DNA of 42,800 nucleotides, taken from contig FIZJ01000019.1 in NCBI GenBank assembly GCA_900019385.1, positions 1-42,800 of the forward strand, written 5' to 3'. Positions 1-42,800 of the stretch are shown in pieces. The notes under the pieces were generated by a model. That model was not told the DNA's origin and did no database searches. It saw only the letters and a program-made list of their open reading frames with translations. This DNA comes from an uncultured Clostridia bacterium. Lineage in GTDB: Bacteria > Bacillota > Limnochordia > Darwinibacteriales > DTU012. The first letter of the stretch is position 1; each line of letters opens with the position of its first letter. Made by a program: the position numbers and the translations under genes.

Positions 1-219
1 GTACCACTTGCCGCCGCCGTTGAAGTAGCTGGCGGTCGGCTGCATCCAGCCGTGGAGCAGCACTGTGTTCCCTGCCGGATCCTTGAGCTGATTCCCTTCC
101 ACCCTAAGCGGCGGCGTCGGCCTGATGCCGGTCCGCTCTTCCGCCGAAGACAACCCGCAGACACTGGCTGCAGCTAGTAGTAAGACAACGACTCCAATGC
201 ATGTCAGTTTTTTTGCCAT
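1..219 (-). CDS. Secreted GH5-like glycoside hydrolase, N-terminal fragment
   Basis: Only the first 73 codons are in the window; the gene runs off the left edge. It starts at an ATG (217-219) preceded by GGGGTGAAAGCA, a usable ribosome binding site. Residues 1-26 form a signal peptide (MAKK, then a hydrophobic stretch, cleavage probably after LSSA). Residues 38-58 read LRVEGNQLKDPAGNTVLLHG, the strand pair that opens many GH5-type TIM barrels (pattern GNxLxDxxGNxVxLHG), followed by WMQPTASYFNGGGKWY. The family call rests on this entry motif alone, because no catalytic Glu is inside the window. GH5 members act on cellulose, mannan or arabinoxylan; the location in a xylan locus favours a xylan-related substrate. 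It is the last visible gene of the minus-strand run, 30 bp after the GH43 stop. Confidence 0.7.
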   Translation of the reverse strand, partial: MAKKLTCIGVVVLLLAAASVCGLSSAEERTGIRPTPPLRVEGNQLKDPAGNTVLLHGWMQPTASYFNGGGKWY

Positions 220-249
220 TGCTTTCACCCCAATACGGTATATCAATCC

Positions 250-1821
250 TTACTTGTGGAACTGCCAGGCATCGAAGACAAAACCTTCACCGGCAAAGAC
301 AAAGAACAGATCCTGGACTCCCTTCACAGGTTGATCCAAAGCGACCGTTATCTCCACATATTCATCCAGACTGCCCGTATTGGGCACAACGACATACCCA
401 ACGGCTTCATTTTCCGGTTTGCCTGTAGTGATCTTGATGGCATTCACTTCTGCCTCAGAGGCCACTTTCACCGTGATCCTGGCAGCGCCCTCCGTGCCAA
501 AATCGACGCCAGACAAGCCGATGAAGCTGCCGCTGCCGACCGCAACCACGGTATTGACCGGGCCATAAATGGCGCTGGGTTCACTGCTCTGCTGCACAGT
601 GACACCGCCGGCCCAGGCCATGGTCTCCGCTTCCTGCCGCACATACGGATTGAGATACTTGACCTGAGCCACTCCCCTGCGGGTACCTGCGGCAGGGAGG
701 ATTTTGCCGTCATCAGTAATGGTCAAATTGTCCACATGGGTGGCCCGGTAATCCCCGTCCACAATCCCCATGTACTCCTCCATGAGGCGGGCGTGGTAGA
801 AAACATACCATTCACCGTTGAACCGGACTATGCTGTGGTGGTTGTTTCCGCCTATGCCAAAGAACTCACCCGGATTTTTCAGGATCGAACCCTGGTACTC
901 CCACGGACCCATGGGATCGCTGCTGGTCATGTAGGCGATTTCACCGGGATCATTGACAATGCTGCCCCTGGCATTGGATCGGTCCGCGAAGTTGGTACAG
1001 TATGTGTAGTAGTAGGTGCCGTTGTGTTCAAAGACATAAGCGGCTTCGAAAAACCAGGGCGCAGGCACAACCTGCGGCGTTCCCGCCAGGCTGATCATAT
1101 CGTCACCCAGTTCGACCACACGGGCGGTGTTGGGCATCTCATCCTGTCCCTGGGGCACGCCGCCGCCGAAGTAGAGATAGCCGTTGCCCTCCGGATCAAG
1201 CACCACGGCGGGATCAAACAGCCAAACCACATTGGCGTTGGGTGTATTGCGGGACACGAGGGCATCGCCGATCGGATCGCTGAACGGCCCCACGGGGCTG
1301 TCGCTTGTCAGCACGCCAATACCATTTGCATTGTTGGCGAAATAGAGGAAAAAGCGATCCTTACCGTCAATGTTTTTGTACACTGCCGCAGGCGCCCACG
1401 AGTTACCGGCCCACGGGGCAAGGCCCCGCCCTGGAGGCCCGATCTCGATCCAGCCGTGATCAGTCCAGTTGACCAGATCGTCCGAGGAGACAAGGCTGAT
1501 GGAACGAATCAGCCCGTATTGGTTTTTAATCACCACGCCCGTGGGTGTCTGGACGACAGCATCGTTGGTCGCGTAAACATACACCCGGCCGTCATAGACC
1601 AAAGCATAAGGATCCGCACCAAACCGATGAGGCAGGATGGGATTGTGATCGCCGATAGGTTTGTGGGCGGGAGCGATCTCCAGCCCGGCAAACAGAGACG
1701 ACGGATCAAATGCTCCGCCCGCCCCAGAGCCCTCGGCAGCGAAAACACTGCAGCCTGCGCTTAACGCCAGGAAAACCACAAACATCATGGCTGCGGTTGA
1801 AATAAGACCAAAACGCCGCAT
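250..1821 (-). CDS. GH43 arabinofuranosidase/xylosidase-type lipoprotein with C-terminal CBM6
   Basis: 523 residues. The N-terminus has a hydrophobic core ending in LSAGC, a good lipobox, so Cys24 is probably lipidated and the enzyme sits on the membrane surface. The GH43 five-bladed propeller spans roughly residues 55-395. The three expected carboxylates are visible: Asp70 in GADPYALVYDG (base), Asp203 in FDPAVVLD (pKa modulator) and Glu259 in FFEAAYVF (acid). Residues from about 398 (RQEAETMAW) to the end form a CBM6 beta-sandwich ending in FDAWQF. It resembles arabinoxylan arabinofuranohydrolases and the second GH43 domain of the 1504-residue protein at 8598-13112. The expected role is removing arabinose or xylose from arabinoxylan outside the cell. 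RBS TAGGAGGTGG lies 5 nt before the ATG. GH43 specificity cannot be read from sequence alone. Confidence 0.88.
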   Translation of the reverse strand: MRRFGLISTAAMMFVVFLALSAGCSVFAAEGSGAGGAFDPSSLFAGLEIAPAHKPIGDHNPILPHRFGADPYALVYDGRVYVYATNDAVVQTPTGVVIKNQYGLIRSISLVSSDDLVNWTDHGWIEIGPPGRGLAPWAGNSWAPAAVYKNIDGKDRFFLYFANNANGIGVLTSDSPVGPFSDPIGDALVSRNTPNANVVWLFDPAVVLDPEGNGYLYFGGGVPQGQDEMPNTARVVELGDDMISLAGTPQVVPAPWFFEAAYVFEHNGTYYYTYCTNFADRSNARGSIVNDPGEIAYMTSSDPMGPWEYQGSILKNPGEFFGIGGNNHHSIVRFNGEWYVFYHARLMEEYMGIVDGDYRATHVDNLTITDDGKILPAAGTRRGVAQVKYLNPYVRQEAETMAWAGGVTVQQSSEPSAIYGPVNTVVAVGSGSFIGLSGVDFGTEGAARITVKVASEAEVNAIKITTGKPENEAVGYVVVPNTGSLDEYVEITVALDQPVKGVQDLFFVFAGEGFVFDAWQFHK

Positions 1822-1871
1822 GACGCCACCTCCTACGTTTCTGTCAGTCTGTCTTCACAAACCAAAGGCCG

Positions 1872-1900
1872 CGGTGGCCCTGCTGCAGGCAGCCCCGCCG
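1872..1900 (-). other. Possible intercistronic hairpin without U-tract
   Basis: In the 90-bp gap after the 772-residue GH43 gene, CGGTGG/CCGCCG (one G-T wobble) and GCTG/CAGC can pair around a small loop. No T-run follows on either strand, so it is not a standard terminator. It is weaker than the other hairpins of this locus. Confidence 0.3.
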
Positions 1901-1911
1901 TGACCGCACTC

Positions 1912-4224
1912 CTATTCGGCCGGCTCAAACTGCCACCAGTTGATGTTCAGGAGATACCCGCTTCCGCCTGTGAACTTGAGATATAGATCATGGACACCGC
2001 TGATATCCTCCACAGCAGTGGAGCGGGTCGTCCAGTTCTGCCAGCCACCGGTGCCGCTCACGGCCAATGCCCCGGCGAGGGTGCCGTTGGGGCTGTCCAA
2101 GCGGATTTCAATTGTCCCGCCGCTGGTCGCCGACGCCACACGGGCTGAGAACCGGGAAGCCCCTGCAGGGAACTCCACACTTCTAAACATGATCCAGTCT
2201 CCAGTTTCGATGTAGCCCACATTCAGGCCGCCTTCGGCGCAGTCTTCGGTCTGCACACCGGACTGCACCGAATACAGTTCCGCCTCGTTGCGGGCGTAGG
2301 GGTTGCGGTTAGCCACAGTGATGGGGATCTGGGCCACAGCCGGCTCGCCCATTTTGCCTTGGAAGCTGACAGCGGCATCGATTCGGCCGGCAGACTTGCC
2401 CGTAATCGTCCCTTTACTTACAGCTGCCACTCCCGGATTGGGATTGCGGTAATCTGCGGCAGCGGTCACATCCTCCAGCCGCCCGTCCAGGTACTCGGCA
2501 GTCACCGTGAAAGCCGCGCTGGTACCCACATACAGGTTGAACGCAGCCGGTTCGACTATCAGTCGGCCGACAGTCTGTTCTTTCTCCAAATCCCGCACCA
2601 CGATGGGCAGATAATCGGAGCGGCCGGCGTAGGTGAAGGTGACTACAGCCTCGCCATAGCCTACCCCCCGAATCTGGCCGTCGCCGATGGCGGCGACATC
2701 CCGATCCACTGTCACAGTACAGTCCGCCGTGACATCGCGGCTGGTCCCGTCGGCATAGACTGCCGTCACGGTAAACTGGGCCGTGTTCCGGCCTTCAGCA
2801 ATGTCTATCTTGTACTGATCGGCCGATACGGAAACCGCCACCAGTTCCTCGCTGTCCCCTGTCGGGGTGAACTGCCACCAATCAAACTTGAAAAGTTCAT
2901 CCTCGCTGCCTTTGAATACAAGGAACAAATCGTGGACACCGTCAGCGCCGGCGACAGCTGTGGTCTTGGTTGTCCAGGCATCCCACCCTCCCGTATGGGA
3001 AACGGGCAAAATGCCGATAATCGGGCCTGTCAAGCTATCCAACCGGAGCTCGATCACGCCGCCGTTGGAACTGCTGGCCACCCGTGCTGAAAATGCCGCC
3101 GCGCCTCCACTGCCGAAGTCGACATTCTTTACTTTGATATAATCGCCGTTTTGCAGATCCCAGACATTCATCCCGCCTTCCGGGCAGGGCTCGGTCTGAA
3201 CTCCCGAAGACCAGGCAATGGTTTCAGCCTCCACACGGGTATACGGGTCCAGATTGGCGACGGCGGCCGGCCCTTCTTTACTCATGCGGATGGTGGGGAA
3301 CAGGCCGTCTTCGGTAAACTCGAATTCCTCCACACAGACCGAACGGGTAAACCCGCTGCCGCCCGGCAGGGCTCCGTTGTGGTAGAAGAAATATGTCCTG
3401 TCCTTGTAATCCACTACTCCCGGATGGTTGGTAAAGCTTCGCCCTTCGGTGGGCATGATCACTCCTTGGAAAGTCCAGGGGCCAGTCGGGCTGTCGCTGG
3501 TGGAATAGCATATGTTCTCGGGAATGCCGCTGGCAGCGTAAATCAAGTAGTAGATACCATTGCGCTTGTAAAGCCAGGGCCCCTCTTCATACAAAGTGGC
3601 CCGGTCCGGGTCGCCGTAGCGTTTACCAAAACCTTCTTCCGTCAGGGGCACTTTGACAATGCCCACTTCCCGGTCGTAGGAAATCATGTCTTCATTAAGC
3701 TTGACATAGTACAGCTGAGGATTGCCCCAGTACAAATATGCCTGGCCGTCGTCGTCGATGAACACCGCGGGGTCGATATCGCCCCAGGCGTGGGCAATCA
3801 ACGGGCGGCCGATCGGATCCTTGAAGGGCCCAAGGGGCGAGTCGGCGACAGCCACGCCGATTGTCGGCCTGCCCAGGGTCCTATGGGTTGCTGTGACATA
3901 GAAGTAAAACTTGCCGTTCCGCTCGATACACTGGGCAGCCCAGGCATCGCCGGGTTTGGCCCAGCTGAACTCTGTCGGAGCGAAAACCGCGCCATGATCA
4001 GTCCAATTCACCATATCCGTCGTGGAGTACAACCGCCAGTCATACATGGTGTAGTATGTAGAGCCGGGTTCATCATGCCCGGTATAGACATACAAGATCC
4101 CGTCGTGAACCATCGGGGCAGGGTCCGATGTATACAAAGTCTGGACAATGGGATTGTCGGCGAAAGCCGGAGTTTGCGCCGCCATGAACAGCAGCACCAA
4201 GGTTATAAACACTTTGCGTTTCAT
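1912..4224 (-). CDS. Secreted GH43-CBM6-Ig-like-CBM6 arabinoxylan-active enzyme
   Basis: About 770 residues. I place the start at the ATG at 4224, since AGGAG lies 8 nt upstream of it; an ATG at 4230 is only 2 nt from the same AGGAG. The signal peptide ends in PAFA before DNPIVQ, with no lipobox. Numbered from the upstream ATG, the GH43 domain covers about 25-330 with Asp36 (SDPAPM), Asp153 (DIDPAVFIDD) and Glu216 (YEEGPW) as candidate catalytic residues. It is followed by a CBM6 (about 333-463, ending WWQF), two bacterial Ig-like repeats (about 470-640, each containing TAxYxDG and DVTA) and a second CBM6 (about 645-772). The catalytic part is a close paralogue of the leaderless enzyme at 7239-8582. 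A LacI-type operator lies 52 bp upstream. Likely an arabinofuranosidase or xylosidase on polymeric arabinoxylan; exact specificity unknown. Confidence 0.88.
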   Translation of the reverse strand: MKRKVFITLVLLFMAAQTPAFADNPIVQTLYTSDPAPMVHDGILYVYTGHDEPGSTYYTMYDWRLYSTTDMVNWTDHGAVFAPTEFSWAKPGDAWAAQCIERNGKFYFYVTATHRTLGRPTIGVAVADSPLGPFKDPIGRPLIAHAWGDIDPAVFIDDDGQAYLYWGNPQLYYVKLNEDMISYDREVGIVKVPLTEEGFGKRYGDPDRATLYEEGPWLYKRNGIYYLIYAASGIPENICYSTSDSPTGPWTFQGVIMPTEGRSFTNHPGVVDYKDRTYFFYHNGALPGGSGFTRSVCVEEFEFTEDGLFPTIRMSKEGPAAVANLDPYTRVEAETIAWSSGVQTEPCPEGGMNVWDLQNGDYIKVKNVDFGSGGAAAFSARVASSSNGGVIELRLDSLTGPIIGILPVSHTGGWDAWTTKTTAVAGADGVHDLFLVFKGSEDELFKFDWWQFTPTGDSEELVAVSVSADQYKIDIAEGRNTAQFTVTAVYADGTSRDVTADCTVTVDRDVAAIGDGQIRGVGYGEAVVTFTYAGRSDYLPIVVRDLEKEQTVGRLIVEPAAFNLYVGTSAAFTVTAEYLDGRLEDVTAAADYRNPNPGVAAVSKGTITGKSAGRIDAAVSFQGKMGEPAVAQIPITVANRNPYARNEAELYSVQSGVQTEDCAEGGLNVGYIETGDWIMFRSVEFPAGASRFSARVASATSGGTIEIRLDSPNGTLAGALAVSGTGGWQNWTTRSTAVEDISGVHDLYLKFTGGSGYLLNINWWQFEPAE

Positions 4225-4276
4225 CCGCATTGCTCCTAACTTGAGTCGTTATGACCGGCACATAAACTTGCCGGGG

Positions 4277-4288
4277 GAAACCGGTTTC
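4277..4288. promoter_or_regulatory. LacI-family operator-like palindrome
   Basis: GAAACCGGTTTC is a perfect 12-bp palindrome, identical to the one upstream of the lacI-type gene (42123-42134). It lies upstream of the secreted GH43 gene that starts at 4224. On the minus strand it follows TTGAAA, which could be a -35 element, with a poor -10 (TTTATG) 18 nt further. Binding by the local LacI protein is inferred from recurrence and location. Confidence 0.7.
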
Positions 4289-4317
4289 AATGCTGATAAA
4301 GCTCATCACCACTGGCT

Positions 4318-4347
4318 TAGGCCGCAGGGGCCGCCAACCCTGGCCTA
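4318..4347 (-). other. Intercistronic hairpin without U-tract
   Basis: Between the lipoprotein stop (4378) and the operator, TAGGCC/GGCCTA and AGGG/CCCT pair with a 2-nt bulge and an 8-nt loop. No T-run follows in the direction of transcription. Probably an RNA processing or 3'-end protecting element; a weak terminator is possible. Confidence 0.5.
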
Positions 4348-4377
4348 TGCCGCAGGCTTGGTTGGGTCAGAATTGCT

Positions 4378-5451
4378 CTACTGTTCTTCTTCTTCCACAA
4401 GAATCATGGATACGGCATCCACGTAGTAATCCATCAAATCACTATTTGGATCCGGATTTGCCACCCATGAAGTCTCAACAAATATGCGCGGATTCGCCAG
4501 CGGTATTGGAATAGGATCACCGTCGCGGATTATCTCGGTAGGAATGGTGTAAACACCCTCGATCTTGCCCCATTCACCTTTCGTTATTTCGGCGCCGGTT
4601 ATAATCTCGATCGGTCTCCAGTCATCACCTTCCTGGAAGCAGATCTGGAACCTGCGCGTCTCCGGTGCCGCTTCGGCAACATACTTGACCCAGACTGTCA
4701 CTTTGTACTTCTGCCCGTGCTGAATTGTAGTAGGCAGATCGTACCTTGGCCCGCTGCCTGTCTCGGTCCGGTCGGTCACCAGGACACTGTGTGTTCCATT
4801 GTAGGACTCGGCATCGGTGACCTGCAGCTGACATGACCTGCCGTGCCAGTAGTTCAAGCCAAACTCAAAGCCGCCGTTGATGATGATGCCTGGATTGTGG
4901 TATTCGTACTCCGCAGAGATAGTCTGGGTGACTGTTGGATCAGTGTTGTTGATGGCGATAGCTTTGACTGTGACCTTACCTGGTTCATCGATTGCAATTG
5001 GAGCAGTATACTCTTCGCTTTCCGCTGTAGGATCGCTGCCATCCAAGGTGTAGTGAATCGTGTAATTTCCGGCTATGGCCAACGTTACCGAGATAGGCTC
5101 TTCGTAATACCCAGCGGCAAGGCTGACAGTGAGTTTGGGGGTACCGACGATGGTCACCGGCTTGTTGTCCGCCTTCTTGACCACCACTGGTTCAAACTCA
5201 TACCCATCTTTCGCAGCGGTAATCTCCACTTCCTTGCCTGACACAGTGGTTGACCATTTTCCATCGTCACCGGTGGTCAGTGTGACAGTTTTCCCTGCTT
5301 TAACCAACAATGTCACTCCAGCGAGTGGATTGTTCGCCGGGTCAGTCACAATCCCCGAAACCTTCCACTGGCCAAAACCAAAGCAGCCAGCCAGAAGCAC
5401 ACCAACGAGAACCAACACCAAAATTCTAGCCTTCTTCAGCGTTGTCGCCAT
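4378..5451 (-). CDS. Carbohydrate-binding lipoprotein (CarboxypepD-reg-like, chitobiase C-terminal-like, CBM4/9-type)
   Basis: 357 residues with no catalytic domain that I can recognise. LLAGC gives a lipobox with Cys23. Residues about 28-85 form a carboxypeptidase-regulatory-like beta-sandwich (WKVSGIVTDPANNPLAGVTL). Residues about 88-185 match a chitobiase/hexosaminidase C-terminal-like domain (YTIHYTLDGSDPT). Residues about 188-352 form a CBM4/9-type module starting IIINGGFEFGLNYW. This module is very similar to the two CBMs inside the 1504-residue protein, sharing FQICFQ or FNICFQ, ITKG.WG..EGVY and PRIF.ETSW. The protein is probably a surface xylan-binding lipoprotein that holds substrate near the cell. 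It is the first gene after the 267-bp gap and has a strong RBS (GGGGAGGATAACGC before ATG), so it may head a sub-operon. The C-terminus is acidic (EEEEQ). Confidence 0.75.
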   Translation of the reverse strand: MATTLKKARILVLVLVGVLLAGCFGFGQWKVSGIVTDPANNPLAGVTLLVKAGKTVTLTTGDDGKWSTTVSGKEVEITAAKDGYEFEPVVVKKADNKPVTIVGTPKLTVSLAAGYYEEPISVTLAIAGNYTIHYTLDGSDPTAESEEYTAPIAIDEPGKVTVKAIAINNTDPTVTQTISAEYEYHNPGIIINGGFEFGLNYWHGRSCQLQVTDAESYNGTHSVLVTDRTETGSGPRYDLPTTIQHGQKYKVTVWVKYVAEAAPETRRFQICFQEGDDWRPIEIITGAEITKGEWGKIEGVYTIPTEIIRDGDPIPIPLANPRIFVETSWVANPDPNSDLMDYYVDAVSMILVEEEEQ

Positions 5452-5602
5452 GCGTTATCCTCCCCAGTGTATGTTTTACCAACCTCCTCAAACCCGCGGT
5501 ACCAGCTGGAACCAACTGCGCCGTGCGCCTACCAGCGATGCCCGGAAGATTTCCAGCACCTCACCCCGGTTTCCCCAACAAGGCTTGATTGCTGGCTTTG
5601 CG

Positions 5603-5630
5603 TTTATAAAATTCAACATTTACCAGCAAA
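5603..5630 (-). promoter_or_regulatory. Candidate sigma-A-type promoter for the lipoprotein sub-operon
   Basis: On the minus strand TTTGCT (5625-5630) and TATAAA (5603-5608) are separated by 16 bp, in the only AT-rich part of the gap. The -10 is good and the -35 mediocre. Transcription would enter the lipoprotein gene at 5451. Not tested against other promoters of the organism. Confidence 0.4.
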
Positions 5631-5667
5631 TTCCTCCCGGAGTTAATATCTTTAATCATATGCCAAC

Positions 5668-5690
5668 AATGTTAATGCTAACTGAACATT
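5668..5690. promoter_or_regulatory. Inverted repeat, possible operator
   Basis: AATGTT and AACATT face each other with an 11-bp spacer, overlapping a second inverted repeat GTTA-ATGC-TAAC. It lies about 40 bp upstream of the candidate -35. It differs from the GAAACCGGTTTC operator, so a different regulator would be involved if it is functional. Confidence 0.3.
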
Positions 5691-5718
5691 TACTGCGCCG
5701 CGGTACACCGCCTCCGGC

Positions 5719-7224
5719 TCACTTGAGCCCGTAATAGTCCAAGTCAAGGCCGACGTAGGTATGGGACTGATCCTCGACAGGGATAATCTCTACCATGCAG
5801 AGTTGGTTCCCCACCAGATCCAGCGGCACCTCATACAGTCCGTCTTTAGGCACCAGCTTGGCATCGGTCTGCAGCGGCTCGGCCGCCGCCTGCAGAATTC
5901 CCACCTGTTCCCTGTTCAGGCTGCGGGGTTGGCCCAGATTGACCCATGTCTGCAGTGGATTGGCATGATCGCCGTTCACCAGTTTCTTAACCATGATCGC
6001 TTGTTCCCCGGCAGCGGGCAGCAGCAGTTTGCAGGACTGATTCTCCGATCGGGTTTGGCTGGCACTGCTTTGCCAGTTCCAGCCGATGATCACATAGCGG
6101 TCACCTTTCCTGGTCACCAAAATGTTGTTGTCCCGGTACAAAAGCTCACCACCGGCGTTGGCGAAGAACTCAAAGGTATAGAACGTCGGCTTTTTGATGG
6201 AATAGAAGGCCACCAGGCCAAAGCCGCCGTGGAACACAGCCTTGGGCACATCCGCCTCCTCAAAGACATCACTGAAGGTCCAGTACGAGTACGAGTCGGC
6301 GTATTCTCCCGCCTCGCTCAAGACCCTGGCGATGTAGGCGGCCTGGAAAACCGTGTCGTGAATGGGGCAAACGGGGTTGTACGAACTGTTGAACTCAGTA
6401 ATGTGCAGTGGCAATTCCTTTGTCAGAGGATAATCGGCCATGATCGCCCTGGTTTCCTTGAGCTCATTAATGGTGAACTCTGGACCCATCATGGTGTGGT
6501 AGTTATAGTGCCCCCGCCATTCTGGTTTATTGGCACTGTAGCAGTGCCGGCTGATGAAGTCCACCGGTGAGTTGTTCTTGATGCAGTGCTCGATAAAGCC
6601 CCTCAGCCATTTCTCAGTCTCGACACCACAGATCGCCGGCCCCCCCACCTGGATACGGGGATCGACTTCCTTGACAGCCTTGGCGGAGTAATCGTAAAGC
6701 TGGAAGTACTCCTCCATGGTTCCGGCCCAGAAGGGAATATTTGGTTCATTCCAGACTTCCACCGGCCAGGTAATCACCTCATCCCGGCCGTACCGTTCCA
6801 CCAGGTGCTCTAGGGTTGCCTTGACCAATGCAGCCCACTTTTCATAGGAAACGGGAGGTGTGACATTGGCCCGCCAGTAGAAAATCGACTGCTCGCCCGA
6901 TTTCAGCGCCTGCGGCATGAAACCCAGTTCCAGGAACGGCCGGATACCCAGTTCCAGATACATGTCAATGATCCGGTCCAAGTAGGTGAAGTTGTAGAAG
7001 GTGTGCCGGACTTCACCCCTGCCAAACTCGCGGTAGATGCCCACGTCATCGCAGAAGAGGCCGTGGCCGCGGATATGCTTGAACCTGATTTTTTCCTGCA
7101 CCAGCTTCAGATGTTCATAATACTCCTTCTGAAGGGCCAAACCCATTCTTCCCGTACCAACGCAAACGGTGGCGTTGTTCTTGAACGCCTGCCCGGTTGA
7201 GGGGACCGCAATCTCTCTCACCAT
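5719..7224 (-). CDS. xynB: GH39 beta-xylosidase, cytosolic
   Basis: 501 residues, the usual length of bacterial GH39 beta-xylosidases, without a signal peptide. The (beta/alpha)8 barrel carries the acid/base Glu160 in VEVWNEPN and the nucleophile Glu277 in LHITEFNSSY. These are the same positions as the characterised catalytic pair of the Thermoanaerobacterium saccharolyticum enzyme. It hydrolyses xylobiose and short xylo-oligosaccharides from the non-reducing end with retention, so it is expected to act in the cytoplasm on imported products. RBS AAGGAGG lies upstream of the ATG, 14 bp after the stop of the GH43-CBM6 gene, so the two are co-transcribed. It is the last gene before the 267-bp gap. 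Confidence 0.93.
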   Translation of the reverse strand: MVREIAVPSTGQAFKNNATVCVGTGRMGLALQKEYYEHLKLVQEKIRFKHIRGHGLFCDDVGIYREFGRGEVRHTFYNFTYLDRIIDMYLELGIRPFLELGFMPQALKSGEQSIFYWRANVTPPVSYEKWAALVKATLEHLVERYGRDEVITWPVEVWNEPNIPFWAGTMEEYFQLYDYSAKAVKEVDPRIQVGGPAICGVETEKWLRGFIEHCIKNNSPVDFISRHCYSANKPEWRGHYNYHTMMGPEFTINELKETRAIMADYPLTKELPLHITEFNSSYNPVCPIHDTVFQAAYIARVLSEAGEYADSYSYWTFSDVFEEADVPKAVFHGGFGLVAFYSIKKPTFYTFEFFANAGGELLYRDNNILVTRKGDRYVIIGWNWQSSASQTRSENQSCKLLLPAAGEQAIMVKKLVNGDHANPLQTWVNLGQPRSLNREQVGILQAAAEPLQTDAKLVPKDGLYEVPLDLVGNQLCMVEIIPVEDQSHTYVGLDLDYYGLK

Positions 7225-7238
7225 AACCCCGCTCCTCC

Positions 7239-8582
7239 TTACTCAATAGGATCAAACTGCCAAAAATCGAATTTAAACAGCTCTTCCTTGGCTTCACCCT
7301 TACCTCTGAAGACAAAGAAGAGATCATGCACGCCGAAGGCGCGGCTGACACTGGTGCGGCACAGCTGCCAGTTGGTTTCATCCCTGGTATTGGGTACATC
7401 CAGGACACCAATGAGCTCTCCATCCGGCCGATCCAGGCGCAGTTCCATTGCTCCCCCGTCTTTGACGCTGGCCACACAGGCAGAGAATGCCGCAGCACCG
7501 GTGCCGAAGTCCACACTCCGGACCTTGATGTAATCACCATCATCAATGCGGCAGACATTCATGCCGCCTCTGCTGCACGGCTCAGTCCGCACGCCGTAGG
7601 ACCAGGCAATGGTCTCCGCCTCCTGGCGGATGTAAGGATCCAGGTTCGCCACCGGGGACACGCCGGACGTGGTCATGTTGATGGTGGGGAAAGTCCCATC
7701 GGGATTGTAGGTGAACTCCTCCACACAAACCGACCGAGTGAAGCCGCCGCCCCCCGGGAGGGCGCCGTTGTGATAGAAGAAGTATGAACGGCCTTTGAAG
7801 TCACACACGCCTGGATGGTTGGTGAAGCTTGTGCCCTGCGTGGGCATGATGATCCCCCTGTACGTCCATGGTCCCGTCGGTGAAGGGCTGGTGGCATAGG
7901 CAATGTTTTCGGGAATGCCGCTGGCGGCATAGACCATGTAGTACAGCCCACCACGCTTGTAAAACCATGGGCCTTCTTCATAGAGAGTGGGCCGCTTTGG
8001 GTCATCGCTTACCCTTTTGCCAAATCCCTCAGGGGTGAGCGATACCTGGACAACCCCAACTTCCTGATCATAGGAAATCATGTCTTCATTGAGCTTGACA
8101 TACCACAAATAGGGATTGCCCCAGTAGAGGTACGCCTGGCCGTCATCATCGATGAACACAGTGGGATCAATGTCACCGGTATTGGTTTCCACCAGCGGAT
8201 GCCCCAGTGGATCCCAGAACGGGCCGGTAGGGCTGTCGGCCACGGCCACCCCCACAGCGTTCCAGCCCCCCTTCTTGCTGATCGGGACATAAAAGTAGAA
8301 CTTGCCGTTCCGCTCCACACACTGGCCGGCCCAAGCATCGCCCCGGGCCCAGTGAAACTGCCGAAAATGCATCACCGCACCGTGGTCGGTCCAATTGACC
8401 ATGTCCGCTGTGGAATAACAGCGCCAGTCGTTCATGGTGAACCAGGTGGAGCCGTCTTCATCGTGGCTGGTGTACAGGTACAACCGGCCGTTGTACACCA
8501 TGGGGGCGGGATCGGCTGTATAGTTGGTCTGAATGATCGGGTTGTTAAAATGGTAGTTCCTCTTCATCTCCTCGTGTGTCAT
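7239..8582 (-). CDS. Leaderless GH43 enzyme with C-terminal CBM6
   Basis: 447 residues. The start ATG (8582) has RBS AAAAGGAG 8 nt upstream and sits 15 bp after the previous stop. There is no signal peptide: the N-terminus MTHEEMKRNYHF is polar. The GH43 propeller shows Asp24 (TADPAPM), Asp139 (DIDPTVFIDD) and Glu203 (YEEGPW). A CBM6 starts at about residue 315 (RQEAETIAW) and ends FDFWQF. The whole protein parallels the first 460 residues of the secreted enzyme at 1912-4224, which points to duplication with loss or gain of a leader. Expected role: removing arabinose or xylose from imported oligosaccharides. A CBM on a cytosolic enzyme is unusual. It may be a relic, may help bind oligosaccharides, or the protein may leave by a non-classical route. 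Confidence 0.85.
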   Translation of the reverse strand: MTHEEMKRNYHFNNPIIQTNYTADPAPMVYNGRLYLYTSHDEDGSTWFTMNDWRCYSTADMVNWTDHGAVMHFRQFHWARGDAWAGQCVERNGKFYFYVPISKKGGWNAVGVAVADSPTGPFWDPLGHPLVETNTGDIDPTVFIDDDGQAYLYWGNPYLWYVKLNEDMISYDQEVGVVQVSLTPEGFGKRVSDDPKRPTLYEEGPWFYKRGGLYYMVYAASGIPENIAYATSPSPTGPWTYRGIIMPTQGTSFTNHPGVCDFKGRSYFFYHNGALPGGGGFTRSVCVEEFTYNPDGTFPTINMTTSGVSPVANLDPYIRQEAETIAWSYGVRTEPCSRGGMNVCRIDDGDYIKVRSVDFGTGAAAFSACVASVKDGGAMELRLDRPDGELIGVLDVPNTRDETNWQLCRTSVSRAFGVHDLFFVFRGKGEAKEELFKFDFWQFDPIE

Positions 8583-8597
8583 GTGAGCAGCTCCTTT

Positions 8598-11500
8598 TCA
8601 CTTGAACTGCCAGTAGTCAAAATTGAACAGGTTCTCCTTCACATCACCGGTGGCTTTGAACATGAAGAAGATGTTGTGAATGCCGGTAACCCTTTCCACT
8701 TCGCACCGGATCAGCCGCCAGTCCTGAGACCCACCGGTAACGGGGACATCAAGGATGCCGATGACAGGGCCGATGGTGCTGTCCAGGCGAATCTCAATCC
8801 GGCCGCCCACAGTCGCCGCCACGTTAGCCTCAAAGATGGTTGGCCCTTCGCTGCCGAAATTGGCTTGGGAGACAGCCACCCAATCGCCGTCATCAATACC
8901 GGTGACGTTCATGTTGATGCCGGCCACCATTGCGCCGGGCGCTGTACAGGGTTCAGTGGTGATGCCTTTCTGCCAGGCAATGGTTTCCGCCTCCACCCTT
9001 TGATACGGATTCAGGGGCTTCACCTGTTCAACGCCTTTCCAGTCGGCCTCAACCGGCTTGATCAAGCCATTGTCGTAGTACTCAAGCTTGTTCAGATGCG
9101 GCGAGCGATAGCCACGGCCTTCGCCGTACACAGCCCTGCTCACGGTTTGAGCATGGTAGATGATATACCACTGCCCTTCAAACTCAAAGACAGCCTGATG
9201 GTTGTTGCCTCCCACCCCGAAGAAGTGGCCGGGGTTCTTCAAGATGGTGCCCACATACTTGAACGGGCCCATTGGGTTGTCGCCGATCATGTAGCCGATT
9301 TCGCCGGCCGGCGGCGCGTCGGTACCCGACGGGCGCGGCCCGAAGTTGGTGCAGTAGGTGTAATAGTACATGCCGTTATACTTGTGCATGCCCGAGCTTT
9401 CGAACATGTACGGGGCATCGATGGTGAGGGCTGAACCTACAGTGCTGATCATGTTGTCCCCCAGTTGAATCACCCGGGCAGTACCCGGATTGGCGTAATG
9501 GGCCTGTGTCGGGTTGTTGCCGCCCGGAATGCCGCCGCCAATATAGAGATAGGCTTTGCCGTCATCGTCCACCAGCACGGCGGGGTCGAACAGCCAGACC
9601 ACACCGGCGATTCCAGGTGTGGAATGGGTCACCAGCGCCCGGCCCAAGGGATCGCGCCACGGCCCAATGGGCGTGTCGCCTTCCAGAACACCGATTCCAG
9701 CGCCGGTATTGGCGAAATAGAGGAAGAATTTGTCTTGGCCGTCGATGTTTTTATAGGCTGCCGCCGGCGCCCAGGACCCGGAAGCCCATTTGGCAATGCC
9801 GTTGGCACCTGCCACAGGAATGGCACCGTGATCAGTCCAGTTCACCAAGTCGTCGGAGGAGATGACATAGACTTTGTTGAGCATGCTGAAGTTGTTTTCC
9901 ACCAGCTTACCGTCTTTGTCAAAGACATAATCATCGCTGGAAAAGTAAGCGTAAACCCGGCCGTTGTAAACGATGGCATATGGGTCGGCGCCGAGTTTGT
10001 AGTCCCTCAGGGGGTTGTGGTAACCCGGCACCCTTACCTTGGCTCCCGAGTCCAACGGCTTGATATTGATAGAGGCGACTGCGTTGTTGACATTGTACAC
10101 CACTTCCCCGCCGTCGACTTTGATGTAGTCTGTGGTGACGGATGTGGATAGGGCCGCGGGCACAAAGTCGGCAACCTTGAGGATCAGGTTGGCGAACAAG
10201 TCGGAGCCGTTATGGGCAAAGGCGACCCGTTCCCCTTTGACTTCCAGCTTCAGCTGGCTGTCGGTGAAACTCCAGCTGCACTCACCGGCAACATTGGCCG
10301 TGTTGAACTGGACATCACCCACGGTGAAGTGACCGGGAATGGTAAAAGACGCGGTGATGGACTGATAGCTGCCTTCCGGCAGAGCCTCCATCATTACTGG
10401 GATCACCACCTCATAATTGGCGGCGCCGATCACTTCCCCGACCTCTCCCAACTTCATCTGCAGTACTACTGCTGATTCATTCTTACCTGTCATCTTATCA
10501 CCTACCCTGAAGTAATCGAAATCTACATAGCCACCCGTGCTGACAGTTGCGAAGTTAAACAGCGCGAAGCGATAACCCATGAAGTGAGGCATGGTATATG
10601 ACATCCGCAGTGTATTGCCGATGGGTTCCCAGCGGTATCCGTCCAGGCTGTAGTAGAAGTAGGCCAGGTCCCGCTGGTTCCGGAAATCACATTCCACTTT
10701 CAGGTAAACCCTGTTTTGAGCGAGGGGGACGCTGGCGGCCTCCACCGGTGTTCCGGAACTGGCATCGACCATCACGATGGACTTGTCTTTGCCAAACATC
10801 TTCACACCGACAAAGCCGTAGTTCTGCTGGAAAGCGGCCAACCCTGCGTAATCCCCATGCTTCATGTTGCTGACGTCCACAGCCACCACGGCTGAGCATT
10901 CAGGGCCAAAGGTGCGCTGTGTCAGCGTGTTCCTGGCATCAAGCAGGCTGGTGCTCAAACTGCCGGTTTTAAGCCGCAGATATCCAGGACGTTCCGTCAG
11001 CGACCAGTACCGGTTGTCCGGGTTGTGGTTCCACTGCCAGGCCAAAGACAGGTTGGAGCCGTTGTAATCGTTTTCCCCGTACACGACCTCTTCCTCAGGT
11101 GTGACGTCCAGGACAGAGATCTCATCAACGTAAAACGGGAACAAATCCCGCTCGGGATGCTGATCTGCCGTCCACGATGTCTCAATGAAGATGCGCGGCT
11201 CTTTCAGCTCCAAGTCTTCAGGTATCTGATAGACGCCTTCCACGACACCCCAGCGGCCTTTGGTGATGGTCCCGGATCCCATGATCTTGATGGTCTGCCA
11301 GTCACCGTCCTGGAAGCAGATGTTGAACTCCCGGCTGGCCGGTGCGGCCGGCGCATCATAGTAAACCATGGCGGAAACCTTGTAGGTCCTGCCGGGTGCC
11401 ATTTTGCCCGTGAGATACTGCTGGGCGCCTGCGCCTGTGCCGGAACGGCCGTCGATGTAGACACTGCTTGAGCCGCTGTAAACCACAGCGGTGCTGATGG

Positions 11501-13112
11501 ACAGATCAGCGCTGTCATGAACCGTCCAGCCGGTCAAGCCTTGCTCAAAGCCGCCGTTTACCAGCAGCTCCGGTACCGTTGTGTCGATGACGGACACCTC
11601 ATCGACATAGAAGTCGAACAGATCCTTTTCCGGATCCGGCCGCGGTGCCCAGGCTGAACCAATCACGATGATCGGCTCATCCAAAACGGCTGTGTCTGGG
11701 ACCTTGAAAACCCCCTGCAGCTCACCCCACTGGCCGCGGCCGGTCACACCGGATCCGACAATCTTGACACTCTGGCCTTCGCCCCCTTGGAAGTAGATGG
11801 AGAAACCCTTGACTTGGGGAGCGGTTTCCGCGTCATAGCGCACTTTGGCCGTGAACAAATAGGTCCTGCCGGGAACCAGTTTTCCCGTCAAGTCCTGCAC
11901 AGCCCCGGAATTGGCCGCTGTCCGGTTGGTGACCAACAGGCTGTTGGCACCGCTGTGGACAACATCCTGGGCTAAATCGATCTCGGCGCCAAGATATCCG
12001 GCCCACCCTGCAAGGCCGCCTTCAAAGCCACCGTTGACGATTATCTCCTTGCCCAATCCTTCCAGGGGTTTTGCCGGTGCAGTGGTCACCCGCGACGAGA
12101 TGGACGTATGGTAGGCACCAAGCTTCTGGGACCTCTGGTTGAATTCGTCGGACGCAACGATGACGCTGGTGAAATCGAGGGGAATGCCTGTATCCTTGGG
12201 CACCCTGCCGTTGACGCCCAAAACAGGCCACCCATCTTCCCAGGTTACCGGGACAAGGTAAGGGATCCGCCCCACTGAGCCCCGATCACCGAACAAAAGG
12301 GCATACCATTGGCCATCCGGCGTGTCAATCAAGCCGCCTTGGGCAATACCGGCATCCATAAGGACAACTCGGCCTTCATAGGGCCCGGTGATCTTGTCGG
12401 AGCGGAAGCAGATCTGCGTCCGCATGCCCCCGGCCGGCCAGGTGATGAGGAAAATGTAGTACATCCCGTTGATCTTGTGGATGTGGGCTCCTTCCGCAGC
12501 CAGAATCACGTTGGGGCTGGCCACGGCGCTGGCGTTGGGAATGATCACCTGGTTAATCCCGCCCCTTTTCACTGCACTGGCGTCTTCCGTCAGCTCCAAA
12601 AGGCGGATGTCGCCGCCGCCGTGGACGAGGTAGACCCGCCCGTCATCATCAAAGAGCAGGGACATGTCATGGGTGAACTCCAGCACGGAGCGTTCCCACG
12701 GCCCGTTCTCAATGTCTTTCGTTTTGAAGATGAATGTCCGGCCTTCGGTCTGAGAACTGAAGGCCACATAGAAAACACCGTCGTGGTAAGCCAGGCTGCT
12801 GGCCCACGAACCTCGGCCGTATTCGTTCTTGCCGTTGCTCAGAGTTTGGGCATCGCTGGTGCCCAAAATATCATAAACATAATTGACAATTTCCCAGTCC
12901 ACCAGGTTGGCCGATTTCATGATGGGAACACCTGGGTTCATGTGCATGGTGGTACTGGTCATGTAATAGGTGTCCCCCACCCGGATCACGCTGGGATCGG
13001 GGACATCGGCCCAGATAATCGGGTTCTCCGCCGTGACAACACTGCCGTCAGTCGCCTGGGCTGGGCATCCCAACACCAGACCGAGAATCAGCACCAGCAC
13101 AACCTTGCGCAT
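8598..13112 (-). CDS. Secreted double GH43 enzyme, GH43-[CBM-CBM]-beta-sandwich-cohesin-like-GH43-CBM6
   Basis: 1504 residues, the longest protein here. A leader (MRKVVLVLILGLVLGC) ends either at AQA or at a borderline lipobox VLGC. The first GH43 domain (about 28-320) has Asp39 (VPDPSV), Asp149 (HDMSLLF) and Glu207 (AEGAHIHK) and looks like a beta-xylosidase-type GH43. Two CBM4/9-type modules follow (about 356-510 and 512-670, each starting VNGGFE). Then comes the beta-sandwich that normally directly follows such GH43 domains (about 675-872, WQWNHNPDN). Next is a domain with cohesin-like features (about 880-1020). A second GH43 domain (about 1030-1365, Asp1043 in GADPYAIVYNG) resembles the lipoprotein GH43 at 250-1821, and a CBM6 closes the protein (about 1370-1504). 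It probably removes xylose and arabinose from polymeric xylan in one molecule. The RBS is AGGGGGAG. Confidence 0.87.
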   Translation of the reverse strand: MRKVVLVLILGLVLGCPAQATDGSVVTAENPIIWADVPDPSVIRVGDTYYMTSTTMHMNPGVPIMKSANLVDWEIVNYVYDILGTSDAQTLSNGKNEYGRGSWASSLAYHDGVFYVAFSSQTEGRTFIFKTKDIENGPWERSVLEFTHDMSLLFDDDGRVYLVHGGGDIRLLELTEDASAVKRGGINQVIIPNASAVASPNVILAAEGAHIHKINGMYYIFLITWPAGGMRTQICFRSDKITGPYEGRVVLMDAGIAQGGLIDTPDGQWYALLFGDRGSVGRIPYLVPVTWEDGWPVLGVNGRVPKDTGIPLDFTSVIVASDEFNQRSQKLGAYHTSISSRVTTAPAKPLEGLGKEIIVNGGFEGGLAGWAGYLGAEIDLAQDVVHSGANSLLVTNRTAANSGAVQDLTGKLVPGRTYLFTAKVRYDAETAPQVKGFSIYFQGGEGQSVKIVGSGVTGRGQWGELQGVFKVPDTAVLDEPIIVIGSAWAPRPDPEKDLFDFYVDEVSVIDTTVPELLVNGGFEQGLTGWTVHDSADLSISTAVVYSGSSSVYIDGRSGTGAGAQQYLTGKMAPGRTYKVSAMVYYDAPAAPASREFNICFQDGDWQTIKIMGSGTITKGRWGVVEGVYQIPEDLELKEPRIFIETSWTADQHPERDLFPFYVDEISVLDVTPEEEVVYGENDYNGSNLSLAWQWNHNPDNRYWSLTERPGYLRLKTGSLSTSLLDARNTLTQRTFGPECSAVVAVDVSNMKHGDYAGLAAFQQNYGFVGVKMFGKDKSIVMVDASSGTPVEAASVPLAQNRVYLKVECDFRNQRDLAYFYYSLDGYRWEPIGNTLRMSYTMPHFMGYRFALFNFATVSTGGYVDFDYFRVGDKMTGKNESAVVLQMKLGEVGEVIGAANYEVVIPVMMEALPEGSYQSITASFTIPGHFTVGDVQFNTANVAGECSWSFTDSQLKLEVKGERVAFAHNGSDLFANLILKVADFVPAALSTSVTTDYIKVDGGEVVYNVNNAVASINIKPLDSGAKVRVPGYHNPLRDYKLGADPYAIVYNGRVYAYFSSDDYVFDKDGKLVENNFSMLNKVYVISSDDLVNWTDHGAIPVAGANGIAKWASGSWAPAAAYKNIDGQDKFFLYFANTGAGIGVLEGDTPIGPWRDPLGRALVTHSTPGIAGVVWLFDPAVLVDDDGKAYLYIGGGIPGGNNPTQAHYANPGTARVIQLGDNMISTVGSALTIDAPYMFESSGMHKYNGMYYYTYCTNFGPRPSGTDAPPAGEIGYMIGDNPMGPFKYVGTILKNPGHFFGVGGNNHQAVFEFEGQWYIIYHAQTVSRAVYGEGRGYRSPHLNKLEYYDNGLIKPVEADWKGVEQVKPLNPYQRVEAETIAWQKGITTEPCTAPGAMVAGINMNVTGIDDGDWVAVSQANFGSEGPTIFEANVAATVGGRIEIRLDSTIGPVIGILDVPVTGGSQDWRLIRCEVERVTGIHNIFFMFKATGDVKENLFNFDYWQFK

Positions 13113-13167
13113 TCAATCTCCCCCTGTTTGCTTAGTTTTTCGCCTGTTCCCCTGCCAACTGGGCACT

Positions 13168-15504
13168 CTACTCCACTGGCAAGCCGTAGAGCTCTAGTTC
13201 ATAAACCACCGCCTGCTGATTAACCGCCAAAGATGTGGGCTTCGTGATCAAAATCCGCGCATACCTGGCCACCACCGGCTCTATCGCCCGATCTGTCCTG
13301 TTGGCTAGGTTGCCTTCCACCACATCCACATCGCGCCAATTGATCTGATCGTCGCTCACCTGCAGGCGGAAATCCGCTGTGTTGAATGGACCGTCGCTTA
13401 AACCTGTGCCTACTCCGCCGCCGCCGCGGTGAACCACAGCCCACCGCACCAACAGATGCGGTTTCTGCAGATCCACACTCAGCCAATAAGGCGGCTCTTC
13501 GCTTGCAGTCCAGCTGGTCAGCAGGTCTCCATCCACACTCCGCGCCGCCCGATCACCGCGGTGACTGGCAAACGCAGGCTTGCCCAGAGCCACATTTTCG
13601 ATTCTGGCTGCCTTGACCACAACCCGCTCGCCGAGTCCGGCAGCATCCAGGCTGAAGGTCTTACCGCCGATGTACAGTGTGGGAGCTCCGGCCTGATCCC
13701 ATAATTCCAGGATCAGCCCATCGCCTAGCCAGGCCCGCTTCAGGTCCTGAAAGTCAAAGCGGGACTCTAGTTCCGTCCGGGTATACTCACCGGGAAGCAG
13801 ATTGGCAATCGTCTGTCCTTTGCTGTCCATCAGCTTGAAGGCGCCCTTATACTCCGCCTTGGTGATGTACCACGGCTGATCCGGCCGAATCAAAGCATAA
13901 TACGCCGGTTTCGCCGCCAGCTGCTTGTCGAACAAGAGCGCCGCATCGCCCCTGCCCTGAATGGGAAAGTCATCCAGCCAGCTGTCGTGGTCCCCGGTTC
14001 CCCAGAGCACAACCATATCCAGATTGCCTTTTTCCGCCTGCCGCTTGAACACCTCGAAGATCTCGGCGTAGCACTGAGCCTGCAGTTCCAAGAGCTCCAA
14101 GGTTATCTCTTTTTTCGGCTCCATCCAGCGGTACACCGAAATGTCCATCTCGGTGACTTCCACCATGAAGTTGGGGTTATACTGCTTCAATGAGGCAAAG
14201 AGCTCGATCGTCTCTTCGATCTGCTGTGCCGTCGGCCCATAGATGCTGATGTGCATCTGCAGCCCGACTCCGTCGATGGGAACGCCCTTTTCCAGCAGAC
14301 GCTTCACCAGATTGTACATCCCGTCCCGCTTGGCACCGCCCGATTCAAGGCCGTAGTCGTTGATAATCAGGCGGGCGTCAGGGTCCGCTTCCCGGGCGAA
14401 TTTGAACGCAAGCTCTATGTAGTCGCTGTCAAACCCATCGCCGTCCACGTCGCCGATGATTCCCTTCCATTTTGAACCATCCGCTTCGCCCCGCAGGTTG
14501 CCCGCGTCATTTAAAACCTCGTTCACCACGTCCCAGGAATGGATCTTCCCACGGTACCTGCCGAGAACTGTCTTGATGTGGTTCTCCAGCCGGGCAATCA
14601 GCTGCTCACTCGTGGCTGGTTTGCTCGGATTCGTTGGGTCCACAAAGAACCAGTTGGGCACCTGGCTGTGCCAGACCAGTGTGTGCCCCCTGAGCAGCAT
14701 GTTGTGGTCTTCGGCGAACTTCACAAACAGATCCGCGTCCCGCCAGTTGAAGCGGCCTTCCTGCGGCTGCAGCGCATCGGGCTTCATGGAGTTCCCCGCC
14801 ACCAGCACACCATAGTGATAGCTGATCAAACCCGAGTAGACGTCCTGCTCGTTTAGGAACCTCGGGCTGGTCGCCGCGCCCAAATGGAAGTAGTCCTTGA
14901 ACACATCTTTCAGCGCAGGAATATCCTTTTCAAACGACCTGGGGTATTCAGCCGCCAGCGGTTTATCCCCGACAATCATGAAGTCATCGATATAATAAGA
15001 AGAGGTGCTGTCGCCGATTTCCACATACAGCCAGGCTGTACTCACCGCTTGAGCATCGAAAGTGTACGGCTCGCTTTCGATCAAAACCCATTCTTCGCTG
15101 CTCAAGGGCACATCAGCCGAAAGCCAATTGTAATTAGTGCCGCCGGCCCTAAGATTTTCGCCCATGACGAAATGCCCGCCGATTGTCTCTTCCACTGGTG
15201 CCGCCAGGCGCACCCAGATCGAGAACTTGTATGTCCCGCCATCGGCCAAAAGATCATGAACATCAAGGGCCGCCGAATGCCACCCATCACTTCTTCCCGT
15301 CATCTTCAAAGCTTTTGGCGCGGTTCGCACCGGATCCAAAGTGACATCAAGGGTGCCGGAGCCAAAAGCCCGCCATCCGGCCAACCCTTCGGCAAAATCC
15401 ACCACAATCGTGACCTCTGGCTCTGGCTCCTGGGCATGAGCCGAGCCGGCCAGGCCTACCAACACAATCAATAAGAGCAAAGCTAACCATCTGCGCTTGA
15501 ACAC
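13168..15504 (-). CDS. Secreted modular endo-1,4-beta-xylanase: CBM22-like, GH10, F5/8 type C
   Basis: 778 residues from a GTG start with GGGAGG upstream. The signal peptide ends in AHA before QEPEPE. Residues about 30-180 form a CBM22-like beta-sandwich (YYIDDFMIVGD at its end). The GH10 barrel spans about 195-540: HTLVWHSQVP is the substrate-binding loop, Glu329 in VVNEVLND is the acid/base and Glu452 in VEVTEMDISVY the nucleophile. The last 145 residues (NVALGKPAFASHRGDRAA onward) form a discoidin/F5/8-type domain, a carbohydrate-binding fold. The barrel contains a DVDGDGFDSD loop that looks like a calcium site. The enzyme should be the main extracellular endoxylanase, making xylo-oligosaccharides for the importer. 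Its cytosolic counterpart is at 26821-27819. Confidence 0.92.
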   Translation of the reverse strand: MFKRRWLALLLLIVLVGLAGSAHAQEPEPEVTIVVDFAEGLAGWRAFGSGTLDVTLDPVRTAPKALKMTGRSDGWHSAALDVHDLLADGGTYKFSIWVRLAAPVEETIGGHFVMGENLRAGGTNYNWLSADVPLSSEEWVLIESEPYTFDAQAVSTAWLYVEIGDSTSSYYIDDFMIVGDKPLAAEYPRSFEKDIPALKDVFKDYFHLGAATSPRFLNEQDVYSGLISYHYGVLVAGNSMKPDALQPQEGRFNWRDADLFVKFAEDHNMLLRGHTLVWHSQVPNWFFVDPTNPSKPATSEQLIARLENHIKTVLGRYRGKIHSWDVVNEVLNDAGNLRGEADGSKWKGIIGDVDGDGFDSDYIELAFKFAREADPDARLIINDYGLESGGAKRDGMYNLVKRLLEKGVPIDGVGLQMHISIYGPTAQQIEETIELFASLKQYNPNFMVEVTEMDISVYRWMEPKKEITLELLELQAQCYAEIFEVFKRQAEKGNLDMVVLWGTGDHDSWLDDFPIQGRGDAALLFDKQLAAKPAYYALIRPDQPWYITKAEYKGAFKLMDSKGQTIANLLPGEYTRTELESRFDFQDLKRAWLGDGLILELWDQAGAPTLYIGGKTFSLDAAGLGERVVVKAARIENVALGKPAFASHRGDRAARSVDGDLLTSWTASEEPPYWLSVDLQKPHLLVRWAVVHRGGGGVGTGLSDGPFNTADFRLQVSDDQINWRDVDVVEGNLANRTDRAIEPVVARYARILITKPTSLAVNQQAVVYELELYGLPVE

Positions 15505-15576
15505 TGCTTCCGTCCTCCCATTCGGATGATCGCCGCGGGCTGCGACGTATAGTACGCGTCATTGTTAAAGATTCTG

Positions 15577-18500
15577 TCACCGAGTCAAACCAATCACACT
15601 CAATTCAGGGCTGTTTTCCTTCGCTTCTCTGCTGGTGAAGCGCACCATCCCCACATAATGGCTGGTGCTGCACTCAATCCGGATGGTGATCTCTGTGGCT
15701 CCCTGCTCCACGTGCTGCTTCACCATCTGGGTCACGTTGAACTCATACCAGACACCAGGGGTATTGGTGACATTGCGGCTGGCGATGAATGCACCGCCTG
15801 CAGTGGATGCGTTCTCCCAGGACAAATCCCACTCGGACCATTCCAGCCCTGTCACATCAAAGAGGGAGATGACCCGGTTTTCCAGCTCGTCAGCCCATTC
15901 GGCATAAAGCCTTAAGACCGCCCGCTCCACAGAAGCCAGGCCGCTGACATCAAACTTGATGAAAGCCACCCTGGTCATGCCTTCGTTCTCCCTGTCCAGC
16001 TTGACCTCCAGGTTCTCCCGGCTGCCGAAGAGGGAGCCCCGGTAAGCGCCGCCCCGGACAAAAGCGTCCGCTGTCGGCTTGAGAATCCGGTGGTTGGGAT
16101 CGATGATGATCGAACCTTTGAACTTTTCCAGCCCTTCGGCCAAAGCGGTGTATGCGGCTGCCCGCTCCTCGATGCCGGCCGTTTCATTCCGGAGCACCGC
16201 GTCGGCCGCCCGGATCCAATCCAAAAGCTCCAGCCTCGCCGCCATGGGGTATTCGCCGTGGCCGGTGCCGGTTTTGACACTGTCCAGGAAAGACCTGGTT
16301 TCGGCCAGCAGGCCCTCCAGTTCCGCATAGCCTTCTTTAAACACTATGCCGTCCCTGAACTCGGCAATAGCCTGCTTGATTTCGGCCAAGGCCGCCATGC
16401 GCCGGGTAAAGCCCGCATATTGGTCGCCTAAAACCGAACGGGCACGCAGCAGTGCTTCCCGCAAGCTATCGTGGTTTTCCCGGCTGGTCTGCCCGTGGTT
16501 GGCACCCACGGGTGTGTGGGCCAGCAGGTAATGGCCGTAATCATACGCTTGCAAAAGCTGCAGGTATCCGTCTTTGTCGAGTTCTTGCCCGTGGATCTTG
16601 CCCACATACCAGCTCTCCGGCGGCCCCAGATAACTCGGCATGACCATGCCTGTGTCGATGACAATCTTCTGGAGCACCACACCGGGATCCACCAGCCAGA
16701 ACTTCAGCGTGTGCAGCCCCGCCTCCAGGCGGTGCCTGCTCGTGGTGATCCTGGCGTTTTCCATCACACCCCGGCTCCACAGCGGTGATGTATAGAAAGC
16801 ATCGTTTTCTTTCGGGAAGGTGTCGATAATCTGAATCGGCTGGTCATCGAAGGCAATCCCGTAGCACAACCCCCGCTGCCGGTTGATGTTGTTCGTCGGC
16901 GCCATATACACCGTCACCACCACGTTCCCTGGGGTGGCGAGGTACACATCGTACTCCAAGCACGGGGCTTCCGGCGGCGTCCAATACGGCCCATCAGCCG
17001 GAAAGACCTTCATCGAGGACAAAGTACGGCCGTAGTTGGGGATCCGCTGCCATTGATAGCCCTCAAACGGAATATTCCGGGTGTAATGCTCTGCTTCGAT
17101 GGAGACATAACCGCCGCTCTCGACAAACGTCATGGGCGGCAGCGCATCAAACACCGCCGACTCTGGGTTGTTGACATACACCATCACCTTCATCGTCTTG
17201 CCGGCTCCGGCAGCCATCACCGATCCTGTGATCCAGTCTCCCTTGGGAGCCAGCTCCCAGTCGATCTCGATCCAAACCCGGCTCTGAAGGCCGACCACCT
17301 TGTCTTCCACGGCCACCTTGATCCACGGTTCCTCGGGAACCACCTCGATTGTGAACGGATCCGACTTCATGTTGAAGATCTCGATATAATGACGTTCTTT
17401 GCTTAGAACATTGAACTGCGGCAAAGTGGTGATCACCGCTCCATCCTGGGTATATGCGGTCCTGCTCCCCTCGACGGCAATCCCCATCTCCGCGCCAGGA
17501 TCCACCTTGATCCGCCGCACTTCCGGCATAATGTTGGCAGGTGGTGTTTCCCACCCTTTCTGCCCGATATGGGCGTTGGACATAATCCCCCGCCACTTGC
17601 CGCCGGCGAGCGCGTTGTTGTAATAAGCCGTGTCTGCCGCTTCGTCCGCGAAGACTTGCTCTGCCAAGTCCGCATAGAGATTGGCTGCAGCCCGGCCCTG
17701 CGCGGCGTAAAAGTTGTTCAGCCCGGCGTAGATGTTCACTTTGACCACGTTCTTGGCGCCCCGGGTTGGATAGAGCACCAGCTGGTAAAAGGCGTCTTTT
17801 TTGTGCTCCGGCATCAGCTCGTAAAGCTGCTCCGCCAGAAAGCTGATTTCCTCAAACTCGGCCAGCACCCGCTCCGCTTCTTTGTAATAAAGCAGGCTGT
17901 AAGTTTCCGGCTGAACATCCTCGGACTTCTTTCTGCCGGTAAACTTGCGGTAGGTGTCGGTAATTCTGGCGATTTCCGCCGCATATTCCGGGCCGAACTC
18001 TCGCTGGGCCCACTGCAGCGAAAACTGATCCAAGTTGTCCCTGTGCCACTTGTTCACGTCATAGGCAAGTTCCAAGAAAAACTCGATGGCGATCTCATGG
18101 GGTTTCAGATCCCCCACGTTGACGATCCAGATCTTGTCGACACCGTAATCATAAGCCATGCTCATCTGTTCCCAGATCTTGTGATTGGGCGTGGAGTTGA
18201 CCCAACGGTAAGACTTCGGCCCGCCGACATAATCGAAGTGGTAGTACATGCCGAAACCCCCGGGATGGTTCCGCTCCTCGCCCTGAGGCAGCATCCTGAT
18301 GTTGCCGAAATTATCGTTGGCCAAAAGGATGATCACATCATCGGGAACCTTGAGCCCATTTTCATACAGCTCCTGTACTTCTTTATACAAAGCCCACGCC
18401 TGGGGCACGGATGTGACATCAAGGCCGATAATCTCGGAGAGAATCTGCCGCTGATCGCCGATGATCTGCTCCATGATGGCGATCTGCTCTTCCAAGGTGC

Positions 18501-19551
18501 CATCGTGCATCATCGGCTCGTCGCCGTCGCCCCGCATCCCAACGGTGACAATCTTCTCGTAATCCTTGGTCCACTTGATGCCCTCTTCCCAGAATGAAAG
18601 CAAGTTTTCTCTGTTGGTGCTGAAGTTCCACTCACCTCTGCCGAAACGGCCCCATTCGCCCCATGCCCGCATCATCGGCTCGTGGTGGGATGTGCCGATC
18701 ACAATCCCGTATTCATGGGCGAGCTTCGGGTTGAGCGGGTCATCCCGGAAAAAGCTTTTCGGGCTCCACATCGCCGGCCATAGGAAATTGCCCCGCAAGC
18801 GCAAAATAAGTTCAAAAACCTTCTCGTAAAAATCATGGTTGAACCCGCCGAAGCGCTGCACCCAGGTGGAAAGGCTCGGAGCTTCGTTGTTCAGAAAGAT
18901 CCCCCGGTACTTCACGGATGGCTCGCCTTGTTTGTACACACCTGGACGAACCAAAAGATCCTTCTGCTTTTCCGGTGTCACATCAGCCCACCAGTACCAG
19001 GGCGATACTCCGATCTGCCTAGACAGCTCATAAATGCCGTAAATCGTGCCGCGGCGGTCGCTTCCGGCAATCACCAGCCCTTTGGCCACACCCGGCCAAG
19101 GTTCGTCCACAACTTGAATCACGTAGGCTTCCCATTTGCCGGCAATACCTTCGGCATCAAGCTTGCCGGTATCAATCAAATGATCGATCATCAGGCTGTG
19201 CCCGATGGTCCCCACCAGCACCGCCTCGGCGGCAAGCTCATTCACATCATTCTTAATGACGGGATGAAGATCCGTGACCATGGCGATGTCGTTTTGCAGG
19301 TCTCCAAGAGCCCTGGCCACACCCGGCTGGTCATCAGGGTCGACGTAGAGATCCGCTGCCTGTCCCTGGTACACCAGTTTAAAATCCCCATCGGCATACT
19401 CATCAGCCACAAAGCGGGGATGCCTCAAGAGCAGCTCGGCTGTCCCCGCGGTTGAGTGCTGCCCGTTGGCTGCTCTGGCGCCAGCCGGCAGAACCGCCAG
19501 CCCGAGGCAGGTCAATCCCACAATCACACTCAAGAGCGCTCTGCTTCTCAC
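15577..19551 (-). CDS. Secreted GH115 alpha-glucuronidase with C-terminal DNRLRE module
   Basis: About 1324 residues. The open frame reaches 19572, but I choose GTG at 19551: it has GGGAG 8 nt upstream and gives a classic signal peptide (RSRALLSVIVGL...PAGARA). The GH115 region fills roughly the first 1000 residues, with the family's hallmark stretches GSDRRGTIYGIYELSRQIG, YRGIFLNNE, TSHHEPM, GMRGDGDEP and NDNFGNIRMLP. GH115 enzymes release (4-O-methyl)glucuronic acid from internal and terminal xylose of glucuronoxylan. A helical linker follows. The last 170 residues form a DNRLRE/CBM96-like beta module homologous to the separate 193-residue protein at 20852-21433. The frame runs up to the stop of the esterase gene (19573-19575), so the two are translationally close. 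A cytosolic GH115 paralogue is at 21523-24369. Confidence 0.9.
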   Translation of the reverse strand: MRSRALLSVIVGLTCLGLAVLPAGARAANGQHSTAGTAELLLRHPRFVADEYADGDFKLVYQGQAADLYVDPDDQPGVARALGDLQNDIAMVTDLHPVIKNDVNELAAEAVLVGTIGHSLMIDHLIDTGKLDAEGIAGKWEAYVIQVVDEPWPGVAKGLVIAGSDRRGTIYGIYELSRQIGVSPWYWWADVTPEKQKDLLVRPGVYKQGEPSVKYRGIFLNNEAPSLSTWVQRFGGFNHDFYEKVFELILRLRGNFLWPAMWSPKSFFRDDPLNPKLAHEYGIVIGTSHHEPMMRAWGEWGRFGRGEWNFSTNRENLLSFWEEGIKWTKDYEKIVTVGMRGDGDEPMMHDGTLEEQIAIMEQIIGDQRQILSEIIGLDVTSVPQAWALYKEVQELYENGLKVPDDVIILLANDNFGNIRMLPQGEERNHPGGFGMYYHFDYVGGPKSYRWVNSTPNHKIWEQMSMAYDYGVDKIWIVNVGDLKPHEIAIEFFLELAYDVNKWHRDNLDQFSLQWAQREFGPEYAAEIARITDTYRKFTGRKKSEDVQPETYSLLYYKEAERVLAEFEEISFLAEQLYELMPEHKKDAFYQLVLYPTRGAKNVVKVNIYAGLNNFYAAQGRAAANLYADLAEQVFADEAADTAYYNNALAGGKWRGIMSNAHIGQKGWETPPANIMPEVRRIKVDPGAEMGIAVEGSRTAYTQDGAVITTLPQFNVLSKERHYIEIFNMKSDPFTIEVVPEEPWIKVAVEDKVVGLQSRVWIEIDWELAPKGDWITGSVMAAGAGKTMKVMVYVNNPESAVFDALPPMTFVESGGYVSIEAEHYTRNIPFEGYQWQRIPNYGRTLSSMKVFPADGPYWTPPEAPCLEYDVYLATPGNVVVTVYMAPTNNINRQRGLCYGIAFDDQPIQIIDTFPKENDAFYTSPLWSRGVMENARITTSRHRLEAGLHTLKFWLVDPGVVLQKIVIDTGMVMPSYLGPPESWYVGKIHGQELDKDGYLQLLQAYDYGHYLLAHTPVGANHGQTSRENHDSLREALLRARSVLGDQYAGFTRRMAALAEIKQAIAEFRDGIVFKEGYAELEGLLAETRSFLDSVKTGTGHGEYPMAARLELLDWIRAADAVLRNETAGIEERAAAYTALAEGLEKFKGSIIIDPNHRILKPTADAFVRGGAYRGSLFGSRENLEVKLDRENEGMTRVAFIKFDVSGLASVERAVLRLYAEWADELENRVISLFDVTGLEWSEWDLSWENASTAGGAFIASRNVTNTPGVWYEFNVTQMVKQHVEQGATEITIRIECSTSHYVGMVRFTSREAKENSPELSVIGLTR

Positions 19552-19572
19552 CCTGTCCACTCCCATCGACAC

Positions 19573-20778
19573 TTATTTGGCAAACAGGCTCAAGTCAATA
19601 AACTCTCCCATTCGCTTGTACCCCTCGGCGCTGGGATGGAGGTGATCGCCGGTGTCATAGATGCCGAGGAGCCGCTCAGGATGATCCGGATCCCTTAAAG
19701 CCAGGTCGAAGTCGATCACAGCGTCAAACACGCCGCTGGTGCGGATCCATTCATTGACTATCTGCCGCGCCTGCTCCCGGACCGGAGTATCATACTGAGA
19801 CCCCCCGAACGGCAGAATCGTGGCGCCGTAGACCAAGATGCCCCGACCGTGGGCCTGTTCGACGAAATGCTGGTAGACACTGATCAGATTGTGGGCTACT
19901 GCTGTGGAGTTGCTCGAGCCGATATCGTTGACTCCGGCGAGGATGATCACATACTTGACACCCGGCTGCTCCAAAACATCGCGGTTGAAGCGCCTGAACA
20001 CCGTAGGGCCTAATCCGCCGGCCAGCACCGCATTGCCGCCGATGCCGTGGTTCAGCACACCGATGTGTGCCGTGGCCTCGTTGGCCTGCAGGCGTTCGGC
20101 GAGAATGTCGGGCCAGCGGTTGTGGCGGTCGGTGGTTGACCCGCGGCCGTCGGTGATCGAATCGCCAATCACCACAACGGCTGCTGAGTTGGGGTTGCCG
20201 GCTGCGACATCGATGCCGTTAATCACATACCAGTGCTCTGTGGGCACAGGCTGCCGCATCCACTCCGGATCAACCGCACTATCCGTCGATATGTACGAAG
20301 TCGTGCGGGAGCCTGGATGGCCGGTGAGGGCTGATGGAACGGCGCCGAAATGAATGGTGATCGCCACAGCCGTTAGGCTCGGGAGGGAATAAGCCATCGG
20401 ATCAGATATGACAGTCTCTCCCGGCGGTATTGTCACCGCCTGCTCACCGTTAAAGGTGATTATCAGTCCAGTTTCAGGTTTAATGCGGTGGGCGCCGGCC
20501 GCTTGGGCCAGATGCACCGCCTTGATTTCCAAAGGCCCGTTCCCGTACTCGTTGGAAAGCTTGAGCCTGATCAGCTCACCGCCTATGGATACCCGGACCA
20601 CCTGGCGCAGAGTGTTGTAGGCCAGCCCGGGGTGGGGAGGCATGTTGTGCGGTTCCACAAGCTGCTGCGACGAAGCCCAGGTGCCGACCCAACTCCCGTC
20701 CAGCGAGCCCGCCGCCGCGGCTCCTTTCGCAAAGCCAACCACAGCCAGCAGTAAAAAAATGATTACAGCTTTGTTCAC
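19573..20778 (-). CDS. Secreted SGNH/GDSL esterase, probable acetylxylan esterase
   Basis: 401 residues from a GTG start with GAGGGGG 8 nt upstream. Signal peptide residues 1-23 (KGAAAAG). The SGNH blocks are present: GDSITDG with Ser207 (block I), GIGGN (block II), GVND (block III) and DHLHPS with Asp378 and His381 (block V). The roughly 180 residues before block I form an N-terminal beta-rich domain (GSWVGTWASSQQLVEP) seen in a subgroup of carbohydrate esterases. Natural xylan is acetylated, and the gene lies between two GH115-related genes, so deacetylation of xylan is the likely role. Rhamnogalacturonan or other ester substrates cannot be excluded. It lies directly upstream of the secreted GH115. 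Confidence 0.82.
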   Translation of the reverse strand: MNKAVIIFLLLAVVGFAKGAAAAGSLDGSWVGTWASSQQLVEPHNMPPHPGLAYNTLRQVVRVSIGGELIRLKLSNEYGNGPLEIKAVHLAQAAGAHRIKPETGLIITFNGEQAVTIPPGETVISDPMAYSLPSLTAVAITIHFGAVPSALTGHPGSRTTSYISTDSAVDPEWMRQPVPTEHWYVINGIDVAAGNPNSAAVVVIGDSITDGRGSTTDRHNRWPDILAERLQANEATAHIGVLNHGIGGNAVLAGGLGPTVFRRFNRDVLEQPGVKYVIILAGVNDIGSSNSTAVAHNLISVYQHFVEQAHGRGILVYGATILPFGGSQYDTPVREQARQIVNEWIRTSGVFDAVIDFDLALRDPDHPERLLGIYDTGDHLHPSAEGYKRMGEFIDLSLFAK

Positions 20779-20802
20779 AGCTCCGGCCCCCTCTTTTCTT
20801 TT

Positions 20803-20839
20803 GAGGCACTGTGCAGGCTTTGAGCCTGCACAATGCCTC
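20803..20839 (-). repeat. Strong intercistronic hairpin (shared stem family)
   Basis: GAGGCA-C-TGTGCAGGC, loop TTTGA, GCCTGCACA-A-TGCCTC: 15 base pairs with one mismatch. It lies between the DNRLRE protein stop and the esterase start. There is no T-run on either strand. The 12-mer CACTGTGCAGGC recurs in the hairpin at 38218-38263. Confidence 0.75.
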
Positions 20840-20851
20840 TGCCTCGGTCAA

Positions 20852-21433
20852 CTAATATGTGATGACCAGTTGTGGGTGTTTGGTTGCATCTGCCCCTTCT
20901 TTGCTGGTGAAGAAGATGGCGCCGCCCCAGTGGTCTGATTTGTGCTCGATCCGGATCGAGACCACTTTAGTGCCGGCGGCAGCGTGTTTCTTAACGAATT
21001 CAGTAAGGTTGATCTCCAGCCATACATTGGCGAAGTTGTCCGTGAAGACGTCGCGGATGTGCTCGCCGCCGGTCTTGGGGGCAGTTTCCCATGTGAGTGT
21101 GTTTTCCGACCACTCTACCCCGGTAATGTCATACAGGGCGATGTGCTTCATCTCCAGCACATCGTTGAGCTCCATGAACAGCCGCAGCGTGGCCCTCTCG
21201 ACATTCTCGATCTCGCTGATATCGAACTTGAGGAAAACAGTCCGGGTCATCCCTCCCCGGTCAGATTCCCACTTCAACTGCAGCACGTCGGCATTGCCGA
21301 AGTTATTAGCGGCGTCGCCGCCGTCCCGGATATAAGTGTCCTCCAGGGGTTTGAGGACAAGCTCAGCGGCGGAAACATTCACCGCCAGGCAAAACACAGC
21401 CAGCAGCACTAAAACCAGACTTCGCTTAAGCAT
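20852..21433 (-). CDS. Secreted stand-alone DNRLRE/CBM96-like protein
   Basis: About 193 residues. The frame is open to 21499, but the ATG at 21433 has AGGTGG upstream and begins a clean signal peptide (LKRSLVLVLLAV...NVSA before AELVLKP), so I start there. The mature protein is one beta-sandwich module homologous to the C-terminal tail of the secreted GH115: both share GMTR.(A/T)F.KFD(V/I)S, VERA.LRL and a final FTS(K/R)E near the C-terminus. DNRLRE/CBM96-like modules bind acidic or decorated polysaccharides. No catalytic residues are recognised. It may be a free carbohydrate-binding protein that assists the GH115 or the esterase, or a structural partner. It is followed by a strong hairpin. 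Confidence 0.7.
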   Translation of the reverse strand: MLKRSLVLVLLAVFCLAVNVSAAELVLKPLEDTYIRDGGDAANNFGNADVLQLKWESDRGGMTRTVFLKFDISEIENVERATLRLFMELNDVLEMKHIALYDITGVEWSENTLTWETAPKTGGEHIRDVFTDNFANVWLEINLTEFVKKHAAAGTKVVSIRIEHKSDHWGGAIFFTSKEGADATKHPQLVITY

Positions 21434-21522
21434 ATTGTCCACCTGCACTCCTTTTTTGGTTTTCAGCATGGAAGACCAAACTACTACCAACCGCCACATA
21501 AAGCCCTGCTGCCCTTAGATGT

Positions 21523-24369
21523 TCACCTCCTCTGCGTCACAGAAGCCAAAGGTACAAAGAAACTCTCCGGCGGCCCAAGATAGCTCGGTTTGACTCCGCC
21601 GCGGTCGATTACGATCTTCTGCAGGACAACGGCAGGATCCACCATCCAGAACTTGAGCCTGTGCATTCCCGGTGTGCTTATTTGGTGTTTGGTGGCTGTC
21701 TTTCTGATGTTGTCCATCACCCCAACGCTCCACAAAGGTGAAGTATAGAAAGCGTCATTCTCTTTCGGGAATGTGTCCACGATCTTCACCGGCTGATCGT
21801 CAAAGGAAACGCCGTAACAAAGCCCCCGGGCCCGGTCGATGTTGTTCGAAGGAGCGGTATAGGCCCATACCGTCACTTCTCCTGCCTCGGTTAGATATAC
21901 ATTGTATTCCAAATGGGGAGCGCAGGGAGGATTCATCACCGGACAGGGCTTGGGAAAGATCGCCATCGACCCCAAAGTACGCCCGTAATCCGGAATGCGC
22001 TCCCATTTGATGCCTTCCACCGCCACATTCCTGGCGAAATGCTCTGCCTCGATCGACACAAAGCCGTTGGCTTCGATGAAGGTCATGGGCTCCAGGTGGC
22101 CGAAATCCTCCAGCCGCACGTTCTGGCCTGAGACAACCACCGTTATCTCCTTGCCCGTACCGGTGACGGTTATTGTTCCCGAAAACCTGCCCACAGGGGC
22201 TTTTTCCCAATCGATGTCGATCCAGAACCGCTGCTGCTCCTTGATTTCCCCGCCGCCTTCAACCATAATCCACGGCTCGTTCACCACAACATCCACCGGG
22301 AAGGGATCGCTTCCCAGGTTGAAAATCTCAATATAATGCCGTTCTTTGAGCAAACTGTGGAATGCCGGCAGAGCATCGATCACCGAGCGGTCCCGGGCCC
22401 AAACTTGTGTGCGGCCTTCCACCGCCACCGCCATCTCTGCGCCAGGCTTTGTCTCGACCCGCCGCAGCTGCGGCATGATGTTCCTCTCCGGTATCCGCCA
22501 GCCAGTCTGCCCGATGTGGCCGTTCATCATCACTCCCTGCCACTTGCCTTTTGCCAGAGTGTGGTTGTAGTGTTCAGTGTCCGCTGCCTCCGCCGCGAAC
22601 ACCTGGGCTGCCAGTTCTGCATATGTGTTGGCGGCGGGCCGGCCCTGCTGGGCATAGAGACAGTTCAAAGCGGTGCAGACATTCAGCTTCACCAGATGAT
22701 AACTCCCCCTCACCGGATAAAGGACCAGCTGGAAGAAGGCGTCCCGCTTCGCTGCAGGGAGTCTCTCGTAGATCTCTTCGCTTACTCTGACAAGCCGCTC
22801 GTATTCCTCCAAAACCCGCTCCGCTTCCCGGTAATGCAGCACACTGTAGGTATCGGGCTGGATGTGTTCCGGTTTGCGCCTGCCGTTATACTTGATGTAT
22901 TTCCAGACAATTTCCCCGATCCGGGGGGCGAATTCCGGGCCGAATTCCCGCTCGGCCCACTCCCGGGTGAACTCCGTCAGGTTTTCCCTGTTCCACTTGT
23001 GCACATCGTAGGCTAGATCCAAGAAAAATTCCGTGGGGACCTCATGGCCTTTCAGATCGCCCACATTCACAATCCAGACGCGGTCCACACCGTAATCATA
23101 GGCCATGCGCATCTGTTCCCAGATCTTGGCGAAAGGAACTGTGTCCACCCAGCGGTAGGATTTGGGCCCACCGACATAGTCAAAGTGGTAGTACATCCCG
23201 TACCCGCCGGGGCGGCCTCGCTCCGCTTCGCTGGGCAGCATGCGAATGTTGCCGAAATTGTCGTTGGCGAGAAGAATCGTTACGTCGTCAGGGATGTTGA
23301 TCCCGTTTTCCCAGAACTCCTGCACTTCTTTGTACAAAGCGAAAACCTGTGGGATTTCCACCGGATCTTTGCCCGTAATATCGGCGAGAATCTGCCGCTG
23401 GTCGGAAATAATCCTCTCCATCACCGCCATCCGTTCTTTGAGCGTCCCGGCGTCCATCATCGGTTCGTCGCCGTCGCCGCGCATGCCGATGGTGACCAGC
23501 TTCTCATAGTCCTTGCTCACCCTGATCCCGTCCCGCCAGAACAGGATCAGGTTTTCCCGGTTCTTGCTGTAATTCCACTCACCGGTGCCGTACTTGCCCC
23601 ATTCGTCCCAACTCCGCATCATCGGCTCATGATGGGAAGTGCCCATGACAATCCCGTACTCGTCGGCCAGTTTGCCGTTGAGTAAGTCGTCCCGGTAAAA
23701 AGTGGATGGTTTCCACATGGCAGGCCAGAGCAGATTGCCTTTAAGCCTTAAGATCAGCTCAAAGATCTTGGTGTAGAACTGGTGGTTGAACCCGCCGAAT
23801 TGGCGGCGGGCCCACCCGCCAAGGCTCGGCCATTCGTTGTTGAGGAAGATCCCCCGGTATTTCACCGACGGCTCTCCTTGTTTGTACACACCGCGGCGGA
23901 CTACCAAGGCATCCTGGCTCTGAGGCGCCACATCGGCCCACCAATACCAGGGCGAAACGCCGATCTGTCTGGAAAGCTCATAAATGCCGTAAATGGTGCC
24001 CCTTTTATCGCTGCCGGCGATCACCAGGCCAAGTTCCACATTGGGCATGGGGTTGGGTACGGCCTGAATCACATAGGCCTCCCATTTGCCTGCGACACCT
24101 GCGGTATCAAGCTTGCCTGAAGCGGCTAAGCTGTCGATCAGCGGGCTTTTGCCGATGGTACCGACGATCACAGTCTCGTGGACAAGCTCGGCCCCATCTG
24201 TTTTGACCTTGGGCAGGCAGCCGGTCACCCGGTGGATATCGTCCCGGAGATCCATCAGTGCTCGCTTCACTCCGGGATACGCGTCTCTTTCGGCATACAG
24301 ATCCGCAACCACACCGTCCAAAACCAGGCGAAAATCACCAGGTTGGTAATCTTGCCCCACGAAAGCCAT
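21523..24369 (-). CDS. Cytosolic GH115 alpha-glucuronidase
   Basis: 948 residues, no signal peptide, start ATG behind GAGGAGGTGGGGAC. The sequence runs parallel to the secreted GH115 (15577-19551) through all hallmark stretches: GTIYGIYELSRQIG, YRGIFLNNEW, GTSHHEPMM, GMRGDGDEPM, NDNFGNIRMLPS and YHFDYVGGPKSYRW. It ends shortly after YLGPPESFF, at the point where the secreted version continues into its linker and DNRLRE tail. It should remove methylglucuronic acid from imported aldouronic acids. It is placed immediately after the GH3 gene and before the small DNRLRE gene. Having separate secreted and internal GH115 genes in one locus is uncommon. Confidence 0.9.
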   Translation of the reverse strand: MAFVGQDYQPGDFRLVLDGVVADLYAERDAYPGVKRALMDLRDDIHRVTGCLPKVKTDGAELVHETVIVGTIGKSPLIDSLAASGKLDTAGVAGKWEAYVIQAVPNPMPNVELGLVIAGSDKRGTIYGIYELSRQIGVSPWYWWADVAPQSQDALVVRRGVYKQGEPSVKYRGIFLNNEWPSLGGWARRQFGGFNHQFYTKIFELILRLKGNLLWPAMWKPSTFYRDDLLNGKLADEYGIVMGTSHHEPMMRSWDEWGKYGTGEWNYSKNRENLILFWRDGIRVSKDYEKLVTIGMRGDGDEPMMDAGTLKERMAVMERIISDQRQILADITGKDPVEIPQVFALYKEVQEFWENGINIPDDVTILLANDNFGNIRMLPSEAERGRPGGYGMYYHFDYVGGPKSYRWVDTVPFAKIWEQMRMAYDYGVDRVWIVNVGDLKGHEVPTEFFLDLAYDVHKWNRENLTEFTREWAEREFGPEFAPRIGEIVWKYIKYNGRRKPEHIQPDTYSVLHYREAERVLEEYERLVRVSEEIYERLPAAKRDAFFQLVLYPVRGSYHLVKLNVCTALNCLYAQQGRPAANTYAELAAQVFAAEAADTEHYNHTLAKGKWQGVMMNGHIGQTGWRIPERNIMPQLRRVETKPGAEMAVAVEGRTQVWARDRSVIDALPAFHSLLKERHYIEIFNLGSDPFPVDVVVNEPWIMVEGGGEIKEQQRFWIDIDWEKAPVGRFSGTITVTGTGKEITVVVSGQNVRLEDFGHLEPMTFIEANGFVSIEAEHFARNVAVEGIKWERIPDYGRTLGSMAIFPKPCPVMNPPCAPHLEYNVYLTEAGEVTVWAYTAPSNNIDRARGLCYGVSFDDQPVKIVDTFPKENDAFYTSPLWSVGVMDNIRKTATKHQISTPGMHRLKFWMVDPAVVLQKIVIDRGGVKPSYLGPPESFFVPLASVTQRR

Positions 24370-24398
24370 GTCCCCACCTCCTCAAAAGCAGGCTAATC

Positions 24399-26759
24399 CT
24401 AGATGTCCTCGATCTCCGCCTGTGAGAAACAGCGGCGGTCCTTGCCCACTTTGTATTCAGTGCCAGTAAGCTCGAACGTGTCCTCAAGGCGGATATCCGC
24501 AGACGAGCTGCCGATCATCGCCGAGAAAGTACCCGGTTCCACAATTAGTTCCATTTCCCGGTTGTAGAACGCCAGCTGATCAATGGACAGGCTGAACCGC
24601 ACCTTCTTCCACTGATTCGGTTCAAGCTGGACTTTGGCAAAACCCTTCAGCTCCTTGACCGGCCTAGTCCTGGATGCGACGTGATCATGGATGTACAGCT
24701 GGACAACTTCCTCACCAGCGACTTGGCCAACGTTCCCCACTTCACACTCGATCTGGATTACCCCAGGAGCCGCGCACTGCTTCGGTGCGACTTTGAGGTT
24801 GCGGTAGGCGAACTGGGTGTAGCTCAGCCCGTAGCCGAAGGGATAGAGGGGTTTGTTGTCAACCTCAAGGTACATCCGCCGCGCAGAGATGGAGCTGCGC
24901 CAATAGTGCACCGGTATCTGCCCAACTTCCTTGGGGATGGAGACAGGCAGCCTGCCGCTGGGGTTGTAATCCCCGAACAGCACATCGGCCACGGCACTGC
25001 CTCCTTCTTCTCCCGGCAGCCACGCCTCCAGGACTGCTGGGATATGCTCCGCGATCCAGCGCACTGCCAGCGGCCGTCCGTTGATCAACACCACAATAGT
25101 CGGAGTGCCGGTTTCATAAACGGCCTTGACCAATTCCTCCTGCACTCCCGGAAGATCAAGGCGGGTCCGGTCGTGGCTTTCACCGTCTGTATCCTTGATC
25201 CTCCCTTTGATGGTTGTAAAGTCCACGTCGGAAATATCGCCAGGGCTGATCAGCCCGGACAGTCCCGACCTGCCGCCGACAACCACAATCGCCACATCGG
25301 AAGCCTTGGCGGCGGCCACAGCCTCCGCGAAGCCGCTGGTATCCTCATCCATGATCTCGCAGCCTTTGGCGTAGTTGATCTTCACCGCACCGCCAAGCTT
25401 GGACTTGATCCCTTCGTAGATGCTGACCACCGGCACCGCATCCTCCGGACTGTCCACATGGGCGCTGTAGACGTAGTCCCCGAGCATGTTCCTGGTGCTG
25501 TCGGCGCTGGGGCCGATCAGGGCTATGGATTTAAGATTTGAGCGATCAAGAGGCAGCAGGCTGCCCTCGTTCTTCAGCAGGACAATCGATTCCCGGGCCA
25601 GCTGCCGGGCAAGTTCCCGCTGCTCCTTTGTTTCGAAGACTTCGATCACATGATCTTCCCTGACATAGGGATTCTCAAACAAGCCGAGGAGGAACTTCAG
25701 GCGCAGATGCCTCCGGACAGCCTGATCTATGACCTCCACGGCGATCTGCCCCGATTGGACGGCTGCCGCCAGTTCTCCATAGCAGTCGGTTTTGGGCAGC
25801 TCGATATCCAAGCCCGCTTCCAGAGCCAAAACCCCGGCGTGCTGTTTCGATTCCGCCACCCTGTGTTCTGTGTGGAGCATCTTGATGCTGTTGTAGTCCG
25901 ACACTACAATGCCGTCAAAACCCAGTTCTCCACGGAGAATATCCGTCAACAGTTCTTTGGAGGCGGCACAGGGAAACCCGTCCAGATCATGGTAGGCGTT
26001 CATCACCGATTTTACATCAGCCTCTTTAATGGCTGCGGCATATGGAAAGAGGTGCGTTTCCCTGAAACTGCGGGGGCCTGCGTGCACCGGAGCATGGTTG
26101 CGGCCGCCTTCGCAAACGCCGTGCCCGGCAAAGTGCTTGAGGGTGCCCAGGACCGCGCCAGTAAGATCCGGCCCTTCCTGGAGCCCTTTGATGTAGCTAA
26201 CCGCCATCACCGCGGCCAGGTACGGGTCTTCGCCGAAGGTTTCCTCCACTCGTCCCCAGCGCAGATCCAAAGCTAGGTCCAACACCGGCGACAGGCCCAA
26301 GCGGGCGCCGATCGCCAGCATTTGCCTGCGGATCTCCCTGGTCATTTTCTTCACCAGCTCCGCATTCCAGGTGGAGGCCAGGCCGATCGCCTGCGGATAG
26401 GCGGTGCCTCCCTTGGCCATCAAACCGCTCAAGCATTCCTCATGGAGCAGAGCGGGAATTCCCAGCCTGGTCTGTTCCATCAGGAACCGCTGCACCGCAT
26501 TGGCTGCCTTGGCCGCCTTGCCCGGTTCCAACCCACTTGCCCCGGCCACACGGGTGATCTGGCCGATGCCGTGGGGTATTGCCCCTTTTGCTTTGTCTGG
26601 ACAGAAACCACCCTGGCTGTCCAAAAAAGCTTCAGGGCCAACCGAACCAAGCTGAGCCACCTTTTCCTCCAAGCTCATCCGTTTGAGCAAATCCTCGACT
26701 CTTGCCTCGATTGGCGCGTTCTTGTCTTTATACAGTCTCGTATCCAGAACCAACACCAT
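24399..26759 (-). CDS. GH3 beta-xylosidase/beta-glucosidase, cytosolic
   Basis: 786 residues, no signal peptide. The GH3 N-terminal barrel (RVEDLLKRMSLEEKVAQL start, KHFAGHG) carries the nucleophile Asp288 in GIVVSDYNSI. The alpha/beta sandwich domain (ALIGPSAD, VVVGGRSGLSG) and a C-terminal fibronectin-III-like domain follow (GEEVVQLYIHD). The order and length match GH3 beta-xylosidases and beta-glucosidases. In this setting cleavage of xylobiose or decorated xylo-oligosaccharides is the likely role, partly redundant with GH39. It lies between the cytosolic GH10 and GH115 genes. The start region has only a modest RBS (GGACAGGG), so a start a few codons downstream is possible. Confidence 0.88.
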   Translation of the reverse strand: MVLVLDTRLYKDKNAPIEARVEDLLKRMSLEEKVAQLGSVGPEAFLDSQGGFCPDKAKGAIPHGIGQITRVAGASGLEPGKAAKAANAVQRFLMEQTRLGIPALLHEECLSGLMAKGGTAYPQAIGLASTWNAELVKKMTREIRRQMLAIGARLGLSPVLDLALDLRWGRVEETFGEDPYLAAVMAVSYIKGLQEGPDLTGAVLGTLKHFAGHGVCEGGRNHAPVHAGPRSFRETHLFPYAAAIKEADVKSVMNAYHDLDGFPCAASKELLTDILRGELGFDGIVVSDYNSIKMLHTEHRVAESKQHAGVLALEAGLDIELPKTDCYGELAAAVQSGQIAVEVIDQAVRRHLRLKFLLGLFENPYVREDHVIEVFETKEQRELARQLARESIVLLKNEGSLLPLDRSNLKSIALIGPSADSTRNMLGDYVYSAHVDSPEDAVPVVSIYEGIKSKLGGAVKINYAKGCEIMDEDTSGFAEAVAAAKASDVAIVVVGGRSGLSGLISPGDISDVDFTTIKGRIKDTDGESHDRTRLDLPGVQEELVKAVYETGTPTIVVLINGRPLAVRWIAEHIPAVLEAWLPGEEGGSAVADVLFGDYNPSGRLPVSIPKEVGQIPVHYWRSSISARRMYLEVDNKPLYPFGYGLSYTQFAYRNLKVAPKQCAAPGVIQIECEVGNVGQVAGEEVVQLYIHDHVASRTRPVKELKGFAKVQLEPNQWKKVRFSLSIDQLAFYNREMELIVEPGTFSAMIGSSSADIRLEDTFELTGTEYKVGKDRRCFSQAEIEDI

Positions 26760-26820
26760 CCCTGTCCATATTTATGATCCGTGTTTTTACGATGCTTGCC
26801 GCTGCCTGCGCAACAGCGCT

Positions 26821-27819
26821 TTAAAATCGCATAATTCTCTCTAAAGCCGGTTTTGGCTTGTGCTGCATGTCAAAGAGGAGTGGCCAGTTCTTGCGACCGC
26901 GCACCGGGAAGTTGTGCAGCCAGGTGACATCATCGGCAGCACCCCACAAAGTCACGTTGGTGATCACCCCGGCATACTCCCGGAACAAGGCGAAGACCTG
27001 CTCATAGCGCTCCGCTTGTTTTTCGAGCATCTCGGCCGTAGGCTCCGCCAAGTCTGTGCGCCGGTCCTCAAAGGCGAACATGGACATATCCAGCTCGGTG
27101 ATGTGCAGCTGCAAACCTAAAGAAGCGTATTGTTCAATCGCTTCCCGGATATCGTCAAGCGAAGGCCAATGGATGTTCCAGTGCGCCTGCAGCCCTATGC
27201 CGTGAATGGGAACTCCTTTCTCCTTTAAGCCCCTGACCAGCCGATAGATTTTGTCCCGCTTATCCGGCTGGCTTTCGTTGTAGTCGTTATAGAACAATAG
27301 CGCGTCCGGATCGGCGGCATGGGCGTATTCAAACGCTTTTTCAATGAATTCCGGGCCGATGATTTCCAGCCACGGCGATTTCTGCCGCAAAACGTCCGGG
27401 CCTGAATCGGCAACTGCTTCGTTGACCACATCCCAGCAGTAGACAGCGCCGCGGTAGCGGGAAACAACGGTATTGATATGCTCCTCCATCCGCTTCAGAA
27501 GCACATCCTTGCCCACAAACCCGCCGCCCTCATCCTGAAACACCCAAGGCGCGTTTTGGTTGTGCCAGACCAGGGTATGCCCTCGCACCAACTTGCTGTG
27601 TTCCTTGGCGAAGGCAACCATCCGGTCTGCCTGGGTAAAGTCATAAGTGTCAGGCGTTGGGTGGATTGGCCCGAACTTCATGTGGTTTTCTGATGTCAAA
27701 CTGTTAAAGTGGTTCACCAAAAGCTCTTTGTGAGTCTCCAAAGTTCTGGGGCTGACACAAGTCCCGACAGCAAAAAAGGGCTCATACTTCTTGTACAAGG
27801 ATTGAATCAGTTCCGACAT
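26821..27819 (-). CDS. Intracellular GH10 xylanase
   Basis: 332 residues, only the GH10 barrel, no leader, as in known intracellular xylanases of Geobacillus and Paenibacillus. Acid/base Glu134 (DVVNEAVADSG) and nucleophile Glu242 (LHITELDMSMF) are present, with the HTLVWHNQ binding loop. The RBS AAGGAGG overlaps the stop codon of the preceding GH43-like gene, so the two are tightly coupled. It should cut imported long or decorated xylo-oligosaccharides inside the cell. Its secreted, modular counterpart is at 13168-15504. Confidence 0.93.
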   Translation of the reverse strand: MSELIQSLYKKYEPFFAVGTCVSPRTLETHKELLVNHFNSLTSENHMKFGPIHPTPDTYDFTQADRMVAFAKEHSKLVRGHTLVWHNQNAPWVFQDEGGGFVGKDVLLKRMEEHINTVVSRYRGAVYCWDVVNEAVADSGPDVLRQKSPWLEIIGPEFIEKAFEYAHAADPDALLFYNDYNESQPDKRDKIYRLVRGLKEKGVPIHGIGLQAHWNIHWPSLDDIREAIEQYASLGLQLHITELDMSMFAFEDRRTDLAEPTAEMLEKQAERYEQVFALFREYAGVITNVTLWGAADDVTWLHNFPVRGRKNWPLLFDMQHKPKPALERIMRF

Positions 27820-27831
27820 GGTCCATCCTCC

Positions 27832-29724
27832 TTACTTTTTGAATTCAATATAATACAACTTGGCCGGATAATCCTCCTTGGGGTCTAGCTTACGGAATTT
27901 GACGACTGCGGTTCCCGGCAGAGACTGTGCCTGCTCGATCTCGATCTCGACACGGGGATCGTCCGCTTCCGCCGTCACCTGGGGTACATCTTCTGTTCCC
28001 GCCGGGACTACAAGAGTATGCTTATATACATTGTAATCGTAATCCGAAAGTTGAAACGCTTCCAGCGGCCTGCCGCCGGCATAGATGGTCAGGTTTGGCG
28101 GAATCAGGTTCGCTCTGTCCCACTCGTCCAGCTCGGCAATGGAAGGTTGTGCCGCCGGGGCTTCAACCCGGTTGAACTTGAAGCCGTTAAACTCGCAGAT
28201 CTGTTCTCTGCTGTCGGACCGGAAAACGAAGTAGACCGCTTGCTTGCCCTCCAGCCGATCCGCCTCCGGCACCGGAATCACCAGTTTGGTCAGGCGCTCT
28301 TCCAATCCGGCGGGGAAGCTGACGCCGCCGAGCAAGCTCCCGCCCCGCTCTTCCCAGGGGCTGCCCAGCCACACTTCGATTTTGCCTTCAGCCCCCTTGG
28401 GGGTGATGTAAACTTCCAGCTCCGTGCTTTTCCCATCCTGAGGCGCTGCGGAGAAATTGAAGTATTTGAAACCGACTATGGCGTACGACCTGATGTTCAC
28501 CACCGGCGCGTCGTCTCTCCAGGTGTCATAGGTGGCCTTGACATAAGGCCCGCCTAAAAGATAGCAGGTGATGCCTGCTGAACAGTACTTGTACGGATTG
28601 AGGCCGTTGATCTCAAACCCCTGGGAGGTGACTTCCGCCCCGGTGTAGACATTGCCGTAGTCATCGACAATCTGCCGTGTCCCGGTGATGATCAATTCAC
28701 CTGTCTCCGTCACCCTGACCTCCACCGGTTCCGCTGTCGCCTGGCGGGAGTACCCGTCGTTGTTGATCGCCCTGTGGTAAGTGATGAACCACTGCCCGCC
28801 GACCTCAACAAGTCCGCCGTGGGTGTTGTGCCCCGGCTGGGTGGCGATCATCCTGCCGGTGGGCCCGACCTCGGGAGCCCTGGCGTCGATGATCGTCCCG
28901 CCGTAGGTCCAAGGGCCGAGGGGGCTGTCGGCATAGGCGTAGGCAAGCGTGGCAACGGATTCACCGAGCCCGTATTCGCCCTGCACGGTTTTCCTGCTGT
29001 AGACCAGCACATACTTGCCCTCGATTTTCCGCACCGAGGGAGCTTCGAAATACCTGAAAACATTCCCATCGTTGAAGGTGCAGCTGCCGATCATATCCAC
29101 AACCGGCGCAGTGTCCGGCCTCATTCTGGCCATTGTGGCCGGATCCAGCTCTACGCCGGTAATCCGCTGAAAGCCGTAATATCCGTAAACCCTGCCGTCA
29201 TCGTCCACCAGCACCGCCGGGTCAAAGCCCATTACCCCCTGGGTCTGGGTTGTGCTCCCCGGCCTCCAGTTGATCACCTCAAAAGGCCCGTCGGGACGTT
29301 TGGCTTTAGCCACCATCGTATTGCGGCCCCCGCCCTGGTTGTTGGGGTAAAGGTAATAGGATTTGGTGCCGTCAGGTTCCACCACTTCCACACAATCCGG
29401 CGCGAACAACACATCCGCCGCGCCGTTGACAATCGACTGAAAGACCACTCCATCACAGCGCCAGTCGGTGAGATCATCCACCGGCGCCGACCAGACAATG
29501 ATGTCATATCCGCAGTAGGCGGTTCTGCGGGTATCGTGGGAACCGTAAACATACAGCCGGTACCGGCCTGGGTTGTCCGGATCCTCGAACACCCGGGGTT
29601 CGGCGTCGGGAACATGCTCCCACAAGGGTAAATAAGGGTTCGCCGCCTGCACCTGGCTGTGAAGCCCTGCCAGATGCCACAAAACCGCACAAACCGCACA
29701 GATCAGCAAGAGTTTGTCAAGCAT
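27832..29724 (-). CDS. Secreted GH43-like protein with C-terminal beta modules
   Basis: 630 residues with a leader ending near QVQA before ANPYLP. The GH43 fold is recognisable from PDAEPRVFED (candidate base Asp40), YVYGSHD, GFDPAVLVDDDG (pKa modulator) and YFEAPSVRK (candidate acid Glu), followed by HGGLVEVGGQWFITYHR. It differs clearly from the other GH43 enzymes here and probably belongs to a separate subfamily. Residues about 375-525 form a CBM6-like sandwich, and the last 80 residues an Ig-like domain (LSDYDYNVYKHTLVVPAGT). Substrate is not evident; an arabinose- or galactose-containing side chain is possible. It lies between two cytosolic enzymes, although it is secreted itself. Confidence 0.75.
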   Translation of the reverse strand: MLDKLLLICAVCAVLWHLAGLHSQVQAANPYLPLWEHVPDAEPRVFEDPDNPGRYRLYVYGSHDTRRTAYCGYDIIVWSAPVDDLTDWRCDGVVFQSIVNGAADVLFAPDCVEVVEPDGTKSYYLYPNNQGGGRNTMVAKAKRPDGPFEVINWRPGSTTQTQGVMGFDPAVLVDDDGRVYGYYGFQRITGVELDPATMARMRPDTAPVVDMIGSCTFNDGNVFRYFEAPSVRKIEGKYVLVYSRKTVQGEYGLGESVATLAYAYADSPLGPWTYGGTIIDARAPEVGPTGRMIATQPGHNTHGGLVEVGGQWFITYHRAINNDGYSRQATAEPVEVRVTETGELIITGTRQIVDDYGNVYTGAEVTSQGFEINGLNPYKYCSAGITCYLLGGPYVKATYDTWRDDAPVVNIRSYAIVGFKYFNFSAAPQDGKSTELEVYITPKGAEGKIEVWLGSPWEERGGSLLGGVSFPAGLEERLTKLVIPVPEADRLEGKQAVYFVFRSDSREQICEFNGFKFNRVEAPAAQPSIAELDEWDRANLIPPNLTIYAGGRPLEAFQLSDYDYNVYKHTLVVPAGTEDVPQVTAEADDPRVEIEIEQAQSLPGTAVVKFRKLDPKEDYPAKLYYIEFKK

Positions 29725-29742
29725 CTCCCCACCTATCCTTTC

Positions 29743-31251
29743 TTACTCGATTTCATACAGGAAGTTGGAGAAATCGGCATACCCGCCCGCTTCCTTTGTG
29801 GAAAACATGAACAGACCGAAGCGGCAGCCGGTGAAATGATCCAGCCTGAACCGGACTTTCAGCGCTCCACCCATGTTGAGCCAGCCGTCCTCCTTGATAA
29901 AGAACCGCACTTCGTCTTTCATATTGAGGAATTCAGCAGTGAGCCGGAACGTTGCCTGGGGTGACTCCAGCCATTTCTTGGCGTATACCACAGGCTGCCC
30001 CAGTCCGGGATTGTCCACCGGTTTCCCCATCACTACGGCAAAATACTGGCCGCTGTTCTTGGTGATGGCGATCATCTGGTAGCAGCCCTGCAGGGCGCAG
30101 ATCCCGGCATAGTCCCCTTCTTTGATTCCAGACGCGTCGATGGTGACCGTCCCGCTGCAGCCGGGGAATGCCATCCGTTGGGTGAGGATGTTGTTGGCCT
30201 GACAAAGGTCCATCACGGTTTTATCAGTATAAATCCTGAATGTGCCGGGTTTTTCCGTCACGCTCCACAGATGATCCTTTGGGTTGTGGTTCCACTGCCA
30301 CACCGGCTTCAGCCTCACTTTGCCGCCGGCGTCCGGCAGGTAGTTGAAATCGTCCGAGGCGTAAAGCGGTGTATACTGGTGCCCCGGCCGCGTCGACTTC
30401 ACCGGAAACTCTTCGGGGATCTTCCCGTCGATGCCGAAGACGGGGAACCCATTCTCAAAGCGAATGGGCACCAAGATTGGTATCCTGCCCACAGCGCCGC
30501 TGTCCTGGAACAGCACCGCGTACCAGTCGCCTTCGGGCGTATCCACAATCCCGCCCTGAGCCACGCCTTGATCCAAATAGCCTCGATCATCGTTCAAGAC
30601 ATCGCCGCCGGTAAACTCACCTTCCAGCGAATCCGACACAAAACAGGCCTGCACCCTGCGCCAGCGCTCCGGCAGGGAATGAATCAAAAAGAGGTAGTAC
30701 TTGCCGTTGATCTTGTAAATATGTGACCCTTCGTAACCCAGTATCGTATTGCCGGCGTCGGACACCACGAGCCGGTGCAGCCCGCCCGGCTTTGGCCCGC
30801 TGAGATCCGGCTCAAGCTCAGTGAGCCAAATCTCTTTATGGCCGTAGACAATAAAAGCCCGATCCCCGTCGAACAAAAGCGACGGATCGTGGTAAAAACC
30901 CTCGATATGGCGCTTCCGCCACGGGCCTGTGATTTCTTCCGCTTCGAATAAATATGTTTTGCGGGTGTCGTTCGCAGAAAAGCAGACATAAAACCGATTG
31001 TGGGCATAACGAATGCATGGCGCCCACATGCCCCTGCCGTAGATTCCTTTGCCGTCGTCCAGGTTGTGGGCGGGATTGTCTTCCAGTTGGTCATAGACAT
31101 AAGTCAAGTGCTCCCAGTGCGCCAGATCATAGGACCGCAGGATCACGCCGCCGGGCATGAAATGCATGGTGGTGCTGATCATGTAATAGGTGTCGCCGAC
31201 CCGGATCACATCGGGATCGGGATAATCCATTCTGGTGAGGGGATTGATCAT
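29743..31251 (-). CDS. Cytosolic GH43 beta-xylosidase-type enzyme
   Basis: About 502 residues. The open frame starts at 31272, but the sequence there is itself the ribosome binding site (AAGGAGG), so the ATG at 31251 (INPLTRMDYPDPDV) is the better start. There is no leader. The GH43 propeller has PDPDV (base), HDPSLLFD (modulator) and YEGSHIYK (acid). A C-terminal beta-sandwich starts at ASDDFN and contains WQWNHNP, the standard two-domain layout of this GH43 type. It parallels the first part of the 1504-residue protein but without the CBM insertion. Likely removes xylose or arabinose from imported oligosaccharides. An operator palindrome and a hairpin separate it from the transporter genes. 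Confidence 0.87.
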   Translation of the reverse strand: MINPLTRMDYPDPDVIRVGDTYYMISTTMHFMPGGVILRSYDLAHWEHLTYVYDQLEDNPAHNLDDGKGIYGRGMWAPCIRYAHNRFYVCFSANDTRKTYLFEAEEITGPWRKRHIEGFYHDPSLLFDGDRAFIVYGHKEIWLTELEPDLSGPKPGGLHRLVVSDAGNTILGYEGSHIYKINGKYYLFLIHSLPERWRRVQACFVSDSLEGEFTGGDVLNDDRGYLDQGVAQGGIVDTPEGDWYAVLFQDSGAVGRIPILVPIRFENGFPVFGIDGKIPEEFPVKSTRPGHQYTPLYASDDFNYLPDAGGKVRLKPVWQWNHNPKDHLWSVTEKPGTFRIYTDKTVMDLCQANNILTQRMAFPGCSGTVTIDASGIKEGDYAGICALQGCYQMIAITKNSGQYFAVVMGKPVDNPGLGQPVVYAKKWLESPQATFRLTAEFLNMKDEVRFFIKEDGWLNMGGALKVRFRLDHFTGCRFGLFMFSTKEAGGYADFSNFLYEIE

Positions 31252-31299
31252 GGTGTCCTCGACCTCCTTCATGCTCCGTAAAACACCGCTCCGGATATG

Positions 31300-31311
31300 G
31301 AAACCGGTTTA
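31300..31311. promoter_or_regulatory. LacI-family operator-like palindrome
   Basis: GAAACCGGTTTA, with the perfect core AAACCGGTTT at 31301-31310, lies about 50 bp upstream of the cytosolic GH43 start. It matches the sites at 4277 and 42123. I see no convincing -10/-35 pair beside it, so it may act as a transcription roadblock or control a weak internal promoter. Confidence 0.65.
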
Positions 31312-31316
31312 CAAGG

Positions 31317-31363
31317 GCGGGAATAGTGAAAGGCGCCTAGGCCTTTCACCACTTTTAGCCCGC
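31317..31363 (-). other. Intercistronic hairpin after the permease gene
   Basis: GTGAAAGGC (326-334 of 31 kb) pairs perfectly with GCCTTTCAC (341-349) around GCCTAG. GCGGG/CCCGC extends it across an internal loop. It starts 7 bp after the permease stop. No U-tract follows, so it is more likely to be a processing/stabilising element, or a partial terminator separating transporter and enzyme mRNA. Confidence 0.6.
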
Positions 31364-31369
31364 AAATTG

Positions 31370-32314
31370 TCAGCCCACCAAGCCGGTGCGCTCGATACTC
31401 TCCACAAAGTAGCGCTGCATTAAGAGGTAGATTATCAACAGTGGGGTGATTACCATAATCATACCGGCATTGTTGATCACTGTGTTGAAGTTGTCCTGGA
31501 CCAAGCCGCTGGTAACCGCCACCATGTCGGTCTGCCGGATCACCTGCGCCGCCTTCGACGCCACCGTCTCCAAAGCCTGCGGCAGGAAATTCTTGGTGCT
31601 CATGAACATCGTGGTGTAGAAATAATCGTTCCACTGCCAGACAAAGGAAAACAGGAAGACCACGATCAGGCCCGGGACTGAGCTGGGAAGCATCACCCGG
31701 AAAAACGTGGACAGGAACCCGCAGCCGTCCACATATGCGGCTTCCTCCAGTTCTCGGGGCATCCCTTTGAAGAACTGGCGCATGATATAGATGAACAGCC
31801 CGTTGCGGAACCCGGATCCGGTCAGGCCTGTCAGCACAAACGGCCAATATGTCCCCACCAGGTTCAACGGCTGGCCTTTAAGGATGCCCAGCATATCAAA
31901 GTAGCGGAAATGCAGATACAAGGGGATCCGGATCATCTGCGGCGGCACGATCAAGGTGAAGATAGCCAAGCCCATCAAAATCCCGCTGCCCCGCCACTGG
32001 AACCTGGCCAGGCCGTAGCCTATATATGTGCAGGATGCCAGCTGACAAAGGCTCACGACCGAGGCCAGGGTCAGTGAGTTTAGGAGAGCCTTCGGATATT
32101 CCATGTAAACCCAACATGTGCGGTAATTGTTCAACGTGGGATTGCGGGCAATCCACTTCACAGATTGATCATACAGTTCCTCCACATTCATGAACGAAGT
32201 GGCCATTCTTGTGAGCATAGGCTGAATAATCACATATGAGACACCAAGCAGTACGGCGACCCTAAACAGCGTCCCGATAATATTGGTCAATCGTTTCTGC
32301 TGCAGCCGTGTCAT
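31370..32314 (-). CDS. Sugar ABC transporter permease (CUT1, MalG-like)
   Basis: About 314 residues. I start at the ATG at 32314, which has GGGGAG 7 nt upstream; the frame is open 7 codons further to a GTG overlapping the previous stop. The protein has six hydrophobic segments and the EAA loop that contacts the ATPase (ELEEAAYVDGCGFLSTFFRV). The N-terminal region with a long loop before LNNYRTCWVY is typical of the second permease of a CUT1 importer. It works with the permease at 32332-33240 and the solute-binding proteins. No ATPase gene is in the window, so a shared MsmK/UgpC-type ATPase must come from elsewhere. Substrate: probably xylo-oligosaccharides, from context. Confidence 0.9.
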   Translation of the reverse strand: MTRLQQKRLTNIIGTLFRVAVLLGVSYVIIQPMLTRMATSFMNVEELYDQSVKWIARNPTLNNYRTCWVYMEYPKALLNSLTLASVVSLCQLASCTYIGYGLARFQWRGSGILMGLAIFTLIVPPQMIRIPLYLHFRYFDMLGILKGQPLNLVGTYWPFVLTGLTGSGFRNGLFIYIMRQFFKGMPRELEEAAYVDGCGFLSTFFRVMLPSSVPGLIVVFLFSFVWQWNDYFYTTMFMSTKNFLPQALETVASKAAQVIRQTDMVAVTSGLVQDNFNTVINNAGMIMVITPLLIIYLLMQRYFVESIERTGLVG

Positions 32315-32331
32315 TACTTGTCTCCCCCCAA

Positions 32332-33240
32332 TCACACGTTATAGAACACAAACCGCCCGACTACCACCGAAACCAGCGCCAACAGCGCCGCAATAAAGCC
32401 AAAATACATCATGGACATGGCCATCGCCACACCAAAGCCGGCGCCGGTGAAAGACACCTGTTCAATCAGCATGATCAGCTGATTCTGGGGTGTGGTGAAC
32501 GAATCGATCACCGTGTACACCAGGTTGGTCAGAATCAGCGGGCTCAACCCTGGGAAGGTTATCAGCCAGAATTTTTCCCAGCCTGTAGCTCCTTCCACAT
32601 CCGCCGCTTCATAGACACTGGGTGGGATCGACTGCAGCCCCGCCAAGAAGATCAGGATCTGCACTCCAGAGTCGCGGATGATTTCCGGGCTGCCGGTAAT
32701 CACTTCGATCAAGTATTCCAAAACAGCGTCGGGCAGGCGGATCATGCCCAATATCTGCCGCAGGGCGTTGCCGGCGAAGTAGTTGGCTCTGGCGGTTTCC
32801 TGGGCCATGATGTACGCCCAGTCGCCGGTCTCCATCCTGAGTACGACTCCCGCCCCCAAAATCACCGGCAGGAACAGGATCATTCTCGCAAGGGACCTGC
32901 CTCTGAATCTCTGGTTGAGAATGCTGGCGGCGAACAGACTGAACCCGATGATCATCGGCAGTGTGCTCAAAGTGTCGGTGATGTTCTCCACGAATCTTTC
33001 ATTGAATGTCGCGTGCTGGAACAGAGCATAGCTGAAGTTGCCCAACCCTTTCCACACCAGAGTGTAGCCGTCCCTGCCCAACTGCAGCTCATTGAGGCTG
33101 AAGAGAATCGACTCAATGAACGGGCGCAGGAAGAACAAGGAAAAGCCGATAATAAACGGAAATGTGAACAGCAAGCCGCCCAGCGCCTGCCGCTGCCTGT
33201 AGCCAACTTTAAAAATCCTTCTCTTCCGCTTCTTGGCCAA
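32332..33240 (-). CDS. Sugar ABC transporter permease (CUT1, MalF-like)
   Basis: About 302 residues. The frame is open to 33327, but AAGGAGGGG followed 6 nt later by TTG at 33240 marks the probable start (LAKKRKRRIFKVGYRQ). That gives a 32-bp overlap with the end of the DUF5696 gene, which suggests translational coupling. Hydrophobic segments and the EAA-type loop (YEAADVEGATGWEKFWLITFP) are clear. It is the first permease of the importer pair. The basic N-terminus (KKRKRR) is consistent with the cytoplasmic side. Confidence 0.88.
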   Translation of the reverse strand: MAKKRKRRIFKVGYRQRQALGGLLFTFPFIIGFSLFFLRPFIESILFSLNELQLGRDGYTLVWKGLGNFSYALFQHATFNERFVENITDTLSTLPMIIGFSLFAASILNQRFRGRSLARMILFLPVILGAGVVLRMETGDWAYIMAQETARANYFAGNALRQILGMIRLPDAVLEYLIEVITGSPEIIRDSGVQILIFLAGLQSIPPSVYEAADVEGATGWEKFWLITFPGLSPLILTNLVYTVIDSFTTPQNQLIMLIEQVSFTGAGFGVAMAMSMMYFGFIAALLALVSVVVGRFVFYNV

Positions 33241-35968
33241 GTTGATCCCCTCCTTCCAGGACGTGATAGCCAAACGCAGGTATCTCCACACCCATGACTT
33301 CCACAGGTTCCGAATTGTAGTTGACAATCACGGTGAGCCCGCTTTCATATGTGGTCTTGTAAACATTGACCGCCAAGCTTTGATGGCCGGTAATCCTCTC
33401 GTTCCAAACCGGGCCGAGCACGCTGACGACTTCCCCATACACCCGCATGATTTCGTCGCTGTGATCCAGGTAGTTGATGGCGTACAAGTCGTCAAAACGG
33501 GAAGCTTTGACCACTGTCGAATCCGAGTAGGAAAGCAGGTAATACGGCACCGCTCCGGTTTCCAAAAGCTTGAGCAGGTAAGTCTGAACCCTGGTGGTCA
33601 AGTTCCCCGGCTCGCCCGCATAGGGGATGTAGCCCCGCAGGGCAATCTGGTAGAACGGCACTCCTTGGTCGAGAATCTCAAAATTGCGGCTGTATAGGGG
33701 CATCTCCACCACAAAGTCCGCGTACGGCAGGGTATAGGCATTGGCGCCGCTCAGCATTAAGGACATATTGTTCTGCTTAAGCTTGCGGAGTTCGTCAACC
33801 ACCTTCTCCTTCGCCTGCTCCCGGTCAATCAGTTCGCTCTCCTTCAACTTGTAATCGGCGTACAGATCCCGGCCCAAAGCATCGAAGGAGAGAGCTGGGA
33901 TGCCGTATTCGGCGTACCGATCCATGAATTTGCCGATCACCCGGGACAGCTGCCCGATGGACAAGATCGGGATTTCTTCGCCCTGAATCCTAAGATGCGT
34001 GGCCAAATCATAACGGTTGAGATAGGCTGGCCTTCTGTCCAATGCCCTGGCTGTGTCCCGGAAGTGGATGAAATCATCGAACAGGGTCGTTTTGAACACA
34101 TGAAGGAAGTTGACATTGGGATACAGCTTAACATTCTTGGCATTAAGGTTTGAAGCCAGATCCTTCAACTCTTGCTTGGTGCCGAGTTTGGACTCAAGTT
34201 TGAGCCCTGTGGGAAAGACGTGTTCGATGCCGCCTTTCAGCCACCCGTTGTAGCGGACCACCAGGTTATTGACGCCTTGACCTAGGAAATGCTCCACCAC
34301 TGTCTCGGCTTGGGTAAATGTAGTCACCGGCTTCACCACATTCTGAGACACGCCGAAGACTGGCTCCACTTTTTCAATACCGCCGATCAGCTCCAACAGC
34401 AGCGGCACTTCCGGATCCTGTGCTTTTTTCAGTCCGAAGCGGTCAACAAGATACTGCTGGTAGTATAAAGCCATCCCTGTATAATTCGCGGCCGATTCAT
34501 CCAAAAAGGCGTAGCGGATCACGATATCACTGAGCAAAGGCCGCACCTGGTACATCATGATCGACAAGTCCCGCATGTAGATCACAGCTCCGCCGGACTG
34601 CATGTACACCCGGGCGTTGGGAATGTATGAGAAGCTGCCGTAGACTTTGTTGTACGAGTCGCTCATCCCGGCGATTTCCGCGATAATCGTGGCTGCCGCT
34701 TCGCCCGACTCCATGATTGCCAGGAACGCCCGGTCGCTGTGCTTGATGCCAAACACCGGCAGGTGGACTTGGGATTCCATTTCATAAGAATACTCCCGCA
34801 CCGCCGCTGAAGCGTGATCCCGGCCGTAGACCTCGCGGCGGTAAGGCTGGACACCTTGCTTGCCGCTGTTGAGGTTAATCAGGGCGCCTGAGCCGTCAGG
34901 CACAAAGATATAGCCTTTTTCTTGAGAATTCGCGGCGCCGAAATACGGCAGGACTGCGATCGTAGTGAGTGGATAGGTGACCCGTTTTTTCGTGGCGGCG
35001 TCATACACATCCTTGGGATAGACCACATCCTCGCTGGGTACCCGCACCACCAACTCGCCGCCGTCTATGACATATTCAATCGCAACTCTGAAGATGCGCA
35101 GATTCTTTTCGGGCGGCGTCACATTGTATTTCAAATGCTCCTCGATCACCCGATCCGGAGAATAACCGCTGTCCTTGAGCAGCTGGATCAGTGTTTCTTC
35201 GTCCCAGACCATCACATTCCATTTCCGCATCAAGGTGGTGCGGTCGAAGGCGTAGGCGATGTCCTCGGTCTTCACACCTCCCAGTGCGGCATAGCCCTTG
35301 TACTCCTGCACAGCCTTTATATATTCCTGAATCAGCCGTCTTTTGTCAGTGGCTCTGAACCGAGGTTCTTCGACACGGATGCCGTAATCGCCCAAGAGCG
35401 CTTCCAAGTCCACTCCCAAAATGGATATATTGTCCGGGTCGACATATCCCGGCTCCACGGTGAACATGGCGTATTGGTCGCGGACGAACTGTCGATCTTC
35501 GTCGCTGTCCAGGTAGGAGAGGAGATTGTCAAACTCTTCCTTGCTGATTACCAAAGGGAGGTAAGCCTTGTCATCCCATTCCTTGCCGATCAGGTATTCA
35601 ACCCTCACACCGTTTTCAATGGGAATGACATTGTGCTGGCCGTGGATCACGCTCCCTGTGTATGTGTCCATGGTGATATACTGGTTGCCCACGTAATACC
35701 CGATGAATAGTTGAGCATTCAGCCGATCCTTTGCTGCGCCCCTAGCCATGGTCTCCATAGTTTGGCGGTCGGCTGGATTCGAATACCAGACATGGCCGGT
35801 CGACTTCACCAGGACCGCAATCTCTGTGGTATTCTCATTGAAGTACAGCTGCAGCTGCTCGTTTTCGGCGGCCAGTTCAAAGCCGGCAAGCTGAGCCTGG
35901 GCGCCGCCAAACCAGACAGCCGCGATTATGAACGCCAACACAGCTGTGAACAATTGCCTGCGCAACAT
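33209..35968 (-). CDS. Large secreted DUF5696-type protein, candidate glycosidase-like fold
   Basis: About 919 residues. Start ATG 35968 with GGGGAG 9 nt upstream; the preceding ten in-frame codons are probably untranslated. Signal peptide LRRQLFTAVLAF...AQA. I recognise it as the DUF5696 family found beside CUT1 importers in Paenibacillus-like bacteria; its function is not known to me. The layout looks like a glycosidase: an N-terminal region with strand-rich character (VWYSNPADR), the motif YIFVPDGSGALI, a middle part that could be a TIM barrel (about 520-780, including SFDALGRD with Asp696), and a C-terminal beta-sandwich (VIVNYNSEPVEV). It lies between the Yip1 protein and the permeases and overlaps the MalF-like gene. 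It might process or hand over oligosaccharides outside the membrane. Function is inference. Confidence 0.7.
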   Translation of the reverse strand: MLRRQLFTAVLAFIIAAVWFGGAQAQLAGFELAAENEQLQLYFNENTTEIAVLVKSTGHVWYSNPADRQTMETMARGAAKDRLNAQLFIGYYVGNQYITMDTYTGSVIHGQHNVIPIENGVRVEYLIGKEWDDKAYLPLVISKEEFDNLLSYLDSDEDRQFVRDQYAMFTVEPGYVDPDNISILGVDLEALLGDYGIRVEEPRFRATDKRRLIQEYIKAVQEYKGYAALGGVKTEDIAYAFDRTTLMRKWNVMVWDEETLIQLLKDSGYSPDRVIEEHLKYNVTPPEKNLRIFRVAIEYVIDGGELVVRVPSEDVVYPKDVYDAATKKRVTYPLTTIAVLPYFGAANSQEKGYIFVPDGSGALINLNSGKQGVQPYRREVYGRDHASAAVREYSYEMESQVHLPVFGIKHSDRAFLAIMESGEAAATIIAEIAGMSDSYNKVYGSFSYIPNARVYMQSGGAVIYMRDLSIMMYQVRPLLSDIVIRYAFLDESAANYTGMALYYQQYLVDRFGLKKAQDPEVPLLLELIGGIEKVEPVFGVSQNVVKPVTTFTQAETVVEHFLGQGVNNLVVRYNGWLKGGIEHVFPTGLKLESKLGTKQELKDLASNLNAKNVKLYPNVNFLHVFKTTLFDDFIHFRDTARALDRRPAYLNRYDLATHLRIQGEEIPILSIGQLSRVIGKFMDRYAEYGIPALSFDALGRDLYADYKLKESELIDREQAKEKVVDELRKLKQNNMSLMLSGANAYTLPYADFVVEMPLYSRNFEILDQGVPFYQIALRGYIPYAGEPGNLTTRVQTYLLKLLETGAVPYYLLSYSDSTVVKASRFDDLYAINYLDHSDEIMRVYGEVVSVLGPVWNERITGHQSLAVNVYKTTYESGLTVIVNYNSEPVEVMGVEIPAFGYHVLEGGDQLGQEAEEKDF

Positions 35969-35994
35969 CCTCTGTCCACTCCCCTCGCCTGGAA

Positions 35995-38178
35995 TCAAAC
36001 CCGGTACGCGATTTCAGTAAACACTTCATTGGCAAAGCGATAGACCAGTTCCAAAAGGTTCAGCAGCACAAGCCCGAGGAAGATGGTGAAGACCATGCCC
36101 ACCAGTGTGAGGATCGTCGTAAAAATCGACTTGCCAATAGTGTACTCGTGGGTGATCATCATGACACCGATGAAAATCAGGGCTCCCGACCAGCCTACGG
36201 CTATGGATGTAAGCAGGTAGTAGAACGCGCCTTCTTCCAGGATCAGGTAGTTGCTGACCACAATCAACGGCAAGTTGATCAGGACAATCGGGATCAAGGA
36301 ATAGGCAGTAGCGATGACAATTTGCTTAAAAGTGCCTTTGCCGGTCATCAGTGTGGTGAACGCCCAGTTGACCCCGGCCCACAAACCGAAAGGCAGAATC
36401 ACACTGGCCAGTTCCACAAGGATGTTCAACCGGGCCGGGTCGTTGTGGTTGAACAAGAACCCGGTATATTGCCGTATCAATGTATAGGTGATTGTCACCA
36501 GAATCAGAATCACCAAAGCCGCCGGGACACTGCCCCGCTGTCTGTATTTCAACTCATAGAACCCGTCAAAGGGATGGAAAATGACATGCAATCCATACTT
36601 CAGGCTGTGGTACAGCCTCAAGGCCTTGCCTTTGAAATCGGTGCGCTCGGTCAAAGCTATCCAGGCGGCCTCTTTGGCGGCTGCCGTCATCTCTCGGGAC
36701 TGTATGCCGAGGCGTCTTTTAATCCACGGCCAGAGCATCACCAAAACAATAATCACGGCTATACCAGTCATGACGTAGGAGAAACGCTCCTTCATAACAA
36801 TCGCCCGGTATTCCTGGTAAGCCCGGGAATAGTATGAACGGTTTTGGCCCAGCTTGAAGTAGTACATGGCTTCGTCGAACCGCTCCTGCAGCAAAAGCGA
36901 ACGGCCGATGCCGGTATAGGCCAGGTCATAGTTGGCGTTCAGTTTGAGCACTTCCCGCCACAGCGCTTCTTCTTGCTCGTACTTACCTTTATTGTAGAGC
37001 TCCACAGCATTAAGGATCAGCCTGGTATAGTCTGTCGGCTCGAAGACCAAGATCTGGCCGCGCTCGTCATCGATCACCACCAGATCCAGGCCGATATGGT
37101 CAATGGCAATCCCCCGGGCCACCTGCCCGTGAGCGCGCCCGCGGTAGCCGAACATGAACAGTAAATGGCCGTCGTCATCGTATGTGTAGATCCGGCTGCG
37201 GGTCCGGTCAAGCACACTGTAAATACCCTGCGAGAACACAGTTACGTCCACAAATGTCGATCGCCCGTAATACGTTGACTGCTGCCACATGTTGGTGTAC
37301 TGGACGTCACCTATGGGCCGATGAAAACCATACCTTCTCAGCGAATCTTCTCCCGCTGGGTTCAGCCGCCGGATGGCGTCCCCTTCCTCACTTGCGACAG
37401 TGGCGTAGAGAAATCCCGCCTCATCTAGATCGAAACTACTGTATTCCACAGGCAAGAACAAATTGCGCTTAGCTTTTTGCTCGTCAGTCGACAGCAAAAA
37501 CCAGATGTACTCCCACGGGCTGACGCTGACCTTTGGAGCGCCGATCACACCGCGGAAAATACCTTGCGCGTCAAAAGTGATGACGCCTTCGAAATAGTCC
37601 TCAGATAATACAAACATGTACCCTTTGTCATTGACACCGATTTTGAACGGGCGGTACCTGAAAGTGTCAGGGAACATGTCTTCGTGGCCAACGTGAGGCG
37701 AACCGAGAATACGTTTCAAGCTGCCGTCCTGACCCAGGTGGACGACACGGCTGTTGCCGGTATCCGCCACGTAGATATCCTGTTCGACACTGATGGATAC
37801 GCTTGCAGGGCCGGAAAACCTCTCCCAAGTACCGTTATTCATAAAGCCGTCGATGATTCTCAAGAGGTTCCAGTCTAAATCAAGCTGTACGATGCGGTTG
37901 TTGCCGGTATCGACAACATAGATGTGGTTGTTTTTCTCATCCACCACAATATCCCTGGGCTGCCTGAGGCTGTCCAAGCCCAGTTCCGCGGCGGTGATCA
38001 CCCGTTTGGGCAGGTAAGCGATGGGCCCCTCCACGGGATTGTCCCAATAGTTCCAGGTATAGCTCCGGTAAGGGACTAGAAATGTGGAAAGATGCAGTTC
38101 ATCGCCGGCCGCTGTGCCGGCCCAGCCGGCCAGGAGTATCAGCGATAGAAACACGAGCCGTTTTAGTATAGAGCGCAT
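35995..38178 (-). CDS. NHL-repeat / TPR / Yip1 membrane protein associated with the importer
   Basis: 727 residues. Signal peptide-like start (MRSILKRLVFLSLILLAG). Residues about 60-390 carry NHL-type propeller repeats (PRDIVVDEKNNHIYVVDTGN, PASVSISVEQDIYVADTGN), expected outside the membrane. A short TPR-like helical part follows (ALWREVLKLNANYDLAYTGIGRSL), then a transmembrane helix near 470-490. A charged segment leads to a Yip1 domain with about five membrane spans (about 550-725). Similar proteins lie next to DUF5696 and CUT1 permeases in other Firmicutes, but no function is established to my knowledge. The extracellular propeller could bind the solute-binding protein or DUF5696, and the membrane part could anchor them to the permease. 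The RBS is GGGGATG. Confidence 0.75.
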   Translation of the reverse strand: MRSILKRLVFLSLILLAGWAGTAAGDELHLSTFLVPYRSYTWNYWDNPVEGPIAYLPKRVITAAELGLDSLRQPRDIVVDEKNNHIYVVDTGNNRIVQLDLDWNLLRIIDGFMNNGTWERFSGPASVSISVEQDIYVADTGNSRVVHLGQDGSLKRILGSPHVGHEDMFPDTFRYRPFKIGVNDKGYMFVLSEDYFEGVITFDAQGIFRGVIGAPKVSVSPWEYIWFLLSTDEQKAKRNLFLPVEYSSFDLDEAGFLYATVASEEGDAIRRLNPAGEDSLRRYGFHRPIGDVQYTNMWQQSTYYGRSTFVDVTVFSQGIYSVLDRTRSRIYTYDDDGHLLFMFGYRGRAHGQVARGIAIDHIGLDLVVIDDERGQILVFEPTDYTRLILNAVELYNKGKYEQEEALWREVLKLNANYDLAYTGIGRSLLLQERFDEAMYYFKLGQNRSYYSRAYQEYRAIVMKERFSYVMTGIAVIIVLVMLWPWIKRRLGIQSREMTAAAKEAAWIALTERTDFKGKALRLYHSLKYGLHVIFHPFDGFYELKYRQRGSVPAALVILILVTITYTLIRQYTGFLFNHNDPARLNILVELASVILPFGLWAGVNWAFTTLMTGKGTFKQIVIATAYSLIPIVLINLPLIVVSNYLILEEGAFYYLLTSIAVGWSGALIFIGVMMITHEYTIGKSIFTTILTLVGMVFTIFLGLVLLNLLELVYRFANEVFTEIAYRV

Positions 38179-38217
38179 GAATCATCCCCGCTTTCCAAAG
38201 CGAACTCTACGCCAGAA

Positions 38218-38263
38218 GGCGGTACACTGTGCAGGCCGTTTCGGCAACAGCCTGCACAGCGCC
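38218..38263 (-). repeat. Intercistronic hairpin after the first solute-binding protein gene
   Basis: CTGTGCAGGC (38227-38236) pairs perfectly with GCCTGCACAG (38250-38259); GGCG/CGCC adds an outer stem. No U-tract. It shares CACTGTGCAGGC with the hairpin at 20803-20839. It follows the SBP gene and precedes the Yip1 gene, the usual place for an element that protects SBP mRNA. Confidence 0.7.
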
Positions 38264-38279
38264 GAGAGAGGATTGTAGA

Positions 38280-39578
38280 CTACTGGCCAAACATTTCGTC
38301 AATCATGGCTTGAGCGGTCTGTTTCACCTCTGCCGCTGCTGTGGCAGGGCTTACGTTGTTGTTGATATCTCCGCAGACTTTGCCGTATGGCAGGCTGCCG
38401 TCCCAGCGGCCGCCGAGGAAGTTCATATAGTAATCTTCAGGCCAGAAGCTCTCCACAGCCTGGTACAAAATCTCATAAGCTTGTTTGTCGGCGACGCGGC
38501 TGGCGATGTAGTTATCCAAATCCTCATAGTAATTGTCCAAAGTGAACAGGTAGTTGTCCAGGGCGATCAACCCCAGCGGGTACTCTGCATTCGCTGGGAC
38601 AAACCAAGCGTCAGCCGCCCCGGGCAGGAAGATCGGCTCATCATTGTACGGCGATTTGGGGAACGGCATGATTCCGTGAGTAAACGGCCAACTGGTGTGA
38701 TTGCCGAGATAATAGAACGGCAGGAACGCCATGGCAATCTGGCCGGCACTGAACTCGTTCTCTCCTTTGTCGGCAATCTGATCGACCTTGCGCCAATCGA
38801 CCCACTGGCGTAGTCCCGCCACCCCTTCCGGCTCATCCAAGGACCAGTACACTCTCCCGTTTTCATCCCGTCTGGTTACTGCGCCGCCGTAGGCATACAC
38901 CAGATTCTTCGGATCAATGTCGGACAGGCCCCATTGATCCACGATACCGTCACCGTCGGTGTCCCGGGTGGCCTTGCGGGCCATTTCCGTCACTTTCTCG
39001 AAAGTCCATTCGCCTCTTGCCAACAATTCGTACGGATCCTCCAACCCTTCGTTTGCCAGAAGATCTCTGTTGAAGACGACGAACACCGCATGCCCGTAAT
39101 CGTCCACGCCGGCGGAGAAGAAGTACATCTGGCCGTTGTAAGCCAACTCATAGTTGCGGTCACGGGTAATCTTGGGCAGCAGCTCAAAGTATTCTGGGGG
39201 CAGAATCTCGTTCACCGGGAACAGTGCGCCTCTGGATACTAATCCCCAATAATAGGCGAAGGGTGTCCGCCAGAGGTCGTATTTGGACTCGCCTGCCATG
39301 AAGCGGTTCAGAGCTGTATCGCCCACATCGCCCCAGCCGACGATCACCTTTTCATACCCGCCGATATTGAACAGTTCCATCGCTTCCCGGAGTGTTCCAG
39401 CCCTTGCCCCGCCTTCTTCAAACTGGGCAATGCCGTCCCAGTGCATGAGAAAACTCACTGTCGCTCCGCCGAAGTCGATCTCGCCAAAATCCATCCGATC
39501 GGATGTGTAGGCAAAAGCTCCTGACGCAGCCAACGCCAACACTATTGCTCCCAACACCAGAACTCTCTTCACACTCAC
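38280..39578 (-). CDS. Extracellular solute-binding protein of CUT1 importer, copy 1
   Basis: 432 residues from a GTG start with AAGGGGG 9 nt upstream. The leader MSVKRVLVLGAIVLALAASGAFA ends at a signal peptidase I site before YTSDRMDFG; there is no lipobox Cys. The mature protein has the size and pattern of family 1 sugar-binding proteins, with a DTDGDGIVDQWGL calcium-type loop. Most of the sequence matches copy 2 (39651-40958) position for position, including the N-terminus YTSDRMDFG and the C-terminal WPEDYYMNFLGGRWDGSLP. It should bind xylo-oligosaccharides for the two permeases. The lack of lipid anchor would need a periplasm or another way of retention. Confidence 0.9.
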   Translation of the reverse strand: MSVKRVLVLGAIVLALAASGAFAYTSDRMDFGEIDFGGATVSFLMHWDGIAQFEEGGARAGTLREAMELFNIGGYEKVIVGWGDVGDTALNRFMAGESKYDLWRTPFAYYWGLVSRGALFPVNEILPPEYFELLPKITRDRNYELAYNGQMYFFSAGVDDYGHAVFVVFNRDLLANEGLEDPYELLARGEWTFEKVTEMARKATRDTDGDGIVDQWGLSDIDPKNLVYAYGGAVTRRDENGRVYWSLDEPEGVAGLRQWVDWRKVDQIADKGENEFSAGQIAMAFLPFYYLGNHTSWPFTHGIMPFPKSPYNDEPIFLPGAADAWFVPANAEYPLGLIALDNYLFTLDNYYEDLDNYIASRVADKQAYEILYQAVESFWPEDYYMNFLGGRWDGSLPYGKVCGDINNNVSPATAAAEVKQTAQAMIDEMFGQ

Positions 39579-39604
39579 CTAGCTCAACCCCCTTGTAGAT
39601 TCAG

Positions 39605-39640
39605 AGGGCACTGCACAGGTTTAAAGCTGCGCAGTGCCCT
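39605..39640 (-). repeat. Intercistronic hairpin after the second solute-binding protein gene
   Basis: AGGGCACTGC (39605-39614) pairs with GCAGTGCCCT (39631-39640), continuing with 3 more pairs after one mismatch and an 8-nt loop. No U-tract. Similar in sequence (GGCACTGCACAGG) to the hairpins at 20803 and 38218. It lies between the two paralogous SBP genes. Confidence 0.7.
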
Positions 39641-39650
39641 ACCCAGTCTA

Positions 39651-40958
39651 TCAGTAGCCGAACATGTCGTCGATGATTGTTTGAGCGGAAGCCTTAACCT
39701 CTGCAACGGATGTTGCCGGGCTGATCATGTTGTTGATATCGCCGCAGACCTTGCCGTAAGGCAAGCTGCCGTCCCAGCGGCCGCCGAGGAAGTTCATGTA
39801 GTAATCCTCTGGCCAGAAGTTCTCGACCGCTGTGTACAGGATTTCATACGCCTGCTTGTCGGCGACACGGCCGGCGATATAGTTGTCCAGATCCTCATAG
39901 TAGTTGTCAATCGGGAAGAGGTAGTTGTCCAAAGCCACCAAACCTAATGGGTACTCGGCATTGGCCGGGACAAACCACGCGTCGGCAGTGCCGGGCAGGA
40001 ACCGCGGAGCGTCTGTGTACGGGCTCTGCGGCCACGGCAGAATACCATGGGTAAACGGCCAGCTGGTATGGTTGCCGATGGCATAGAAGGGCAGGAACGC
40101 GAACGCATACTTGCCGGCGCCCCACTCAGCCTCGCCGCCGCTTGCCAAAGCAGTCGGACTGGCGATCTTGTCAACAAGGACCCAGTCTACCCACTGACGC
40201 AGGCCTGCGATAGCTTCTTCGGAATCCATGGCGAAGTACACTTTGCCATTTTCGTCACGCTTGGTAATAGCACCGCCGTAAGCATAGACAAGGTCTTTCG
40301 GATCCATATTGGACAAGCCGTATTGGTCGATGATACCGTCACCATCGGTATCCCGTGTCGCTTTTCTGGCCATTTCGGTCAGTTTCTCGAAAGTCCACTG
40401 GCCGTTGGCATACAGCTCGTAAGGATCCTCCAAACCTTCGGCATCCAGCAGGTCTTTGTTGAAGACAACGAAGGTGGCATGGCCGTAGTCATCGGTACCA
40501 GCCGAGAAGAAGTACAGCTGGCCGTTGAATGCCAACTCAAGGTTGCGGTCGTGAGTAATCTTGGGCAGAGCCTCGAAATACTCGTCCGGCAAAATCTCAT
40601 TCACCGGGAACAGCGCGCCGCGCGATGCCAATCCCCAGTAGAAAGCGAACGGTACGCGCCAGAGATCGTATTTCGACTCGCCTGCCATGAAGCGGTTCAG
40701 AGCTGTATCGCCCACATCGCCCCAGCCGACGACCACTTTCTCATACCCGCCGATGTTGAACAGCTCCATTGCTTCCTGGAGCACACCGGCCCGGCCGCCG
40801 CCTTCCTCAAACTGGCTAATGGCATCCCAGTGCATCACGAACGATACTGTGGCTCCCTTGAAATCAATGGTGCCGAAGTCCATCCGATCGGAAGTGTAGG
40901 CAAATGCGCTGGAAGCCAGCATCAAAACCAATACAAAGACCAACAGAGCTCTTTTCAT
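39651..40958 (-). CDS. Extracellular solute-binding protein of CUT1 importer, copy 2
   Basis: 435 residues, ATG behind a strong RBS (GGAAGGAGG). Leader MKRALLVFVLVLMLASSAFA before YTSDRMDFG, signal peptidase I type, no lipobox. It is a tandem paralogue of copy 1. The clearest difference is around residue 265, where copy 2 has SPTALASGGEAEWGAG and copy 1 the shorter ADKGENEFSAG; the rest differs mainly by single substitutions. The DTDGDGIIDQYGL loop is conserved. The first structural gene after the regulator, so probably the most highly expressed. The two copies may bind different xylan fragments (for example neutral and glucuronic-acid-bearing ones), which is inference. Confidence 0.9.
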   Translation of the reverse strand: MKRALLVFVLVLMLASSAFAYTSDRMDFGTIDFKGATVSFVMHWDAISQFEEGGGRAGVLQEAMELFNIGGYEKVVVGWGDVGDTALNRFMAGESKYDLWRVPFAFYWGLASRGALFPVNEILPDEYFEALPKITHDRNLELAFNGQLYFFSAGTDDYGHATFVVFNKDLLDAEGLEDPYELYANGQWTFEKLTEMARKATRDTDGDGIIDQYGLSNMDPKDLVYAYGGAITKRDENGKVYFAMDSEEAIAGLRQWVDWVLVDKIASPTALASGGEAEWGAGKYAFAFLPFYAIGNHTSWPFTHGILPWPQSPYTDAPRFLPGTADAWFVPANAEYPLGLVALDNYLFPIDNYYEDLDNYIAGRVADKQAYEILYTAVENFWPEDYYMNFLGGRWDGSLPYGKVCGDINNMISPATSVAEVKASAQTIIDDMFGY

Positions 40959-41072
40959 TTTGGTTATGTTCCTCCTTCCTCGTGTCCATACAAAATCATC
41001 CGCTGAAAACTCTCTGTACTGCCTGAAAACACCTTAACGACGCAGCTGGGCGCGACCACCTCCTGTCCGCTT

Positions 41073-42095
41073 TTATGTAATGGGCTTACAGCTGCCCCGG
41101 ATAATGAGTTCCGTATCCATGAGCTTTGGCTTGCTGGCTTTATGATTAAGAATAATCTTCATGAGCAGTTTGGAAGCTGCAACGCCCATTTCATACTTCT
41201 GCTGTCTCACCGTGGTTAAGTTGTAGTGGCTGCTGATCTCGATATCGTCGAAGCCCACGATCGACAAGTCATCGGGGACACTTTTGCCGATCTCCCTCAG
41301 AGCTCTGATCATGCCGATGGCAACATTATCCTGGGCCACGACGGCCGTGGGCCATTCATCCAGCTGCTGCAGTTTGTTCACCACATCATACCCGTACTCT
41401 TCGTCAAACGAATACTGGAAAATCCATTCCGGCCTGCACTCCATCCCCAGGTCCCGGACCGTGTCCATCAAGCCTTGGTAACGCTTTTCCGCCGGCACAG
41501 ACTTGGTGCCCCCATCCGCATACCCAATCTTGCGGTGGCCGAGGCTGTGCAGATACTCAACAGCCAGTTTCGCCGACTTGTAGTTGTCGGAGATCACGTA
41601 GGACGTAAGGGGCCCCTCCAAAGTCATGTCGACAAACACGGTGGGGATGTCTGATGCCAGAATCGGCTCAAACTCAGCGAGCTCATCCCGGATGTAGCTG
41701 AGAAAAATCGCGCCGTCCACTCGGCGGTCTCGGCACTTCTCCAAATAGCCAAAGCTGACACCTGTGTTGCCCGGCCGTTTGTCGGCAAAATAGAGGATGT
41801 CGTAGCCTTGGGCTCCCAGTGTTTTTTCAATACCGGGGATCACTTCCCGGAAGAAGCTGTTGTTCAGCTCGCTGGCCATGAACAATCCAACCAAGTATGA
41901 CTGCTGCATCGACAGGCTCCGGGCCGTAGTGTTCGGCCAGTAGTTGTACTCCCGCATCACTTTAAGCACAGCCTGCCGCGTCTTCTCGTTGATGCCGCTG
42001 TAGCCGTTGATCACTTTTGATACAGTCGCCTTGGAAACATTGGCTTTTTTGGCGATATCATCGATTGTGGTCGCTCTTGTCCCCTGTTTTGCCAC
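41073..42095 (-). CDS. LacI-family transcriptional regulator
   Basis: About 340 residues. Start options are TTG 42113, ATG 42101 and GTG 42095. I prefer GTG 42095 (AKQGTRATT), because AGGGG lies 8 nt upstream of it. The helix-turn-helix is TIDDIAKKANVSKATVSKVING, followed by a hinge helix (PNTTARSLSMQQSYLVGLF) and a periplasmic-binding-protein-like sensor domain (VGFDDIEISSHYNLTTVRQ at its end). It probably represses the locus in the absence of xylan-derived sugars. Two palindromes lie directly upstream and matching ones precede two GH43 genes, suggesting autoregulation and control of the locus. The effector is unknown; a xylo-oligosaccharide or aldouronic acid is plausible. Confidence 0.92.
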   Translation of the reverse strand: MAKQGTRATTIDDIAKKANVSKATVSKVINGYSGINEKTRQAVLKVMREYNYWPNTTARSLSMQQSYLVGLFMASELNNSFFREVIPGIEKTLGAQGYDILYFADKRPGNTGVSFGYLEKCRDRRVDGAIFLSYIRDELAEFEPILASDIPTVFVDMTLEGPLTSYVISDNYKSAKLAVEYLHSLGHRKIGYADGGTKSVPAEKRYQGLMDTVRDLGMECRPEWIFQYSFDEEYGYDVVNKLQQLDEWPTAVVAQDNVAIGMIRALREIGKSVPDDLSIVGFDDIEISSHYNLTTVRQQKYEMGVAASKLLMKIILNHKASKPKLMDTELIIRGSCKPIT

Positions 42096-42122
42096 TACCA
42101 TTACCCCTGTCAATCAATCTCG

Positions 42123-42134
42123 GAAACCGGTTTC
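42123..42134. promoter_or_regulatory. LacI-family operator-like palindrome O1
   Basis: GAAACCGGTTTC, perfect 12-bp palindrome, 28 bp upstream of the chosen lacI start. Same sequence as 4277-4288. It probably mediates autoregulation. Confidence 0.75.
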
Positions 42135-42222
42135 GATGTCTTGGAGAAAACAATGCGTGCATCCCCTCCACAGTCGCACTCTCCCAAAACCTTCGCATGA
42201 CATATTTAACAAATATCTAATT

Positions 42223-42234
42223 GAAATCGGTTTC
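42223..42234. promoter_or_regulatory. LacI-family operator-like palindrome O2
   Basis: GAAATCGGTTTC differs from O1 by one base. Its centre is exactly 100 bp from that of O1, a spacing compatible with repression by DNA looping. It lies in the AT-rich region that probably holds the lacI promoter. Confidence 0.65.
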
Positions 42235-42293
42235 TATACGGCGGAAATTAATATGCCACGTTTCGGAAGTTACATTGTAAACTATTCGTTAAT

Positions 42294-42299
42294 ATAATT
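42294..42299 (+). promoter_or_regulatory. Possible plus-strand -10 element
   Basis: A perfect TATAAT on the plus strand, in an AT-rich stretch. No good -35 at 16-18 bp. If used, it would transcribe toward the PHP gene with a leader of about 300 nt. Weak evidence. Confidence 0.25.
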
Positions 42300-42409
42300 C
42301 GACCCTTTTTCTGGGATTCCTTCCTAATGGAGAAAAAATTTAACGTGCGGTCGGATCTGTCAAGAGCCCCTTGGCATCGAGAAAAGGAGCCAGCATGGAA
42401 TGGTTCCAT

Positions 42410-42517
42410 TTAATCACTGATCTTCTTGCCGAAATAGCTTAGGTATTCCAATGCCTTATCGATTTCAGATTCCGTGTATTTCTTTCGCAAACACGTGTTC
42501 TCCCGAACAATATGTTT
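42410..42517 (-). pseudogene. Possible gene remnant (C-terminal fragment)
   Basis: An open segment of 35 codons without a start codon, bounded upstream by TAG and ending in TAA. It reads like a real protein end: charged and amphipathic (LRKKYTESEIDKALEYLSYF, then GKKISD and stop). I cannot name a family. It could be the tail of a decayed gene or a frameshifted one; chance is also possible for such a short stretch. Confidence 0.25.
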
Positions 42518-42608
42518 CTAAGCCTTGTAACAGCAGGAAAACCGCTGTCCACCTTGAAAAGAGTACTTGAGGGAACAATCCAGGAAACGGCGAAAGGAAT
42601 CGACACAA

Positions 42609-42800
42609 ATGGCACTACTTGATCTGCACATTCATTCATCCTACAGCTGCGATGGCCAGTTCAGTCCTGAAGAACTAGTCATAACAGCCAAAGAAAAAGG
42701 CCTACAAGCGATCGCCCTGACCGATCATAACTCTGTGAAAGGACTGCCGGAATTTTTGGCGGCCGGTGCGAAACACGGCGTCGAGACAGTGCCCGGGATC
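42609..42800 (+). CDS. PHP-domain metal-dependent phosphoesterase, N-terminal fragment
   Basis: 64 codons are visible before the right edge cuts the gene. ATG at 42609 with AAAGGA about 10 nt upstream. The PHP motif I HxH is in LDLHIHSSYSCDG (His7, His9), motif II is in IALTDHNSVKGL (Asp39, His40). The pattern matches the TrpH/RNase AM group of PHP phosphoesterases that act on nucleotides or RNA 5' ends. It is the only plus-strand gene and seems unrelated to xylan use; it marks the boundary of the locus. Confidence 0.85.
   Translation, partial: MALLDLHIHSSYSCDGQFSPEELVITAKEKGLQAIALTDHNSVKGLPEFLAAGAKHGVETVPGI

Follow-up and report, generated by a model that had tools for sequence, protein, structure and literature searches.

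It is commonly assumed that a carbohydrate ABC importer needs nothing beyond two permeases, an ATPase and a binding protein. The operon described here resembles the CUT1 importers (MalFGK2-type, with a shared MsmX/MalK ATPase) in its MalF and MalG permeases, its solute-binding proteins (SBPs), one stand-alone MalK-type ATPase in the genome and its glycosidase neighbours. To this usual CUT1 set it adds NHL-TPR, Yip1 and DUF5696 modules, and in many loci with the same cassette of genes an SBP-fusion protein and a second pair of permeases are present as well.

The added parts have described counterparts of their own. DUF5696 shares with the GH129 enzymes (ZgGH129, 5opq/8rzk; NagBb, 5wzn) a whole-length fold and a detectable similarity of sequence profiles. 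It departs from them in an acid/base position that is serine in the window and unconserved in the family, in the loss of the counterpart of NagBb D330, in an extra helical insertion in the beta-sandwich, in a gene tied to importer permeases, and in the absence of PF11308 (Glyco_hydro_129) from the matches of the window's protein at E 0.1. Despite the GH129-like fold, DUF5696 is set apart from membership of that family. YknW of the Bacillus YknWXYZ system is a Yip1-family protein with four transmembrane (TM) segments and the partner of an exporter (PMC4338810, PMC4887032). The membrane protein of our cassette is likewise a Yip1-family multi-span protein encoded with an ABC transporter, but whereas YknW has the Yip1 part only, here NHL-TPR is fused or adjacent to it and the partner is an importer.

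The openly accessible literature that was covered holds no mention of DUF5696 and no account of NHL proteins with importer permeases or of Yip1 with Paenibacillus. The cassette is a genuine and widespread accessory module of CUT1 importers, apparently undescribed until now. We think it rather probable that NHL-TPR-Yip1 and DUF5696 are a near-obligatory extra part of a distinct class of these importers, in which they would form a complex, bind sugar and serve a transport step. Gene content, gene order and overlaps, a specific permease clade, the folds and a missing acid/base residue are the observations from which this reading starts.

The operon and its neighbours

The window, meaning the whole stretch of 42,800 nucleotides that was analysed, is an entire contig (C19) of a host genome of 2.17 Mb in 71 contigs. 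On its minus strand lie, in this order, genes for SBP1 (39651..40958), SBP2 (38280..39578), an NHL-TPR-Yip1 membrane protein of 727 residues (35995..38178), a DUF5696 protein of 919 residues counted from its ATG (33209..35968), a MalF-like permease (TTG 33240 to 32332) and a MalG-like permease (ATG 32314 to 31370, the ATG with GGGGGGAG). The stop codon of the Yip1 gene is separated from the DUF5696 ATG by 26 bp, and the 3' end of the DUF5696 gene overlaps the 5' end of malF by 32 bp (33209..33240), so that the strong malF Shine-Dalgarno sequence, AAGGAGGGG, about six bases 5' of the TTG, lies inside the DUF5696 gene. The gene positions, the approximate DUF5696 length and the overlap given in an earlier note on this DNA proved exact to the base. 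Both permeases match BPD_transp_1 (E 1.8e-14 for MalG) and are MalF/UgpA- and MalG/UgpE-like, a CUT1 importer trait. A LacI-family regulator on the same strand (41073..42113; Pfam LacI/Peripla_BP_3) likely controls the operon.

The two SBPs of the window lack a lipobox and have no Pfam match. SBP1 shares 30% identity along its length with the SBP from a further host cassette, L022 (E 5e-54), and weakly matches an arabino-oligosaccharide-binding protein in the PDB; SBP2 is homologous to SBPs of other cassettes, and those of further cassettes match Pfam SBP_bac_1. At the junction between SBP2 and the cassette, the minus strand encodes a predicted intercistronic hairpin with a 17-bp stem (38224..38262; dG -48.6 over a 106-nt stretch, z -4.45). 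An orthologue from the same genus, L141, has retained the hairpin (z -2.8), and the SBP-Yip1 junction of cassette L017 carries a strong hairpin with a U-tract (z -4.96); two other junctions that we examined are without a strong hairpin. Rfam yields no match in the region. Together with the tight overlaps, the hairpin suggests that the SBP is made in excess and the membrane-bound part is expressed as a unit. The earlier proposal of stoichiometric production accordingly fits DUF5696 and malF, with their tight overlap, but probably does not extend one-to-one to the SBPs. That NHL/Yip1 anchors the binding proteins, as was also proposed, has become less plausible as its main role, because the host encodes Omp85 and is therefore diderm, and would keep non-lipidated SBPs in the periplasm anyway; SBPs of Paenibacillus cassettes have lipobox-like signal sequences of their own.

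The enzymes encoded nearby (GH10, GH43, GH3 and GH115) provide a xylan context, from which oligosaccharide transport by the importer of the window would be predicted. Downstream on the minus strand lie a GH43 enzyme of beta-xylosidase type (29743..31272; Pfam GH43 and GH43_C2) and a GH10 xylanase without an obvious signal peptide (26821..27819; Pfam). Positions 250-26759, co-directional with the importer, hold several GH43 genes, GH10, GH39, two GH115 genes, GH3, a GDSL esterase, CBM96 and CBM6, and by gene content this region reads as a near-complete glucuronoarabinoxylan locus. Within it, a single cluster at 15577-24369 combines two genes for GH115 alpha-glucuronidases with two CBM96 modules, of which one (20852-21499) is free-standing.

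Other cassettes of the host have other neighbours: an alpha-fucosidase and GH42 (L017), an alpha-galactosidase and GH10 (L019), GH28 (L022) or an arabinofuranosidase (L024). The neighbours of copies outside the window include fucosidase, beta-galactosidase, pectinase and arabinofuranosidase genes. Since the neighbouring enzymes differ in this way, the module is linked neither to xylan nor to any other single substrate, and a substrate-independent importer part explains the variety better than a substrate-specific enzyme would. The label of a xylo-oligosaccharide importer, given in the earlier note, suits the neighbours in the window but not the copies that adjoin enzymes for other glycans.

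Folds of the two added proteins

The NHL-TPR-Yip1 protein of the window, as delimited by Pfam, hydropathy and structure prediction, comprises a signal peptide (about 1-26), an NHL propeller (39-381), TPR-like helices (383-445), a first TM segment (about 468-486) followed by basic residues, and a Yip1 domain (531-699). Pfam returns NHL at 2.7e-15, Yip1 at 1.7e-11 and a weak TPR_16; the AlphaFold model (mdd09a5f9417f) has a pLDDT of 91.8, and Foldseek matches the propeller to TRIM71, Brat and Pizza. Because the basic residues after the first TM segment would lie inside, the propeller and TPR helices are predicted to face the periplasm. NHL-TPR-TM and Yip1 are fused in about 40 loci and split into mostly overlapping genes in about 35, a pattern that reads as a fusion/fission signature of interacting parts. 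By the precedent of YknW, we infer that NHL-TPR-Yip1 may be a scaffold for transporter assembly.

The DUF5696 protein matches PF18952 at E 1.8e-187, with 625 bits against a Pfam gathering cut-off of 25.6. It consists of a signal-peptide-like helix (2-26), a beta-sandwich, a GH129-like (beta/alpha)8 barrel (about 523-815) and a C-terminal beta-sandwich (859-905), and its AlphaFold model has a pLDDT of 92.6. GH129 enzymes are its best structural matches (Foldseek E 1e-29); in the VIA comparison they align over 582 residues with Z 29 and an rmsd of 4.0 A, that is, over the whole-length fold, and the next rows (amylase, GH101) reach Z 19-21. GH129 chains are also reached without any structure, by the sequence profile of DUF5696 (E 1e-7 to 7e-6). 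PF11308 itself has zero matches in the host genome at E 0.001, and a search of the relatives and of 398 genomes of the phylum with it returned one distant protein only. The earlier note had seen no established function for DUF5696, to which a GH129-like fold can now be assigned.

When aligned to that distant GH129 protein with hhalign, the C-terminal domain of DUF5696 aligns confidently and the barrel weakly, so that the register of the nucleophile follows barrel topology and residue spacing. For the spacing we used NagBb, whose catalytic residues we take to be D435 and E478. In this register the nucleophile position, at the end of barrel strand 4, would fall on 696/697; the window has Asp at 696, one column off the family's 697. 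An assignment to S670 was rejected after a recount of strands and comparison with the NagBb spacing, which led to 696/697. At the acid/base position, 740 at the end of strand 5, the window has Ser and its 67% identical orthologue has Gly; the position is acidic in 32 of 76 relatives and without an acid in 44, in a register obtained from weak chained alignments through the distant protein. Where NagBb has D330, a single relative retains an acidic residue in the alignment and the other 75 have lost it. With these losses, most DUF5696 members, that of the window included, look non-catalytic, whichever register is taken for the nucleophile.

Could DUF5696 nevertheless be a working exo-glycosidase, its active site shifted or unusual, that cuts back oligosaccharides at the mouth of the channel before they are imported, with NHL-TPR-Yip1 as its tether? 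The fold and the distant sequence relation to GH129 are in keeping with such an enzyme. D705 and D767, in loops on the active-site side of the barrel, are conserved in 68 and 72 of the 76 relatives, respectively, and DUF5696 may therefore have an unusual active site. In the topology-based register 16 of the 76 have both catalytic acids; the number is 28 if acids at 705 and 740 are counted instead. We nonetheless judge an active enzyme unlikely, given the losses at 740 and at the D330 counterpart, the Asn that replaces D705 in 7 of 76 relatives, and the company that DUF5696 keeps with operons for very different glycans. In the model, R716, N743, N789, D705 and D767 suggest a pocket that has been kept. 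In our reading, DUF5696 is a CUT1 importer subunit that derives from GH129, is mostly non-catalytic and would bind sugar.

Gene linkage and the permease clade

Eight DUF5696 genes and eight Yip1 genes of the host form one-to-one pairs with malF and malG always next, and the order NHL-TPR-Yip1, DUF5696, malF, malG is identical in 8 of 8 loci. Across 61 genomes, a Yip1 gene stands upstream on the same strand, within 2.6 kb, for 93 of 106 DUF5696 pieces; the unpaired cases that were fetched are contig ends, a Yip1 gene missed by Pfam (G039) or a local reordering to DUF5696-malF-malG-Yip1 (G001:C9). Unpaired Yip1 genes mostly encode small proteins of 180-310 residues; those with NHL that we fetched are found at the ends of contigs beside a cut DUF5696 gene or at the same reordered locus. 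A scan of 84,980 species found at least 584 relatives. The nearest named relative is a Bacillota MAG, at 67% identity for DUF5696, and the more distant ones include Limnochordia. In the 80 best loci, which span Limnochordia, Halanaerobiaceae, Clostridia, Lachnospiraceae, Paenibacillus, Cohnella, Lederbergia and Bacillus, the order NHL/Yip1-DUF5696-malF-malG is found wherever the contig is long enough, which agrees with the earlier note, where the same gene set was placed in Paenibacillus-like genomes.

Since this sample is biased to close relatives, 119 genomes were also drawn evenly over the phylum. DUF5696 is encoded in nine of them, and the cassette was seen again in the loci inspected, including four (in G081, G124 and G143) on contigs outside the first sample. 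Weak DUF5696 matches in two genomes (G007, G009) were rejected as GH13-type and DUF6259 proteins. The DUF5696 and malF genes overlap in 66 of 81 loci (median gap -4 bp), in agreement with the translational coupling suspected from the window, and the median gap from Yip1 to DUF5696 in the same survey is 14 bp. Linkage of this kind goes far beyond chance.

A profile of the cassette MalF permeases (A5) separates them sharply from other permeases. In 31 genomes, 77 of the 79 permeases that score at least 140 bits lie directly behind DUF5696, compared with 1 of 16 at lower scores; the MalF of the window reaches 417.7 bits, against at most 134 for unlinked permeases. This sharp split means that DUF5696 travels with one permease clade and not with sugar importers generally. 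The earlier idea of an importer enlarged by these two proteins is supported. The two exceptions among the 79 are a contig-edge fragment and an orphan malF-malG pair on G000:C18, near which we found no DUF5696 or Yip1 gene, so the permeases may function without an adjacent cassette. This orphan pair (L146:3029-4750) lies directly behind a dCache methyl-accepting chemotaxis protein. At another locus (L149:6322-8190), the cassette MalF has an N-terminal extension of about 320 residues that is charged and coiled-coil-like. The host genome encodes exactly one OB_MalK ATPase, as a stand-alone gene outside the operon (C11:105742).

The cassette of the window is a core form with two SBPs. An extended form, found in three other host loci (L021, L022 and L024) and in 54 of the best 80 loci (L054-L133), has upstream of the cassette a second malF-malG pair and a protein of about 1000 residues with a C-terminal SBP domain, whose N-terminal half weakly matches carbohydrate-binding or golvesin-like domains. 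Most loci outside the lineage of the window have this SBP-fusion protein and second permease pair. Against the MalF profile, the second pair scores 43-104 bits, versus roughly 300-450 for the cassette MalF.

A patchy distribution, with DUF5696 in only 9 of the 119 evenly drawn genomes, would also fit the transfer of one mobile operon whose products have separate roles, such as sugar binding by a free DUF5696 protein in the periplasm and a function in the envelope for NHL-Yip1. Mirror-tree correlations do not speak against this, as those among the cassette proteins (0.86-0.91) are matched by an equally high SBP control and so are not informative on specific contact. What makes separate roles improbable in our view is that the cassette genes keep together and in order, with translational overlap and with fusion and fission, while the number and placing of SBPs, regulators and enzymes differ from locus to locus. 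We give similarly little credence to a sensor, made of the three proteins, that reports the presence of glycan or the occupancy of the transporter across the membrane and has no part in transport. An extracytoplasmic propeller and a pseudo-enzyme joined to a multi-span membrane domain, with a LacI regulator upstream, would suit one, but the loci inspected show no output domain, such as a kinase or an anti-sigma factor, as a fusion or a constant neighbour, and the constant partners are permeases.

A proposed mechanism and its meaning

If NHL-TPR-Yip1 and DUF5696 are indeed importer parts, then MalF and MalG would form the channel, driven by the genome's single MalK-type ATPase, and the Yip1 domain beside them would keep the complex together, by analogy with YknW in YknXYZ. 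The NHL propeller and TPR helices on the outer face would offer a docking platform. DUF5696, as a GH129-derived barrel mostly without catalytic residues, would bind the oligosaccharide or a loaded binding protein and present it at the mouth of the channel. More tentatively, and with a fair chance in our view though less likely than not, the cassette could define a new architecture among ABC importers. The dead glycosidase, the NHL-TPR platform and Yip1 would then be integral subunits of one stable machine in the envelope, the extended form of which would join two CUT1 permease pairs and the SBP-fusion receptor to import large or branched oligosaccharides.

Eight copies of the cassette are encoded in a single genome of 2.17 Mb. 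If our proposal holds, a conserved, multi-copy importer that brings sizeable additional subunits to the periplasm and membrane of plant-matter degraders would change the picture of the minimal importer, would give a function to DUF5696 and to the bacterial NHL-Yip1 protein, and would suggest a route for the import of large hemicellulose fragments.
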